Shown: positions 1-64,000 of the stretch, one piece after another
Layout of the letters: each line of letters opens with the position of its first letter
Numbering within the stretch: the stretch's first letter is position 1
From: Mesorhizobium sp. WSM2240
GTDB lineage: Bacteria > Pseudomonadota > Alphaproteobacteria > Rhizobiales > Rhizobiaceae
Direction: 5' to 3'
Assembly: GCF_040438645.1 (NCBI RefSeq)
Contig: NZ_CP159253.1
Coordinates: 558,001-622,000 of the forward strand
DNA: 64,000 nt
Translations under genes and position numbers: made by a program
Notes under the pieces: generated by a model
What the model was told of the DNA's origin: nothing
Database searches by the model: none
Seen by the model: the letters and a program-made list of their open reading frames with translations, nothing else

Positions 1-1798
1 TTTCGGTGGCCTGCGCTTGCAAGCGCTTGACCACGGTGTCGAGAGCGTGTTCGGCGTCCTCCGGCTTCATCTGGCGCGCTCGCGAAATGATTCTTTGCTG
101 ACCAGCCAGATCGAACTGCAAAAGTTCGTCCAACCGCTCAAGTCGTGGCGTCAGGGCCTCGATGGACGGCGGGTCCTGCCAGATTGCCAAGTGTAAGCCC
201 ACCGCCGACGCACTCGCATGCGCCTCCTCCACGCTCACGAACATCTTCGTGCCCAGATCCGAGCGCACGAGAACCTTCGCTGCCGGCGCGGTGTCGCTGA
301 CCGCCGCAGCGGCTTGCGGTTCCGGCTGCCGCGCGGCCGAACTCCCAGCTCCAGCGGCCGGCTTGTGCTTGCCTTTCCCTTTCTTGCGCGCTGCGGCGCC
401 GTCGATCATTGCGGCCTTGCTGGTAGGTTCGGTCGATATCGTAGCGCCAGCGTCGGCCGGCAGTGCAACAGGCTTTGGCTGCAGTTCCAGGAGGCGCATG
501 ACTTCGTGCGCAGTGATCCACGCGCCGTCCACGATCTGCCTCAAGGGCCCCAATGGGAGGTCGGCACCTATTTGGTGATCATTTAATTCGGCAACCACGG
601 GGTGCAACGCCGACGCAAATTCCGAAAGCCGCTCCATGACTCCTTCCAGAACGGCGCAGTGCTCTGCGTCGAGTGGGCGCCCCTTGTTCTTCATCACAGC
701 GTCGGCCGTCGAGACGAATGCCGGAAAAACGTCCATGATAAAGGCTCCCAGCAGACCCACTTGCCCGTTGTGACCGATGAGGATTTCCCTGACGGGTGCT
801 TCAGACGTCCTCACCTGCGGGTCAATCTTGACCTGCGCGAGAGCGATCCGCGATTGCAGCTGCATTACCTTTGAATTGACTACCCAGCCGGTGTGCAGCC
901 GCAGCGCGGCCTCTTCTTCCTGCCTCATCTCGGCTGTTGAACTTGGTAAGTTGGTAGTCGCGGCGCAGACGGACCGCATCCATTCGTAGCGCTGTACTTT
1001 CTTGTCCCACAGCTCCATGCGAGCCACATGATACTTCGCCAAACTCGGAGCAGATCGGCTCAGCTGGTCGGGGGTGGCATTGGATTGGACCATCCGGTGA
1101 AGGACTTTGGCCACACGCTCCCTGTCCTGTTCCACCTTTTCGAAAATCTTTTGAGCCACCATGTTGCAATCCTCCGCCCGACTGAGCGCGTCGTCGCGGA
1201 GTTGACGCACCTGATCGTCGGACAGAATGCTACGCGCCACAGGCCGGGGCAGGCTCGCGTAGTAGTCCAGAATTTTTGCGCCCGCATTGACGACCCGATC
1301 GATCTGGTCTTGCGCGTCCTCCAACGACTTTATGTTTTGCAGGCCCTTTTTCTGGGAAATGTCGAGTTCCTCAGCCAGCTCGTGCATTCGTCGCTTTGCC
1401 TCGTTGATCTCTTCGCTTGACAAGCAAATGGGGACTGCCACACCCGAAGTTGACGGCTGGCTGGCGACCGTCGCCAAAGCTTCACCCTCCGACAGTGAGG
1501 AAACACTGCGCCGCCGCGGACTAGCTGCACGTGGCGCGGCGGCTGCACGTGGCGCAGCAACCGGGATTCTATGTGGGCGAACGGAGGGGCCGGAAGATCT
1601 GCCGCCAAGGTCTTCATGGGCACCGCGCGCAGCCGAGGGTGACCCTTTACCTTGAGGCTCAGAGCGCATCCGCTCCAGGACGGAACCGAACGATTGGCTG
1701 CCTTCCCCGGACGCAACACTTGATTGCGAGCGCGGACTGCTCGATCCGGCTCCAGCACCCCCAATGTGCGATGTTCCAGATCTGCCAATGCCCGTCAT
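1..1798 (-). CDS. Large secreted-effector-like protein of unknown function (3' end beyond window)
   Basis: An uninterrupted minus-strand frame begins at the ATG whose complement is 1796-1798, with a GGAG ribosome site 8 nt upstream, and runs past base 1, giving at least 599 residues. I translated it by hand and found no stop. The first ~120 residues are rich in Ser, Gly, Pro and Arg (start MTGIGRSGTSHIGGAGAGS). Next comes a long charged helical stretch with many Glu, Lys and Gln residues, then an Ala/Lys/Pro-rich linker around residues 390-440. A disordered Ser/Gly-rich N-terminus is common in rhizobial type III effectors, but I see no convincing tts box and recognise no catalytic domain. A type IV substrate or a non-secreted protein is also possible. 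The existence of the gene is well supported; its function is not. Confidence 0.7.
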   Translation of the reverse strand, partial: MTGIGRSGTSHIGGAGAGSSSPRSQSSVASGEGSQSFGSVLERMRSEPQGKGSPSAARGAHEDLGGRSSGPSVRPHRIPVAAPRAAAAPRAASPRRRSVSSLSEGEALATVASQPSTSGVAVPICLSSEEINEAKRRMHELAEELDISQKKGLQNIKSLEDAQDQIDRVVNAGAKILDYYASLPRPVARSILSDDQVRQLRDDALSRAEDCNMVAQKIFEKVEQDRERVAKVLHRMVQSNATPDQLSRSAPSLAKYHVARMELWDKKVQRYEWMRSVCAATTNLPSSTAEMRQEEEAALRLHTGWVVNSKVMQLQSRIALAQVKIDPQVRTSEAPVREILIGHNGQVGLLGAFIMDVFPAFVSTADAVMKNKGRPLDAEHCAVLEGVMERLSEFASALHPVVAELNDHQIGADLPLGPLRQIVDGAWITAHEVMRLLELQPKPVALPADAGATISTEPTSKAAMIDGAAARKKGKGKHKPAAGAGSSAARQPEPQAAAAVSDTAPAAKVLVRSDLGTKMFVSVEEAHASASAVGLHLAIWQDPPSIEALTPRLERLDELLQFDLAGQQRIISRARQMKPEDAEHALDTVVKRLQAQATE

Positions 1799-1877
1799 GT
1801 TTCATCTCCGATATAGGCGAGAATCCGCTGCTTATTGTTTGGGCTGCTCAGCCGTAGCGCATCAGGGCTTTGGCGTG

Positions 1878-2515
1878 TCAGTGCTTCGCCCAGATGACCC
1901 GTGGCATGACGTTAACCAGCGGCATGTCTTCGTTGATCGTCACGGCCAGCCCGGAAAGCTGGTGAGGCGCGGCAGGTCTAGATAGACCGCTTGGCTGACG
2001 ATTAACTGTCGAAGAGCTTTTCCCTGATGCGACAAACGGAATCCGATTGCCGGGGAGTGCGTTTCCGGATGCCATGGGTGATGAGTTCCGTAACCGGCAC
2101 CACGACGTATCCGCGGGGCTCGGGCGGCGGCTCAAGATGGTCTGCAGGTTCATCACCAATACGCACGCGGCGACCAAAAACAGCGTTGCTTGCATTGGGA
2201 CGAGCGGCATGTCCTCCGGCACCGGTAAGGGTGATTTCGAAATTGTCCTCGGCCGACATGATCGCTCCCGGACGGACTCAAACACGCCCACGGGGAGATC
2301 TTGCATGTTGTGGATGTCGTAGATCTCATCGAACGGGAAGCACTCCATCAACCGTTCGTCGAGCATTGAGAGCGCTCCTCGTCGCCCATTCTTCCGCAGG
2401 CTGGAAGATGACGAACGCATGCGTCGGCGGTTCCGGAATCTGGCGGAGAGCTTCGGTCAGATGTACGATGTAGCCCTGCATCACAAGTCCCGGGATGTGC
2501 TCGTAACCGAGCGGT
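1878..2515 (-). pseudogene. Relic of an M20-family amidohydrolase (hippurate hydrolase / aminoacylase type)
   Basis: Pieces of an M20 metallopeptidase appear in order but in different frames. FQPAEE lies near 2430, FDEIYDIHNMQDLPVG near 2300-2350, and MSAEDNFEITLTGAGGHAARP starts at 2259 except that the family's usual AARPH has become AARPN. A fragment NEDMPLVNV follows near 1900. Intact family members read through FQPAEE, GxHN and GGHxARP in one frame of about 390 residues. Here at least two frameshifts are needed and the zinc-binding 5' third (CGHDGH) is missing. The relic ends 79 bases upstream of the effector-like gene. It is a decayed gene, not a functional enzyme. Confidence 0.75.
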
Positions 2516-2706
2516 GAGGTATCGAGCCGGTGATCCAGTTCTCAAAGCCCAGCGCGCTGGCGCCCTCGTCTGGCTTCGACCGGCCTTAGACTTTGCGGAT
2601 GGCGCACGACGCGAGGGCTCCGCCAAAGGCTGCGTCAACAAAGCCATTGCTATTGCGTTCCAGCAGGACTATCGGAGCCCGCCAGTTCGGCATGGAGTAA
2701 TCGCCC

Positions 2707-4629
2707 TTGGCCAATGATGACGGTGGCAGACCCGCTGATCCGCTACACCCGGCAGCCCAGGAATCGCCTGGCCGGCCCAATATCAAAATCTTGGTGCTTG
2801 GTGCGCTCGGCGTCGTGTACGGGGACATCGGCACCAGCCCGATTTATGCCCTTCGCGAAGCCTTGCGTGCATCGACGGGCGGAAATCAGGCAGGACGGGA
2901 GGAGGTTCTTGGCATCCTGTCGCTGATCGTCTGGGCGCTGACGATTATCGTCACCATCAAATATATCTTTTTCGTGCTTCGAGCCGACAACAGGGGGGAA
3001 GGCGGCACGCTGTCGCTGATGGCGCTTGCGCGACGTGGACTTCCCAAGCGCTCATCGACCGTGATCCTCTGGGTCGGAATGTGTGGCGCGGCGCTGTTTC
3101 TCGGCGACGCTGTCATCACACCGGCAATTTCGGTGCTCTCAGCCGTCGAGGGGCTTGAAATGGTAACGCCGGCCTTCGGCCCCTACGTCGTGCCGATCAC
3201 GCTGATTATTCTGGCCGTGCTGTTTGCGGTACAGCGTTTTGGAACCGGCAGCGTTGCATCGGTATTCGGACCGGTCACCGCGTTGTGGTTTCTCGCGATC
3301 GGGCTTTCCGGACTGATGCACATCGCGGACGATCCGAGCGTTCTAGCGGCAATCAACCCGCTCTATATCGTATATTTTCTCAGCCATTCGCCTGGCACTG
3401 CTTTCGTGACCATTGGCGCGGTATTTCTTGCGGTGACAGGGGCTGAAGCGCTCTACGCTGATCTCGGTCATTTTGGCCGCAGGCCAATTGTGCTGGCCTG
3501 GTTAGTGATCGTATTTCCGTGCCTGCTGCTCAGCTATTTCGGGCAAGGCGCATTTGTTCTTTCCCGAGGCGGGACGATCGGACATCCATTCTTCGAGATG
3601 AATCACGGTTGGACGTTGGCGCCGATAGTGGCGCTGGCTACGGCAGCAACCGTGATTGCCAGCCAGGCGGTGATTTCCGGCGCTTATTCACTGGTGCGAC
3701 AAGCCGTCCAGCTCAACATGCTTCCGCGCTTTGAAATCCAGCATACATCCGAAATGCAATCGGGGCAGATCTACCTGCCGCGCGTCAATCTGCTGCTCGC
3801 GTTGTCGGTGATGCTGCTGGTTGTCGGCTTCGGTGAGTCCAGCGCCCTCGCATCAGCCTACGGTATATCGGTCACCGGCAACATGGTTGTGACGACAATC
3901 CTGCTTTATGTCGCGATGAGGCGAATCTGGAGGTGGACGCTTCTGCCGGCGCTTGGGCTGACAGTCTTTTTCGGGGTCGTCGATGTCGGCTTCTTCCTGG
4001 CGAATATCGTGAAGGTGTGGCAGGGCGGCTGGGTGTCGATCCTTATTGCTGGTGCAGTTCTTGTCGTCATGATGACCTGGGTGCGCGGAACCCGCCTCCT
4101 CTTCGAGAAGTCCCGCAAGAGCGAAATCCCGCTCGATTTTCTCGCTGAGCAGATGACGGCCAACCCACCGCACCTTGTGCCCGGCACCGCCGTTTTCCTG
4201 ACCAGCGATCGGATGAGCGCGCCGGCCGCGCTGATGCACAGCTTGAAGCATTACAAGGTGCTGCATGAGCAAAACGTTATTCTGTCAGCGGTGACGGCGC
4301 AGGACCCGACCGTTCCGGATAGTGAGCGGATCAAGATAACGCCGATCAACGATCTCTTTATGCGTGTGACGATGAGGTTCGGCTACATGGAGCAGCCGAA
4401 CATCCCGAAGGCGATGGCGATCTGCCGTAAGCAGGGCTGGAAATTCGATATCATGTCGACCTCCTTCTTCTTGTCCCGGCGCTCGATCAAGGCCTCGGCC
4501 AATTCCGGTATGCCGCTCTGGCAAGATCGGCTGTTCATTGGGCTTGCCAGCACGGCTGCCGACGCAACGGAGTATTTCCAGATTCCAACCGGACGGGTCG
4601 TTGAGGTTGGTACCCAAGTTACCGTCTGA
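2707..4629 (+). CDS. kup: Low-affinity potassium transport protein Kup
   Basis: A 640-residue inner-membrane potassium/proton symporter of the KUP/HAK family, close to the usual rhizobial length of ~630. The signature [14 protein letters not shown] lies near residues 36-50. About twelve hydrophobic segments follow, then a hydrophilic cytoplasmic C-terminal third that includes [13 protein letters not shown]. The start is a TTG at 2707: an in-frame stop lies at 2698-2700, and GGAG is 9 nt upstream. It stands alone on the + strand between the M20 relic and an unknown minus-strand gene. Family function is K+ uptake, often at low pH or under osmotic stress. No regulatory site is evident. Confidence 0.95.
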
Positions 4630-4913
4630 ACTGCCGCTCCAGTGCACCACCTGCTGGAAGGCGGAGCAGGGCCAAAACGTCCGGAGGGGGATAGCTACCG
4701 TTTGGGACGCATGCCTGGAGGTTCGCAACGCGGCGAGCGGATCTGCGTACTGCATTGCGGCTGCACGCCCGCCGCGTGATCGCAGGGCACGTTATCATGA
4801 TTACAATGGATTCCAATTCCTGCGGATCGTGCTCTGCATGACAATGTCCGGCACCCCCAAATCACAGCCGATTTAAGTCCCGGCCATCGGAACCGACAGC
4901 AGGGACTTGTGAC

Positions 4914-5429
4914 CTATTTCGACCGGACCCACCAGAGCACCACGCCCTCGATTCCATCCCCGGCTGCCAGCCTCACGGCGACGTCGTCTGCCTCGTCTTC
5001 TGCCAGTCCACGGGTCTTCAACGCACTGCAGACAGCTTTGGGCCAGACACCGCTCGAGCGTTCGTGGTTTCGCGCGAGATTGAGGGTGAACGGCTGCCGT
5101 GGTTCGCCGCCTCTCCATTTGGCATGGATGCCTTGCGCTTCCATTTGGGTTTCAAACTCTTTCCGTGAAAACACCAACTCGATCTCGACGCCGACGGTAT
5201 CGCCTGCCTGCACTCTTGCGGCGGCATCCACAGCGATATGGCAAGGCACTCCCCTTTGCCTGAGCGCCTGGGTCAACTCGGCGACAACGCGTCCATCGGC
5301 GATCCTGCCGTCCTTGTGACTGAGATCGTAATGCAAGCTAATGTCCTCTGTCCCTTTTGTCGCCGCGAGCCACGCGACAAAAAAGCCGCGAACTGCTCGC
5401 GCACGCGTTTCCAGTGATTCCTCGTTCAT
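4914..5429 (-). CDS. Hypothetical protein, 171 aa
   Basis: A soluble, acidic protein that I do not recognise. The start chosen is ATG 5429 (MNEESLETRARAVRG); an upstream in-frame start would add 12 basic residues. The ribosome site is weak for either choice. Residues 1-60 are predicted helical and charged, a beta-rich middle contains DTVGVEIELVFSRKEFE, and the C-terminus ends VVLWWVRSK. No signal peptide or membrane segment is seen. It ends 284 bases from the 3' end of kup, facing it, so the two genes converge. Codon use is island-like with strong G/C at third positions, which supports real coding. Confidence 0.55.
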   Translation of the reverse strand: MNEESLETRARAVRGFFVAWLAATKGTEDISLHYDLSHKDGRIADGRVVAELTQALRQRGVPCHIAVDAAARVQAGDTVGVEIELVFSRKEFETQMEAQGIHAKWRGGEPRQPFTLNLARNHERSSGVWPKAVCSALKTRGLAEDEADDVAVRLAAGDGIEGVVLWWVRSK

Positions 5430-5877
5430 CGCAACTCGGCACGTTCGACGTCTCGCCGCCCTCAATCCCGTTCGCGGTCGCCTCTGCTTTGTCTTCAGGC
5501 CGCCCCCAGTGGTTCAGCGTTCCCCCGAACGGTCTTCGTGTACGGAGGCAGCGTGAGCGGCCGCGCACCGACTATGAAACGTTTTCGAGGTTTGCCGCCC
5601 CGTGCAGGTGACCCTGATTGCGAATTGCGCCATCTGAGCTTCCAGTCGGCCGCGCGGCAAACACGGGCTCACCTTGCAGACCAGGGCGGCCAATCGTTTT
5701 CTTCGGCGCTCTCGACACGGGTGCGATCGATCGCCGATGACTACTCAACGGCTTGGCGCGCCAAAATGACCGTCGGTAAAATTTGGGCGCTGTAAGTCCC
5801 CTGCATGAAGGACGACAGGTTTTAGCAGGCGTGATCTTTGCCTCGCGGAGTTGAAGCTGTCTCCACTCGGCGCGAGG
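5430..5877. other. Intergenic region, no gene seen
   Basis: This stretch lies between the start of the hypothetical gene and the 3' end of the syrB-like gene. Short open frames exist on both strands but none has a ribosome site, recognisable motif or consistent codon bias. I see no repeat, tRNA or insertion-sequence end. Confidence 0.4.
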
Positions 5878-6366
5878 CTACGAGAGAGTGGCACCGGCGA
5901 GCCCCAGCTTTTTCCTGAGGTCGGCGTTTTCTTTCCGGAGCCGGTCGGCGAGGAGCTTCTTCAAACGGGCGTTCTCTTCTTCAAGCTTCACCAGATCCTT
6001 GAGCTCATCGCTCTGTGTTGTCTGCCCGGCCGCCTTCTTCCACTGAGAGTAGGTCTGCCGCGATATTCCGGCTTTCTGAACAGCGGCTTTGATGGTCTGT
6101 CCCTGTCCGATCTGCTTTTCGATCTCCCCGAGCTTTTCGGCCCGCTCTTTCTCAGAGTAGATTTTCAGCGGTTTTCCGGCTGTAGGGGACGGGACCGCTT
6201 GGGATGAAGATGCCTGTGAAGCCGACTTGGGGGTTCTGGCTCGTACAGCACCTGCGCGCTGTGCGGGTCGCTTCCTCGTCTTCGGCGCCTTGGTATCAGG
6301 TGTCTGTTCCTGAACCGGCACCTCGGCTGTTGCCTGGTTTGCCTCGGTTCCCTTGAGGTTGGCCAT
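5878..6366 (-). CDS. SyrB-family regulatory protein
   Basis: A 162-residue basic protein. Residues 1-75 form a low-complexity Ala/Pro/Lys/Arg/Ser arm. Residues ~70-115 contain KIYSEKERAEKLGEIEKQ and a helix-turn-helix-like AGISRQTYSQWKKAAG, related to transposase-type and SyrB DNA-binding segments. The C-terminus is a leucine-rich coiled coil (LEEENARLKKLLADRLRKEN). This layout matches the SyrB family of rhizobia. In Sinorhizobium meliloti, SyrB is reported to oppose SyrM, an activator of symbiotic regulation; whether that holds here is inference. The start ATG 6366 has GGGAG ~8 nt upstream. There are no close operon partners. Confidence 0.75.
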   Translation of the reverse strand: MANLKGTEANQATAEVPVQEQTPDTKAPKTRKRPAQRAGAVRARTPKSASQASSSQAVPSPTAGKPLKIYSEKERAEKLGEIEKQIGQGQTIKAAVQKAGISRQTYSQWKKAAGQTTQSDELKDLVKLEEENARLKKLLADRLRKENADLRKKLGLAGATLS

Positions 6367-7151
6367 GAGACGCTCCCTTCGATGTCAAACATCTATTCTC
6401 GCACGCAGCATCAAGAACTTCCGGACTTTGTCAACAGTGCCAAAAAAAACCGTGCGCCTCACTCGCTGTTCGACGCATGGATATACTATCCGGTGACTCC
6501 CCCACGACGCAGATCCGAGTCGCTTGTTCTTTTGCCTGCTTCGATATGGTGGGGCTCCTGAAAAGCCCCGCAATCCGACACGGAGTTAGGCAGGATGTGC
6601 ACGACCTTAATCTCTGAGCTGCGAAACGGTCCGGGGTGTGCCCTTTCGGGATGCCTTTAATAGCAACGTCGTCGGTCGCCACTCCCGCGCACCTAACTAC
6701 CTGCTATTCAGAAGGGCGATTGGCGTCTGCGTGGGCAGAGCGTCCCGACGAGCTCAAGCGTGGAAGGAGCAGCGCTCGGTGGACCGACAATGTTCAATAT
6801 AACGCCAAGTTTAAGTGTTAAGATGCGCGGTGCTGAGACTAGGCGAGCCGCGCGCCCGGGCTGCGCAACCCGACCAACTCCGCCCGGCGAGCGCTCGCTG
6901 CCGGGAGCGCCGAAAACAGAACGTCTTGAGGCATTCTCGACAATATCCGCCGTCTTCTCGCCGGCCTCTTGCGCCTTCAGCATCTCGATGACGTTCCTGA
7001 AAACTGCGACGGTCGCATCGGTTCGTCTCGTGTTCGACGGACTCTAGTCTGGAGAAGGTTCAGGGTCTCAGGTCAGGGTCCCTGCCCAGCGACTGGACAG
7101 CCTGCACACGCGACACTCTTGGCGGCGGGAAAAGAGACGGAGCGGATGCGC
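6367..7151. other. Intergenic region with possible coding debris
   Basis: No supported gene. On the minus strand near 6930-7030 a frame reads VAVFRNVIEMLKAQEAGEK, which looks protein-like but has no start, no recognised family and breaks into low-quality sequence; it may be a relic. A GGGGCT...AGCCCC hairpin sits near 6553-6572 without a T-run. Nothing else is recognisable. Confidence 0.35.
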
Positions 7152-7454
7152 CTACACCTGCACCTGCCCACCGCCCGAACGGGAAGCAGCGATCCACGGC
7201 ATTACCGCCTCGGGGTCTTCCAGGATTCCGTGTCGCTTCGCAAAGCCGACAAAGGCATCGCGCCCCACGCCCATCGGCTTAACGCCATCATTTGCTTGGT
7301 AGCACGCGCGAAGGGCTGTTTCATGGATCAAACCGCGGCGGTCCTCCGGCCAGTCCTCCAGAAAGTCAATCGCGCCTGCGAGATCGACAATTTCCTGCAC
7401 GAGGTGGGATCCATGCTTGACGAAGACAGGGCTGCTGAATGCCGTAACGTTCAT
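7152..7454 (-). CDS. DUF982 domain protein
   Basis: A 100-residue protein matching the rhizobial DUF982 family. It has an opening beta segment (SSPVFVKHGSHLVQEI), a central DFLEDWPEDRRG, a conserved helix ending ALRACYQAN, and the closing FVGFAKRHGI segment. The start ATG 7454 is chosen because GGAGGA precedes it by 5 nt; a codon four residues earlier lacks such a site. Members occur in many copies in Rhizobiales, often on symbiotic replicons, and their function is unknown. The gene stands alone. Confidence 0.8.
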   Translation of the reverse strand: MNVTAFSSPVFVKHGSHLVQEIVDLAGAIDFLEDWPEDRRGLIHETALRACYQANDGVKPMGVGRDAFVGFAKRHGILEDPEAVMPWIAASRSGGGQVQV

Positions 7455-7941
7455 TCGTTCCTCCAAATTGTCGAACGGTTCGGGTGTGTGAAGAGACCGC
7501 CGTTGGAACGGCGACCATTGCAGAATGTGTTGTCAGCCTGATGACGGTTCAAGATCGCACTGGCTGTCGAGATGATAGCTCCGCGCACCACACACTCGAG
7601 GCGCCGATACGGAGGTTTGCATCAGATCGCGAAGGGTACGGCAGCATGCGAGCAGAGCATAACCTGGGACATGAACGAAGAGGCCGCAAGGTCGGAACCT
7701 GCCCGTCGACGCGTGCTTGCTCGGATACCACCGCGGCGAGATGTAGGGGCCGCTCGGAACACAACGAGCACGTCATTTCGCTCCTGCCTTCTCGCTAGAC
7801 GCGCTTGTTGCGTCCTAGGTAGCACCGCAACAAGGGATGTGATTTGCGTCGAGCTCGCTCTACTCACGCCCATCGGTCGGGTTGATCGGAGTCCCCGGGC
7901 ACGCACCTGAATCTCCGCCTGCAGATGGCCGGTTGGGCGCT
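7455..7941. other. Intergenic region, no gene seen
   Basis: Between the DUF982 gene and the 3' end of the DapA-family gene. The short frames on both strands lack ribosome sites and motifs. I see no repeat or RNA gene. Confidence 0.4.
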
Positions 7942-8844
7942 TCATCGGGCAGTGCCGGCCGGCAGTTGTTCCAGCACCTCGGCGATCTGCCGCTTGGCTG
8001 CGGCGGAGAGCCCAAGGATGGGCCGAGGAGGTTCCGGGCGGCAGATGTCGAGCAGTTCGGAAAGTGCATAGACGGTGCGCAGACTAGAGAACCGTCTGAA
8101 AAGACTCCAAAGCGGCGCCAGTTCGGCATCGAGGCGCCGTGCTTCCGCGGCATCGCGCTGCTGAGCGGCCCGGACGATCTTGAGGCAGATTGCGGGCAGG
8201 ATGCCGCCGAGCACGCTGTACCATGTATCGGCGCCGGCGATCATGGCTTCGGTGGCGTTCCAGTCGCCGCTGTAGCCTATAGAGAAGCCTTTTGGCAGCG
8301 TTCTTCTCAGTCCGGCAAGATGGCCCCCGATATCCTCGGCCTTGTCGGTCGGGTTCTTGATCGCCGTAATTCCCGGCACCTCCGCAAGACGGCTGACAAG
8401 TGCCGACGAGAACCGGAAGTGCGTCGCTCCGGGATTGTCGTAGATGACAATCGGCAGTCCGCCTTCGCGCGCCACGGTCGAGAAATGTTCGAAGACCTCG
8501 TCGTCGGTGAGGGGAGTGTAGGAGATTGCCGCAAGCAGTCCCGCAGCAGCGCCGAGTGTCCTGGCGTCCTGCGCGAGCTTGACCGACTCGTCGGTGCGCA
8601 GCGCGCCGATGCCCACAACGATCGGCGCCCGTCCGCCGGTCTCTTCTAGGGCCGCGGCGAGAGCTCGCCGGCGTTCCTCGCGCGACAAATACATATAGGT
8701 GCCAGTGCTGCCAAGCAGGCCTATGGAATCGACATCGGCGGCGCAAAGCTTGGCAACCAGTGTGCGAAGGTCGTCGACGTCGACGCGGCCGTTCCGGTCG
8801 GACGGAGTGATCGGAAAAGCACAAAGCCCGCGCAGGAATGTCAT
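7942..8844 (-). CDS. Dihydrodipicolinate synthase / N-acetylneuraminate lyase family aldolase
   Basis: A 300-residue class I aldolase of the DapA/NanA superfamily with a TIM-barrel fold. The N-terminal LLGSTGTYMYLSREER matches the G-S-T-G-E substrate loop except that the usual Glu is Tyr. The catalytic Tyr is in VIYDNPGATHFRF, and the Schiff-base Lys is in ITAIKNPTDKAED. The start ATG 8844 has GGAG 9 nt upstream. The altered loop and location away from lysine genes suggest a catabolic aldolase or lyase rather than housekeeping DapA; the substrate cannot be named. It lies just downstream of a methionine-gamma-lyase relic on the same strand and may be the surviving member of an amino-acid operon. 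Confidence 0.85.
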   Translation of the reverse strand: MTFLRGLCAFPITPSDRNGRVDVDDLRTLVAKLCAADVDSIGLLGSTGTYMYLSREERRRALAAALEETGGRAPIVVGIGALRTDESVKLAQDARTLGAAAGLLAAISYTPLTDDEVFEHFSTVAREGGLPIVIYDNPGATHFRFSSALVSRLAEVPGITAIKNPTDKAEDIGGHLAGLRRTLPKGFSIGYSGDWNATEAMIAGADTWYSVLGGILPAICLKIVRAAQQRDAAEARRLDAELAPLWSLFRRFSSLRTVYALSELLDICRPEPPRPILGLSAAAKRQIAEVLEQLPAGTAR

Positions 8845-8896
8845 GGCGTTGCTCCACGGCGTGCCGGTGGACGGGGAGTGGCTCGGAGCCGTGGCA

Positions 8897-9734
8897 TCAG
8901 AGCGCCCTGAGATCGAACATCCTCTTCATTTCCAGTCCCAGTGACAGTCGGATGAGGTCCTCGGTCACGCCTTCGGGAAGATGCGCGTTCTTGCGTATCG
9001 CCTGGCGTGCGCGGTTCAGGCTCGCTGGATGGCAGATCAGGCTGTCGGCATCGCCGAGGCTTACTGTACGCGTTATCAGCTGCAATCGATCGATCATTGT
9101 CCTGGCCCCGTCGAATCCCACTACATCACCCGTCCCACGCTTTCTGCGCTCTCCGCGTTCCTGATCCTGCGCGGCCCTCAAGACGCGCAAGCCCGTTGGG
9201 AAGCTTGTACAGCGAATCTGCATCGCCAAGCAGCGCCCCGCCGTATCCCCATGTCCGGTTATGTACTTGGTCAGCGAGTGCAGGACAAGGTTGGCGCCGT
9301 CTTCCAGCGGGCGCTGCAGAGCCAGTAACGCAAAGTTGCTGTCGAACGCGACCTTCACGCCGCGAGCATGCGCCCGTTCGGCGATTGCCGCGATGTCGAT
9401 AATTCGGCTGAGCGGGTTCACTGGGGTCTCGAAATACACCATGCGCGTCCGCTCCGTGAGGACTCGATCAAGGTTGTCGGAATTGGAGAGATCGACCGGG
9501 ATGACCTTGGTGCCGAACCGCGGGAGCGCCTGTTGTGAACGACGAGTTCGCTGCATCGTTGGCCGCCACGCTCTCGAAGCCGTAGGTCGAGGTCAGGAAG
9601 ACAGGTGGCTGGATCGCATTGGCGAAATCGGATGGATTGAATCCGTGAGGGGCGCGGGTGGCGAAACCGAGATCGGTTCCGGTCCGCGACTGATCTCTGG
9701 ACAGGGCGTCAAAACTCCCGGAGGTGCTGCTCAT
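8897..9734 (-). pseudogene. Relic of a methionine gamma-lyase / cystathionine gamma-synthase-type PLP enzyme
   Basis: The N-terminal piece starts at ATG 9734 and reads TDLGFATRAPHGFNP then PPVFLTSTYGFES, after which the frame changes. A second frame gives MVYFETPVNPLSRIIDI and the PLP-lysine segment HSLTKYITGHGD. It then jumps, after a large deletion, to RTVSLGDADSLICHPAS and LIRLSLGLE. Intact enzymes have ~390-430 residues in one frame. The stretch between the N-terminal piece and the PLP domain and the central domain after the lysine are both lost. An intact, related enzyme lies at 11497-12630. Non-functional remnant. Confidence 0.8.
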
Positions 9735-9903
9735 CGCGGTCCTGTTCAGCTTGCAGAATGCGCGCACACTGCTCATGCGGAATCTCCAGTTTGCAAAAAA
9801 AGACATGGCCCAGTCTCAAGATCTCGCTTGTGCCGGTCCCCTACATGTCATGGGTGCGCGCCAGTCTATGAGGCGCTTCCGGACCAGGTCCTAGGCGGCG
9901 TCT

Positions 9904-10627
9904 ATGAGGCCGGCGCGAAGTTACTATGAGCAACTCGCGGCGGAAGGCTCATCGAGGTTCGGCAAGGCATTCGTCCCCGGGTCGCACCACGGCTCCTGGA
10001 TCGCCCTCCGACCAGCGCGCCGAAACGGGCCGGGTCCGTTCCGTCTTTCCGCCTACGGCGAGAGAGTGAACGCCAGCCCGCCCTGGCCGGATTACCTGCC
10101 CAACCCGGTGAAGATCGATTCCGGAATGGCGACCTGGCGCCATCCGTTCCCCGCGTTGAACCTGGAAGCGCGTCATGAACGCAGCATGGCGCATCGCCGC
10201 GGACGACTGGCCTATCATGATCCACGCGGGTCGCATCGCCTGTGCCAGGTGTTGCAGGGATATTCGCCCGGACCCTGAGCTGCGATGTCTCCAAGGCCCT
10301 TTCGCCGATGCTGCGCATCGGTTACCTCGTGTTCCGCCAATAGCAAGACCTCTTCGCAACGGCCAAGCAGCTTCTCGACAGGCATCTCCGGTTGCGGAGC
10401 AGGAGGCATTGGCCTCGCGCATCGAAACCGGCGGGTATGAAAGGCATGAGCGCCGCGTGCGCCGGCTGAATGGCGAGCGCCGAGAGACCCTACTGAACGC
10501 CTTCGAAACGCATTTGCAGGCAGCATCGTCACCGAAGCGCCGATGCCGGCTGCATGTCACCCGGCCGCTGGAGCAGCCCACGCGAATCCCCCAGGCGTCT
10601 AGTCCCGGACGCACCACCGCTATCTGA
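9904..10627 (+). pseudogene. Relic of a MocR/PdxR-type regulator (GntR-aminotransferase fusion)
   Basis: Out-of-frame fragments lie in the order expected for the aminotransferase half of a MocR protein. RLSAYGERVNASPPWPDYLP (10048-10110) is followed by RLAYHDPRGSHRLCQVLQGY (10198-10263), then SKALSPMLRIGYLV (10289-10330), then ETGGYERHERRVRRLNGERR (10427-10485). Several frameshifts and internal deletions separate them, and the N-terminal GntR domain is not visible. MocR regulators often sit divergently from PLP or amino-acid enzymes, which fits the neighbouring lyase relic on the opposite strand. Confidence 0.65.
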
Positions 10628-10738
10628 AGTCGCTTCCCGTCAGCCCTCGCGGGAGCCTAGTGCGATCGCAAGACCGCGTGGTCATGTCCAGCGGTTGCGC
10701 AAGAGCCGGCGGAGACGCTGTCGAACCAGACGGACGGT

Positions 10739-11326
10739 TCATGTATCCTCGACCCGTTCGAGTACGGCCATCGCAAACGAAACGGTCTTGTTGTTGGCAG
10801 CCGCATAGGAGTGTGGCTGGTCAGTGACCAGTCGCGCGGCTTCGCCGGCATGCAGGATGATGGTCTGGGTGCCGACGGTGACCTTGAGACTTCCGCGTCG
10901 GACGGATACAAGTTCGCGCGTGCCGCGGCTGTGAGCCTCCGACCGATGGACGTCGCCTGGTGCGATCGTCCAGGTCCACATCTCGAACATTCTCCGTCCC
11001 GAGCTTGATGCTTCCAGTTTGGCAGCGCTGCCCTGAGGGGTTCTCCAGAGTGTTGCAGGCTTGGTCCGTTCAATCGGATTGTCCGTGATCTCTTCCGAAG
11101 TCTCTCCCAGCAGATCGTTAACGGACAGCGAGAACGCGATGGCCAAGCGGCACAAGACGCCGATGCTCGGGTTGGCCTTGCCCTGCTCAATGGCCACGAC
11201 GGTGCCCTTGGACAGACCTGCGCGCTTTGCGAGCGCGTCAAGACTCATGTTGCGCACCCGCCGCAGATGCTGAACCTTGGCCGAGAGCGCGGCTCCCAGC
11301 TCTCCCTCCGTTGCCTCGCCGGTCAT
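10739..11326 (-). CDS. XRE-family transcriptional regulator with C-terminal cupin domain
   Basis: A 195-residue two-domain regulator. Residues 15-75 form an XRE helix-turn-helix (LRRVRNMSLDALAKRAGLS, then KGTVVAIEQGKANPS). Residues 115-190 form a small cupin with the PGDVHRSEAHSRGTRELV and LHAGEAARLVTDQPHSY segments. Proteins of this layout usually control an adjacent metabolic gene in response to a small molecule bound by the cupin. The gene is divergent from the PLP lyase at 11497, with 170 bases between the starts, so that lyase is the likely target. No strong ribosome site precedes ATG 11326. Confidence 0.9.
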   Translation of the reverse strand: MTGEATEGELGAALSAKVQHLRRVRNMSLDALAKRAGLSKGTVVAIEQGKANPSIGVLCRLAIAFSLSVNDLLGETSEEITDNPIERTKPATLWRTPQGSAAKLEASSSGRRMFEMWTWTIAPGDVHRSEAHSRGTRELVSVRRGSLKVTVGTQTIILHAGEAARLVTDQPHSYAAANNKTVSFAMAVLERVEDT

Positions 11327-11496
11327 TATATTGACTTTGCCTTTCGTATCTTATACGGTCACTATAATGACTGGCGCGGACGCTGCAACCAGCGTTCCAT
11401 AACCGCAGGGACCACGAGGATGCTTCACAACTCATCGGACTGCTCCTGACGATCCTTCCATCCTCCTTCTCAACTCCAGCTAGGCAGGTGTGCTCC

Positions 11497-12630
11497 ATGC
11501 AATTCGAAACCAAGGCGGTACATGCAGGTCGCGGCGTCGATTCCGCCACCGGCGCAGTCACGATCCCGTTCCATCCCAGTACGACGTTTGAGCGGAGCGC
11601 GGACGGCAATTATCCGTCGGGATATGAGTACATCCGGGACGCCAACCCCACACGTAATGCATTCGAGACAGCGATGGCCGCGCTGGAGGGTGGCCATGCC
11701 GCCGTCGCGTTCTCGTCCGGCATGGCCGCGATCACCGCTGTGTTCGAGGCGCATCCTAGCAAGGGCGACCGCATCGTCGTCCCGGAGGACATGTACTTCG
11801 GCATTCGCTCGCTGATCGAGGAAACCGATATCGGCCGCCGCTTCGATTTCGTCGCAATCGACATGCGAGACATGGAAGCCCTGCGCACCGCGGTCAACGC
11901 CGCGCCTACGGGCCTCGTTTGGATCGAGACCCCCTCGAACCCGCTCATCCGCATCGTGGATATCCGGGCGGCATCTGATATCGCACACGCGGCCGGTGCC
12001 TTTGCGGTGGTGGACAACACCTGGACGACGCCGGTACTTCAGCGCCCGTTCGAACTGGGGGCGGACGCCGTGGTGTATTCGGCGACAAAATATATCGGCG
12101 GCCATTCCGATCTCATGGCAGGTATCGTCGTCCTACCGGATGCTTCTTCGCTTGAACGCCCCTTGCGCATGATCCAGCGCCACAAGGGCAGTGTCGCCGC
12201 TCCCTTCGACTGCTGGCTTGCGCTTCGCGGGTTGCAGACCCTCCCGGTCCGCATGCGAGCGCATTGTGATGGTGCGCTGAAGGTGGCGGAAGCGCTGAGC
12301 AAACACCCGGCAGTCGAGAACGTTCTATTTCCCGGTCTGCGCGACGATCCCGGCCATGCATTGGCCCGACGGCAAATGTCCGGATATGGTGGCATGCTTT
12401 CCTTTATCGTCCGAGGCGGCGCGGAGGCAGCTATAGCGGTTGCCGGACGGCTCCAACTCGTGGTGCGGGCCACCAGTCTTGGTGGCACGCATTCGCTCAT
12501 CGAACATCGGGCTTCTGTCGAAGGGCCAAAGTCGATGGCTCCGGCGGGGCTGCTGCGGATCTCGGTCGGGCTGGAGCATCCGCAGGACATCATTAACGAC
12601 CTCTGCCAAGCCTTGGCCTTGGCCGAGTGA
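11497..12630 (+). CDS. Trans-sulfuration PLP enzyme (cystathionine gamma-synthase/lyase or methionine gamma-lyase)
   Basis: A 377-residue Cys/Met-metabolism PLP enzyme of fold type I. It shows FSSGMAAITAVF (cofactor phosphate loop), ETPSNPLIRIVDI, the aspartate motif AVVDNTWTTPVLQRP and the Schiff-base lysine in VVYSATKYIGGHSD. The C-terminal substrate-site segment is ATSLGGTHSLIEHRAS. The start MQFETKAVHAGRG at 11497 fits family N-termini better than a GTG three codons earlier. Family members act on cystathionine, O-acyl-homoserine or methionine, and the sequence alone does not decide which. It is divergent from an XRE/cupin regulator, and a decayed relative lies 2 kb upstream. Confidence 0.9.
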   Translation: MQFETKAVHAGRGVDSATGAVTIPFHPSTTFERSADGNYPSGYEYIRDANPTRNAFETAMAALEGGHAAVAFSSGMAAITAVFEAHPSKGDRIVVPEDMYFGIRSLIEETDIGRRFDFVAIDMRDMEALRTAVNAAPTGLVWIETPSNPLIRIVDIRAASDIAHAAGAFAVVDNTWTTPVLQRPFELGADAVVYSATKYIGGHSDLMAGIVVLPDASSLERPLRMIQRHKGSVAAPFDCWLALRGLQTLPVRMRAHCDGALKVAEALSKHPAVENVLFPGLRDDPGHALARRQMSGYGGMLSFIVRGGAEAAIAVAGRLQLVVRATSLGGTHSLIEHRASVEGPKSMAPAGLLRISVGLEHPQDIINDLCQALALAE

Positions 12631-12976
12631 TGCGAGACGCGGCGCAAACTATCAAGTGGACGACAGGCAAGCGGTGGAGCAACTGATCCGGCAGTGGTTC
12701 GTGAGCTGCCAGGCCTTCAGCCGACCGGCAAAAGTGCCCGAGCGCGGCGAGATGATTCATGGCGCGGATTCACGCCGATCGTCCCGTCGAAGTAATCGGC
12801 CGGGTACCGACGCAATTCTGAATGATGCGTCAATAAGCCAGATTTCCGGCCCGACTGACACCGGCCATGTTCCCGCTCGGGTTCCTTCCCGCTCCTCAGG
12901 CGGGCTACACGCGGGGCGACCCATTCAACTGATCCTCTGCGGACGCAGAAGCTTGTAAAAGGAATGAAAGAACGAC
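12631..12976. other. Intergenic region between the PLP lyase and carbonic anhydrase genes
   Basis: No gene seen. A short + strand frame reads VDDRQAVEQLIRQWFVSC near 12656-12710, resembling the start of a SnoaL-like fold but far too short; possibly debris. I found no FixK box or sigma-54 promoter in front of the carbonic anhydrase gene. Confidence 0.35.
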
Positions 12977-13732
12977 ATGGAACGCCGCAATTTGGTCAAG
13001 GGATTTATAGCATTGGGCGCATGCGCGATCTGCGCGCGGGCAGCTTTTGCCGACGAGGGCGTCCATTGGGCATATGAAGGTAAAGACGGTCCGGAGCACT
13101 GGGGCGCGCTCGATCGCGCGAATGCCGCGTGCTCGGCCGGCGCGCAGCAGTCGCCACTGAACTTGACGGGCGCCATCAAGGCGGATATCCCGCAAATCGG
13201 CATCGACTGGACGGCAGGCCATGGCACGGTCGTCAACAACGGCCACACAATCCAGATCAACGTGCCGGGAGGCAGCACGCTCACGCGAGGCGGCAAGACC
13301 TACGATTTGCTGCAATTTCATTTCCACGCGCCGAGCGAACATCTGGTGGAAGGCGAGACCTTCCCGATGGAGGTGCATTTCGTCCACAAGAATCGCGAAA
13401 GCGGTGCGTTCGGCGTGCTTGGCATCTTCCTGACACCGGGTGCCAAGAACGAGACTTTTGCAAGCCTGGCTGCGGTTTTTCCGGCCGAGTCGGGCGGCAA
13501 AGCCTTGGTCAAAAATGTCGATCCCAACAGCCTGCTGCCAGCCTCGCTGGGCTATTGGAGCTACGAGGGTTCGCTGACTACGCCGCCATGCTCGGAGATC
13601 GTCGACTGGATGGTGGCGCGTGAGCCGCTGCAGGTCGATGCATCCGACATCGACAAATTCACCGCCCTTTACCCAATGAATGCGCGGCCAGTGCTGGCGC
13701 CGAACCGCCGTTTCATACTGACCACGAGCTGA
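12977..13732 (+). CDS. Periplasmic alpha-type carbonic anhydrase
   Basis: A 251-residue zinc enzyme for the reversible hydration of CO2. The N-terminus MERRNLVKGFIALGACAICA is a signal peptide with a twin-arginine-like RRNLVK, and cleavage is likely after AAFA near residue 25. The family opening is visible (HWAYEGKDGPEHWG). The three zinc histidines are in LLQFHFHAPSEH (two) and EVHFVHKN (one). The SLTTPPCSEIVDW segment forms the active-site wall. M. loti has a symbiotically expressed alpha-carbonic anhydrase on its symbiosis island, and this is a likely counterpart. Proposed roles are pH balance or CO2 handling at the bacteroid surface. Single-gene unit. Confidence 0.93.
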   Translation: MERRNLVKGFIALGACAICARAAFADEGVHWAYEGKDGPEHWGALDRANAACSAGAQQSPLNLTGAIKADIPQIGIDWTAGHGTVVNNGHTIQINVPGGSTLTRGGKTYDLLQFHFHAPSEHLVEGETFPMEVHFVHKNRESGAFGVLGIFLTPGAKNETFASLAAVFPAESGGKALVKNVDPNSLLPASLGYWSYEGSLTTPPCSEIVDWMVAREPLQVDASDIDKFTALYPMNARPVLAPNRRFILTTS

Positions 13733-14989
13733 CACACGGGTCTGCAGCGTTAAGCTGAGGGTCTTGGTGGACGATCAGGACACCAAGTACGGTTCGCGAT
13801 GCAGCAGCAGCTGTTTCCACGGCATCGCGATCCGTATACATGTCACAGCTTGCCGCATTTTTTATTTGATGTCGCAGAGCAAAGGGCACTGTTTCACACC
13901 TCTGATGCGAACGTGATGACTAGTTGGGCGCAGGCTGCCAGCCGGCGCGTGGTCTGGTTTGTTCAACGGGTTGACGGGCCCTGAGATGCAGAAGGCGCCG
14001 GGCCTTGTGATCGGTCCGGATGTTTACGACTTGGACAGAGAGATAACGATGGCAATGGATACGAATAGGCAAGGCGCAAACGGCCGGCGCGACCAGTAGT
14101 CCTAATGCCGCTCGCGCCGGCCGGTGCGGATTTCCTGCCGGTCAGCCGCAAGGCCCAATAAATATCAAAACTCTCCAGTCGAAAAGCCCGTGGCACTCGC
14201 TCGGCTCGAACTTTCTTCAGCCAAGCGCTCTCCTCTTCCCGAGCGCCGACGGTTGACCCCTCGGCGCCGGCATGTGCCCACCGAACTTATGAAGTTGCGA
14301 GCAAATTCATGCGGCGCTCTATGGCGATCAGCTTGGTGCCAAGCTTTAACGCCGATACAGTCCCGAACGTGTGAGATACGCCTGACAGTCGGCTTCGGCA
14401 ACCCCGGGCCGCGATCGACGGCAAGCGCCTCCCGCGCTTCATCGCGCGGGCAAAGCCTTCGAACAGCCGGTTCGCGGTGCCGCCGACGCTTGTGTCAATC
14501 GAAAAGTCGTATTCGTCATCGCCCGCGATTGATTGCACCCGCCGCTGGCTATTATCTGATGCGCGCTTCGCCCTGCGGACAGCAGACAGCGAAGCCTCCA
14601 AGCCCGCGAAAATCTCGCGACGGCGGCTCGATTCCGAGACCGGCCGCCACTTATGGGAGGTGATCCGTGCAGGTGTCTGACGTGGATCCGCCATCTGTCA
14701 CCTACCGCATCCTTGCCATCGTCCTCTTTCAGCCGGCTGCGCCTTCCGGCCGCCGGATCCATTTTGACGATCCCGCTGGAGAATAGTTTCTCTTGAACAT
14801 TGTAACGGTCTGCGCGTCTTCACCGTGTTTCAGCCTTTTGCCATGGCGTCCTGCCGTTTGCTGCCGCGCACGCGGCGAATGCCGACACTGCCGTGCAATG
14901 GCCTTAAATCGCTTCGCTTCACCTCACGGGAGGAAAGAAGCCGTCAAGTTGATCCTGTGGGGCAAACGTCACAGCGATAAGACAGAACG
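13733..14989. other. Long gene-poor stretch
   Basis: About 1.25 kb with no supported gene. Many short overlapping frames exist on both strands, none with a ribosome site, a known motif or a consistent codon pattern. I found no tRNA, rRNA or insertion-sequence terminus. It is probably old decayed sequence continuous with the GGDEF relic that follows. Confidence 0.4.
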
Positions 14990-15820
14990 CAAAGTCTGGA
15001 TAAATGCGTCCTGCCAACCAGCGAGCTCGTGGATGCCGCGCTCTCACACAAGCGACAGCTGTCTTTCAGCAAGGGCGGTCGCCAGCCCGACTTCGATTGT
15101 CTGCGCCGGCTCGCAACCATCGCCATTTGAGGTGCGAACAATTTGCCAGTCGTGCCACGGGATTTGGCCTTGTAAAGTGCCAGGTCGGCAGCCCTGAGAA
15201 TCTGGGTGGGCTCGTCTGCATGCAATGGAGCGAGCGCGGTCCCGATTGTAACCTGGAGGCAATCTGATGGGTTTCCAGGCCGTAGGTGGTCGAGACCACC
15301 TGCCTTGTCCCGTTCGCGAAATCGATAGGTTCCGCCTCAGATGAAACCCTGTTTTGCATGACGACGAATTCGTCTCCGCCGAAGCGCGCGACAAAATCCT
15401 CTATTCCAACGCGGAGCCCAGCCTCTCGGCGATGGCTTTCAACACCGCGTCGTTGACCTGCTTGAACCTGTCCACATCGGCAAAGTGGACGGCAAATCCC
15501 TCGGCCTGCTGGCGCAACCGCTGCTCCAGCGCATCTGACAATGCAAGCGAGTTTGGTAGCTTAGTCAGGTGATCCGTGAAAGCCCTGTTGCTTGATGACG
15601 CTGTTGGCAAGGCGCAGCCGGTATGAAGTCGTGTAAGAGGAATACAGAAAAAATCGGCGCCAATATCGAGGTGATAAACAGTGCGGCAAACATCTGGTAC
15701 CAAATGTTGGGAAAGTGCACCCCGATCGTAGCCCAAAGTCCGGCTGCCATCGCCACCGCCAGCAGCATCACGACGACAGACTGGACGACGGTCAGGCTGG
15801 CAGGTTCGGCATCCTCAGCG
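14990..15820 (-). pseudogene. Relic of a membrane-anchored GGDEF(-EAL) diguanylate cyclase
   Basis: Reading down the minus strand, a start region with two hydrophobic segments (VVQSVVVMLLAVAMAAGLWA near 15730-15790, and a second at 15660-15720) precedes DHLTKLPNSLALSDALEQRL near 15540. Next come FADVDRFKQVNDAVL, then FVARFGGDEFVVMQN near 15360-15400, and finally ADLALYKAKSRGT near 15160-15195. The GGDEF signature itself is intact, but the pieces fall in three different frames and segments between them are missing. The gene would have encoded a cyclic-di-GMP enzyme; it is now broken. Confidence 0.75.
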
Positions 15821-15959
15821 TTCATTCTGTGGGGCCGTTGTAAGAAGGCGCCCATCCCGCCGCGCCCATGAGAGACAGCGAGGGGGGTGGAACCGCAAAC
15901 GACTGAAGGTAGCGCCCGACCGAGGCCATTGGTGGGGCAGGGGACATCAAAGTTCCTCG

Positions 15960-16060
15960 CACATCGAGCGACGGCCGAACCCTCAAGAACTCCGCGGCGG
16001 ACGCGACCTCGTCAGGCCGGCCGAAACGAGCCGATGTCCTTGATCGTAGGATTCTTCGCG
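15960..16060 (-). pseudogene. Short relic of a short-chain dehydrogenase (C-terminal end)
   Basis: A minus-strand frame contains RFGRPDEVASAAEFL (complement of ~15981-16027), which is typical of the last third of classical SDR oxidoreductases. Nothing resembling the Rossmann glycine motif or the YxxxK active site is found around it. This is a small fragment wedged between the GGDEF relic and the acetyltransferase gene. Confidence 0.5.
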
Positions 16061-16152
16061 GCACGTGCAAACGGCAAATTGCTTCACAACCATTTCGGCA
16101 TAGTTCGGCAGGCGGCACAAGCCGCCAAACTCAACGACGGTGGACCGCTCGC

Positions 16153-16719
16153 TTATGTCTCCAAGGTCGTCATGGCCGCTCGAGCCGGACTTCCCAAGAC
16201 CTTTACCCCTGCGGGGACATCTCGCGTGACCACGCTGCCAGCGCCCACGATCGCATCATCGCCAATCGTGACGCCAGGGAGAATGATCGCTCCACCGCCG
16301 ATCCAGACACGGCTGCCAATGCGGACAGGACGCCCGAACTGCAGCGCAGCCTGCCGCTGCTCGGGATCATCTGGATGAACGGCCGTGTAAATCTGCACGG
16401 AAGGCCCGATTGCCGTTCCATGGCCAATTACCACCTCTGCCACGTCAAGGATGACGCAGTTGAAGTTGACGTAGACGCTGGCTCCGATGCGGATGTTGAA
16501 GCCGTAGTCGCAGTAAAAGGGCGGACGGATAACCGCTCCCGGCCCAACCTCTGCTAGCCGTTCGGACAGGAGTGCATGCCACCGCTCGGCGGTTTGGCCC
16601 AATGTGTCGTTGTACCGCTTCAGCCAAGCCCCGGTGGCCAGAAGGTCAGCTTGGATCTCCGGATCCGCCGCATTATACGGCTCGCCTGCGAGCATCTTCT
16701 GTTTTTGACTGCGCTTCAT
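16153..16719 (-). CDS. nodL: NodL / maltose-type O-acetyltransferase
   Basis: A 188-residue left-handed beta-helix acetyltransferase of the NodL-LacA-Maa family, trimeric and acetyl-CoA dependent. The N-terminal motif KQKMLAGEPYNAADPEI is family-specific. The hexapeptide repeats run from residue ~70 to 180 with the catalytic histidine in YTAVHPDD and the end IVGAGSVVTRDVPAGVKVLG. In rhizobia NodL acetylates O-6 of the terminal non-reducing sugar of the Nod factor. Sequence alone does not separate NodL from general maltose or galactoside acetyltransferases. No nod box was found upstream and it lies 16 kb from the nod operon, so the symbol is tentative. Confidence 0.75.
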   Translation of the reverse strand: MKRSQKQKMLAGEPYNAADPEIQADLLATGAWLKRYNDTLGQTAERWHALLSERLAEVGPGAVIRPPFYCDYGFNIRIGASVYVNFNCVILDVAEVVIGHGTAIGPSVQIYTAVHPDDPEQRQAALQFGRPVRIGSRVWIGGGAIILPGVTIGDDAIVGAGSVVTRDVPAGVKVLGSPARAAMTTLET

Positions 16720-17480
16720 GGTTCCTCGTCAGATCGTGTCCCGTGGGTAAGTGTAGGAATGCATAGTGGAGTGTGTCTTAGTATGCCGCGCCCCGGCTCA
16801 AGAACTGGGGAGGGTCGCGACCAGCTCCTGTTAAGCCTTCAAGCGCTCAAACGTCGCACATGAACCGGACCCAGGCGCCAGCGGATCTGCCCATCAGTCG
16901 GCAGTGTCCACGTCGAGATTGATTCCTTGCCGCGTTCGGTTTGCGTTTGATGATACTGTGGTAAGTAACCGGTGTATATGGGTTTCAGCGCCTGGGCGAC
17001 GATCGCCCTACCCGTGTTCCCTCCGCCCATTTTCCATCCGGCCTATGCGCAGGGTCGTCCCGCAGACTGCACCGGGAACGTCGCGGAACGCTGCGACGAT
17101 CTTGATCTCCAATGTCGGACAAGTAATGGTCAGCAAACTCGGCCATGATTTCGGGACGTCGTTCCGGTTGTCGGGAAGGGCCTAACGTTAATTTAGTGCC
17201 TCGCCCCTGGGAAAGAGACGAAAACAGTTTTTAGTTTTACGTCGGACCATTTTTTTCCGTTGCAGGGTACCCGGCATGAGCTGATGTCCAGAGCGACATG
17301 GCCTATCAACCGGTGATGACGGCGCTTCCGTCACACCTTTGTAGGGCGCCGAATGCCGTAAGCTTGGGCGGGCTGTCCTCGATCAGGATCGAATTGGCGA
17401 CGATGGGGCTGGGGGCCAAAGGCCTACTAAACCGCCAACACTTGGCTAAATTAGTCCAGCCATTCGCCCTCAGTTGATAT
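16720..17480. other. Intergenic region between nodL-like and nifA2 genes
   Basis: No supported gene. I looked specifically for a nod box in front of the acetyltransferase and for a terminator behind nifA2 and saw neither. A + strand frame starting MAYQPVMTALPSHL (17300 onward, about 58 codons) has no ribosome site and I did not accept it. Confidence 0.4.
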
Positions 17481-19223
17481 TCAGAGACGCTTGATCTCGA
17501 TGCCGTATTTCCTCAGCATGTAGCCAATTTGGCGCGGCGTCAGTCCAAGCAGGCGAGCCGCCTTTGCCTGCACCCAGCCACAGCTTTCCATGGCCGCGAT
17601 GACACGCTCGGGATCGGTCACCTTCGCACCAGTGAAAGGGGTTGCGCCGGCAGGAGCTAGAGGTGTCTGATAGCCCACGACAGGCGGGGCCGCAACGGCG
17701 GGCGAAGTAGCGGCCTGACCCGGCGGCGTGGACGTCTTCACTGGCCCCGGTACGGTCGGCCCAGGTTGCAGCACCATGTTGTCCGATCCGCTCCTCCACA
17801 GCCGCGCGGAAAGGCACTGGCCGTGAAAGCAGGCAAAGTCGTTACGGGTGATTGATGATCCCTGCGCCAAAACCGCCGTCCGGTTGACGCAGCTTTGGAG
17901 CTCGCGGATATTGCCGGGAAATTCGCAATTCATCAGACACTCAAGCGCATCCGCCTCGAAAACCAACGTACGGCCGTTCTCGTTGTTGAATTTCCTGAGG
18001 AAGTCAGCGGCGAGGAGCGGAATGTCGCCGCGCCTTTCACGTAACGGCGGCACCAGCAAGGGAATCACGCTGAGTCGATAATAGAGGTCGGAGCGGAATT
18101 CCTTTCGTTCAACCGCCTCTTCCAGGTTCTTGTTCGTGGCGGCAATCACGCGAACATTGACCTTGATGGTCTGGTTGCTGCCGACGCGCTCAAACTCCCC
18201 CTCCTGCAGCACACGCAGGAGTTTTGCCTGGAACGAGGCGGAGATCTCACCGATCTCGTCCAGAAACAACGTCCCCTTGTCGGCGACTTCAAAACGCCCC
18301 TTGCGTGAATTGATCGCACTGGTAAAGGCACCCTTCTCATGACCGAACAATTCGGATTCCAGGACTGTCTCGGGGAGAGCCGCGCAATTTAGCCTGATAA
18401 ACGGCCGGTTAGCGCGTGGCGACAGGTCGTGAATGGCCTCGGCGATCCGCTCCTTCCCGGTACCGGATTCGCCCCGCAACAGAACCGGGAGGCTGCACTT
18501 GGCAACGACCGGGAGTTCCTCGAGCAGCGTGTTCAGCGCCGGGCTGTCGCCAACGATCCCCTTCACGTGAACCTTCTTACGCACCCGCGCGGGGGGCTCG
18601 GAGAATTGCTGTTGCAGCTGGTCCTTATCCGGCACCGCTCGCTCGCGATCGCAGGCAACCAGGCGATGCAGCTTCACTGTCTGCCCCACAATGTTCGCCA
18701 CTATGGTAAGCAGCTGGACGTCAAAGTCGAGCGGGAACGTTGACCTGTCGTCAAGGATGCGATCGATGGCCAGCGTGCCCACCACATTCGCATCGACGCG
18801 AATGGGAACGCCGATGAAAGACACCCGTCTACCGTCGGAAGCCCCGAGCACGCCTATGTTGGTGGCACTGAAAGCGGGATGCACCGCTATATTCTCGGCG
18901 ACGAGCGGCTTGCCCGTCGTCACAATCTCGTCGACTACCCTCTGCGCCAAGCCCCGCAGGTAGCGCTCATCGCAGCCTTCGTTCCGGCCTGCGCCTTCGG
19001 CACTGTCAAGTATGCTATCACTGTCGGGCAGAAAGATGATCCCGTGCCGCATCTGCACAAACGATCCTAGGAGATCGACCACTTTGGCCAACGTGACATC
19101 GAGCCGGGACGGAGCTGGATCGGTGAGAACTTTCGATATTTCGGAGATGACGGCAAGCGCGCTTTCGAGCGACAGCTCCATAGGGGCTGCGTCATTTGTC
19201 TCGGACTTTGCTACGTGCAGCAC
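17481..19223 (-). CDS. nifA2: Nitrogen-fixation regulator NifA (second copy, next to fixV)
   Basis: A 580-residue sigma-54 activator. It has an N-terminal GAF domain (~25-185), an AAA+ domain with Walker A GESGTGKE and ELFGHEKGAFTSA, and a C-terminal helix-turn-helix (WVQAKAARLLGLTPRQIGY). The rhizobial oxygen-sensing cysteines are all present with spacing C-x11-C-x19-C-x4-C, so oxygen-sensitive activity is expected. The sigma-54 contact loop reads GAFTSA, not the canonical GAFTGA found in the other copy. The start is GTG 19223 with GGGAG 6 nt upstream. In M. loti R7A, nifA2 lies downstream of fixV and is the copy essential for fixation; the same order here supports the name. Transcription probably depends on the FixV site at 19436. 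Confidence 0.92.
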   Translation of the reverse strand: MLHVAKSETNDAAPMELSLESALAVISEISKVLTDPAPSRLDVTLAKVVDLLGSFVQMRHGIIFLPDSDSILDSAEGAGRNEGCDERYLRGLAQRVVDEIVTTGKPLVAENIAVHPAFSATNIGVLGASDGRRVSFIGVPIRVDANVVGTLAIDRILDDRSTFPLDFDVQLLTIVANIVGQTVKLHRLVACDRERAVPDKDQLQQQFSEPPARVRKKVHVKGIVGDSPALNTLLEELPVVAKCSLPVLLRGESGTGKERIAEAIHDLSPRANRPFIRLNCAALPETVLESELFGHEKGAFTSAINSRKGRFEVADKGTLFLDEIGEISASFQAKLLRVLQEGEFERVGSNQTIKVNVRVIAATNKNLEEAVERKEFRSDLYYRLSVIPLLVPPLRERRGDIPLLAADFLRKFNNENGRTLVFEADALECLMNCEFPGNIRELQSCVNRTAVLAQGSSITRNDFACFHGQCLSARLWRSGSDNMVLQPGPTVPGPVKTSTPPGQAATSPAVAAPPVVGYQTPLAPAGATPFTGAKVTDPERVIAAMESCGWVQAKAARLLGLTPRQIGYMLRKYGIEIKRL

Positions 19224-19435
19224 GACGGCGTCTCCCGGACACTTTGGTCGGATTCGCTGGTATTGTCTTGCATGTCATCCTCGCTCTCAAACCACGGAAC
19301 CGATGCTCGCGGCATTTGCACCTGCGGCGCCGTCGGGCGGGTAGATTGTCTCGACCAGGCATTGGCACCGAAGTAGCGATTGACAGGCACCAGCACGAGC
19401 GTCTTCGCTCCGAGGGAGGACGTCAACCGCACTAT
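19224..19435 (-). pseudogene. Relic of the TIM-barrel isomerase gene between fixV and nifA2
   Basis: The minus strand reads SLGAKTLVLVPVN near 19375-19420. This matches GGKALVLVPVN in the intact isomerase at 26540-27358, and the DNA match continues into the leader: both have GTTCGATTGAC- or GTGCGGTTGAC-like sequence and CCTCCCTC right after the operator. Here that leader joins directly to codons from about one third into the gene, so the start and first third are deleted, and the coding match ends soon after VPVN. It shows that an isomerase gene once lay between fixV and nifA2. Confidence 0.75.
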
Positions 19436-19451
19436 CTTTCATTTGCGAAAG
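19436..19451. promoter_or_regulatory. Candidate FixV operator upstream of nifA2
   Basis: An inverted repeat CTTTC-N6-GAAAG (minus strand CTTTCGCAAATGAAAG) lies 37 bases beyond the fixV stop and 213 bases before the nifA2 start. The identical 16-mer occurs at 26443-26458 in front of the intact isomerase gene. Flanking bases are also conserved, including an upstream CTATCAT-AGCGCC block. LacI/GalR proteins bind such short palindromes. Assignment to FixV is inference from position and from the R7A system. Confidence 0.6.
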
Positions 19452-19487
19452 AAAACTCGGCGCTTATGATAGAGCCTTTCATTGCTC

Positions 19488-20516
19488 TCAAATATTTTCC
19501 GGCAGATAGATGTCGAACGGCAGAAATGTCTGCCCCGGCGGCTCCGCGGCCCCGGTCTTAATGGCCCGGGGCATCAGCGTCATTAGCTCCTGGCAAAGCC
19601 GGGGCAATGGCGTAGCGACCGCCATAGTTATGATGTCATCTGCGAGCGCCGCCCGCGACTCCGGCGTGATTTCATTCACGATCGCGACGAGACCCCGACC
19701 TTTGCCCTCCTCGCGGAGCGCCGAGATGGCGCCCTCCATACCCCCGCCAGCCACATAGAAGCCGACGAGATCCGGTTGCCGCTGCATGAGACTCAGCGTG
19801 GTTTCGTAAGTGATCTGCCGCAGCTCAAGGTTCACGACCGTATCGAGCACCTCGAAACCCGGCGCGTTCTCACGGAAATAGGAACGAAAACCGTTGTCGC
19901 GTAGCTCTTGCCCCTGGAACCGATGGCTGCCGACGAAGACTGCCACCTTGCCGGGCCGTGCGATTTTGGACAACATCCAAGCGGCTGTCCGTCCGACCTT
20001 GCGATTGTTGAGGCCGATATAACCCTCGCGCACGCCGGCGGCGAAGTCGGAAAGCAGCGAGAAAACCGGAATGCCTTTCGCCTTGAGCTCCTCGACCGCT
20101 GTCGTGATTTTCGGGTGGTCCGGCGCGACCATGGCGATTGCGTGGCAGCGTCCGCCAAGGTCCATGAGGAGATCGATCACATCTCCCGGCGCATTCGAGG
20201 GTGCAAATTCGATGCGTGGAATGCCGTGGAAAGACTGGGCCAAACTGACCGCCGCTTCGACCTCGCGCGCGAAATCTTGGTAGAAATGCTGTGCGGGTTT
20301 TCTCAAGATGAAGCCCAGCCGATATTGCGGCAGGTCACGCTGCAAGCGCTGCTTAATGAGGCCGGCAGCATGATACCCAATATCGTGGGCGGCCTTGAAT
20401 ACGCGTCGCGCAGTCTCCTCCCGCACCGGATGTCGGGCGTTCAAAACCCGATCGACAGTAGCCACGCTGACTCCGGCTTCTCGGGCAAGATCGGCAATTG
20501 TAGGACGCCTGGCCAT
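19488..20516 (-). CDS. fixV: LacI/GalR-family regulator FixV
   Basis: A 342-residue regulator. Residues 1-60 form the LacI helix-turn-helix and hinge (TIADLAREAGVSVATVDRVL). The remainder is a periplasmic-binding-protein-like sensor domain (about 65-335) with conserved NEITPESRAALADD and TFLPFDIY at the end. In M. loti R7A the fixV product, encoded upstream of nifA2, activates nifA2 in symbiosis, possibly in response to an inositol derivative. The same order is seen here: fixV, palindromic site, nifA2. A LacI-family protein acting as an activator is unusual. The ligand is not deducible from sequence, but a sugar-isomerase gene is associated with both copies of the site. Confidence 0.88.
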   Translation of the reverse strand: MARRPTIADLAREAGVSVATVDRVLNARHPVREETARRVFKAAHDIGYHAAGLIKQRLQRDLPQYRLGFILRKPAQHFYQDFAREVEAAVSLAQSFHGIPRIEFAPSNAPGDVIDLLMDLGGRCHAIAMVAPDHPKITTAVEELKAKGIPVFSLLSDFAAGVREGYIGLNNRKVGRTAAWMLSKIARPGKVAVFVGSHRFQGQELRDNGFRSYFRENAPGFEVLDTVVNLELRQITYETTLSLMQRQPDLVGFYVAGGGMEGAISALREEGKGRGLVAIVNEITPESRAALADDIITMAVATPLPRLCQELMTLMPRAIKTGAAEPPGQTFLPFDIYLPENI

Positions 20517-21146
20517 GGTCCAATTCTGATAACGGTCACGAGGGAATGCAGAATTCTGCTCTGTCTGATGCGCCTGCGGGCTTGTTTCTCCCGCGATCCG
20601 GCGGAGAGGCGTATGAAGTGCTCGCCGGCTACTCCATCATCGCGAGGCTGATTGCCTGTCATTCAGCCAATCACCCCCGAGGAGGAAGCTCGCTAAGAAA
20701 CCGATCGACAGCGCAATCAGCGCGGCGTCAAAGACAGTTCTCAAGTCCACCAGGCGGCAAGCGGTCGAGCAGCGCCCTTTACTCACGATATTTCATCGCA
20801 GGTTTCATTCTGCGCGATGCTCCTTCGCCGAGCCAGAATAAGCCTTGGCGATTCGGCAAGCTGACCCGGCCGGCAGAAGAACAGCTTCGCGTCGAGCGTC
20901 CGCGCCGATGTTGCCGAAGAAGCCGTCCTGTTTGCGGGGATGATCCGATCTGCGGCATTTCTGCTGCTCCTATCGATGCTGGGTGGAGGAAGCTTGTGTA
21001 GAAGGCTGCCTGCCTCCTGTTTGGGCGGGTGGCTGGGGTGGACAGTCGAGCCGGTGCTGCTGCCGGCGCTTACTCGTTGATAGACAACGCATTCGACGGA
21101 CAGCACTCGGGCGCAACAGGCGGGTCGGTGTGCGTTTCATTTTTGT
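20517..21146. other. Intergenic region between fixV and dctA
   Basis: No gene seen in about 630 bases separating the fixV start from the dctA 3' end. I found no further copy of the CTTTC-N6-GAAAG site and no sigma-54 promoter here. Short frames lack ribosome sites. Confidence 0.4.
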
Positions 21147-22607
21147 TTAGAGCGCCCTTACTTTTGCACCCCCCGAATTTAGCGCTTCTGATTTCATCGG
21201 CCCGCGAATCTCTCTTTCGAGCCCTGCGGGTTGAATGTGTCGTGTTTGTGAGCAGACCGGCGATTTTGACTCGGCGCGGCCCGCGATCAGTGGTTGGCCG
21301 GTCAATGTCTCGGCAAGCTGATGACCGCCGAAGGCGGCTTCCAACTGCGCTTGGTCCAATTCGCCTTCCCAGCGGGCTACGACGAGCGATGCCACCGCAT
21401 TACCGATGAAATTCGTCAGCGCCCGGCATTCCGACATGAAGCGGTCGATGCCAAGGATCAGAGCCATGCCAGCAACCGGAACAGTCGGAACTACGGAGAG
21501 CGTAGCGGCCAGCGTGATGAAGCCGGCACCGGTGACGCCTGCTGCACCCTTCGAGGAAAGCATCGCGACAAGCAGCAAGAGGACCTGATCGCTAATTGAT
21601 AGATCGGTATTCGTCGCCTGCGCGATGAAGAGGGCCGCGAGCGTCATATAGATATTGGTGCCGTCCAGATTGAAGGAGTATCCGGTCGGGATGACGAGAC
21701 CCACGACCGAGCGCTTAGCGCCGGCCTTCTCCATTTTTTCCATCAGAGAGGGCAGCGCCGCCTCCGACGACGACGTTCCGAGGACCAGCAGCAGCTCTTC
21801 CTTTATGTAGCGAAGGAGAGAAAAGATCGAGAAGCCGTTGTAACGACATACCGCGCCGAGAACTCCGAACACGAAGAGGAAGGCTGTGAGATAGAACGTC
21901 CCGACCAGCATGGCGAGGTTGACCACCGAGCCGATGCCGTATTTGCCAATCGTGAAAGCCATTGCGCCGAAAGCGCCGACCGGCGCGGCCTTCATCAGGA
22001 TGCTGACGAGCTTGAAAATGGGGGCGGTAAGCGCCTGTAGAAAGCTTGTGACCGGCTTGCCCTTCTCCCTGACCATCGCCAAGGCGATGCCGAACAGAAC
22101 CGAGAAGAACAGGACCTGCAGAATGTCGCCTTCCGCGAAGGCGCCGACGATCGTAGATGGGATGACGCTCATCAGGAAGCCCGTCAGCGACTGCTCGTGG
22201 GCGTTGGCGGCATAGGTATTCACCGCCTGGATGTCGAGCGAGGCCGGATCGATGTTGAGGCCGGCGCCGGGCTGGACAATATTGGCGACAATGAGGCCCA
22301 CGATAAGCGCGAGGGTCGAGAAGGTGACGAAATAGACCATTGCCTTGCCGGCAACCCGGCCGACCTTCTGGAGATCGTTCATGCCGGCAATGCCGGTCGC
22401 CACCGTCAGAAAAATAACAGGCGCGATGATCATCTTGACAAGCTGGATGAAGGCATCGCCGAGCGGCTTCAGGCTCTCGCCGATCTCGGGATAGAAATGG
22501 CCGAGCGCAATGCCGAGCAGTATTGCGGCAAGTACCTGCACGTAAAGCTGAGCATAAAGGGGTTTGCGGGGCGCAACGCTTGCGCTGTGGGCTTGTGGTG
22601 TCAACAT
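21147..22607 (-). CDS. dctA: C4-dicarboxylate transport protein DctA
   Basis: A 486-residue inner-membrane sodium/proton-coupled symporter of the DAACS family that imports succinate, malate and fumarate, the main carbon supply of bacteroids. Visible family motifs are the first helices ([20 protein letters not shown]), the serine-rich re-entrant loop [33 protein letters not shown], and [15 protein letters not shown]. Known DctA proteins are about 440 residues; the extra ~45 hydrophilic C-terminal residues after [10 protein letters not shown] are unusual. The start ATG 22607 has GGGAG 8 nt upstream. It is divergent from dctBD and controlled by sigma-54 and DctD sites in the shared intergenic region. 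Confidence 0.96.
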
Positions 22608-22706
22608 GTATTTCTCTCCCTGACCGGATTGGGGGCGGGCTCTTCCTCGCTTTCCCGTTGCTTCTCCCGTCGCTGCGCTCCGGTCGGACGCTGCTGCGAT
22701 GTTGAT

Positions 22707-22722
22707 CGCAAGAGCCGTGCCA
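22707..22722 (-). promoter_or_regulatory. Sigma-54 promoter of dctA
   Basis: The minus strand reads TGGCACGGCTCTTGCG, a full match to the -24 (TGGCAC) and -12 (TTGC) elements with correct spacing. The start point expected ~12 bases downstream leaves a leader of roughly 90 bases before the dctA ATG. RpoN dependence of dctA is established in rhizobia. Confidence 0.9.
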
Positions 22723-22784
22723 AACCAAAACCGAGGGTTATCGCCCCCGCCTCGGCCTTTTTTTGAAACGTGCGCAGCAAGATT

Positions 22785-22832
22785 GTGTGGTTTTCCGCAC
22801 TAATCGCCTTTCTTTTTGGCGGAACCCCGCAC
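22785..22832. promoter_or_regulatory. Tandem DctD-binding sites between dctA and dctB
   Basis: Two similar elements lie about 70-110 bases upstream of the dctA promoter: GTGTGGTTTTCCGCAC at 22785-22800 and GGCGGAACCCCGCAC ending at 22832. Both end in CCGCAC with a GTGTGG- or GGCGG-like partner arm. In other rhizobia DctD binds two tandem sites at this position. The second site ends 12 bases before the chosen dctB ATG, which argues against an earlier dctB start. Confidence 0.65.
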
Positions 22833-22844
22833 TATGGTTCCTCA

Positions 22845-24737
22845 ATGGTCGGTCAGAAGAATGCGATTGCAGAAGACAAGATTGGCAAAGGCACCTTCCA
22901 GCGCGTGCCATTGGTCTTCTCTGGCAGATCGGCGGTCAGTAGATCTCTCTGGCTTGTGGTTTTGCTTGCGCTGCTTGGTGCAGCTCTCGGTTTTGTCGTC
23001 CTTGCAACGGGCCGCATCGCCACCACCAGAGCCGAAGATGTCTTACGCGACCGTGCTCTTGCCGCGCTTCCCCTTGCAGCCGACAGTTTGAAAGGGGACG
23101 TCGAGAAGCAGAGAGTGATTCCGCTGGTCCTGGTACGCGACGGTGCAGTTCAGGAGATGCTTCGCAGTCCGAGCACTGCCATCAAAGCCGCGCTCGAAGA
23201 CAAGCTTCGCGCCATTGGGCGCGACGCCGGCTCCTCTATGATCTACGTCATCAATCCTGAGGGCACAGCGGTTGCCGCGAGCAACGCCGGCGAACCGACC
23301 AGTTTTGTCGGAACCAATTACCGCTTTCGTCACTACTTCACTGAGGCGATGAAGAATGGTACGGCTATGCAATATGCGCTCGGCACGGTTAGCGCGCGGC
23401 CGGGGCTTTATCTGTCGAGCCGGGTCGATGGGCCGGAGGGGCCGCTCGGTGTGGTCGTGGTGAAGGTAGAGCTCAACCGGGTCGAGTCGAGCTGGCTGCG
23501 GACCCGCTTCTTAGTCTTCACGACCGATGAGCGCGACGTTGTCCTTGCCACGAGCGTGCCCAAATGGCGTTTTGCCGCTCTCTCACCGCTTTCCGAAGAA
23601 GAAATGGTAACCGCCCGCGATCGTCTACAGCTATCTGGCGCGCCTTTCGAGCCGGTGCCGCTTTCCCGCCCCGGCGGTAACCTGGTCACCGCAAGTCCTG
23701 CGAGTCGATCAGCCAGTTTCGTTGCGGTTTCGCAGGAAGTCGGCGAAGCGCTTCCGGGCTGGCGCCTGTACTTGCTCATTCCCGCTGACACCGAGATCTC
23801 CTCGGCGGCGATGACAGCACGCGTGACGACGCTGCTTGCCCTCGTTCTCATTGGATTCGTCGCTTTCGTCATTGTTCGACGGCGGCGGTCGATACGGCAG
23901 CGGCAAGATGCGCTTGTGTTCATGAATGCGGAACTGGAGCATCGCGTCAAGTTGCGAACTGCGGAGCTGCAGCGCTCGAACGAAGCGCTCGCCGGTGAGA
24001 TCGGCGAGCGCGAGAACGCGGAGGCAAGAGTGCGCCGCCTGCGCGATGAACTCGCCCAGGCGAACCGCTTGTCAATACTGGGACAGATTGCGGCCGGGGT
24101 CGCCCACGAGATCAACCAGCCTGTGGCCGCGATCCGCACCTATGCCGAAAATGCCGCACAATTCCTTCAGAGCGGCCGGTCGCACGACACCGCCGAGAAC
24201 CTGAAGTCGATCGTCGCCATGACAGACAGGATCGGGACGATCACCGAAACGCAAAGGTCCTTCTCCCGCCGCGCCAGCGGATCTGTGGAACCAATACCAG
24301 CGGAAGACGCGATCGATGGCGCCCTGTCGCTTCTTTCAGGCCGAATTCGCGATTCCGGGGTAACGATCGAACGAATGCGGATCGACCCATCTCCCATGGT
24401 TATGGCGAGCCGCATACGACTGGAACAGGTCCTCGTCAACCTTCTCCAGAACGCGCTTGACGCCCTGAAGGATCAACCAGAGCCCCGGGTCGAGATCGCG
24501 CTCGCCGAGAACAGGAAAATGGTCGCGATTTCCATTCGGGACAACGGCCCCGGCCTTGCCCCCGACATTCGCAGGAGCCTCTTCATGCCGTTCATCACCA
24601 ACAAGGAAAAGGGCCTCGGTCTTGGTCTGGTCATTTCGGAAGAGATCGCATGTGAGCTCGGCGGCTCATTGCGGCTCGACAATGCGGGCCACGGGAAAGG
24701 GGCTTCCTTCACCGTCGAGCTGAGGCGCGCGGCATGA
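22845..24737 (+). CDS. dctB: C4-dicarboxylate sensor histidine kinase DctB
   Basis: A 630-residue membrane sensor kinase. It has a first transmembrane helix ([20 protein letters not shown]), a large periplasmic double-PDC sensor region (~60-325), a second helix near 340 ([15 protein letters not shown]), and a coiled linker. The DHp box carries the phospho-accepting histidine in [16 protein letters not shown], and the ATPase domain has [13 protein letters not shown] and DNGPGLAP. The ATG at 22845 is chosen over an upstream frame opening because the DctD sites occupy that DNA and the length then fits the family. Periplasmic C4-dicarboxylates stimulate phosphotransfer to DctD. The stop overlaps the dctD start (ATGA). 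Confidence 0.94.
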
Positions 24738-26113
24738 GCGCTGAAAAAGGGCCGGTCATTTTTGTTGACGATGACGAGGATCTGCTGCGAGCCGCCACGC
24801 AGATGCTGAAGCTTGCCTCCTTCTCCCCGAGCATTTGCGGTTCGGCCGAGGCCGCGCTCGCCAGAATCGACGAGAACTTCGATGGCCCCGTTGTGAGCGA
24901 CATCCGCATGCCCGGGATGAACGGCCTTCAGCTCTTCGAGCGAGTAAAGGCGATTGACCCGGACATTCCGGTCGTCCTGATCACCGGGCATGGCGACGTC
25001 GAGCTGGCCGTTGCCGCCATCAAGGACGGCGCCTACGATTTTATCTTGAAGCCCTATGCGAGCGACCGCCTTTTAGCGACGCTGCATCGCGCTTCGGAAA
25101 AACGGCGCCTGGTCCTGGAAAACAGACGACTTAGGGATGCCGTCGTCCGATCCGCGGGCGATATGCCGCTCATCGGGGAGGGGCCGACTATGAGCCGGCT
25201 GCGCGAAACGCTCCGCCAGATCGCCGATACCAATGTGGACGTCCTCGTGGAAGGCGAGACGGGCACGGGCAAGGAGGTGGTTGCGGATCTGCTTCACCGC
25301 TGGAGCAGTCGACGTACGAATCCCTTCGTCGCGCTGAATTGTGGAGCGCTGCCGGAAAGCGTCATCGAAAGCGAACTATTCGGGCACGAGGCGGGCGCCT
25401 TTACAGGCGCCCAAAGGCGCAGGATCGGCCGCATCGAGCATTCGAATGGCGGGACTCTCTTTCTCGACGAAATCGAGTCGATGCCGCCTGCACTCCAGGC
25501 GAAGCTCCTGAGGGTGCTTGAGACCCGGCAGATCACGCCGCTCGGCACCAATGAAACCCGCAGCATCGATCTTCGTGTAGTCTCGGCTACGAAGGCCGAT
25601 CTCGGTGATCCGGCCGCCCGCGGAGATTTTCGGGAAGACCTCTATTACCGGCTGAATGTCGTGACGCTCCGTATCCCGCCGCTTCGCGAACGGCGCGAAG
25701 ATATCCCGATCCTATTTGGGCATTTCTTGGAACGCGCATCCAAACGCTTCGGCAGACCAGTCCCGGATATGAGCGCTGCCGTGCGCGGTCACCTAACGAG
25801 CCACCACTGGCCGGGCAATGTCCGTGAACTCGTGCATTTCGCCGATCGGATTGCATTGGGACTTGGAGAGGTGGGCGCGCTCGATGTACCCGATCGAGAG
25901 GAAGAAGCGGTGTCAAACCTCCCCTTGTCCGAAAAGGTCAGCCTTTATGAAGCGAGCGTCATCCGCGACGCGTTGCAGGAATGTGGCGGCGACGTGAAGC
26001 GGACGATCGAAATTCTGGGAGTTCCTCGCAAGACCTTCTACGATAAGCTGAACCGCCACAGGATAGACTCGGCCGATTATCGAAAGAATCGCGAGTCTTC
26101 GAAGCCTTGTTGA
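24734..26113 (+). CDS. dctD: C4-dicarboxylate response regulator DctD (sigma-54 activator)
   Basis: A 459-residue NtrC-type regulator. The receiver domain (1-120) has the acidic pair in IFVDDDED and the phospho-acceptor Asp in [12 protein letters not shown]. The AAA+ domain (~145-380) has Walker A GETGTGKE and the sigma-54 loop GAFTGA within [14 protein letters not shown]. The C-terminal helix-turn-helix is in [19 protein letters not shown]. It overlaps dctB by 4 bases, so the pair is translationally coupled. It activates the divergent dctA promoter at 22707. Confidence 0.96.
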
Positions 26114-26143
26114 CCTCGCAGATCCCGGAAAGACTGCGGTGAC

Positions 26144-26163
26144 ATGGGGCTGGTGGGCCCCAT
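26144..26163 (+). terminator. Possible transcription terminator after dctBD
   Basis: A 7-bp stem ATGGGGC / GCCCCAT with a 6-base loop begins 31 bases after the dctD stop. No run of T follows, so it would be a weak intrinsic terminator at best. Confidence 0.4.
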
Positions 26164-26204
26164 GAAGCGCGCCCATCTCGGCGCGCCTTGTGGAGGGCAA
26201 CGGT

Positions 26205-26415
26205 CAGGATTTCGTCGCGACGTGAATGAAATCACGCCGGATTCGACATCAGCACTCTAGACGACGACGTCATGATGGCGCTCGCCATACCACTTCTCCG
26301 GCTTTGCCAGGAGCTGATGCCGCTGATGGCCTGGACTTTCGAGATCGCACACCGGGAGGCCCGGGGCAGACATTTCTGCCGTTCGAGATCTATGCCGGAA
26401 AAATACGAAACTGAT
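26205..26415 (+). pseudogene. 3' relic of a second fixV copy
   Basis: The + strand contains the C-terminal end of a FixV-like protein in shifted frames: NEITPDSTSAL (26226 onward, against NEITPESRAAL in fixV), then ALAIPLLRLCQELMPLM (against ATPLPRLCQELMTLM), then PGQTFLPFEIYAGKIRN (against PGQTFLPFDIYLPENI). A stop codon and frameshifts interrupt it, and the helix-turn-helix and most of the sensor domain are absent. It is followed directly by the same palindromic site and leader that follow the intact fixV. Confidence 0.85.
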
Positions 26416-26442
26416 GAAAGTCTATCATGAGCGCCAAGTTTC

Positions 26443-26458
26443 CTTTCGCAAATGAAAG
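26443..26458. promoter_or_regulatory. Candidate FixV operator upstream of the TIM-barrel isomerase
   Basis: CTTTCGCAAATGAAAG, the same 16 bases (in gene orientation) as at 19436-19451. The flanking CTATCATGAGCGCC block is also shared. It lies 82 bases before the isomerase ATG. This second occurrence, with the coding sequence around it diverging or decaying, supports a selected binding site. Confidence 0.6.
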
Positions 26459-26539
26459 AAAGTTCGATTGACTTTCCTCCCTCATTCCATGGCAGAAGCC
26501 GTCGGCTGCGAACGGGCCCCGCTTCATGGAAGGAAAACT

Positions 26540-27358
26540 ATGCGCCAGGCATCGCCACGCATTGCACTCGAACACATGCTGGCTCCCCGACTTGACGTCA
26601 GAGAGTTTTTCGCGCTTGCCCGCGACCATGGCATGACAGAAGTCGACATCCGCAACGATTTTCGCAGCAATGCGGTTGAATGCGCGGTGCCGGCGGCGGA
26701 TGTCCGGTCTGCCGCCGCCGAAGCGGGCGTCACGATTATCTCCGTCAACGCTTTGCACCGCTTCAATGAGTGGACTGCCGCACGCGAAGCCGAGGCGAGC
26801 AAGCTCGGCGATTATGCGGCGGCCTGCGGAGGCAAGGCGCTCGTGCTGGTGCCGGTCAATGACGGTTCGTGGTCCGCCAATGACGAGCGCCAGGGCAATC
26901 TCCGCGTCGCTTTGAAGGCGCTCAAGCCGATCCTCCAGTCGCGCGGTCTGATTGGTCTTATCGAGCCGCTGGGGTTCCACACCTGCTCGCTGCGATCGAA
27001 GAAGGAAGCGGCTAACGCCATTGCCGCGGTTGATGGTCAGTGCGCCTTCCGCCTCGTGCACGACACCTTCCACCACACGCTCGCCGGGGAGGGGTTCTTC
27101 TCCTGCGAGTTGACCGGTCTCGTGCACATTTCAGGCGTCAACGATCCGACATTCTGGATTCACCCGGATCGCGTCCTGGGAGGTTCTGACAATGGCAGCC
27201 AAATCCGGGCGCTGCTTGATGGCGGCTATGAGGGACCCTTCTCGTTCGAGTTAATCGGGGAAACTCACACGTTGGACGACCTCGCAGGCGCATTTTCCGC
27301 CAGCATTGGTCTCATCGAACACCGGCTATTGACGCGAGAACCCGGTAGAGGGCAGTGA
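26540..27358 (+). CDS. Sugar-phosphate isomerase/epimerase-type TIM-barrel protein
   Basis: A 272-residue AP-endonuclease-2-like TIM barrel, the fold of IolE/IolI inositol-pathway enzymes and hydroxypyruvate isomerases. Putative metal-binding residues fall in LIGLIEPLGF (Glu), RLVHDTFHHTL (His/Asp), LVHISGVNDP (His) and PFSFELIGET (Glu), in the order normal for this family. The start ATG 26540 has AAGGA 6 nt upstream. A candidate FixV site lies just upstream, and a relic of a paralogue lies between fixV and nifA2. That suggests the enzyme acts on the same inositol-like compound that FixV may sense; this is inference. Confidence 0.82.
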   Translation: MRQASPRIALEHMLAPRLDVREFFALARDHGMTEVDIRNDFRSNAVECAVPAADVRSAAAEAGVTIISVNALHRFNEWTAAREAEASKLGDYAAACGGKALVLVPVNDGSWSANDERQGNLRVALKALKPILQSRGLIGLIEPLGFHTCSLRSKKEAANAIAAVDGQCAFRLVHDTFHHTLAGEGFFSCELTGLVHISGVNDPTFWIHPDRVLGGSDNGSQIRALLDGGYEGPFSFELIGETHTLDDLAGAFSASIGLIEHRLLTREPGRGQ

Positions 27359-27395
27359 TGAGTAAGTCTAGGAGCGCTTGGAATCTTCCGTGGTT

Positions 27396-28310
27396 TCACA
27401 CGGCAGTCATGCCGGACGCCTCGTGCAACATTACTTCCCGCATCCAGATGCTTGCCGGATCATTGTTGTGAAGGGTCGGCCATTGGACTGCCTCGGTGAA
27501 TGCGGGAAGTGGCAGCGGAAGTTCGATGATCTGCAGGGGAAACGTATGTTCGAAGTGCTTGACCAGCCGGAAGGGCATGGTCGCTATACGATCTGTGCCT
27601 GATACCAAAGGCGGGATCATGCTGAAGGCCTGGACGACGACCTCGACACGTCTCTTAAGGCCATGCTCAAGCAAAAACCATTCCTCGATGCAGGGCTTCA
27701 GCAAACGCCCGAACTTGGCCACGACGTGCCTCATCGACATGTATCTTTCGAATGTAAGCTGCCGCGGCATCTGCGTGTTCTTCGGGCAGCCCACGCACAC
27801 GAGCCTCTCGTCGAACAGCGTCAATCTTGGATGCGCGCCCGACAAGAACAATTCCGGAAGAATTAGAAAATCGACGTCACCGCGCCGGAGCAGCTCATCG
27901 GGGTTGTCGCCGAGAGGCAGCATTTCGAAGCTGACGGCGGGTGCTTCGCGTGCAACGCGCTCCACGACCTTTTCAAAAAAAACCAGTGTGACGAAATCGG
28001 AAAGAATAATCCTAAAGCGGCGATCGGATTGAGCCGGGTCAAACGGATCGCTAGAAATAATCGAGCACTGGATGTGCAGGAGCGCGTCGCGAACTGCCGG
28101 GGCGAGTGCTTGTGCGCGCGGTGTTAGAATACGCTCGCGGCCGCTCATGGCAAATAGTTCATCGCGGAAAAAATCGCGCAGCCGGGTGACCGCCGCACTC
28201 ATGGCCGGCTGACTCAGGTTTATGCGGCGCGCCGCCTCTGTGAGGTTGCGCTCGGTCAGCAGTGCGTCGAGCACAACCAGAAGATTTAGATCAAGCCCTT
28301 TGAACCGCAT
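27396..28310 (-). CDS. nodD: Nodulation regulator NodD (copy A)
   Basis: A 304-residue LysR-family activator that binds nod boxes and responds to plant flavonoids. The start [18 protein letters not shown] is the NodD signature. The helix-turn-helix spans residues ~20-45 ([19 protein letters not shown]) and the ligand-binding domain fills 90-300. It is nearly identical over most of its length to the copy at 31398-32366, but the C-terminus is shorter (ends EASGMTAV) and the middle differs slightly ([17 protein letters not shown]). It is transcribed away from a partly degenerate nod box at 28318. Downstream of that box is only a nodA relic, so its regulatory targets are probably elsewhere. Confidence 0.96.
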
Positions 28311-28317
28311 GTCAGCT

Positions 28318-28362
28318 ATCCAAAGCGTGGATGCCTTTCATCGAAACACACGATCTCTATCC
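28318..28362 (+). promoter_or_regulatory. Nod box, degenerate copy
   Basis: The sequence follows the nod-box pattern ATCCA-N6-GGATG-N6-ATCGAAACA with the same spacing as the good box at 32374. Its distal part (CACGATCTCTATCC) has lost the GATTTTACC element. It is positioned 8 bases upstream of the divergent nodD copy A. Probably a weakened or inactive duplicate. Confidence 0.7.
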
Positions 28363-28456
28363 TTCTTTCCGGAATCTTGCATGGACAAAAACACCTGACG
28401 CACCCCGATCACCCACTGCCTCTGTCGCGTGACGAGTGCGTTTAAAATAAGCCGAA

Positions 28457-28510
28457 ATGAGAAATTTTCCTGACCTGCGATGGACGTTGTGCTGGGAAAA
28501 TGAGTTGTAA
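28457..28510 (+). pseudogene. 5' relic of nodA (17 codons)
   Basis: ATG 28457 opens a frame reading MRNFPDLRWTLCWENEL, then TAA. The RWTLCWENEL part equals the conserved NodA N-terminus ([11 protein letters not shown]). No further NodA sequence follows. It lies ~95 bases behind the degenerate nod box, exactly where nodA would start. Confidence 0.85.
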
Positions 28511-28712
28511 TTGGGAAGGCAACAGTGGCCACTAGGTCACGACCTAACCGATGCGGTCCCTCTTACAGCGTTGTGCACGCCACGGATTTCAACCGTGTTC
28601 CCGATTCTCCCGCTTGGCGGCGGGCACCTGGCAGCATCTGCGACCATATGCGAAATCGAGGGCGAGATTGCACATCTTTAAGGAGGGCGAACAAAGTAGA
28701 GGGGAGCGCCGA

Positions 28713-31037
28713 ATGGAAGCCGAAGACACCGAAGCCGGGCGCTCCGACCTGGAACAGGCGGCGCTTTTCTTTCACAAGCACCCTACGCCCGGCAAACTGG
28801 AGATTCAGGCGACGAAACCGCTGGGAAATCAGCGCGACCTGGCGCTCGCCTATTCGCCGGGCGTCGCCGCCCCCTGCCTCGCGATAAGAGACGATCCGGC
28901 GACCGCCGCCGACTACACGGCGCGCGCCAATCTGGTGGCGGTGATATCCAACGGTTCGGCTGTGCTCGGCCTCGGCAATATCGGGCCGCTCGCCTCCAAG
29001 CCGGTGATGGAGGGCAAGGCGGTCCTGTTCAAGAAATTCGCCGGCATCGACGTCTTCGATATCGAGATCGACGCGCCGGAGATCGAGCGCATGGTCGAGA
29101 CGGTGGCGGCGCTGGAGCCGACCTTCGGCGGCATCAACCTGGAGGACATCAAGGCGCCGGAATGCTTCGAGGTTGAGGAGCAGCTCAAGGCGCGGATGAA
29201 GATCCCGGTCTTCCACGACGACCAGCACGGCACGGCGATCATCGTGGCGGCCGCGGTGCTCAACGGGCTGGAATTCGCAGGCAAGAAGATCGAGGACATC
29301 AAGATCGTCACCTCGGGCGCGGGAGCGGCGGCGCTCGCCTGCCTCAATCTGCTCGTCCTGCTCGGCGCGAGGATCGAAAACATCTGGGTCACGGACCGTT
29401 TCGGCGTCGCCTACAAGGGCCGGCTCGACGAGATGGACCGCTGGAAAGACCCCTATGTGAAGGACACCGAGGCACGTACGCTGGCCGACGTGATTACCGG
29501 CGCTGACGTGTTCCTCGGCCTGTCCGCGGCGGGCGTGCTGAAACCCGAACTGCTGAAGCATATGGCGGAAAAGCCGCTGATCCTGGCTTTAGCCAACCCC
29601 AACCCCGAGATCATGCCGGATGAGGCCCGCGCGGCCAGGCCAGATGCGATGATCTGCACCGGCCGCTCCGATTTTCCCAACCAGGTCAACAACGTACTCT
29701 GCTTTCCCTACATCTTCCGCGGGGCGCTGGATTGCGGCGCGAGCGCGATAAACGAGCTGATGAAGATGGCGGCGGTGCGGGCCATCGCCGCATTGGCGCG
29801 GGAGGAACCGTCCGATGTCGCCGCGCGCGCATATTCCGGCGAGACGCCGACCTTCGGCCCGGATTTCCTGATCCCTTCGCCCTTCGACCCCCGGCTGATC
29901 CTGAGGATCGCGCCGGCGGTTGCGAAAGCCGCCTGCGAAACCGGCGTCGCCACGCGGCCGATCACCGATTTCCCTGCCTATATCGACCGGCTCAACCGCT
30001 TCGTCTTCCGCTCCGGCCTGGTGATGAAGCCGGTGTTCTCGACGGCCAAGACGGCAGCATCAAAGCGGGTAATCTATGCCGACGGCGAAGACGAGCGGGT
30101 TCTTCGCGCCGCCCAGGTGGTGATCGAGGAAGGCATCGCCGAGCCGATCCTGATCGGGCGGCCGCATGTCGTCGACGTGCGGCTGAAGCGCTACGGGCTG
30201 CGCATCAAGTCGGGAACGGATTTCGAACTGGTCAACCCGGAGGACGACCCGCGCTACCGCCACTATGTCGACCTCCTGATCGAATTGGGCGGCCGCCGCG
30301 GTGTGACGCAGGAAGCCGCACGCACCCTGGTGCGCACGAACACCACCGTGATCGCAGCGCTGGCGCTGAAGCGGGGCGACGCCCATGCGATGATCTGCGG
30401 GCTGGAAGGCCGGTTCGAGCGCCATTTGCGCAATGTCTCGCTGATCATCGGGCCGCGCGAGGGTGTTCGCGACCGCGATCTCTCGGCGCTTTCCATGCTG
30501 ATCTCGACGCGTGGCGTCACCTTCTTCACTGATACCTATGTGACGGTCGATCCGACAGCGGAAGAGATCGCCGAAATGACCGTGCTGGCGGCCGAGGAAA
30601 TCAGCCGCTTCGGCATCGAGCCTAAGGCGGCTCTGCTGTCGCATTCCAATTTCGGCTCGCGTGACTCCCCGAGCGCGCTGAAGATGCGGCAGGCGGCGGA
30701 GATCCTGAAGAAGATAGCGCCCGACCTGCAGAGCGACGGCGAAATGCATGCCGATTCGGCGCTGTCCGAATTGCTGCGCCAGCGCGTCTTTCCGCATTCG
30801 GCTCTGAAGGGCGAAGCCAATCTTCTGGTGTTTCCGAACCTCGATTCGGCCAATCTGGCAATGACCACGGTCAAGCAGATGATGGACGCGCTGCATGTCG
30901 GACCGATCCTGCTCGGCACCGACAAGCCGGCGCACATCCTGACGCCGTCGGTGACCTCGCGCGGCATCGTGAACATGACGGCGCTGGCGGTCGTCGAGGC
31001 ATCGCAGAAGGCTGTCGCAACGCTGAGGACGGGTTGA
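28713..31037 (+). CDS. maeB: Malic enzyme fused to a phosphotransacetylase-like domain
   Basis: A 774-residue enzyme converting malate to pyruvate and CO2 with NAD(P). The malic-enzyme half (1-430) has [24 protein letters not shown] and [20 protein letters not shown]. The nucleotide-binding fold begins [14 protein letters not shown]. The C-terminal half (~450-770) is the phosphate-acetyltransferase-like domain, thought to be regulatory or structural, typical of Rhizobiales. The ATG 28713 is chosen with GGGGAG 8 nt upstream; an earlier in-frame ATG would add 54 residues unlike the family. The cofactor (dme or tme type) is not resolved. With DctABD it supports malate use in bacteroids. The gene is inserted between two nodD copies. 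Confidence 0.94.
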
Positions 31038-31137
31038 ACGCCCGGAAATTTGGCCAGACGCCGAAGAAACCGCTAACCTTCCGCAGCGGATTCGCGTAAT
31101 TGGCGAACCGGCAATTCGGGAGGGGGATCGGCACGGG

Positions 31138-31401
31138 ATGGCGGGCAGGCGAGCGAAAAGACAAGCCGTTGCGCTGGGAGCCATCGCACTCACGGTTGCG
31201 ACCGCCGTGCCGGCTTTCGCCGACACCTGGCTCTGGCGTCAACTCGGAGTTGATCGCCGCAGCGGTCGCTGTGCCCTGCGCAACATGACGACGCACTCCT
31301 TCTCCGTTCTCGACGGTGAGCGAGGAGGTTGGGCAGCGAACGGCCTAGGTCAACGCCAGGCCATTTTGCTGTACTTCACGCACACGAACTCCCGCTCCTA
31401 G
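31138..31401 (+). CDS. Possible small exported protein, 87 aa
   Basis: The N-terminus [20 protein letters not shown] followed by VPAFADTW looks like a signal peptide with an AFA cleavage site near residue 28. The remaining ~58 residues ([15 protein letters not shown] onward) match nothing I know. The preceding sequence has GGGAGGGGG about 12-20 nt upstream of ATG 31138. It overlaps the nodD copy B 3' end by 4 bases, facing it. It could be a genuine small gene or chance; evidence is thin. Confidence 0.3.
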
Positions 31402-32366
31402 ACCAAGGGCAGCCCCGAGCTGAATACATTAGAAGCGCGCGTGACGTCCTTGGCCTTGCGTGGAGTAGCCATGCGGGACGCCTCCTGCAACATTATCTCC
31501 CGCATCCAGATGCTTGCCGGATCATTGTTGTGAACGGCCGGCCATTGGACTGCCTCGGTGAATGCGGGAAGTTGCAGCGGAAGTTCGATGATCTGCAGGG
31601 GAAACGTATGTTCGAAATGCTTGACCAGCCGGGAGGGCATGGTCGCTATGCGATCTGTGCCTGATATCAAAGGCGGGATCATGCTGAAGGCCTGCACGGT
31701 GACCTCGACACGTGCCTTGAGGTCATGCTCACGCAAAAACCATTCCTTGGGCTTCCGCAAACGCTCGAACTTAACCGAAACGTGCTTCATTGACATATAT
31801 TTCTCTACCGTAAGCTGCCGTGGCAACTGCTTGTTCCTGGCGCAGCCCACGCACACGAGCCTCTCGTCGAACAGCGACAATCTTGGATGCGCGCTCGACA
31901 AGAACCATTCCGGAACAATGACAAAATCGACGTCACCGCGCCGGAGGAGCTCATCGGGGCTGTCGTCGAGAGGCAGCATTTCGAAGCTGACGGCGGGTGC
32001 TTCGCGTGCAACGCGCTCCACGACCTTTTCAAAAAAAACCAGTGTGACGAAATCGGAAAGAATAATCCTAAAGCGGCGATCGGATTGAGCCGGGTTAAAC
32101 GGATCGCTAGAAATAATCGAGCACTGGATGCACAGGAGCGCGTCGCGAACTGCCGGGGCGAGCGCTTGTGCGCGCGGTGTTAGAATACGCTCGCGGCCGC
32201 TCATCGCAAATAGTTCGTCGCGGAAAAAATCGCGCAGCCGGGCAACGGCCGCACTCATGGCCGGCTGACTCAGGTTGATGCGGCGCGCCGCCTCTGTGAG
32301 GTTGCGCTCGGTCAGCAGTGCGTCGAGCACAACCAGAAGATTTAGATCAAGCCCTTTGAACCGCAT
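31398..32366 (-). CDS. nodD: Nodulation regulator NodD (copy B, adjacent to the nod operon)
   Basis: A 322-residue LysR-type flavonoid-responsive activator. The true start is ATG 32366 ([18 protein letters not shown]); the 13 codons open upstream would lie inside the nod box. The helix-turn-helix is in residues 20-45 and the sensor domain in 90-300. It differs from copy A mainly between residues 195 and 225 and by an 18-residue longer C-terminus. It is divergent from the nod operon with an intact nod box in the spacer, the classic arrangement in which NodD binds the box, activates nodBCIJHPQ and may control its own synthesis. Confidence 0.97.
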
Positions 32367-32373
32367 GTCAGTT

Positions 32374-32420
32374 ATCCATAATGCGGATGCGTCAAATCGA
32401 AACAAACGATTTTACCGGTT
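32374..32420 (+). promoter_or_regulatory. Nod box of the nodBCIJHPQ operon
   Basis: All conserved blocks are present in order: ATCCATAATGCGGATG, then ATCGAAACAAACGATTTTAC. Spacing between blocks equals that of the copy at 28318, and the distal GATTTTACC element is kept. It starts 7 bases upstream of the divergent nodD ATG. This is the NodD binding site and promoter region for the operon, which begins 266 bases downstream with the deleted nodA. Confidence 0.93.
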
Positions 32421-32685
32421 TTGCAGAACGTCGCATAGGGACAATTCAAGGAAGCCCCTTAAGGAAGTTGTCGATGTTTGCGTTAGCTCCGAGGAGCATT
32501 TTTGCCCCCGCGTAGCATTTTCCGGTGCACGCCTTCCGGTGTTCGCCGAAGGTCAATCAAGCCGCATGTCCATTGCGGCTGGGTTCTTCGGTCCGCGCAA
32601 GCTACGTCGCGTCGGCTCGCTGCAACAAGCTCTTTCCTGCATAGGCGCTTACTTCAAGAAACAGCAATAAAGACGAGGTCCTTCC

Positions 32686-32838
32686 ATGCGCTCTGACGTG
32701 CGGTGGCGGTTGTGCTGGGAAAATGAATTGCCGCCCACGCGCGTCCAGGACCTGCTCGTCTTCCTTATGCCGACTGGACGCCTGATGAGCGAGTGGCCTG
32801 CCGGCGCGCTGATTGATCGCAACGGTCCGGAGCTATGA
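32686..32838 (+). pseudogene. nodA: Internally deleted nodA (50 codons, in frame)
   Basis: The frame starts [17 protein letters not shown], the conserved NodA N-terminus, and then passes without a break into the NodA C-terminus ([14 protein letters not shown], then LIDRNGPEL). Normal NodA is ~196 residues, so about 145 are missing, including the acyltransferase core. The stop overlaps the nodB start as ATGA, as in intact nodAB pairs. The frame is preserved, so the remnant may be kept to couple translation into nodB. A functional nodA must lie outside the window if Nod factors are made. Confidence 0.9.
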
Positions 32839-33494
32839 AACATTCGGACTACATGCGCGGAGTGCAGAATGACTACGCTGATGCCACCGAAGATCGCAGC
32901 GTCTATTTGACGTTTGATGACGGTCCAAGTCCGCTTTGGACACCGGATATCCTCGATCTGCTGGCGCAACACCGGGTGCCGGCGACGTTCTTCGTCATCG
33001 GTGCCGGGGCCGAAGACAAGCCGGAACTCATCCGGCGAATTTTTGCAGAAGGGCACGAGGTAGCCAACCACACGATGACTCATCCGGACCTGTCCAGATG
33101 CGGATCCGCCGAAGTCGAACGTGAAATCCTCGAGGCGAACAGGGTCATCAGGATGGCGTGCCCCCAGGCCACGGTACGGCGAATGCGCGCGCCGTATGGG
33201 ATTTGGACCGAAGAAGTGCTTACCACCTTAGCGAGCGCCGGACTGGCGGCTGTCCATTGGTCGGTAGATCCGCGAGACTGGTCTCGCCCCGGCCCAGACG
33301 CGATTGTCGATGCAGTGCTCGCCCGTATCGAGCCGGGCGCAATTGTGCTCTTGCACGATGGGTGTGCTCCCGACGAGTTGGGACCGGACACTCAAGCCAG
33401 TCTGCGTGACCAGACGGTCACGGCGCTGGCGCACCTGATTCCAGCATTGCATGACCGCGGATTTGTAATCCGCTCGCTTCCTGAACATCACTGA
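32835..33494 (+). CDS. nodB: Chitooligosaccharide deacetylase NodB
   Basis: A 219-residue polysaccharide deacetylase that removes the N-acetyl group from the non-reducing end of the chito-oligosaccharide made by NodC. It carries the NodB-homology motifs: the catalytic/metal segment [12 protein letters not shown], metal histidines in [16 protein letters not shown], and HDG near the end (VLLHDGCAP). The ATG 32835 overlaps the nodA-relic stop. It is the first complete gene of the nod operon. Confidence 0.97.
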
Positions 33495-33508
33495 ACAATC
33501 GAGATCCT

Positions 33509-34870
33509 ATGAACCTGTTCGCTGCAATCAGTATCGTCGCCGTGTCGTGCTATGCACTGCTCTCGACTCTCTATAAGGGCATGCAGGCGATTTATGCTCG
33601 GCCAGCAAAAGCGGCACCGGCGTCGGACGACCTAGTCGGCTCCGGCCTCTGGCCGAGCGTGGATGTCATCGTCCCCTGCTACAATGAGGATCCGCGCACG
33701 CTCTCGGCGTGCCTCGCTTCCCTTGCACACCAGGAATACTACGGCAAATTGCGGGTGTATGTAGTTGATGACGGTTCTGGAAATCGCGAAGCGGTCGCGC
33801 CGGTACACGACAGCTATGCGGAGGACGCGCGATTTGAGTTCATTCTGCTCCCCGAGAATGTCGGCAAGCGCAAAGCGCAGATCGCCGCCATACGCCGCTC
33901 ATCTGGAGATTTGGTGCTCAACGTCGACTCGGACACGACACTTGCGCCCGACGTTATCAGGAAACTTGCACTGAAGATGCAGGATTCAGGGATCGGCGCG
34001 GCCATGGGCCAGTTGACGGCAAGCAACCGGAGCGACACATGGCTGACTCGGTTGATCGATATGGAGTACTGGCTGGCTTGCAATGAGGAGCGTGCGGCAC
34101 AGGCTCGCTTCGGTGCCGTCATGTGCTGTTGCGGCCCATGTGCCATGTACCGCCGGTCTTCGCTCCTTTCACTGCTAGCTCGGTACGAGACGCAGCTGTT
34201 TCGGGGGAAGCCAAGCGACTTCGGTGAGGACCGCCATCTTACGATCCTCATGCTGGAAGCAGGCTTTCGAACCGAGTACGTTCCGGACGCAATCGCGGCA
34301 ACAGTCGTTCCCGATACGCTAGGGCCGTATCTGCGCCAACAACTCCGCTGGGCACGGAGCACTTTCCGGGATACGCTGCTTTTGCTTCGGCTACTGCCTG
34401 GCCTCGATCGCTATCTCACGTTGGACGTGATCGGCCAGAATCTCGGCCCGCTGCTTCTCACCCTGACGGTGGTAGCGGGACTCGCGCAGCTCGCACTCAC
34501 AGGTACAGTGCCTTGGTCGGCATGCCTGATGATTGCAGCCATGACCATCATTCGATGCACCGTTGCAGCTTTTCGTGCTCGCCAACTTCGATTTCTCGCA
34601 TTTTCTCTGCACACATTCATCAACATCTTTCTATTGCTGCCCTTGAAAGCCTATGCGTTGTGTACACTGAGCAATAGCGATTGGCTGTCGCGCAAGACCA
34701 CCAGCCTACCCAACAGGGAGAAAAAGCAGGAGCAGGTCATCGCGAAACACACGATGGCCGGACCAAACGCTACGGGAAGCTCGGAAGTTGCCGACTCGAT
34801 TCGCAGGACGAATCTGCCGCGCGATCCATCAAGGTTGGTTGAGTCTGGCAGCGCTTGCAGCGGCAAGTAA
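33509..34870 (+). CDS. nodC: N-acetylglucosaminyltransferase NodC
   Basis: A 453-residue membrane glycosyltransferase family 2 enzyme (chitin-synthase type) that builds the Nod-factor backbone from UDP-GlcNAc. An N-terminal helix is followed by the catalytic domain. It shows VIVPCYNEDPRTL, the acidic triad in VVDDGSGN and NVDSDTT, GEDRHLT, and QQLRWARST (the QxxRW processivity motif). Three or four C-terminal helices follow. It starts 15 bases after nodB. The last ~45 hydrophilic residues are rich in Ser and Lys. The family's usual length is 410-450. Confidence 0.97.
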   Translation: MNLFAAISIVAVSCYALLSTLYKGMQAIYARPAKAAPASDDLVGSGLWPSVDVIVPCYNEDPRTLSACLASLAHQEYYGKLRVYVVDDGSGNREAVAPVHDSYAEDARFEFILLPENVGKRKAQIAAIRRSSGDLVLNVDSDTTLAPDVIRKLALKMQDSGIGAAMGQLTASNRSDTWLTRLIDMEYWLACNEERAAQARFGAVMCCCGPCAMYRRSSLLSLLARYETQLFRGKPSDFGEDRHLTILMLEAGFRTEYVPDAIAATVVPDTLGPYLRQQLRWARSTFRDTLLLLRLLPGLDRYLTLDVIGQNLGPLLLTLTVVAGLAQLALTGTVPWSACLMIAAMTIIRCTVAAFRARQLRFLAFSLHTFINIFLLLPLKAYALCTLSNSDWLSRKTTSLPNREKKQEQVIAKHTMAGPNATGSSEVADSIRRTNLPRDPSRLVESGSACSGK

Positions 34871-35092
34871 TCGAAGCACGTTGGTAGCGGGCAAGTCGTG
34901 AGTCCAGGGAAGTAGCCGAAGGCGGTCCCTAGCGGCCCGACGCCAATCCGTTCGAGTTGGGGGCGACACACGCAAATGCTTCGGCTGTCGCTTTCGACGG
35001 GGCGTCACAAATGTGATTGCCTGCTCTGGACCAGAACGCCGTGAATGAATTGCCGGCAGGCCGATCGGCTTGTTTCAGCTTGAGATAGAACC

Positions 35093-36007
35093 ATGTCCAA
35101 AGTAGCAGTCGACCTTACCGGCGTAAAAAAATCATTTGGCGACAAGCCCGTTGTGAACGGGCTGTCGTTCACCGTTGCGTCGGGGGAGTGCTTCGGCCTG
35201 CTGGGGCCGAACGGTGCGGGCAAGAGCACTATTGCGCGCATGCTCCTCGGCATGACGCCGCCCGACGCGGGTAAGATCACGGTTCTCGGGGTGCCAGTGC
35301 CGGCACAGAGTCGCTTGGCACGCAAGGGCATAGGCGTGGTTCCACAGTTCGACAACCTTGACCAGGAATTCACGGTACGCGAGAACCTGTTGGTGTTCGG
35401 GCGCTACTTCGGCATGAGCACCCGCAAGATCGAAGCGGTCATTCCATCGCTTCTCGAGTTCGCCCGGCTTGAGAGCAAGGAGCATGCACGTGTCGCCGAA
35501 CTATCCGGCGGCATGAAGCGGCGTCTGACGCTAGCACGTGCGCTGATCAACGACCCGCAGCTACTCGTAATGGACGAGCCGACCACCGGCCTCGACCCGC
35601 ACGCGCGCCACCTGATTTGGGAGCGCCTGCGTTTACTGCTGGCGCGCGGCAAGACGATCATCTTGACGACCCACTTTATGGAAGAGGCTGAGCGGTTGTG
35701 CGACAGGCTGTGCGTTCTCGAATATGGATGCAAAATCGCTGAAGGCAGCCCTCAAACCCTGATTGACGAACATATTGGGTGCCATGTGATCGAGATCTTC
35801 GGCGGCAATCCACAAGAGCTGGGTTCGTTGATTAGGCCATACGTTCAGCGCATCGAGGTGAGCGGCGAGACGCTATTTTGCTATGCGTCCGATCCGGAGC
35901 AGGTGCGGGTGCAGCTGCGCGGGCGCGCGGGTCTGCGTCTTCTGGAGCGTCCACCCAGTCTGGAGGACGTTTTCTTGCGGCTGACCGGACACGAGATGGA
36001 GAAGTGA
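35093..36007 (+). CDS. nodI: Nod-factor export ATP-binding protein NodI
   Basis: A 304-residue ABC-2 type ATPase that powers Nod-factor export with NodJ. Walker A is GPNGAGKST, the signature [17 protein letters not shown], and Walker [14 protein letters not shown], followed by the H-loop in [11 protein letters not shown]. It sits 222 bases after nodC; that gap holds no recognisable gene or nod box. It is separated from nodJ by 3 bases. Confidence 0.97.
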
Positions 36008-36010
36008 ACA

Positions 36011-36799
36011 ATGGGTGAAAGCTTTGCGGCGGCTCTACCCGCTAACCCGTGGAACTGGATTGCGGTGTGGCGCCGCAACTATATGGCCTGGAAGAAGGTC
36101 GCACTTGCGTCACTGATCGGCAACCTCGCCGATCCTATGATCTATCTTTTCAGCCTCGGCACTGGCCTCGGAATAATGATAGGTCGCGTTGACGGTGCCT
36201 CGTACATTGCTTTTCTGGCAGCCGGCATGGTGGCGACAAGCGCGATGACCGCATCGACCTTTGAAACGATCTATGCTGTTTTCGCTCGCATGCACGATCA
36301 ACGGACCTGGGAAGCAATCCTGCACACACAACTTACCCTTGGCGACCTGGTTCTCGGTGAATTGGCGTGGGCAGCCACCAAGGCCTTTCTGGCTGGTACA
36401 GCAATTACGATTGTTGCCGCCGCAGTTGGTTATTCAGCATGGTGGTCCGTCCTGTATGTGCTACCAGCCATCGCTCTCACTGGGTTCGCGTTTGCAAGCC
36501 TGGCCTTGATCGTCACGGCGCTTGCCCCTAGCTACCAGTATTTCATATTCTACCAGACGCTCGTCATCACACCCATGCTGTTCCTATCCGGCGCGGTCTT
36601 CCCGGTCACCCAATTGCCGGACACCTTTCAGCAGGTTGCGGGCTTTTTGCCGCTGGCGCATTCTATCGACCTTATTCGTCCGGTGATGCTTGGCCACCCG
36701 GTCGGCAACGTCGGGCTGCATATCGGCGCACTTTGCATCTACGCGGTATTGCCGTTTTTCATATCTGCGGCACTGTTCCGTCGGCGCCTGATGCGTTGA
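36011..36799 (+). CDS. nodJ: Nod-factor export permease NodJ
   Basis: A 262-residue ABC-2 type inner-membrane permease with six hydrophobic segments (for example [20 protein letters not shown] and [16 protein letters not shown], the latter a family hallmark). It partners NodI to release lipochito-oligosaccharides. GGAG precedes ATG 36011 and spans the nodI stop, so the two are translated together. Confidence 0.97.
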
Positions 36800-37087
36800 T
36801 GCTACATACGAATACAAGAAGGAGACCCGCCACAAGCGGCGAGCGTGCTTGGCCTGGCGGCTGTGAGTTGGCGACAGCAGAACACGAAAGTTGGCGCACT
36901 CACGCGACTGGAGGCAGCTTTTGATGCAGGCACACGCCGCCGGTCTGCGCGACCAATCTCACGGTGCGGGTCTGATTGCATGAGCGCAGGTCAAAACCCG
37001 TCCGCGTCTCAACACATCATGGCCAGTCTTCTTGTGCTGGGCACCGCCCCTGAACGTCGAAACCACTATCAGTTGGAAACACATGCA

Positions 37088-37834
37088 ATGACCCACACCA
37101 CACCGACCGCTGAGCCTTTTGCAATCCTTGCTTTGCCAAGGACTGGGACGCACTATTTGGAAGTGTTGTTGAACGAGCATCCGAATGTAATCAGTAACGG
37201 TGAGTTGCTCAACGAGTACGACACTAACTGGCCCAATAAGGATCGTCTGCTACGCAGCAATCGCGAGCTCCTAGAGCTTGCCTACGTGCGCTATCCCACG
37301 CGGAGCGACAAGAAGGTGACGCATGTTGGCTGCAAGGTCAACGAACCTCAGTTTCACGATCATCCAGGCTTCTTTGCGGAACTGGCCCGTTGGCCAGGAC
37401 TCAAGGTGATCCTCTTGGTTCGGAGAAACGTATTGGAATCGCTACGGTCGCTGGTGCAGGCAAGGCAAAGCGGTCAGTGGCTGAAGTTCAGTTCGGACAG
37501 GGATGAAGCTCCGCCGCCACAGGTCAGATTGTCAATCGCCGACTGCGAGGCATACTTCAAAACCGCCGACGATTTCCACGCTCGTGTTGCGCACTCCTTC
37601 GCACCGTCCAACTTGCTTGTAATTGAATACGAGAGCCTTCTTCAAGAACCCGCAGCATGTTTGGGAACAGTTTGGGATTTCCTGGGAGTTCCGACGCTTC
37701 AGCTGTCCGGTTGCGCCATCCTTCAGCGCCAGGAAGCGCGACCGCTCAACCAAACGGTACAGAATTTTGATGAACTGCGGCTTCACTTCGCAGACGGACC
37801 TTATGCGAGTTTTTTTGACGTCGCTGCCGTCTGA
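37088..37834 (+). CDS. nodH: Nod-factor sulfotransferase NodH
   Basis: A 248-residue PAPS-dependent sulfotransferase that sulphates the reducing-end sugar of the Nod factor, a host-range determinant. The 5' PAPS motif is in LALPRTGTHYLEVLLNEHP and the 3'-phosphate site around VILLVRRNVLESLRSLVQAR. The C-terminal REXRPLNQTVQNF-like segment is conserved among NodH proteins. The ATG 37088 (MTHTTPTAEPFAIL) is chosen; the open frame extends 81 codons upstream but without homology. It belongs with nodPQ downstream, which make the PAPS donor. Confidence 0.95.
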   Translation: MTHTTPTAEPFAILALPRTGTHYLEVLLNEHPNVISNGELLNEYDTNWPNKDRLLRSNRELLELAYVRYPTRSDKKVTHVGCKVNEPQFHDHPGFFAELARWPGLKVILLVRRNVLESLRSLVQARQSGQWLKFSSDRDEAPPPQVRLSIADCEAYFKTADDFHARVAHSFAPSNLLVIEYESLLQEPAACLGTVWDFLGVPTLQLSGCAILQRQEARPLNQTVQNFDELRLHFADGPYASFFDVAAV

Positions 37835-38111
37835 CGGGCCCCTTGCAGCCAGTAGTGCGCTTGCTCCCAGCGCCACATTCCACGCTTTTCAGCGAATGCC
37901 AATATTGGCCTCAGACTGAGACACCCGACGAGCCCGCCACCCGGCCGAGATTGGCGATTGGTTGAGGCATTCTTGTTGAAGACCGCATGAAGGGCATGAC
38001 CGCCACCGAGTTCCTCCCGCCCTGAGCGAGACGGAGGATCAAGAAACGTTCCCGCCGTCAAACCACCCTGACCCCATTGGTCATTTTACGCGTCCACTGG
38101 AGCGATTGCGC

Positions 38112-38345
38112 ATGTTCATTCCCGTTCCCGAGAGCCACGGCAGATCGATAGCCAAGGCTGTCAGTTGGCGCATCACAGGCAGTCTCGATACGTTCGTGCT
38201 GAGCTGGCTCATAACCGGAAACGTCGTTTCCGCGGGATCCATCGCCACCGGTGAAGTCGTCACAAAGATCGTGCTGTACTATCTCCACGAGCGGGCATGG
38301 TCATTCATTCCCTTTGGCCGGCGCACCATATCGCCAGCTGAATGA
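38112..38345 (+). CDS. Small DUF2061 membrane protein between nodH and nodP
   Basis: A 77-residue protein with two predicted membrane helices (about 30-45 and 50-65). It shows the DUF2061 pattern RSIAKAVSWRITGSLDTFVL, then WLITGN and TKIVLYYLHERAWSFIPFG. Family members are often found near sulfate-activation genes; their role is unknown. The ATG 38112 is two codons inside an earlier TTG. Its place between the sulfotransferase and PAPS-synthesis genes suggests a link to sulphur handling, but this is inference. Confidence 0.8.
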   Translation: MFIPVPESHGRSIAKAVSWRITGSLDTFVLSWLITGNVVSAGSIATGEVVTKIVLYYLHERAWSFIPFGRRTISPAE

Positions 38346-38505
38346 ACAGCACAACGACGATTGGCCCCCTTTCTCGGATGTCTTTCGTCGCGATGACAGA
38401 AGCCATGACCATACGGTTTGATAAAGCAGTGAACCAGCCATTCGGCGCTTGCAAGGTGCCGCTTCCGCGATGACTGGCAGAACGCTGGGTTAGAAAAGTG
38501 CCGAC

Positions 38506-39411
38506 ATGAATGTTTCTTTGACGCACCTGCAACGCCTTGAAGCCGAGGCCATCCATATTTTTCGCGAGGTGGCGGCGACGTTTGCGAAACCGGTGATGCT
38601 CTATTCGGTGGGCAAGGATTCGTCGGTCCTGCTGCATCTGGCGATGAAAGCCTTCTATCCGGCGAAGCCGCCGTTTCCATTCCTGCACGTCGACACGACC
38701 TGGAAATTCCGCGAGATGATCGAGTTTCGAGATCATATGGCCGAGAAGCTGGGCTTCGACCTTCTCGTCCACGTCAACGAAGACGGCGTGCGCGACGGCA
38801 TCAATCCCTTCGACCATGGCTCGAATACCCATACCCATGTCATGAAGACGGTGGGTCTGCGCCAGGCGCTCGACAAATACGGTTTCGACGCGGCCTTTGG
38901 CGGTGCCCGCCGCGACGAGGAAAAGTCCCGCGCCAAGGAGCGCATCTTCTCGTTCCGCAATGCGCAGCATGTCTGGGATCCCAAGAACCAGCGTCCGGAA
39001 ATGTGGAAGATCTACAACACAAGGATTTCGCCGGGTGAATCGATCCGCGTCTTCCCGCTCTCCAACTGGACCGAACTCGACATCTGGCAATACATATTGC
39101 GCGAGGACATCCCGATCGTGCCACTTTATTTCGCCAAGAAGCGGCCGGTGGTCGAGCGTGACGGCATGCTGATCATGCGCGACGACGACCGCATGAAGCT
39201 CCGGCCGGGCGAGGTCATCGAGAACCGCCTGGTCCGTTTCAGGACGCTCGGCTGCTATCCGCTGACCGGGGCGATCGATTCCGACGCCGACGATCTCGAA
39301 GGCATCGTCAATGAGATGCTGATTGCCCGAACCTCGGAACGCCAGGGCCGGCTGATCGACCGGGACGAGACCGGCTCGATGGAAAAAAAGAAGCGCGAAG
39401 GATATTTCTGA
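38506..39411 (+). CDS. nodP: Sulfate adenylyltransferase small subunit NodP/CysD
   Basis: A 301-residue PP-loop ATP sulfurylase subunit. The PP-loop motif is [18 protein letters not shown], followed by [12 protein letters not shown], and the mid-protein [20 protein letters not shown] is diagnostic of CysD/NodP. With NodQ it makes APS from ATP and sulfate, the first step of PAPS supply for NodH. The stop lies 2 bases before nodQ, so the pair is co-translated. Housekeeping CysD is very similar; the nod context decides the name. Confidence 0.96.
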
Positions 39412-39413
39412 GA

Positions 39414-41318
39414 ATGCGCCACCTATTGGCAGAAAATCTCGTCGCGGCCGATACCGTTCGCGAGTTCATCGCCGACCAGGAACAGAAGTCGCTGCTGCGC
39501 TTCCTGACCTGCGGTTCGGTCGACGACGGCAAGTCGACGCTGATCGGCCGGCTGCTGTCCGACACCAAGCAGATATTCGAGGACCAGCTGGCCACGCTGG
39601 AGCGCGATTCCAAGAAGCACGGCACGACCGGCGACGACATTGATTTCGCGTTGCTGGTGGATGGACTGGAGGCCGAGCGCGAGCAGGGCATCACCATCGA
39701 CGTCGCATACCGTTTCTTCGCCACGCCCAAGCGCAAATTCATCGTGGCTGACACGCCCGGACACGAACAATATACCCGCAATATGGCGACGGGCGCTTCG
39801 ACCGCCGATCTGGCCATCGTGCTGGTCGACGCCCGGCAGGGTGTGCTGCGCCAGACGCGCCGCCATTCGATCATCGCTTCGCTGCTCGGCATCCGCCACG
39901 TGGTGCTTGCGGTCAACAAGATCGACCTGGTCGGCTTCGACCGCGACGTATTTGCGAGGATTGTCGCCGACTACACGGAGTTCGCCAAGGATCTCGGCTT
40001 CTCGTCGATCGTGCCGATACCGATGTCGGCCCGTTTCGGCGACAATGTCTCCCGGCGCTCCACGCAAACGGGCTGGTATGCCGGCCCGACCCTTATCGAC
40101 CACCTCGAAACGGTGGCGGTCGGCGAAGCGAGCGAACAGCCGTTCCGGTTTCCCGTGCAGTATGTAAACCGGCCGAATCTCGATTTCCGCGGCTTCGCAG
40201 GAACGGTCGCGTCGGGCTCGGTTGCGGAGGGCGACGTAGTTGTTGTCGCGAAATCCGGCAAGCAATCGCGGGTCAAGCGCATCGTTGCGCAGGGCCGCGA
40301 TATCGAACGGGCGGTGGAAGGCCAGGCGGTCACCATAGTCCTGGAAGACGAGATCGAGGTTTCCCGCGGCAATCTTCTGGTTGCGCCCGAAGCACGGCCG
40401 CAGGTCGCCGACCAGTTCGCGGCCAACCTCGTCTGGTTCGATGAGCAGGCGCTTTTGCCCAGCCGCTCATACATACTGCGCACCGAGACCGACCAGGCGA
40501 GCGCAACCATTTCGGAATTGAAATACCGCCTCAATGTCAATGACTTCGCGCAGGAAGCTGCCAAATCGCTGGCGATGAACGAGGTCGGCGTCGTCAACAT
40601 CTCTGCGCAGTCGCCGATCGCTTTCGACAGCTTCGCCGAAAATCGTACGACCGGCGCCTTCATCCTGATCGATCGCATCACCAATGCGACCGTCGGGGCC
40701 GGCATGATCCTGCATTCTCTGCGCCGCGCCGACAACATCCACTGGCAGTCGCTGGAAGTTACGAAGAGCGCCCGCGCCGCGGCCAAGCATCAGAAGCCGG
40801 GGGTGCTCTGGTTCACCGGGCTTTCGGGATCGGGCAAATCGACCATCGCCAATCTGCTCGAAAAGAAGCTGCACGCGAGCGGCCGTCACACCTACATGCT
40901 CGATGGCGACAATGTCCGCCACGGGCTGAACCGCGATCTCGGCTTCACCGACGAGGACCGTGTGGAAAACATCCGCCGCGTCGCCGAAGTGGCGCGGCTG
41001 ATGGTGGATGCCGGCCTGATAGTGATCGTCTCCTTCATCTCGCCATTTCGCGCCGAGCGCCGTATGGCGCGCGAAATGATGGGCGAGGGCGAGTTCATCG
41101 AAGTGTTCGTCGACACGCCTTTCGAGGAATGCGCCGCGCGCGATCCGAAAGGGCTCTATGCGAAGGCGCTCGGCGGCGAGATCAAGAACTTCACCGGCGT
41201 GGATTCTCCCTACGAGCGGCCGGAAAATCCGGACGTAATACTGACGACGACCGGCAAATCGCCGGAAGAGACACTAGGTGCTCTCGAAGGATGGCTCCAT
41301 GAACGTAGTCTTGTCTAA
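39414..41318 (+). CDS. nodQ: Bifunctional sulfate adenylyltransferase large subunit / APS kinase NodQ
   Basis: A 634-residue fusion. Residues 25-440 are an EF-Tu-like GTPase ([30 protein letters not shown]) that drives ATP sulfurylase. Residues 460-634 are APS kinase ([35 protein letters not shown]) that phosphorylates APS to PAPS. This CysN-CysC fusion is standard for NodQ. The 3' end overlaps the beginning of a broken cysQ. Confidence 0.97.
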
Positions 41319-42108
41319 CGAACTCTCGACGACGAAGGTTGATCCATTTGACGACAAAGCAATCGTCGGTCTGTTTGAAGGGCCGCGCCATGATGGCTAT
41401 CTTCGACGCGGGGTTTATCCATCAGACGAAGGCGGACGCCTCGCCGGTGACCGAAGCGGACCGCGCCGCCGAGCGGGCGATCCTCGAACGGCTTCGCCTC
41501 GCATTGGCCGGCGTAACTTGCCCGGCGGGAGAGGAAATCGCTGGCGCGTAGTGCCGGTGCTGGAAGGCGATGCGATCCTGTTGATCGATCCGCTCGACGG
41601 CACCAAGGAATTCATCAACCGCAACAGCGACGGTCAATATCGCGCTGGTGCGCAATGGGATACTCGAAGTAGGCGTAGTTTATGCTGCGGCAAAGGGTGT
41701 GTTGTACTCCGGCCGTCCGGGCGAAGCGACCGAGGTATCAATTGCGCCGGATTGCCAGCCGGCGGCCGCCGCAAAATGTCCGTACGAAAGGCAGCCAAGC
41801 GGCGTACGATCGTCGCGAGCCGCTCCCGCCGCACTCCCGAGACCGACGAATTCATCGCCAAGGTCGAGGGCGCCGAGATCGTCCCAGTGGGGCCTTCGTT
41901 GAAGTTCTGCCTTTTGGCGAGCGGAGCGGCTGATCTTTATCCGCGCTTCGGTCGTACTATGGAATGGGATGCGGCCGCCGGCGATGCCGTGCTGCGGGCG
42001 GCCGGTGGACGAACCGTGCTTATCGAAGGCGGCCCGCTTCGCTACGGCAAACGCGGGCAACAGGACGAAGCGGACTTCGCCAACTCCTGGTTCATAGCAG
42101 ACACGTCA
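41299..42108 (+). pseudogene. cysQ: Broken cysQ (3'(2'),5'-bisphosphate nucleotidase)
   Basis: CysQ-like pieces alternate between frames: MAIFDAGFIHQTKADASPVT near 41396-41453, then LLIDPLDGTKEFINRN near 41578-41625, then GILEVGVVYAAAKGVLY near 41655-41710, then KFCLLASGAADLYPRFG and MEWDAAAGDAVLRAAGG at 41903-42010. The metal-binding DPLDGT motif is intact but at least three frameshifts break the gene. CysQ removes PAP, the by-product of NodH, so its place behind nodQ is logical; this copy cannot be functional unless the shifts are sequencing errors. Confidence 0.85.
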
Positions 42109-42364
42109 CCGGCTGCGACGGATCAAAAGGTCGCACTCTGGAGAATAGTTCATCCAATTAGTCGGAGTGAACAGACGCTCGTCTCTCCGGCAGAACCTCC
42201 TGCCGTCGCAGGATCTGGTCCGGTTCAACGATGCATTTGCAAACTGATCGGCCGGCACTGGCAACAAGGCTGCCTCCTGGAATAACCCGGGTCGGTTCGC
42301 TTGTGCAAAGCCGACGGTATAGAAGAGCGCACGAGGCGCCCTTCGTTTAGGCCGCCTTCGATTG

Positions 42365-43060
42365 TCAGAAGCGGTAGGTGAAACCTGTGCCAATTAGCCA
42401 TGGATTGAGCTTGGCCTTGCCCGTCATGTCCGCGCCGGCCACCGTGACGTCGAACTCTGGCTCCAGGAAAAGCTTCTTCACGTCGAAGTTAAGGCCCCAG
42501 TGCTGGTCCAGCATGTAATCGAATCCGACCTGCAGCGCGCCACCGAACGTGTCCTTGACGTCGAGAGCATTGGCGCTGCCGGTATCCTGATTGTAGAACA
42601 CCGTGTAGTTCACGCCGGCGCCGACATAAGGCTTGAAGGCGCCGAAGTCAGTTAAATGATACTGCAAGGTTAGCGTGGGCGGCAGCAGCCAAACCTTGCC
42701 GATCTCGCCCAGGTCGCCGATCGTTCCTTGGCCGACGATGTTGGCGTAGGTGGTGCCGAGTACGAGTTCGGCGGCGATGTTGTCCGTGAAGAAATAGGAG
42801 ATATCCAGTTCCGGCGTCACGGTGTCCAAATAGGAAAGATCGGAGCCAGACACCGTATTGACGTGGCCCGAATCCTCAGTGATGACCCCCAACCCCCGCA
42901 GGCGGATCTGCCAAGGGTTTGGCGCTTCCGGCACCGGAGCTCCTGCCTGTGCGACGCTCGCGGCTTGCGCAGGTTCGGCCGCGCCGCCCTGTTGTCCCAT
43001 CACGATGAGGACGACGGCCGTTATTGCGCCCCGCGCTACGCCCATTCGGTTTCTCGCCAT
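42365..43060 (-). CDS. ompW: OmpW-family outer-membrane protein
   Basis: A 231-residue eight-stranded beta-barrel with a signal peptide (start MARNRMGVARGAI, hydrophobic core, AEPAQA region). Family marks include WQIRLRGLGVI, the TPELDISYFFTDNIAAELVLG segment, LPPTLTLQYHL, KPYVGAGVNYT, and a C-terminal aromatic (WLIGTGFTYRF) for outer-membrane insertion. The ATG 43060 has AAGGAGAG 6 nt upstream. A perfect FNR/FixK palindrome lies 66 bases upstream of the ATG, so microaerobic induction is likely, in line with FNR control of ompW in enterobacteria. Confidence 0.92.
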   Translation of the reverse strand: MARNRMGVARGAITAVVLIVMGQQGGAAEPAQAASVAQAGAPVPEAPNPWQIRLRGLGVITEDSGHVNTVSGSDLSYLDTVTPELDISYFFTDNIAAELVLGTTYANIVGQGTIGDLGEIGKVWLLPPTLTLQYHLTDFGAFKPYVGAGVNYTVFYNQDTGSANALDVKDTFGGALQVGFDYMLDQHWGLNFDVKKLFLEPEFDVTVAGADMTGKAKLNPWLIGTGFTYRF

Positions 43061-43125
43061 GATATTCTCTCCTTGATTTTCAATACGATGCAACTGCACC
43101 ATGCCGCGCGGTGGAGAGATGCCGG

Positions 43126-43139
43126 TTGATTTGAATCAA
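43126..43139 (-). promoter_or_regulatory. FNR/FixK box upstream of ompW
   Basis: TTGATTTGAATCAA, a perfect TTGAT-N4-ATCAA anaerobox, positioned 66-79 bases before the ompW ATG. Rhizobial FixK or FnrN proteins bind this sequence under low oxygen. It is the only clear copy I found in the window. Confidence 0.85.
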
Positions 43140-43367
43140 TCGCTGAACATTTTCGCGGGGCGGAGCCCGCCAGGCCCGCGACTGGGCACTTGGACTTGAT
43201 CGGAATCGGGTGAACCTCCATATTGGAACGGCCACCAGTTTTCAGTCGTGGCCTTCCATGGATGAGGCCGATCAGGCCGCCTGACATCCATTTTGAGTTT
43301 GCTGGGTTCGCCAGGCCGAGAGGAATCTTCGATCCTCAGGCGCTACCCTGGATTTATGGAGTTGCAT

Positions 43368-43622
43368 ATGAACGATTCGCGCATTCCCGAGACGGTCTTG
43401 AAGGCGATTTCAGAGGGGACGCATATCGTCCGGGCATATCGCGAGCACCTGGGCTACTCGATTGAGGACCTGGCAATAGCCTGCGGACTTGCCACTGAGG
43501 AGATCGAAAACATCGAGTCCGGCCTGAAATACAATAAGAGCTATCGTAACCGGATCGCCAGGTCACTGTCCTTGCCTGCCGGAACGTTCGACGAGTTGTC
43601 GGACGTCTCGGATGCTGCGTGA
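43368..43622 (+). CDS. Small XRE-type helix-turn-helix protein
   Basis: An 84-residue single-domain DNA-binding protein. The helix-turn-helix lies around residues 23-60 (YREHLGYSIEDLAIACGLAT, then EEIENIESGLK). ATG 43368 is preferred over 43356 because GGAG sits 7 nt before it. There is no sensor domain, and no operon partner within 480 bases downstream. Its target is unknown; ompW, divergent across 308 bases, is one candidate. Confidence 0.75.
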   Translation: MNDSRIPETVLKAISEGTHIVRAYREHLGYSIEDLAIACGLATEEIENIESGLKYNKSYRNRIARSLSLPAGTFDELSDVSDAA

Positions 43623-44105
43623 TGCGCCAGCTAAGATTTGCAGCTATGTGATGATCTCATCCTGCTGGTGCTCAGCACTTCGCTAGAAGTGCTGGTCCTG
43701 AAGAGCGCAAGGCAATAGTTTTGCGGCGTCGGCCCAATAGAGCAAGTTCGACCGCAGATTTCTCCCATCTTGCTATCCGAAAGGGAATGATTTCTCGTGA
43801 TTGGACCACCAGGGTGCAGGACGGTTGACACAAGCGGTCAATTTCGAAGGCGCATGCTCTCTGGACAGTTGCCGGCACCAACCTCAATCGTATCGATCAG
43901 TTTGCGCAACTACGGAGCGCACCCATGGACAGCGACAATTGGTTGAGTTCTACATGTGGATGAAGGATGGAAATCGCGCGTGGTGATGATCTCCTATGAG
44001 TTCCCCTCTTAACCACTGCCTGCCTCGTCATCGACGGCCGCAGCGTCCGGCAGCCCGCCTAAACGCGTCATCACCCACACCTCCCATGGATATATTGGCC
44101 ACATG
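43623..44105. other. Intergenic region between HTH gene and ABC exporter 3' end
   Basis: About 480 bases with no supported gene. Short frames on both strands lack ribosome sites. No clear terminator hairpin behind the ABC exporter gene. Confidence 0.4.
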
Positions 44106-46007
44106 TCACGTCCGGGAGTCCACTTGACAGGAGGCGTCAAGTTCCCCCTCGGGGACATCGTCGAACGAGGCGTAGTTGAGGTTGTAGAGGCTGGAGTAAA
44201 GTCCGCGGGCAGCGATTAGCTGGTCGTGTTTGCCGGTCTCGATCACCTGGCCATTCTGAAGTACGATGATGCGGTCAGCGCCTCGGATGGTAGCGAGACG
44301 GTGGGCGATGACAAGCCCCGTGCGGCCCTCAAGAAGTTTGACCAGAGCCTTCTGGATCAGCATTTCCGTGTAGCTGTCGATGTTGGCGGTGGCCTCATCG
44401 AGGACGAGGATCTTGGCATCGGCGACGAGAGCACGGGCGAAACTGATAAGCTGGCGCTGACCGAGAGAAAGGTTGCCGCCGCGTTCGCCGAGTTCGGTAT
44501 CGTACCCGTCGGCAAGGCTCATGATGAAGTCGTGGGCGCCGACGGCCTTGGCGGCCTCGATTACCTTGTCGCGCGTGGCTTCCGTCTTGTTGTAACGAAT
44601 GTTCTCGAAGACAGTTCCGGTGAACAGGAACGGCTCCTGCAGCACCATGGCGACCTGGCGGCCGAGCGATTCCTGGGTGACATCGCGCACATCATGTCCG
44701 CCGACCAACACTTGGCCATGCTGAACATCATAGAAACGGTGGACGAGGGCCATCGCGCTCGATTTTCCAGAGCCCGTCGGCCCGACCAACGCAACCGTCT
44801 CGCCGGGATTGACGCAGAAGGAGACATTTTTCAGCACCGGACGGTTGGGATTGTAGCCGAAGGTGACGTTCCTGAACGCGACCGAGCCGTCCATCTCTGG
44901 CGACAGCGTGTTGGCATCCGGTTTGTCCGGGACATCGATCTTGACGTCGAGCACATCTGTCAGCCGCTTGCCGGAGGCCATGGCGCGCTGCATGATCGAA
45001 TATTGCAGAGTGAGCGAGCGGATCGGATCAAAGAAGCGCTGAATGTAGAAAAGGTAGGCGACCAATGCGCCCACATCGATGCGGCCATTCAGTATGGAGC
45101 CGCCGACCACGATGACGACGGCCATGGCGAGGCCGGTGAGGCCATCGACGATCGGCACCATGACCTGTGCATATTTGGCAGCAATCAGGTGAGTCCTGAG
45201 GTTGGCATGGGCCTTGTCGTCATAAAGAAGGAAATTCACCTGCTGGCGGTCCATGGACTGGATGGTGCGCGCGCCGTTGATGGCTTCGGCCAGCGCGCCG
45301 TTGGCGACCGAATTCGTCTCGTGTGCAGCCATAAAAGCGTCGCGGGCACGCGGCAGCCAGACGATGCGGACGACAAACAGGACCGGCAGGACCGACAGCG
45401 TCACGAGGCCGAGGCGAAAGTCGAGCCATAGCATCACGAAAACGATGCCGAAGAGAAGCGCGATATCCGCAACGGAAAATAATGAGTTTTCGAGGAATTC
45501 CTGCATGGAATTGACGTCGCCTTGCAGGCGGGACATCAGGCGTCCGACCTCGGTCTTGTCCATGAAGGAGAGCGAAACCTTCTGCAGATGGCCGAACATG
45601 GCGCGGCGAATATCGAACAGGACATTCTCGGCCATTTTCCCCACCACCGTTTCCTGTGTGTAGCTGGCGGCGAAATTGATCAAAATCGCGAGAAGGAACA
45701 CCGCAAGCAGGGCGGTGCTATCGATGCCCCCCGCAGTCAGGGCGTGGTCGATCGCGTAGCGGATGATCAGCGGGATGAGAAGCTGCGTGCCGGTGAAGAT
45801 CAGCAATGCGGCAACCGAGACGACTACCATGGCCCGATAGGGACGCACGAAGGCCCAGATGCGCCGGATGGTGTTCTTGTCGAAAGCCCGGCCGAACGTC
45901 TCCTCCTCTATTCGGTGCGAGCCGACGACCGCCCGAGGAGGACGTCTGCCGTCGTTACACACGTCATTGCGTTCGGTTTCGGGTTCGCCGGCATGCCCCT
46001 GATCCAT
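44106..46007 (-). CDS. ABC exporter half-transporter, subunit 2 (catalytic NBD)
   Basis: A 633-residue membrane-ATPase fusion of the type IV ABC exporter fold: six helices in residues 60-350, then the ATPase. Walker A is GPTGSGKSS, Walker B ILVLDEATANID with a normal catalytic Glu, and the H-loop IAHRLATI. The signature is LSLGQRQL, not LSGGQ. That alteration is what is expected opposite a degenerate site in heterodimeric exporters. The start ATG 46007 overlaps the partner's TGA by one base, so the two are translated together. The substrate is unknown (lipid, peptide or drug). It is the last gene of the run that starts at nifB. Confidence 0.92.
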   Translation of the reverse strand: MDQGHAGEPETERNDVCNDGRRPPRAVVGSHRIEEETFGRAFDKNTIRRIWAFVRPYRAMVVVSVAALLIFTGTQLLIPLIIRYAIDHALTAGGIDSTALLAVFLLAILINFAASYTQETVVGKMAENVLFDIRRAMFGHLQKVSLSFMDKTEVGRLMSRLQGDVNSMQEFLENSLFSVADIALLFGIVFVMLWLDFRLGLVTLSVLPVLFVVRIVWLPRARDAFMAAHETNSVANGALAEAINGARTIQSMDRQQVNFLLYDDKAHANLRTHLIAAKYAQVMVPIVDGLTGLAMAVVIVVGGSILNGRIDVGALVAYLFYIQRFFDPIRSLTLQYSIMQRAMASGKRLTDVLDVKIDVPDKPDANTLSPEMDGSVAFRNVTFGYNPNRPVLKNVSFCVNPGETVALVGPTGSGKSSAMALVHRFYDVQHGQVLVGGHDVRDVTQESLGRQVAMVLQEPFLFTGTVFENIRYNKTEATRDKVIEAAKAVGAHDFIMSLADGYDTELGERGGNLSLGQRQLISFARALVADAKILVLDEATANIDSYTEMLIQKALVKLLEGRTGLVIAHRLATIRGADRIIVLQNGQVIETGKHDQLIAARGLYSSLYNLNYASFDDVPEGELDASCQVDSRT

Positions 46008-47914
46008 CAGCGCGCGCCCCTATACGCGATCATGATGTCATCATCCGGGCGCACCTGGAGATCGTATAAGGCCTTGTAGTATCCTCGCTTCGCCAAAAGC
46101 TCCTGATGGGTGCCGCGCTCAACTATCTCTCCGTTGTCGACGAAAAGGATCTGATCGGCGTGCATGAGCGAAGCCAGTCGGTGGGCGATGATGATCGTCA
46201 CCCTATTCCTGGCGAACTGTCGTAACGCTGCACGGATGCGCTGCTCGGTGGCGACATCGATCGCGGCGGTTGAGTCGTCGAAAACGACGACCGACGGGAG
46301 CAGCATCATGCTGCGAGCAATAGTGAGACGCTGGCGCTGGCCGCCAGAGAGACAGACGCCGCGTTCGCCCACGACCGTTCCGTAGCCTGCTGGGAGGCCG
46401 ACGATGTAGTTGTGCAGCTGGGCGGATTCGCTGGCGCGCTCGATTCGCTGTTGCTTCGCCCAAGGATCGCCATAAGCGATGTTGTTCTCAATCGTAGTGG
46501 TGAATAGGAATACATCCTGCTGTACGACCGCGACCGCCTTGCGAAGCGTCGCGAGGGTGACTTTGCGAATGTCCTGCCCATCCAGCGTGATGACGCCTCC
46601 GGTCACGTCATAAAAGCGCGGGATCAGGTGAGCCATCGTCGACTTGCCCGAACCCGGCGGACCGACGATCGCGATCGTCTCGCCCCTGCGCGCCTCAAAG
46701 TTGATGTTCTTCAGAATCAAGCGGTTTCCAGTGCCGGGATGGGCAAACGAGACATTGTGGAAGCGCAAAGTGCCTTCGCTGATCTCGAGGGGTATGGCGT
46801 CGGGGGCATCTCCGATCATGATTTCCTGGTCGAGCAGACCGAAGAGGCGCGAACCGCAAGTGGAAGCGCGGGCGAATGCATTGGCCATCACGCCGATCTG
46901 GCGGACGGGCATTTGCAGGATGGTCATGAAGGTCAGGAACATCGCAAGCGTTCCGACGCTGATCTCACCGGCGATGACCTTGTTGCCACCGACCCAGAGG
47001 ACCAATCCCATGGCGAAAAAGAAGGACAAGGTCATAGCCGCCGTATTGGGCACGTAGACGTCAACGCGGTCGTGGGCGAGGTCGAGCGCGCTCTTGGAGA
47101 CGCGGTCAAACTTCCCCATTTCATGAGCTTGTGCCGCAAAAGCCCGGACGACGCGGGTGCCCCCGAGATTTTCCTCCATCACGCGGCCTAGGGCCGAAAG
47201 CCGCTCCTGCAGGTCGAGCCAGGTGGCGCGCAACTTAAGCTGTGTGACCGACGAAAGCCAGGCGACGAAAGGCACGAAGCTCAGCGCGAGGAGACCGAGA
47301 AACAGGTCGGTGGAGATCATCAGGTAGGCGCCGATCCCGATCAGCATGGTGAGCAGCAGCGCGCGAACCAGGGCGGTGGAAAAATACATCCGCACGCCTT
47401 CGACATCGAGCATGCCGATGGTGATCAGATCGGCAGAATGTACCCGGTCGTGAAAGGAAAAGCTGAGGCGCTGGATCTTTTCGTAACAAGCGAGCCGCAG
47501 TTCGTACGCGACGTGATGCCCGACCGCTTCGGCAAAAAAATTCTGCGCCATTGTAAAAAGGCCGCGTAGCGTGCTGACGGCGAGCAGCAGGAGAGCCAAA
47601 ATCCAGAGCGCTTGTTTTGCCGCAGCCCCCGTGACACCGCCCCCGATCGCGGTCTGGCTCTGGTCGACGGCCCACCCGAGAAGCTGGGGAATGAGCAGCT
47701 GGAGTATTGCCGCTACAATTGTCGAGCCGATAGCGAATGCGACCTTCCACGGGTGCCGCAAATTCATGCGCGTAATACGCAGCAGCATGTTCAAGCCCCG
47801 GCCCCAGCCGGCCGCTTCCACATGCGCGAGCGGATTTCGAGGCTCCGTCGCGCTGCCAATAAAATCGTTGCTCACGGGGTGTGTTCCAGACTGAATTTGG
47901 GCCTTCTGAGGCAA
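46007..47914 (-). CDS. ABC exporter half-transporter, subunit 1 (degenerate NBD)
   Basis: A 635-residue partner of the gene at 44106. Six helices span ~60-340 and the ATPase follows. Walker A is GPPGSGKST, the signature a canonical LSGGQRQRL. Walker B reads VVVFDDSTAAID, with Asp where the catalytic Glu should be. Together with LSLGQ in the partner this makes one degenerate and one active ATP site, as in TM287/288-type heterodimers. The open frame begins with TTG 47914; a later start within the first ~42 residues is possible. It starts 37 bases after the SIR2-like gene. Confidence 0.9.
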   Translation of the reverse strand: MPQKAQIQSGTHPVSNDFIGSATEPRNPLAHVEAAGWGRGLNMLLRITRMNLRHPWKVAFAIGSTIVAAILQLLIPQLLGWAVDQSQTAIGGGVTGAAAKQALWILALLLLAVSTLRGLFTMAQNFFAEAVGHHVAYELRLACYEKIQRLSFSFHDRVHSADLITIGMLDVEGVRMYFSTALVRALLLTMLIGIGAYLMISTDLFLGLLALSFVPFVAWLSSVTQLKLRATWLDLQERLSALGRVMEENLGGTRVVRAFAAQAHEMGKFDRVSKSALDLAHDRVDVYVPNTAAMTLSFFFAMGLVLWVGGNKVIAGEISVGTLAMFLTFMTILQMPVRQIGVMANAFARASTCGSRLFGLLDQEIMIGDAPDAIPLEISEGTLRFHNVSFAHPGTGNRLILKNINFEARRGETIAIVGPPGSGKSTMAHLIPRFYDVTGGVITLDGQDIRKVTLATLRKAVAVVQQDVFLFTTTIENNIAYGDPWAKQQRIERASESAQLHNYIVGLPAGYGTVVGERGVCLSGGQRQRLTIARSMMLLPSVVVFDDSTAAIDVATEQRIRAALRQFARNRVTIIIAHRLASLMHADQILFVDNGEIVERGTHQELLAKRGYYKALYDLQVRPDDDIMIAYRGAR

Positions 47915-47951
47915 GCCGGACGGCCCCCGCCATCAAAGGCGCCCCACATGC

Positions 47952-48857
47952 CTAATCCTGGCCACCATCTGCAGCAGTGCCTGCTCCGACAAGCCGATCC
48001 GCGGCTTCACAAAGCGGCACGTCGATGACCGTGATTGCGCTCGCTGCAAGGAAACGGGCTTCGTTCTTGGTCAGTGTCGCTGCGTCGATTACCGCAAAAT
48101 GTGGACCTCTGGACCGCTTCATGATCTGCCAGGCGTAAGTGCGCAGCATCTGATCATTGAAGCGACAGCCCACGAAGAAAAAGCCACGCTTAATACGCCG
48201 TTTCTTCACCACGTCAGGGATCGGCGTCTGGATATCGATTTCGGTTAGGACTTCGACATAGTCGGAATCCGCTACGAGGAAATTTGCGGCCGGCCAAATG
48301 CTGCCGTGAGGCGAGTAGAGAACTGTCTTCGCCGCTGATCCGGGTTCGAGTTCGCTTCCGGACAAGTCGTAGGTTTTCGTCCAGACGTCACCGATTTCGT
48401 TCGCCCGCGTGACGCCTTGTATCTCGACGACGTCCGTTCGGCCACGCTTTGCCAGGGCCGCGCGCATGACGCCATCGTACCAGCTGTCGACCACGAGGGA
48501 GAGCGGCAGCGTTGCGAGCCATGCGTGGAGGAGGGTCGGCGCTGCCGGCGGTGCGAATATCTCGGCCATCCAAGCTTGAAGTGTGCGGCGATGCCGGCGC
48601 TGTTCGATAAACTGCGCGACCGACCACATATTGGTACGAATCTTGGAAGGGGCTGGCGCCCTCGCGTTGAGCGCCGCGGCGACGGCTTCCGGGGTGCACG
48701 GTACAGGCGGTTCCGCGGAGCTGAGCCGCAAGAGCCCCGGACCGAGAAATGGGATCACCTTGTCGGCCGCGAGCGCTGCGTTCAGCAGCTCAAGCAACTC
48801 TTTGGCAAAATTGCCCCGGATGACGACGAGGTCGCGCCAATTCAGGATCGTGTTCAT
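47952..48857 (-). CDS. SIR2-like domain protein within the nifB gene cluster
   Basis: A 301-residue protein with the layout of SIR2_2 domains. It shows a glycine-rich NAD-site loop (VIPFLGPGLLRLSS near residue 35), a FSVDSWYDGVMRAAL-like segment (here LVVDSWYDGVMRAAL, with Asp where Asn is usual), the histidine loop LYSPHGSI, DYVEVLTEI, and GFFFVGCRFNDQMLRTY. It has GAGGGAG 5 nt before ATG 48857 and lies 40 bases after fixU, so it is probably co-transcribed with nifB. SIR2-like proteins include NAD-cleaving defence effectors and deacylases. A role in nitrogen fixation is not known to me. Confidence 0.75.
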   Translation of the reverse strand: MNTILNWRDLVVIRGNFAKELLELLNAALAADKVIPFLGPGLLRLSSAEPPVPCTPEAVAAALNARAPAPSKIRTNMWSVAQFIEQRRHRRTLQAWMAEIFAPPAAPTLLHAWLATLPLSLVVDSWYDGVMRAALAKRGRTDVVEIQGVTRANEIGDVWTKTYDLSGSELEPGSAAKTVLYSPHGSIWPAANFLVADSDYVEVLTEIDIQTPIPDVVKKRRIKRGFFFVGCRFNDQMLRTYAWQIMKRSRGPHFAVIDAATLTKNEARFLAASAITVIDVPLCEAADRLVGAGTAADGGQD

Positions 48858-48897
48858 GTTCGCTCCCTCTCGCCGCGCTCTCGATGAACCCGCAGCA

Positions 48898-49110
48898 TCA
48901 GTCCTCGTCGGAGATCTTTCTTGCCTCGACGGTGATCGGCAAACGCGTATCCCGCGGAAGCTCGGGCAGGACGAGTCGCCAGCCGTTCCTGAGCGTTACG
49001 GCCCCGCCCCACAAGTCTTCCTTCTCGATTTGGACGATCGGCTCCTCGAGATCCTTCTTCGGGACATACGCCGACAATCCAGCACCGGTCCTGCGGATCA
49101 TTACTTTCAT
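48898..49110 (-). CDS. fixU: FixU/NifT protein
   Basis: A 70-residue NifT/FixU family protein (MKVMIRRTGAGLSAYVPKKD, then GGAVTLRNGWRLVLPELP). It is a small beta-rich protein of uncertain biochemical role in nitrogenase maturation. In M. loti R7A, fixU is NifA-regulated and needed for a fully effective symbiosis. The start overlaps the nifZ stop by 4 bases (ATGA). Confidence 0.95.
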   Translation of the reverse strand: MKVMIRRTGAGLSAYVPKKDLEEPIVQIEKEDLWGGAVTLRNGWRLVLPELPRDTRLPITVEARKISDED

Positions 49111-49427
49111 CTGGCAGCTCCTTCATTCGCAGTGCTTTCGGCACTGCAAGGAATCTCGGCTTTGTCGAGGCTCATCAATTCGCGCGCTCTCATGCCGACG
49201 ACCGTGCCACGGTCGACCCATTCGACCGCATAGATGAAGAACTGCTGGAGAAAGGTGCCAACGTCGCGCACATAACCCTCGTCACCCTTCCGCACTAGGT
49301 TTTCGCCGATGTCTCTGCCAGGATAGGTGCCGTCGTTCTTTATGTGGCGTGTGGCACGGACCCGCTCACCGGGCATAAATCGTGGAGGCTTGCGTGTTTC
49401 CACCTCCTGTTCGCGTCGGAGCCACAT
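49107..49427 (-). CDS. nifZ: NifZ, nitrogenase MoFe-protein maturation factor
   Basis: A 106-residue protein with the NifZ domain: FMPGERVRATRHIKNDGTYP, GENLVRKGDEGYVRDVGTFL, then FIYAVEWVDRGTVVGMR. NifZ assists formation of the P-cluster in the MoFe protein. It lies between fdxN and fixU in the order known from M. loti and overlaps fixU. A start 16 residues further in (MPGERV) is possible. Confidence 0.95.
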   Translation of the reverse strand: MWLRREQEVETRKPPRFMPGERVRATRHIKNDGTYPGRDIGENLVRKGDEGYVRDVGTFLQQFFIYAVEWVDRGTVVGMRARELMSLDKAEIPCSAESTANEGAAR

Positions 49428-49510
49428 GGCCGTTCCTTCCTTTCTCGAGGCTGCAGGTGTTGCAAAGGAGTTTTAGGCGGCCAGGACCGCGTCCGTAGCT
49501 GAATTGCACA

Positions 49511-49705
49511 TCAGGCAGGAACGCAGGTCTTAGGCACGGGACATACCGAGGCGCATTGCTGCATATCGAAGACTCCCTGACATTCGGTGCACTTGTCCCG
49601 CTCGACCACGTAGCTCTCGCCCTTGAACTTGATCGCTCCGGAGGGACATTCGAACTCGCAGGCGCCACATTGGGTGCATTGAGATGCGATGATCTTAAAA
49701 GCCAT
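49511..49705 (-). CDS. fdxN: Ferredoxin FdxN (2[4Fe-4S])
   Basis: A 64-residue bacterial ferredoxin. The first cluster motif is [12 protein letters not shown] (C-x2-C-x2-C-x3-C); the second is [18 protein letters not shown] with the longer loop typical of FdxN. It is thought to donate low-potential electrons for nitrogenase or NifB. The ATG 49705 has AGGAG 7 nt upstream and lies 34 bases after nifB. Confidence 0.95.
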
Positions 49706-49739
49706 TTTAACTCCTGGTTCGGTGGGGAAATGAGACGGC

Positions 49740-51221
49740 TCAGGCCGTCGCCGCCAGCGGCTGGACCCCAAACTCGGCGGCATAAAGGGCGCTGATTGCG
49801 GTCTCGATGTAGTCATGGCCATAAGCGTCGGTCGCTCCGATTCCAGCTTCCGCGAGCCGTTCCTTGGGGCAATCTCCGATCTTGGCGCACAGCACGACGT
49901 CTAGACCTTCAAGCGCAGCGATGATGCCGTCGAGAATGGCCTTTTCGCCCCAGCCGCCGAGGCAATACTGCTCGACCTTGCGATGCCCGACGAAGCTGAT
50001 CCCCTTGGGCGAGGCCTCATAGACCTGGAATTCCTTGGCATGGCCGAAGTGTTCGTTAACACGCCCGCCGCCCTTAGTCGCCACCGCGACGAGAAGGGAC
50101 TTGCACGAGCCCGCTGTCTTGAGCATTCCAAGCGCCTCTCTCCTGGCCGCCACGTGATCGCGACGCTCGTGCGCGACCACCTCCCGATAGGCCTCGCGCT
50201 TGGTGGCGTCGTAAGTGACCTCGCTAGGAATCCGGTCGAGTGTGAATTCCTGGCCACCATCCTCGCCGAGCAGGCCGACCGCGTCGGCCCGGCACTGCCG
50301 GCAATGGCGCATCAACTTGGCGCCGCCTTCGAGACGATCCTGAAGAGCCTTCAGCTCCATTGCAGTTGGGCCGCGCTGCCCGGTCACACCGTAGTGCGTA
50401 CCGTGCGCCGGATCGGAAATCAGCGGCATGACGTTGTGCAGGAACGCGCCGCGCTCCCTGACCCATTCATTCACCTCGATCAGATGCTCGTCGTTCACTC
50501 CGGGGATCATCACCGAATTGATTTTGGTCAGGATGCCGCGCGCGGTCAGCATCTCCAGGCTCAACATCTGCCGCTCGTGCAGGATCCGGGCGGCTTCGAT
50601 GCCGGCGTAGCGACGCTGGTCGTAAAAGATCCAGGGATAGATCTCTGCGCCGATTTCAGGATCGACCATGTTGATCGTGATCGTCACGTGGTCGACATTC
50701 ATTTCGGCAAGCTCGGCGACATGGTCCGGCAGCGCGAGCCCGTTAGTGGAAATGCAGAACTTGATGTCGGGTATTTCTCTGGCGATTCGTTCGAACGTTG
50801 CCTTTGTCTTTTTCCAGTCGTAGCAGGCATCACCGGGTCCGGCGATGCCGAGTACGGAGAGCTGCGGCACTTCATTGGCGACCGTGATCACCTTGCGCAG
50901 CGCCTGGTCGGGGGTCAACTTTTCCGAAACGACTCCAGGCCGGCTTTCGTTGGCGCAGTCATATTTGCGGTTGCAGTAGTTGCACTGGATGTTGCAAGCC
51001 GGCGCGACTGCGACGTGCATGCGCGCAAAATAGTGGTGCGCTTCTTCTGAAAAGCAGGGGTGATCCTTGATCTTCTCCCAAACAACCGGATCCATGTCGT
51101 CCTGCTTTCCCGACAAGCCGCAGGATGAAGATGCGCAGCCACCCGATTGCGCGGTCGCCAGCAATTGGTCGGAGAATGTCGTGCTGGTCAGGCTCTGAAG
51201 CGAAACTATCGGTGCGGGCAT
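49740..51221 (-). CDS. nifB: FeMo-cofactor biosynthesis radical-SAM protein NifB
   Basis: A 493-residue enzyme that makes NifB-co, the Fe-S-carbide precursor of FeMo-co. The radical-SAM cysteines are in [15 protein letters not shown] (C-x3-C-x2-C), with further conserved Cys near the N-terminus and in [10 protein letters not shown]. The C-terminal ~130 residues form a NifX/NafY-like cofactor-binding domain ([19 protein letters not shown]). It is headed by a sigma-54 promoter at 51262 and a NifA site at 51351, and leads the fdxN-nifZ-fixU run. Confidence 0.97.
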
Positions 51222-51261
51222 CGAACGGCTCTGCTGCTGAGTGAACGTCGCAGTTCAAAGC

Positions 51262-51276
51262 GCAAGAGCTATGCCA
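51262..51276 (-). promoter_or_regulatory. Sigma-54 promoter of nifB
   Basis: The minus strand reads TGGCATAGCTCTTGC: -24 TGGCAT and -12 TTGC with the correct GG-N10-GC spacing. The predicted leader to the nifB ATG is about 30 bases. Confidence 0.85.
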
Positions 51277-51350
51277 ACTCAAAGAGTGGGTTCTAGCTCA
51301 CAAATTGGCTTTTCTTGTCGGATTCTGTCGGTATCGCGCCGACACAATTT

Positions 51351-51366
51351 TGTCGGGCTTCCGACA
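51351..51366. promoter_or_regulatory. NifA upstream activator site for nifB
   Basis: TGTCGGGCTTCCGACA, an exact TGT-N10-ACA NifA site, about 75 bases upstream of the -24 element. A second TGT...ACA pair nearby (51326-51344) has spacing 13 and is unlikely to count. Confidence 0.88.
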
Positions 51367-51459
51367 GTGGACAAGCGAACCGGGCCGCTAAGGACACACT
51401 GCGTTTGGGCAAGCAGAGTGTGAGGAACACTACTCAGACCCGACGTCTTAGGCACGCAC

Positions 51460-53226
51460 TTAGAATCTCTTCACCTCGATGCCATGCCGACGCAGGGCGT
51501 AGCCGATTTGCCGCGGCGTAAGGCCGAGGATGCGAGCTGCCTTGGCCTGGACCCAGCCGGCCTTCTCCATCGCGTCAACCAGCCGGTCGCGTTCGGTCAG
51601 ACGCGAGCCCGTTGCGGGCCAAGCAGGATCGTTGGGATCTTCGGCCTCGAGGGGCGATATCGGGCCTTGCGAGGCGCCGGTGCGCCTGGTCGGCGACCGC
51701 GATCCAACAGGCGTCATGCTGCCCCGTGTGAGCTCGCCGATGGCATTGCCGCCAGGCGAACGGTCGGCTCGTTTCCAGAGGAGCGAAGAGAGGCACTGGT
51801 TATTTTTGCAGGCGAAATCCGATGGCGTGATTGTCCTCGAACGCGCAAGTGTAGCCGTCCTTTGCACGCAGTTTTCAAGCTCGCGCACGTTGCCAGGGAA
51901 GTAGCATCGCGAGATCAGATCAAGCGCGGACGGCGCGAAGGCGAGCTCGCGATCGTTCTCCTTGTTGAATCGCTCGAGGAAGGCGTTGGCAAGTCGTGAA
52001 ATATCGCCGGATCGTTCTCGCAGCGGAGGCAGGATGATCGGCACCACATTAATGCGGTAATAGAGGTCGGCCCTGAACTCCCCATTCACGACGGCCGTTT
52101 CGAGGTCCTTGTTGGTCGCGCATATGAGGCGGACGTCGACCTGTAGCGTCCTGGTGCCGCCGACTCGCTCCAGTTCGCCTTCCTGCAGGACGCGCAACAG
52201 CTTCGCTTGAAAGCCAGGCGAAATCTCGCCGATTTCGTCAAGCAGCAGCGTTCCGCCATTTGCCAGTTCAAAACGGCCGGCGCGCTGGGAGATAGCTCCG
52301 GTGAAGGCGCCCTTTTCATGCCCAAACAGCTCCGACTCCAGGACGCTTTCAGACAGTGCGGCGCAGTTTAATTTGACGAAAGACTTCTTCCCTCGACGTG
52401 AGAGCTTATGGATGGCTTGCGCGAAGAATTCTTTGCCCGTGCCGCTTTCGCCCCGCAGAAGCACGGTTGAATTTGTCCTTGCTACGACCGATACGGTTTC
52501 GAGTACCTGGTTGAGTGCGGGACTTTCCCCGATGATCCCGTCGATCTGGACATGCGATAGCCGGGAGGGGGCAGTCCTCTCCTCGTTCAGCGATTTGTCC
52601 GATCTCCATTGCTCGTCACTGCGCTGACGATCAGTACTCAGCATGCGATGGAGGCGGATGGTCCGTCCGACAAGGTTGGCGACCATGGTCAGGAACCGCA
52701 TGTCCTCGTCGTAACGGGAGCCGGCGGCGCTGTTGTCGACACGGTCGATCGACAATATCCCAAGCATCTTTTGCTCGGCCGTTACGGGGACACCGATAAA
52801 CGCAATTCGGCTGGTGCCGCCGCTTGAAGACGTTTGAAGATCGGCCTGAAACAGTTGGGACTTGCTGACATCCGCTATCACGAGTGGCGTCCTCGTAGCG
52901 ACGATGTGGTCTACCACGGCCTGCGGTATTGCGCGGCGTGTGTCCGATTGAAGCGGGTGGGTGTTGCCGGCAATTGCGGTAATCTCCGGCTCTCCTTCAG
53001 CGGCCAGGACTACGATTGCTCCGTGACGCATTTGCAGAAACGAGGGGAGGATGTTCACGACATTGGCGAGCGTGACCTCCAGCTGGGCGGGGGCCGTTAG
53101 GACCTTCGATATCTCGTAGATTCCGCTAAGCGAGATGTCCGCTTGGGGTATGCTTTTGATGGGTGGTTCAGGTCGGTTGTCCCGAGGTCCTACTTCATGG
53201 AGCCGATCCCGCGGTATGTGAGCCAT
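51460..53226 (-). CDS. nifA1: Nitrogen-fixation regulator NifA (copy in the fix-nif cluster)
   Basis: A 588-residue sigma-54 activator with a GAF domain (~35-190), an AAA+ domain (Walker A GESGTGKE, sigma-54 loop in ELFGHEKGAFTGA) and a C-terminal helix-turn-helix (WVQAKAARILGLTPRQIGY). The oxygen-sensing cysteines keep the C-x11-C-x19-C-x4-C spacing. ATG 53226 (MAHIPRDRL) is chosen; a GTG 35 codons earlier has no ribosome site. It follows fixX by 136 bases with no promoter seen, so it is probably read from the fixA promoter. The label nifA1 follows the R7A scheme in which nifA2 is the copy beside fixV. Confidence 0.93.
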   Translation of the reverse strand: MAHIPRDRLHEVGPRDNRPEPPIKSIPQADISLSGIYEISKVLTAPAQLEVTLANVVNILPSFLQMRHGAIVVLAAEGEPEITAIAGNTHPLQSDTRRAIPQAVVDHIVATRTPLVIADVSKSQLFQADLQTSSSGGTSRIAFIGVPVTAEQKMLGILSIDRVDNSAAGSRYDEDMRFLTMVANLVGRTIRLHRMLSTDRQRSDEQWRSDKSLNEERTAPSRLSHVQIDGIIGESPALNQVLETVSVVARTNSTVLLRGESGTGKEFFAQAIHKLSRRGKKSFVKLNCAALSESVLESELFGHEKGAFTGAISQRAGRFELANGGTLLLDEIGEISPGFQAKLLRVLQEGELERVGGTRTLQVDVRLICATNKDLETAVVNGEFRADLYYRINVVPIILPPLRERSGDISRLANAFLERFNKENDRELAFAPSALDLISRCYFPGNVRELENCVQRTATLARSRTITPSDFACKNNQCLSSLLWKRADRSPGGNAIGELTRGSMTPVGSRSPTRRTGASQGPISPLEAEDPNDPAWPATGSRLTERDRLVDAMEKAGWVQAKAARILGLTPRQIGYALRRHGIEVKRF

Positions 53227-53362
53227 GGAAACACATCTCAAGGGTTGTCCAGGTGCTCCTCCCAAGCACCTTCTTGATAGTTCTGGCGATGTCGGTGTGA
53301 CACATTGCTGAAGCAACTTGGAGTGCACCACGGTTCACGCTCTTGAACAGTGCGTGCGCCAG

Positions 53363-53662
53363 TCATCCGAACTTGAAGAGGACACCGAAGCCGCCGCGCG
53401 GATAGTTCCACTCGATCTCGCCACTGGGCTCACACAAGACCCGGCAGGTGCCGCACTCCATGCAGCCGTCGGCGGTGATCTCCACTTGGCCTTTGTCGTT
53501 CACCTCATAGCATTTCGCCGGGCACACGTGGGTCAGGGCGAGCAGGTTGGCGCTCGGCCTCTCGTGCGGTCGCACTTTGATATGCGGTCGGCCCGGATCG
53601 ACCAGGTAGCGGTTCTGGAAAAGCTTGTCCTCGACGCGTAACTTCGTCACTGCGATGGTCAT
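53363..53662 (-). CDS. fixX: Ferredoxin-like protein FixX
   Basis: A 99-residue ferredoxin-like partner of FixABC. The conserved cysteines lie in CPAKCYEVN and [11 protein letters not shown]. FixX takes electrons from FixC in the electron-bifurcating complex that supplies low-potential electrons to nitrogenase. It begins 12 bases after the fixC stop. Confidence 0.96.
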
Positions 53663-53674
53663 CCCGTCTCTCCC

Positions 53675-54982
53675 TTAGCGCCACGCGAATGCCAGGCGGA
53701 GCGCGTCACTGACCAGCCCCCAGCGCGAACGCGCCTTGATGAAGGCGGCCGTGGTCGCCTTTTCCTTTTCAATCTTCGGCGTGCCGTCGACACGCATGAA
53801 GTTCTGCGCGGCCTGCGATATCAGGCGCGGATAGGTCGTGAAGAAATTGCTGGAATTGGTGTGGAGCAAGGCGGGCATGTCTTTGTATTTCCTAAGGTCT
53901 TTGACTACAAAGGACTTGTCCAGCATGGCCTTGTAGAGGGTGAGGTTCCGTCTGATCATCGGGTCGTTGCGGCGCTTGACATGGACGATGGCCTCAGCCG
54001 CGATGCGGCCGGAGGTCATTGCTAGGTTTGAGCCCTCGCGGTGAACGGCGTTGTTCAATTGCGCGGCGTCACCGACCACGACCCAACCGTCGCCAAAGAG
54101 CTTCGGGATCGCCTTGTGGCCGCCTTCGGGAATGAGATGCGCGGCGTATTCCTTGACCTCAGAGCCGGCGATCAGCGGCCGGATCGAAGGGTGATTTTTA
54201 AAGGCATCGAGGAGGGCGTAAGGGCTCTCCATCGCGGCGGTGAAATCGGAGACCAGGCAGCCGATGCCCAATGAGATCGACTCCTTGTTGGTATAGAGGA
54301 AGCCTAGTCCGGCCATGCCGCGGGAGATCGTACCCACCGCTTCGATGACGCAGCCTTCATCGCCCTTGACGCCGAACCGCTGCTCAATGACCTCTTCGGG
54401 CAAGAAATGCATTTCCTTGACGGCGAGCGCCACGGTTTCGGGCTTCGGCATCTCGCGCAGGCCGGCCCGCGTGCCAAGCAGTCCGGAGACACCTTCTGCG
54501 AGAACGACCACGTCCGCATAGAGGACTCCGCCGGCCCGATCGGTGCGGACGCCGATCACCTTGCCGTTGGCATCACGGACGAGTTCCGTCGCGGTCGTTT
54601 CGCAAAGAACGGTCGCGCCGGCCTCGCGCACCTTGCGCGAAAACCACTTGTCGAACTGGGCGCGGATGATCGTGTAGCGGTTGGGCTTCGCCTCATTGAA
54701 GTCATCCGACCGATAGTGAATCCCCGTGTGGGACGTGTCGTCCATCACCCAAAGCCGTTGTTCAACCAGATGCCGCTCGAGCGGAGCATCATCCCGGAAA
54801 TCCGGTATGATCTTCTCCAGCATGTTCGCGTACATGATGGCACCCTGGACATTCTTGGAACCCGGATATTCACCGCGCTCCAACTGCAACACCTTCAGGC
54901 CATGGGTCGCCAAGGTGTAAGCAGCTGCGTTCCCGGACATGCCGGCTCCGATGACGATGGCGTCGAATTCTTCCGCGATCAT
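53675..54982 (-). CDS. fixC: Electron-transfer flavoprotein-quinone oxidoreductase FixC
   Basis: A 435-residue FAD protein of the ETF-QO/FixC family. The dinucleotide fold is at the N-terminus ([20 protein letters not shown]), VVLAEGVSG lies mid-protein, and the second FAD motif is [14 protein letters not shown]. In the FixABCX complex it passes electrons to quinone and FixX. It lies 9 bases after fixB. Confidence 0.97.
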
Positions 54983-54991
54983 GTGTCTTCC

Positions 54992-56095
54992 TTAGCTCGC
55001 AAGCTTGTCGCGACTGTGCGGCGACAGCCGCCGGGTGAAGGCTTCCGTCAGTGCAGGCAGGAAGCGAATCGCATCGGTGACGATCCCGATGTGAGCGAAA
55101 TCGAAAATCGGCGCGTTGGGATCGGTATTGATGGCCACGATGAGATCGGCCCCCTCGACGCCAACCCGGTGCTGGATGGCGCCGGAAATCCCGGCCGCGA
55201 TGTAGAGCTTGGGCCGGATGGTCTTGCCAGTTTGCCCGATCTGCCGATCAGCCGGCATCCAGCCCTTCTGGACCAGCGGGCGCGAACAGCCATGTTCGGC
55301 GCCAATCGTTCGCGCGAGATTCTTCACGAGCTGCAGGTTCTCCGCCGCGCCGAGGCCAAGGCCTCCCGCAACCACGACGTCGGCATAGGCGAGATTTGCC
55401 TCTGCCGACTGGCTATCCGGAAGGAAACTGAGGACTTTGGTGACGATCTCGTCCTCGGCTAGAGATACTTTGTGCTGGATGACACGCCCGACCGGCTTAT
55501 CCGCCCGCTGCGGCATGGGCATGACCCTGGGTCGCACGGTCGCCATCTGCGGCCGGTAGTTGAGCGTATAGATCGTGCATAACAAGGAGCCGCCGAAAGT
55601 CGGACGGGTAGCGGCGAGCGAACCGTCGGCATCCACGTCGAGTTCGGTGCAGTCGGCCGTGAGCCCGGTCTGCAAGGTCGTCGCCACGGAGCCGGCAAGA
55701 TCCCTGCCGAGCGTGGTCGCACCCAGAAGTAGGATCTCGGGTTTGTGGGTATCGACCAGATCCGTCATCGCCTTGGTGAACGGCTCGTTCCGATAGTCGG
55801 CGAGCAGCGGTGCTTCGACGATGTAGACAAGGTCGGCGCCATAAGCGAAGGCCTCGGCAACGGCATACCAGGTGGCTTCTCCCGGCGGTCCGAGCACGAC
55901 GCTCGCAAGCTGGACGCCGAGCTTGTCGGCCAACTTGCGTCCTTCGCCGAGCAGTTCGAACGATACAGGATGGACCTGGCCGCGTTCAAGTTCGATGAAG
56001 ACCCAGACGTGCCGGTAGTCTTTGAACCGCTCGGGCAGCTCCTTCTTTATGCCGGCACGGCCGGCGGCAGGGCGAGGTGGGTTCGCGGTCGACAT
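54992..56095 (-). CDS. fixB: Electron-transfer flavoprotein alpha subunit FixB
   Basis: A 367-residue ETF-alpha homologue. The C-terminal FAD-binding segment shows [17 protein letters not shown], then [20 protein letters not shown] and [17 protein letters not shown]. It pairs with FixA and carries the bifurcating flavins of the FixABCX complex. It lies 15 bases after fixA. Confidence 0.97.
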
Positions 56096-56110
56096 TGTCT
56101 GCTCCTGGCG

Positions 56111-56962
56111 TCACGCGCCGTTGTTGAAGGCGAGTTCATGTTCCAGCGCAGGCTGGCGAGCGAGGATTGCAGCGATGAGTTCCTCAGCGACATCGCGCAA
56201 CGTCTTCTCGGCGGTGTCGATTTGCGCCGCCTTTTCCGCCCGCGGGGTAGGGGCGAAAACGCGTTTGACTACCGTCGGCGAGCCGCGCAGGCCGCATTTG
56301 GTGAGGTCCTCTATGCCGGCTTCGGCCGCATTCCACTTCAGGACATGGCTGCGCGCCGCGCCCATGGCATCTTGGAGCGAGCCCCGCCGGATCTCGTTGG
56401 TGCCCTCCAGCATGGTGATGAGGCAAGGGAGCCTGCTCTTCAGCACCTGCGTGCCGCCTTCAGAGCGGCGCTCGACCTGGATCTCGCGCGCAGCGAAATC
56501 AATGGAGGCGATCTTCGCCACATAGGTGAGTTGCAGGAGATCGAGGCGCTGGGCGATGCCGGGCCCGACCTGGGCGGTGTCGCCATCGATCGTCTGCTTG
56601 CCGGTGAAGACGATGTCTGGCGTGCCGAACGTCTCGCCAATCTTCGCGATTGCCTGGGAAAGAGCGAAGGAGGTTGCCAGCGTATCGGAGCCGGCAAAAT
56701 AGCGGTCGGTCAAGAGCACCGCGCGGTCGGCGCCGTAACCGAGCGCCTTGCGCAGCGCGTCCTCCGCCATGGGCGGACCCATGCTGAGCACGGTGACCTC
56801 GCCACCATGAGCGTCACGCAGTTTGAGTGCTTCTTCGAGGGCGAACAGGTCGTAAGGGTTGATGATGGTCGGCACACCTTGGCGCATGATCGTGTTCGTC
56901 ACCGGATGGACGCGTATTTGTGCCGAGTCTGGCACCTGCTTGATGCAGATTACGATGTGCAT
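56111..56962 (-). CDS. fixA: Electron-transfer flavoprotein beta subunit FixA
   Basis: A 283-residue ETF-beta homologue (start MHIVICIKQVPDSAQIRVHP, then NPYDLFALEEALKLRDAHGG and DIVFTGKQTIDGDTAQVGPG). It binds NADH electrons for bifurcation and is essential for symbiotic nitrogen fixation in rhizobia. First gene of fixABCX-nifA, behind a NifA-type promoter at 57017 and a NifA site at 57104. Confidence 0.97.
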   Translation of the reverse strand: MHIVICIKQVPDSAQIRVHPVTNTIMRQGVPTIINPYDLFALEEALKLRDAHGGEVTVLSMGPPMAEDALRKALGYGADRAVLLTDRYFAGSDTLATSFALSQAIAKIGETFGTPDIVFTGKQTIDGDTAQVGPGIAQRLDLLQLTYVAKIASIDFAAREIQVERRSEGGTQVLKSRLPCLITMLEGTNEIRRGSLQDAMGAARSHVLKWNAAEAGIEDLTKCGLRGSPTVVKRVFAPTPRAEKAAQIDTAEKTLRDVAEELIAAILARQPALEHELAFNNGA

Positions 56963-57016
56963 TGGCGGTTCCCTACGCTCCTATCCGGATGCGGGCTTGG
57001 CAGTTCATCTCCTTCG

Positions 57017-57032
57017 TGCATTATCTGTGCCA
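57017..57032 (-). promoter_or_regulatory. Sigma-54 promoter of fixABCX
   Basis: The minus strand reads TGGCACAGATAATGCA: a perfect -24 TGGCAC, then -12 ATGC at correct spacing (consensus TTGC). It lies about 55 bases upstream of the fixA ATG. Confidence 0.82.
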
Positions 57033-57103
57033 ACATTGTGGCCTCCGCTACTGCTAGAAATTCGGTTGGTTGCTTCTGAAAGCTTTGTCTCAATGACCGG
57101 ATT

Positions 57104-57119
57104 TGTCGGCTTGCCGACA
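57104..57119. promoter_or_regulatory. NifA upstream activator site for fixABCX
   Basis: TGTCGGCTTGCCGACA, an exact TGT-N10-ACA site with an almost perfect palindrome, 72 bases upstream of the -24 element and just past the nifW stop. A direct repeat of TGTCGCG-TCGCAAC-like sequence follows at 57120-57165. Confidence 0.9.
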
Positions 57120-57170
57120 CTGTCGCGTTGCAACGCTTCCCGACATTGTCGCGTCGCAACCGCGTCGCGC

Positions 57171-57551
57171 TCATTCACTCCCGAACCGCTTCAGAACGGA
57201 CTCGAACGGGACGAAGGTGCGGCCCGGCGTGGCAGGTTTGTGCGGATCGTGGTCTTTGAGAACCTTGAACACCCGGTGCGTGAGCGGAGAGGAGGTCGCG
57301 AACTCCTCGTAGGCGCGTTGCAGCGTCGCGCGCACGCGCGCAGCGATCACCAGGTCGGGCAGACCGGAGAAATCTTCTTCGGCAAGATATTGGCCAACGC
57401 GCTTCATGATGTGGAGCCGCGAGACATTGAGCACCTTCGGGTCATAGGTGACACCAAGGACTGTGAAGAACTCCTCCGCAGCCGACAGGCCTTTCAGCCG
57501 CGCGAGGATGCCTGTGACATCGATGGGACGGCCGTCAGCAGAACAACTCAT
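57171..57551 (-). CDS. nifW: Nitrogenase-stabilising protein NifW
   Basis: A 126-residue NifW protein (ILARLKGLSAAEEFFTVLGV, then VLNVSRLHIMKRVGQYL, ending RTFVPFESVLKRFG). It protects or stabilises the MoFe protein against oxygen. It overlaps the nifS stop by 4 bases and is the last gene of the iscA-nifS-nifW unit. Confidence 0.96.
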   Translation of the reverse strand: MSCSADGRPIDVTGILARLKGLSAAEEFFTVLGVTYDPKVLNVSRLHIMKRVGQYLAEEDFSGLPDLVIAARVRATLQRAYEEFATSSPLTHRVFKVLKDHDPHKPATPGRTFVPFESVLKRFGSE

Positions 57552-58855
57552 TGCATTCTCCCTGGTCGGAAACTGGTAGTGTCGGGCTGTTCGTCGCTCG
57601 GCTGACCTGCAGCCGCGAAATTCACGGTTCGAGGCAATGAATCGCGAGATGCCCGTTCATCTGCTGCCAGGCATAAATCTGATTGAAGGTCTTCGGCACC
57701 TCGCTCAGCTGGCCCAGAACCGCGAAAGCCACGCAGCCTCTCCACGATTGCGGGCAGGACCTCGAGCACACGGTCGGCGTCCGCTTCGCCGTTGTAGCGC
57801 GACAAGGAGAAGCGGACTGCCGCGTGTGCCACCTTCATCGCCCTCAGCACATGGCTCGGCTCCAGTGAACCGGAGGTGCAGGCTGAGCCGGAGGAACAGG
57901 CGATGCCCACGCGGCTGAGGAGTAGTGGGATTGCATCGCCTTCGTTGTATTCGAAGACGATGTTTGCGGTGTTCGGCAACCGCTCCAGCGGATGGCCAGT
58001 GACGAAGGTGTTTGGAATGCGCCGGAGGATGCCCTTCTCCAGGCGATCGCGGAGCGACTTTACCCGTGTGTTCTGGTCATCCATGAATTTCAAGGCCAGT
58101 TCGGCTGCCATGCCGAGCCCGACTATGCCGGGCGTATTCTCGGTGCCCGCACGACGATCATGCTCTTGGTGACCCCCCTTGATCAGCGAGCGGAAGGGCA
58201 CGCCACGTTTTACATAAAGTGCGCCGATCCCCTTCGGGCCGTGCAGCTTATGGCCGGAGAGCGACAGCATGTCGATTGCCGTCGATTTCAGGTCCATCGG
58301 AAGCTTACCGACCGCCTGCACAGCATCGGTATGGAAAAGGGCGCCAACTTCCTTGGCTAACTCAGCAAGCCTGGCCACGGGGAAGATCGTACCAGTCTCG
58401 TTGTTCGCCCACATGATCGAGACGATCGCCACGTGTGAGGTGAGAGCTGCCCTGTAGGCGTCGACGTCGAGCCCGCCACGGCGATCCACCGGGATCCTAT
58501 GCACCTTGACGCCCCGTGTCTCCTCAAGATACGCGCAGAGCGTCAGCACTGCCGGATGCTCGACTGCGGAAGTCACGATCTCTGTTCGGTCAGGCATCAC
58601 CTCGAGCGCCGAAACAATCGCTGCATTGTCGCTTTCCGTCCCGCCCGAGGTGAAGGTGATCTCACTGTCGAGCTCCGCGCCGATCAGTTCTGACAACTGC
58701 AGGCGCGCCTTTCTCACCGCCTTAGCGACGGAGGTCCCAAGACCATGCAGCGACGAAGGGTTGCCGAATTGATCCGTAAAGAACGGCAACATTGCTTGAA
58801 CGACCTCGGGATCGACTCTTGTCGTTGCGTTGTTGTCCAGATTGATAAGCCTCAT
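57548..58855 (-). CDS. nifS: Cysteine desulfurase NifS
   Basis: A 435-residue PLP enzyme that provides sulphur for nitrogenase Fe-S clusters. It opens INLDNNATTRVDP. The cofactor Lys is in LSGHKLHGPKGIGA and the catalytic Cys in GIACSSGSACTSGSLEPSHVL. The family core ends near residue 385; the last ~48 residues (after VERLRG) are unusual. A different frame there reads LSEVPKTFNQIYAWQQMNG, so a frameshift near 57725 may have altered the C-terminus. The active-site parts are complete, so activity is expected. It overlaps nifW. Confidence 0.95.
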   Translation of the reverse strand: MRLINLDNNATTRVDPEVVQAMLPFFTDQFGNPSSLHGLGTSVAKAVRKARLQLSELIGAELDSEITFTSGGTESDNAAIVSALEVMPDRTEIVTSAVEHPAVLTLCAYLEETRGVKVHRIPVDRRGGLDVDAYRAALTSHVAIVSIMWANNETGTIFPVARLAELAKEVGALFHTDAVQAVGKLPMDLKSTAIDMLSLSGHKLHGPKGIGALYVKRGVPFRSLIKGGHQEHDRRAGTENTPGIVGLGMAAELALKFMDDQNTRVKSLRDRLEKGILRRIPNTFVTGHPLERLPNTANIVFEYNEGDAIPLLLSRVGIACSSGSACTSGSLEPSHVLRAMKVAHAAVRFSLSRYNGEADADRVLEVLPAIVERLRGFRGSGPAERGAEDLQSDLCLAADERASRDSLPRTVNFAAAGQPSDEQPDTTSFRPGRMQ

Positions 58856-58864
58856 GGGTGCGAT

Positions 58865-59894
58865 CCTCAGTTGACCGGAATGACGCCAAGCGCGAGGCCG
58901 GTCGGCTCATCGAGGCCTCTGGCGCATGCCGTTGATGGTGACGGAGCGAGCTGGAGCCGGCGCAGGCGCCCGACAGCTTGACGTAGACCTGGTCGTCCTC
59001 CTCATCGACCAGTTCGCAGTCGCCGCCGTCAGCCCGCAGGTAAGAACCCGCGACAGGGTTTTCGCTCGGTCGAGTTTGCACAGGCGCTGTGGCGTGTGGC
59101 AGGCGGGCGCTGACGGCGGGCGAGCCGCCATTGCAGCGTCGCAGTTTGGCGGCCGGCAGCTTCGGGTGCCGCTGGCAATTGAACTGTTTCGGGTGGCGAC
59201 GATCTCCACATCCTGCCGCAAGCGATCGCCGGCTCCAAAATCGACTTTCGACCTTGGCTTGTTCTTGAGGGCGTGGACGTCTGTTGTGCCGGCGGTACAA
59301 GCCTCCGCTGCCGTGATGAGGCATTCGGCGGCCATCGCACTCGCACAAGCACTTGCTCGATTGCTTCGAAGCATGCGAGCCACCCGCAGCCGGCCCTTGT
59401 GTAGCGCGTGACCTGCTCGATAGTGGTGTGCCTGTCCATACGACGGCCCGCTCGATCATCCCTTGATCGACACCGAAGCATTCGCGGGCGAGGGCGCGTT
59501 GCTCGTGATCGCCGCCCCACTGCTCGCTATAATGGTTGGCGATGGCAGGTTGCAGCGTTTCATAACTCATCACTCCGCAATGCGTCCTCTTCGGCGGCAG
59601 GCAACCGAGACTGTCCGCAATGCTATGATTGATGATGGGGAACGCTCTATCGGCACTTTTGCCGAGGACGAGTCCAGTAAGCGCCGACGAGGAGGCAATC
59701 GCGGAGCCGCGGCCGAAGGTCTGGAACTTCGCGTCCGTGATCCTTTCCGTCACCGGATCGATGCTCATCATAAACTTAAGCGGATACTCCCAGGCGATGG
59801 CGCCATCCTCACCGGCTGTATTGGCTCTCTCCAGAACGCTGACACTCTTCGGATTGAGGAAGCACTCGTCGGCCTTGTCGCCGCAGCCCCACAT
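58865..59894 (-). pseudogene. nifU: Decayed nifU (Fe-S scaffold)
   Basis: The frame starts at ATG 59894 with a NifU-like N-terminus and stays recognisable for ~155 residues (FQTFGRGSAIASSSALTGLV, DSLGCLPPKRTHCGVMSYE, CFGVDQGMIERAV). It then shifts. EQVTRYTRAGCGWLACFEAI appears in one frame and LRADGGDCELVDEEDDQVYV with LSGACAGSSS in another. Two of the three N-terminal scaffold cysteines are gone (ACG is AWE, FGCGS is FGRGS), as is one cluster Cys of the central domain. Both the frameshifts and the lost cysteines show loss of function. Confidence 0.9.
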
Positions 59895-59918
59895 GGCCCT
59901 TCTCCCAGTCTCAGGCGA

Positions 59919-60239
59919 TCAGCCGAAGGACTTGCCGCAGCCGCATTTCTCTCGCGCGTTGGGGTTGTCGAAGACAAAGCCGGAGGATTCGAGCCCCGTG
60001 ACGAAGTCGACGGTCATGCCGGTGACATGGGGTTTGGAGCCTGCGTCCACGAACACCTTCACCCCATCTGTCTCGAGGATCGTATCGCCCTCGCGCGAGA
60101 CGCTCTCCAGGCCCATCAGGTATTTGAAGCCGGCGCAGCCGCCGGTCTCGACTATGATGCGAAAGCCTTCCGCCGGCTCGCCGGCGCGGGAAAGAGCTGT
60201 CTTGACGGCGGCAACAGCGTTATCGGTGAGCGTAATCAT
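59919..60239 (-). CDS. IscA/HesB-type Fe-S carrier protein (nif-associated)
   Basis: A 106-residue A-type Fe-S carrier. The three conserved cysteines are in ETGGCAGFKYLMGLE and NAREKCGCGKSFG. It opens MITLTDNAVAAVKTALS. ATG 60239 is chosen; it lies 45 bases below a sigma-54 promoter at 60284. In many diazotrophs such a gene precedes nifU and nifS and helps deliver Fe-S clusters to nitrogenase proteins. Here it heads the unit that contains the decayed nifU, nifS and nifW. Confidence 0.93.
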   Translation of the reverse strand: MITLTDNAVAAVKTALSRAGEPAEGFRIIVETGGCAGFKYLMGLESVSREGDTILETDGVKVFVDAGSKPHVTGMTVDFVTGLESSGFVFDNPNAREKCGCGKSFG

Positions 60240-60283
60240 GGTTCGATTTCTCTTCAGTCCGTGACGTGGTTGCCGACCACCGA

Positions 60284-60298
60284 GCATGGAACGTGCCA
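60284..60298 (-). promoter_or_regulatory. Sigma-54 promoter of the iscA-nifS-nifW unit
   Basis: The minus strand reads TGGCACGTTCCATGC: a perfect -24 and an ATGC at the -12 position with correct spacing. A near-exact NifA site (CGT-N10-ACA) lies 75 bases upstream at 60373-60388. Confidence 0.82.
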
Positions 60299-60372
60299 AA
60301 GCAAGAAAACCGTTTTGAAACAACACATGGCCATAACACTGCTATGATTCTTGTAGGCCATTGCTGGGAAGA

Positions 60373-60388
60373 CGTCGGATAGCCGACA
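60373..60388. promoter_or_regulatory. NifA-like activator site (variant)
   Basis: CGTCGGATAGCCGACA matches TGT-N10-ACA except for the first base, with symmetric CGG/CCG arms like the other sites in this window. It is placed suitably for the minus-strand promoter at 60284. Confidence 0.65.
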
Positions 60389-60402
60389 CATACTGTCGGG
60401 TT

Positions 60403-60418
60403 TGTCGAGTCCGCCACA
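60403..60418. promoter_or_regulatory. NifA activator site of the nifH-type promoter
   Basis: TGTCGAGTCCGCCACA, an exact TGT-N10-ACA, 90 bases upstream of the + strand -24 element at 60508. Together with the variant site at 60373 it may serve both divergent promoters. Confidence 0.8.
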
Positions 60419-60507
60419 CTGGGGCGTTCGGCCTGGTTCTGCTGCACTCTCACGTAAACCACTGACGGCTATGCAGAAGATTTTTTCTGCGCTTGCTTCC
60501 GCGCAGT

Positions 60508-60522
60508 TGGCACGACTTTTGA
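60508..60522 (+). promoter_or_regulatory. nifH-type sigma-54 promoter
   Basis: TGGCACGACTTTTGA is the sequence found at rhizobial nifH promoters (TGGCACGACTTTTGCA) except that the -12 TTGC has become TTGA. The -12 GC dinucleotide is therefore changed, which may weaken it. It lies 90 bases before the nifH 5' relic. Confidence 0.75.
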
Positions 60523-60611
60523 AGTTCCCTTTGGCGAGGCGGCAAGAGTAACGGACCGATCTCATGCCGTGGGTGAACTTGCGATCGATGCAACGAGAGA
60601 GGGAAAGCAAC

Positions 60612-60648
60612 ATGTCAGGTCTGGGTCAGATCCGCTTTCTATGGCAAG
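60612..60648 (+). pseudogene. nifH: 5' relic of nifH (12 codons, frameshifted)
   Basis: ATG 60612 follows GAGAGAGGGAAAGCAAC and reads MSGLGQIRF; removing one extra C near 60632 restores QIAFYGK, the start of NifH (MSxLRQIAFYGKGGIGKST). The match stops just before the P-loop. Short reiterated nifH promoter-plus-5'-end copies are known in rhizobia. Confidence 0.8.
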
Positions 60649-60838
60649 CACCGCCTGTGGAATCCGAATGCCCGATCGGCCGATTCGCGTCGACACCCAC
60701 AGTCGCTCACCTCCGCCAGCGGCGATCGACCGACCTGAATCAGTTCGACCGACAGGTGCCTGTCAGCCTTTTTGCGTCCGCCGTTCAGGACAGCGCGACC
60801 GGCGCGTTCCGAGCGGGTGCCGACGGCGATGCGCGCGC

Positions 60839-60945
60839 TCTCCAGCAACTCTCTGTTCCTGGGCGAGCACGAGATCGGGATCGAGCAGCGCGGCGCGGTC
60901 TGCGGCTGAAGATCGCCCGGTAGGCAACTGATGCTCGACACGTAG
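60839..60945 (+). pseudogene. Probable relic of hmuP/hemP
   Basis: A frame at 60839 reads NSLFLGEHEIGIEQRGAVCG and then, after a shift, LKIAR and RQLMLD. HmuP/HemP proteins show a SLF-G-REV-I-H-GE-YRLRIT-KLILTK pattern of the same length and normally precede hmuS. Identification rests on this partial match and on position. Confidence 0.5.
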
Positions 60946-60964
60946 ATGAAAGCAGGGGCAAGAC

Positions 60965-62026
60965 ATGGACCAGCGCGAGAAACCCTCGCCGGACGAAATC
61001 CGGCGGGCACGGCAAGCCAATCCGATAATACGCGAGCGCGATCTCGCCGCCCAACTGGGCATTTCGGAAGCGGAACTGGTTGCGGCCGATTGCGGTCTCA
61101 GTTCCTTGCGCATCGAGCCGCGCGTCAACGATCTGCTGACCGGCCTCGAAGCGGTTGGCGAGGTGATGGCGCTGACCAGCAATGAAAGCGCTGTGCACGA
61201 GAAGATCGGCGTCTACGACAAGGTGCTAACCGGCGACCAGCATGCCCTGGTGCTCGGCGAGGACATCGACCTGCGCATCTTCCCGAAAGCGTGGGCGCAT
61301 GGCTTTGCCGTCGAGAAGCGCGACGGCGGCGACATCCGCCGCAGCCTGCAATTCTTCGATGCCGCCGGCGAGGCGGTGCACAAGGTGCATCTCAGGTCGG
61401 CCTCCAACCTCTATGCCTATCAAAAGCTGGTGGCGGAGCTCGAATCCTCGAACCAGGAGCCGGTCGTGTCGGTCAAGGCGAGCGTAGCGGACCGGCACGC
61501 AGAGGTTCCGGACCAGGCCGCTACGGCCGACGACCTACGCGAACACTGGAGCGGGCTGACCGACGTGCATCAGTTCTTCGACATGCTGAAAACGCTTAAT
61601 CTCAGCCGCTGCCAGGCGATGCGCATGGTCGGCCAGGATTTCGCCTGGCCGCTCGACAAGGATGCCGTTGGCGCCATGTTCGAACACGCGGTCGAAGCTG
61701 AGATGCCGATCATGTGCTTTGTCGGCAATCGGGGCTGCATCCAGATCCATTCCGGTCCCATCAAGTCGCTCAAGCCGATCGGGCCGTGGATCAATGTGCT
61801 CGACGAGAAATTCCACCTGCATCTCAGGACCCACCACATCCGCGAGGTCTGGGCCGTGCGCAAGCCCACCGGGGACGGTCACGTTACGTCAATCGAAGCT
61901 TATGGCGCCGACGGCAATACGATCATCCAGTTCTTCGGCACGCGCAAGGAAGACGAACGCGAGCGCGGCGACTGGCGCTTCCTGGCCGAGAACCTGCCGC
62001 GTATCCCAATCCCGACCGCAGCGTGA
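60965..62026 (+). CDS. hmuS: Haemin-degrading / haem-trafficking protein HmuS
   Basis: A 353-residue HmuS/HemS/ChuS family protein formed of two repeated domains. The first opens RDLAAQLGISEAELVAADCG, with DIDLRIFPKAWAHGFAVEKR. The second has LKTLNLSRCQAMRMVGQDFAW and the haem-region histidine candidates around MCFVGNRGCIQIHSGPI and FHLHLRTHHIREVWAVRKP. It binds haem and in some bacteria cleaves it to release iron. ATG 60965 has AGGGG 9 nt upstream. It is intact between a hmuP relic and a truncated hmuT, and downstream of a nifH-type promoter. Confidence 0.92.
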   Translation: MDQREKPSPDEIRRARQANPIIRERDLAAQLGISEAELVAADCGLSSLRIEPRVNDLLTGLEAVGEVMALTSNESAVHEKIGVYDKVLTGDQHALVLGEDIDLRIFPKAWAHGFAVEKRDGGDIRRSLQFFDAAGEAVHKVHLRSASNLYAYQKLVAELESSNQEPVVSVKASVADRHAEVPDQAATADDLREHWSGLTDVHQFFDMLKTLNLSRCQAMRMVGQDFAWPLDKDAVGAMFEHAVEAEMPIMCFVGNRGCIQIHSGPIKSLKPIGPWINVLDEKFHLHLRTHHIREVWAVRKPTGDGHVTSIEAYGADGNTIIQFFGTRKEDERERGDWRFLAENLPRIPIPTAA

Positions 62027-62037
62027 GGTATAAATCC

Positions 62038-62640
62038 ATGAGTGTTGCTTTCCGTTTCCGCTCGGCGCTCGCGCCAATCCTCGTGTTCCTGCTGACCGCC
62101 GCTTTGCCTGCTGTGGCCAATGAAGGCGTAGCTGTCTTTTCCGATCCGTCGCGGATTGCCTCGACCGGCGGCTCCATCACCGAGGTCGTCCATGCGCTTG
62201 GCGAGGAAAGCGATCGCCTCGCTCGCGGTTCGACGAGCCACCCGAAAGCCGCGCTGAAGCTGCCCACCGCGGGCTACATGCGTCAGCCATCGCCGGAGGA
62301 TGCTCTGCCGGTCAATCCATCGGTGGTCCTCGCCCTGTATGGCAGCGGACCGAAGAATGCTGTCGCCGTGCCGAAGAAATCGAACGTGTCATTCATCGAG
62401 GCGCTCCAGCATTCCAGCCATGAAGGCATGCTCGGAAAAGTCCGCGTCGTCGGCCAAGGGCTCGGCGTGAAAGCCAAGGCCGAAACGTTGGCGGCCGAGA
62501 TGGATTTGAAGCAGAAGCCAGCCGGGAAGCAGACCTCATCGATCAAGGAACGCAAACGCATCCCGTTCGCGCTGTCGACAAAGGGCGGTAAAATTCTTGC
62601 ACTTGGCACCAGCACGGCTCGCGACGGCATTAAGCTGCCG
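62038..62640 (+). pseudogene. hmuT: Truncated hmuT (haemin ABC-transporter binding protein)
   Basis: It begins with a signal peptide (MSVAFRFRSALAPILVFLLT, cleavage near AVANEG) and HmuT-like sequence: DPSRIASTGGSITEVVHALG, AGYMRQPSPEDALPVNPSVV, VRVVGQGLGVKAKAETLAAE, then LALGTSTARDGI. After about residue 200 homology stops and ~100 unrelated codons follow to a stop at 62934. The C-terminal half needed for haem binding is gone, and hmuU and hmuV are absent. Confidence 0.82.
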
Positions 62641-63092
62641 CTATGCCAGCGACCGCGGGTTGAAGATAAAGAGCCATGTCCACCATGGTGCCCGATCCCG
62701 CTCATCGCGCCGGCTGTTCTGAAGCACTGGTTCGGCGCCCCAACTGAGCCAGGACGGCCATGTCTGCTGGAAACGGCCACACAGCAGGGTTTGTCCTTCG
62801 AGAGATGCGAGACGTGCCGATCGCCAGCTTGGCCGCACGGTCACCGGTACGGCACAGCGACGGAAAGCGGACAGGCCCTGTTAACAGACGGTTGGCGTGC
62901 ATATGCTCGAAAATTCGTTGGCAAAGGGGATTAGAAGAATGCCTTGCCCATGGCATCACATTTCCTATGGTCTGCGGCCGAAACGCAGCGTTTACCGTGC
63001 AACTCGCTTCGTGAGGATGCAGCTTCAGGATGGCGCTGGCGCGAAGCGTGTTCAGCAGCTGCAGGAGAAGTCGCAGAAATGGAGAATTCACG
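62641..63092. other. Junction sequence between hmuT relic and fdxB
   Basis: Sequence of unknown origin joined to the hmuT break point. Frames on both strands are open for up to ~100 codons but match nothing I recognise. It could be rearrangement debris. The last 30 bases hold the fdxB ribosome site. Confidence 0.4.
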
Positions 63093-63410
63093 ATGAGCGC
63101 TTTCGTCACACGCGACGGCTCCACATGGATGCCGCAATATCTGAATGCTATCGATGGCGCTACTTGCATTGGCTGCGGCCGCTGTTTCAAGGTCTGCTCG
63201 CGCGAGGTCATGCACCTTTACGGCATCGATGACGCGGGCGAAGTCCTCGGCGCCTGCGACGGCGATGACGACGACGACTTCGATGGCGAGCTCAATCGCA
63301 TGATCATGGTCGTCGACAATTCCGGCCGCTGTATCGGCTGTGGAGCCTGCGCCCGCGTGTGCCCAAAGAACTGTCAGACCCATGTCGCTGCCGACGAGAT
63401 TGCTGCCTGA
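63093..63410 (+). CDS. fdxB: Ferredoxin III, nif-associated (FdxB)
   Basis: A 105-residue 2[4Fe-4S] ferredoxin. Cluster motifs are CIGCGRCFKVCSREVMHLYG and CIGCGACARVCPKNC, separated by an acidic stretch (CDGDDDDDFDGELN) typical of nif-linked ferredoxin III. ATG 63093 has GGAG 9 nt upstream. It probably carries electrons in nitrogenase maturation or catalysis and precedes nifQ by 29 bases. Confidence 0.94.
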   Translation: MSAFVTRDGSTWMPQYLNAIDGATCIGCGRCFKVCSREVMHLYGIDDAGEVLGACDGDDDDDFDGELNRMIMVVDNSGRCIGCGACARVCPKNCQTHVAADEIAA

Positions 63411-63439
63411 TCTGCCAGACATCCAGCGAGAACGGCACC

Positions 63440-64000
63440 ATGTTCGCCCATCACCATAGCTGTCTCAGCCTCGGGCAATCGCCACCTGTGGACCTGGAGA
63501 TGAGATTCGACCAGCATGTGCTTGCTTGTGTCCTCTCACGTGCCCTCGAGGAGGTCGAGGCCGGCGAGGCGACTGCGACTGAGGCAATGGGCCTGTCGCG
63601 CGCAGAGCTGCAGGATGTCCTGACCCGCCGGTTCCCCGCTATATCTGCCAACGCCTTCTGCCTGGAAAAGGTGAGCGATCCCGAGCCGGATCTGGACGAA
63701 GAACTTCTGCGCGGCCTGCTGCTCGCTCATGCCCGGCCGGGGGAGGAGGCGAGCGCCAGGTTCGCCAAGATCATTGCCCGGCGTGCCTTGCGCAATGACC
63801 ATCTCTGGCAGGACCTTGGCCTTTTCAATCGGGCCGAACTCAGCCGCTTGCTTGCCACGCATTTCCCAACACTGGCGGCCGGCAACACCAAAAATATGAA
63901 GTGGAAGAAGTACATTTATCGCAAGCTCTGCGAGGCCGAAGGTTTTTTGCTATGCACCGCGCCCAGTTGCGGTGAATGCAATGACTTCGAAAGCTGCTTC
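63440..64000 (+). CDS. nifQ: Molybdenum-delivery protein NifQ (3' end beyond window)
   Basis: 187 codons are visible and the stop lies beyond base 64000. The NifQ Fe-S/Mo-binding motif C-x4-C-x2-C-x5-C is complete at the very end (CTAPSCGECNDFESC), preceded by MKWKKYIYRKLCEAEGF, also typical. NifQ supplies molybdenum for FeMo-co. In M. loti R7A nifQ contributes to full symbiotic effectiveness. Because the motif lies near the C-terminus in family members, only a few residues are probably missing. Confidence 0.94.
   Translation, partial: MFAHHHSCLSLGQSPPVDLEMRFDQHVLACVLSRALEEVEAGEATATEAMGLSRAELQDVLTRRFPAISANAFCLEKVSDPEPDLDEELLRGLLLAHARPGEEASARFAKIIARRALRNDHLWQDLGLFNRAELSRLLATHFPTLAAGNTKNMKWKKYIYRKLCEAEGFLLCTAPSCGECNDFESCF

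Follow-up and report, generated by a model that had tools for sequence, protein, structure and literature searches.

The nifA2 gene of the 64,000-nt window (the whole stretch of DNA analysed here) lies directly downstream of fixV on the same strand (17481-19223 and 19488-20516, respectively), and this raises the question of how a nitrogen-fixation gene came to stand behind a gene for a LacI-type regulator. The core of an answer, capture of a FixV-controlled isomerase promoter by nifA2, was already published for Mesorhizobium loti R7A in 2013: according to the text of PMC3538637, fixV is needed for nifA2 expression in R7A nodules, fragments of an isomerase gene with similarity to the msi119 region lie in the fixV-nifA2 spacer, and the promoter maps upstream of these remnants. 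Sullivan, Brown and Ronson (2013) proposed that fixV and its promoter were translocated to nifA2, with WSM1271 possibly ancestral (PMC3538637). The FixV control of nifA2 that a preliminary description of the window took as known from R7A was confirmed from this source. The R7A region is arranged as in the window, with fixV beside nifA2 and isomerase remnants in the spacer; however, the spacer measures 264 nt to the GTG at 19223 in the window and 558 in R7A (PMC3538637).

The window also carries nodC, nifB, nifA1, fixC-like, electron-transfer-flavoprotein and nifS genes (33509-34870 and 49740-58855) and is therefore a symbiosis region. Its relevant features are as follows.

17481..19223, minus strand: nifA2, 580 codons, start GTG at 19223; TIGR01817 at 696.9 bits against a cut-off of 528.85
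19302..19358 (about), minus strand: remnant of the isomerase C-terminus directly 5′ of the ancestral nifA2 start; LVETIYPPDGAAGANAASI, 23.5 bits against 14.2 for the reversed control
19379..19412, minus strand: isomerase remnant, codons 97-107 (GAKTLVLVPVN); 88% to 26827-26860
19436..19451, minus strand: FixV box, presumed operator, upstream of nifA2; present in this exact form at two sites in the genome
19488..20516, minus strand: fixV, intact LacI/GalR-family regulator of 342 aa; PF00356 and PF13407 above cut-off
21147..22607, minus strand: dctA (PF00375), within the segment whose orientation varies between lineages
22770..24737, plus strand: presumably dctB; matches a gene of locus L110 annotated as a sensor histidine kinase
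24734..26113, plus strand: presumably dctD; matches a gene of L110 annotated as a sigma-54 dependent regulator
26144..26402, plus strand: fixV 3′ remnant (fixV nt about 761-1022); 76.5% over 264 columns to intact fixV
26443..26458, plus strand: FixV box, presumed operator, upstream of the isomerase; same form as the nifA2-side box
26540 (ATG)..27358, plus strand: intact TIM-barrel isomerase, msi119 homologue; PF01261 at 67.1 bits, cut-off 31.1
27396..28310, minus strand: nodD-like LysR gene (PF00126/PF03466) on the outer flank, convergent with the isomerase; 70-72% to genes annotated nodD2 in L111

Solved-structure searches returned only distant LacI-type, periplasmic-binding and two TIM-barrel relatives. 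The text of PMC8627217 places fixV on all ICESyms and, beside nodD2 in all of them, a gene named putative inosose isomerase, a label that we adopt as putative for the Msi119-type isomerase; in what that text says of the ICESym core genes, no regulatory link or rearrangement is described. A second nodD-like LysR gene lies at 31398-32405 (88% identical to the first over 301 aa), with a malic enzyme-like gene (28551-31037) between the two.

The preliminary description held that two related regions face each other in inverted orientation across dctABD, and this was borne out. Aligned at the DNA level, the reverse complement of 19412-19756 matches 26144-26483 at 77.5% over 351 columns with small indels; the score is 281, whereas the highest-scoring of 300 dinucleotide shuffles reached 33 and the wrong strand gave 26, and significant similarity extends beyond the palindrome. 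A separate 34-nt isomerase block is also common to the two copies (19379-19412 and 26827-26860, 88%). The 16-bp palindrome is identical in both, as had been noted (CTTTCGCAAATGAAAG at 19436-19451 on the minus strand and 26443-26458 on the plus strand), and the intact fixV, GAKTLVLVPVN relic and nifA2 of copy 1 and the intact isomerase of copy 2 are likewise as described. Inverted repeats thus flank the fixV-dctABD segment, supporting duplication of a module of fixV 3′ end, operator, leader and isomerase in inverted orientation around dctABD. The fixV remnant of copy 2 was also found; its length is about 87 codons, however, not the roughly 65 first given. It starts at fixV nt 710 in camelthorni (L009) and at about nt 761 in the window, placing the break within about 50 nt of one position in two species, and upstream of it both hold only chance-level matches to fixV. 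The further claim, in-place loss of a different gene from each of two complete copies, finds no support here, as copy 2 comprises only the 3′ third of fixV.

The palindrome is one instance of a CTTTCATNNATGAAAG-type box and precedes a -35-like site, TTGACT. A search of the window for CTTTCRCAAATGAAAG at ≤2 mismatches returned only the two boxes, with 0.11 matches expected, and the 6.7-Mb genome contains no third exact match to CTTTCNNNNATGAAAG. Genome-wide, the box search gave 20 matches (the 18 others with one mismatch each), against 13 for a reversed-pattern control. Among nifA2 loci, 31 of the 34 scanned have a box with ≤3 mismatches upstream of nifA2, including all 13 loci of the M. loti group, where it is without mismatch. 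The nifA2 box of L009, CCTTCGCAAATGAAAG, lies beyond the 3-mismatch limit, and that of L015 carries a 1-nt insertion, which places it outside the 31. In L117, the third exception, the box (18162-18177) is CTTGCACGAATGCAAG, with changes that match in both half-sites. On the isomerase side, a box with ≤3 mismatches is present in 19 of 32 loci and absent from all 12 M. loti-group isomerases scanned (L081-L092), nine of which have a shorter palindrome, CTCATAAATGAG, upstream and three of which do not; nor was a box found within this limit at the second camelthorni isomerase (L093). At nifA2 the box persists throughout the comparison, and at the isomerase it persists outside the M. loti group, which has lost it there; with perfect nifA2 boxes and lost isomerase boxes, FixV control in that group may have passed wholly to nifA2.

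The conservation of the box argues for its use. In 14 nifA2 leaders (L066 and 13 of the type II order described below, 3 of them from contigs without fixV), mean column conservation is 0.92 for the box, 0.90 for the -35-like site (scored one base off) and 0.91 for the nifA2 start region, versus 0.41 for the fixV remnant, 0.60 for the isomerase remnant and 0.72 for the rest of the leader. The box is therefore as conserved as the nifA2 start while the remnants around it decay. In 34 further loci, the box occurs within 320 nt after fixV in 20, at +39 to +44 in 16 of these, with 29 plus-strand matches elsewhere in the same loci. Most leaders have 9 nt between the box end and the conserved TTGAC(T); the M. 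loti group has 19 nt, approximately one helical turn more. A position upstream of the -35-like site is where an activator would be expected, and FixV would bind the box directly. In M. loti CJ3sym (L029), counting from the start codon that agrees with the 558-bp spacer of R7A, the box spans -522 to -507 and falls within the -536/-426 interval that R7A requires to be Fix+ (PMC3538637). The fixV-nifA2 spacer of the window has both the conserved box and the -35-like site. By the scan of the sequence after fixV, three Sinorhizobium FixV homologues (71-74%) have no box, and hisC rather than an isomerase is annotated downstream of them.

What lies between the box and nifA2 may record the origin of the leader. 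Beyond the relic first described, the copy 1 spacer contains a second isomerase remnant at about 19302-19358, derived from the C-terminus. The equivalent remnant lies just 5′ of the nifA2 start in L013, where PFAESVYAPDDVAGAHAASIDF corresponds to PFAEEVHELDDLAGALAASIDF of the isomerase. Among 32 spacers, it is strong in 4 (30-34 bits versus 14 for reversed controls), in register in 21, several of them at control level, and not found in 11. Many nifA2 leaders carry remnants of both isomerase ends, which suggests that nifA2 began behind a whole isomerase gene, and nifA2 was probably the second gene of an isomerase-nifA2 operon. The suggestion that nifA2 sits behind the old isomerase promoter is supported, in line with the 2013 conclusion for R7A (PMC3538637). 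An in-frame isomerase-NifA2 fusion was considered and rejected: the frame is open in some type II genomes and interrupted by stops or frame changes in others. In camelthorni (L009, 11272-12874) the start of the isomerase reads on in frame into NifA2 at residue 40, and the nifA2 frame is broken near residue 160.

Comparison across genomes revealed two gene orders. A contig scan gave 67 fixV loci, to which some further loci were added for comparison; a wider search of 394 family genomes found 5 with a close FixV and added little. We tallied 40 loci with fixV, counting the window and three loci from other searches and excluding outgroup loci. The gene after fixV is nifA2 in 16, an intact isomerase in 16 and neither in 8, and dctA was scored upstream of fixV on the fixV strand in 37. 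In L009 dctA is present but fell outside the distance cut, and the remaining two loci, L040 and L109, show none. In type I (the window and L009 in full; also the M. loti group), the order is nifA2, fixV, dctA, dctB, dctD, fixV remnant, isomerase, nodD. In type II (WSM1271 and amorphae-like strains), it is nifA2, fixV remnant, dctB remnant where recognisable, dctA, fixV, isomerase, nodD. The inner fixV-dctA(BD) block is therefore inverted between the same flanks: nifA2 follows fixV in 16 loci and lies on the far side of dctA in 12 single-contig loci. Both outer flanks are on one contig in only 2 type I loci (the window and L009) and in 7 type II loci (L013, L015, L019-L021, L034 and L036). L023-L026 and L073 have nifA2 beyond dctA with the isomerase not in view, and were assigned to type II by nifA2 position, as no isomerase was found after fixV in L023-L026 and fixV is cut at the contig end in L073. 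L017, L022 and L040 were not assigned to a type. Three contigs without fixV (L097-L099) have the same nifA2-dctA order as type II. Twelve genomes of the M. loti group carry the isomerase-nodD part at another place in the genome, so only the nifA2 side is visible there. A further order, with nifA2 beyond nodD and a box at nifA2 in each, occurs on two plasmids (L066 and L109) and in L117. In nature, the opposite block orientations are found between species only, and we infer an inversion as the event behind them.

The FixV trees, built first on protein only and later on DNA with closer outgroups, place type II on one side of a branch with moderate support (84/87, 89/85 and 93/87). A single type I fixV clade is rejected on DNA (p-AU 0.0277 and 0.0065) and only marginally on protein (p-AU 0.059), and one change separates the types on the FixV, DctA and NifA2 trees. 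A leader tree was built with 24 rows, taken from 12 genomes. On it the type II-like nifA-side leaders group as a separate clade (99/100), and the two leaders of one genome pair in albiziae and camelthorni (97/93 and 98/98), where the within-genome copies are 93.7% identical over 603 nt and 90.1% over 414 nt, respectively. This pairing suggests that the inverted copies have undergone conversion or have exchanged sequence anew, and conversion would have blurred the breakpoints in these two type I genomes. In WSM1271 (L036), nifA2 is already preceded by the box (3 mismatches), the leader and isomerase-like remnants, and the capture would therefore be older than the split between the types.

The explanation that we consider likely as a whole begins with a FixV-controlled unit of fixV, FixV box, -35-like site and isomerase, part of which was copied in the opposite orientation across dctABD. 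In the copy beside nifA2, nifA2 would have followed the isomerase as the second gene of one operon, and an internal deletion would have gutted this isomerase and left the FixV box, the promoter and both gene-end pieces as the nifA2 leader. The other copy would have kept its isomerase beside nodD, behind the fixV 3′ remnant. Recombination between the inverted repeats would then have turned the fixV-dctA(BD) block on the branch between types I and II, so that fixV adjoins nifA2 in one type and the isomerase in the other, with the nifA2 promoter staying with nifA2 throughout. FixV, being diffusible, would activate the two promoters in genomes that retain both boxes. Of this history, the sequences themselves show the duplication, the remnants, the conserved box and the opposite orientations.

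The preliminary description had instead favoured reciprocal loss, which in its fuller form starts from two complete inverted modules: type I would have been left without the nifA-side isomerase and the nod-side fixV, and type II without either gene on the nifA side. Remnants of both genes do exist, and the single change between types on the trees would fit. However, loss in place leaves dctA unturned, yet dctA is inverted together with fixV relative to nifA2 and nodD in the other lineages; the truncated start of the copy 2 fixV remnant and the rejection of a type I fixV clade on DNA, marginal on protein, also speak against it, and we regard it as unlikely. The genomes do not show separate origins for the two regions, an outcome that would have undone the earlier interpretation, which as a whole is partly supported.

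Translocation of fixV with its promoter from a WSM1271-like order, the published view, would account for the intact fixV-isomerase unit in WSM1271 and most outgroup loci. The Rhizobium and Neorhizobium units indeed run fixV then isomerase, mostly with a box about 40 nt after fixV, and have no nifA2 or dct block in the flanks searched at the cut-offs used; some are described as divergent from the rhizopine mocD operon (PMC3538637). However, the box, leader and isomerase-like remnants are already at nifA2 in WSM1271, and on the FixV trees it is type II that forms one clade and type I that does not, with moderate support, which makes translocation quite unlikely. We give a similarly slim chance to the fixV-dctABD block being a recombining invertible segment, its inverted FixV-box repeats still exchanging in type I strains such as albiziae and camelthorni and both orders possible in populations on symbiosis islands, combined with a two-promoter FixV regulon tying the onset of nitrogen fixation and the isomerase to one sugar signal. 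A phase-variation-like switch, in which the block still flips within populations, is very improbable: the copies within albiziae and camelthorni are alike and pair on the tree, but gene conversion alone explains this, and a single orientation change suffices.

In the window strain itself, nifA2 control may be weakened. In the nifA2 leader, sequence is deleted from about 10 nt past the -35-like TTGAC, and a nearby stretch that relatives have is missing from the isomerase leader, so promoter activity is unsure in both. The ancestral nifA2 ATG at 19273 is out of frame and runs into a stop, and the GTG at 19223 remains behind GGGAG. NifA2 of the window is on a long branch of the NifA2 tree, and nifA1 is also present in the genome. 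The canonical NifA loop motif is GAFTGA, which the window NifA1 has; 30 of 31 NifA2 proteins, including that of the window and all 12 from the M. loti group, have GAFTSA. Since nifA2 of R7A is required for nitrogen fixation (PMC3538637), GAFTSA alone is no argument against function.

To the 2013 view the present analysis adds the conservation of the box, the remnants of both isomerase ends, the opposite orientations and the partial fixV of copy 2. In this survey of open-access text we found no mention in PMC3538637 of the box, of an inversion, of a fixV remnant beside the isomerase, of the isomerase C-terminus or of a FixV box upstream of nifA2 in WSM1271, and came across neither the inversion nor the box in PMC8627217 and PMC7643969. 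The suggestion that WSM1271 represents the state before capture is called into question, and under the model nifA2 should be controlled by FixV in the examined lineages, among them WSM1271. Mesorhizobium nifA2 would occupy the second-gene position of a sugar-enzyme operon and still bear the switch of that operon. This makes it possible to follow how a master nitrogen-fixation gene may have come under a carbohydrate-sensing LacI-type activator: operon partnership, the gutting of the partner gene and then, for M. loti and its group, disappearance of the box from the isomerase that survived.
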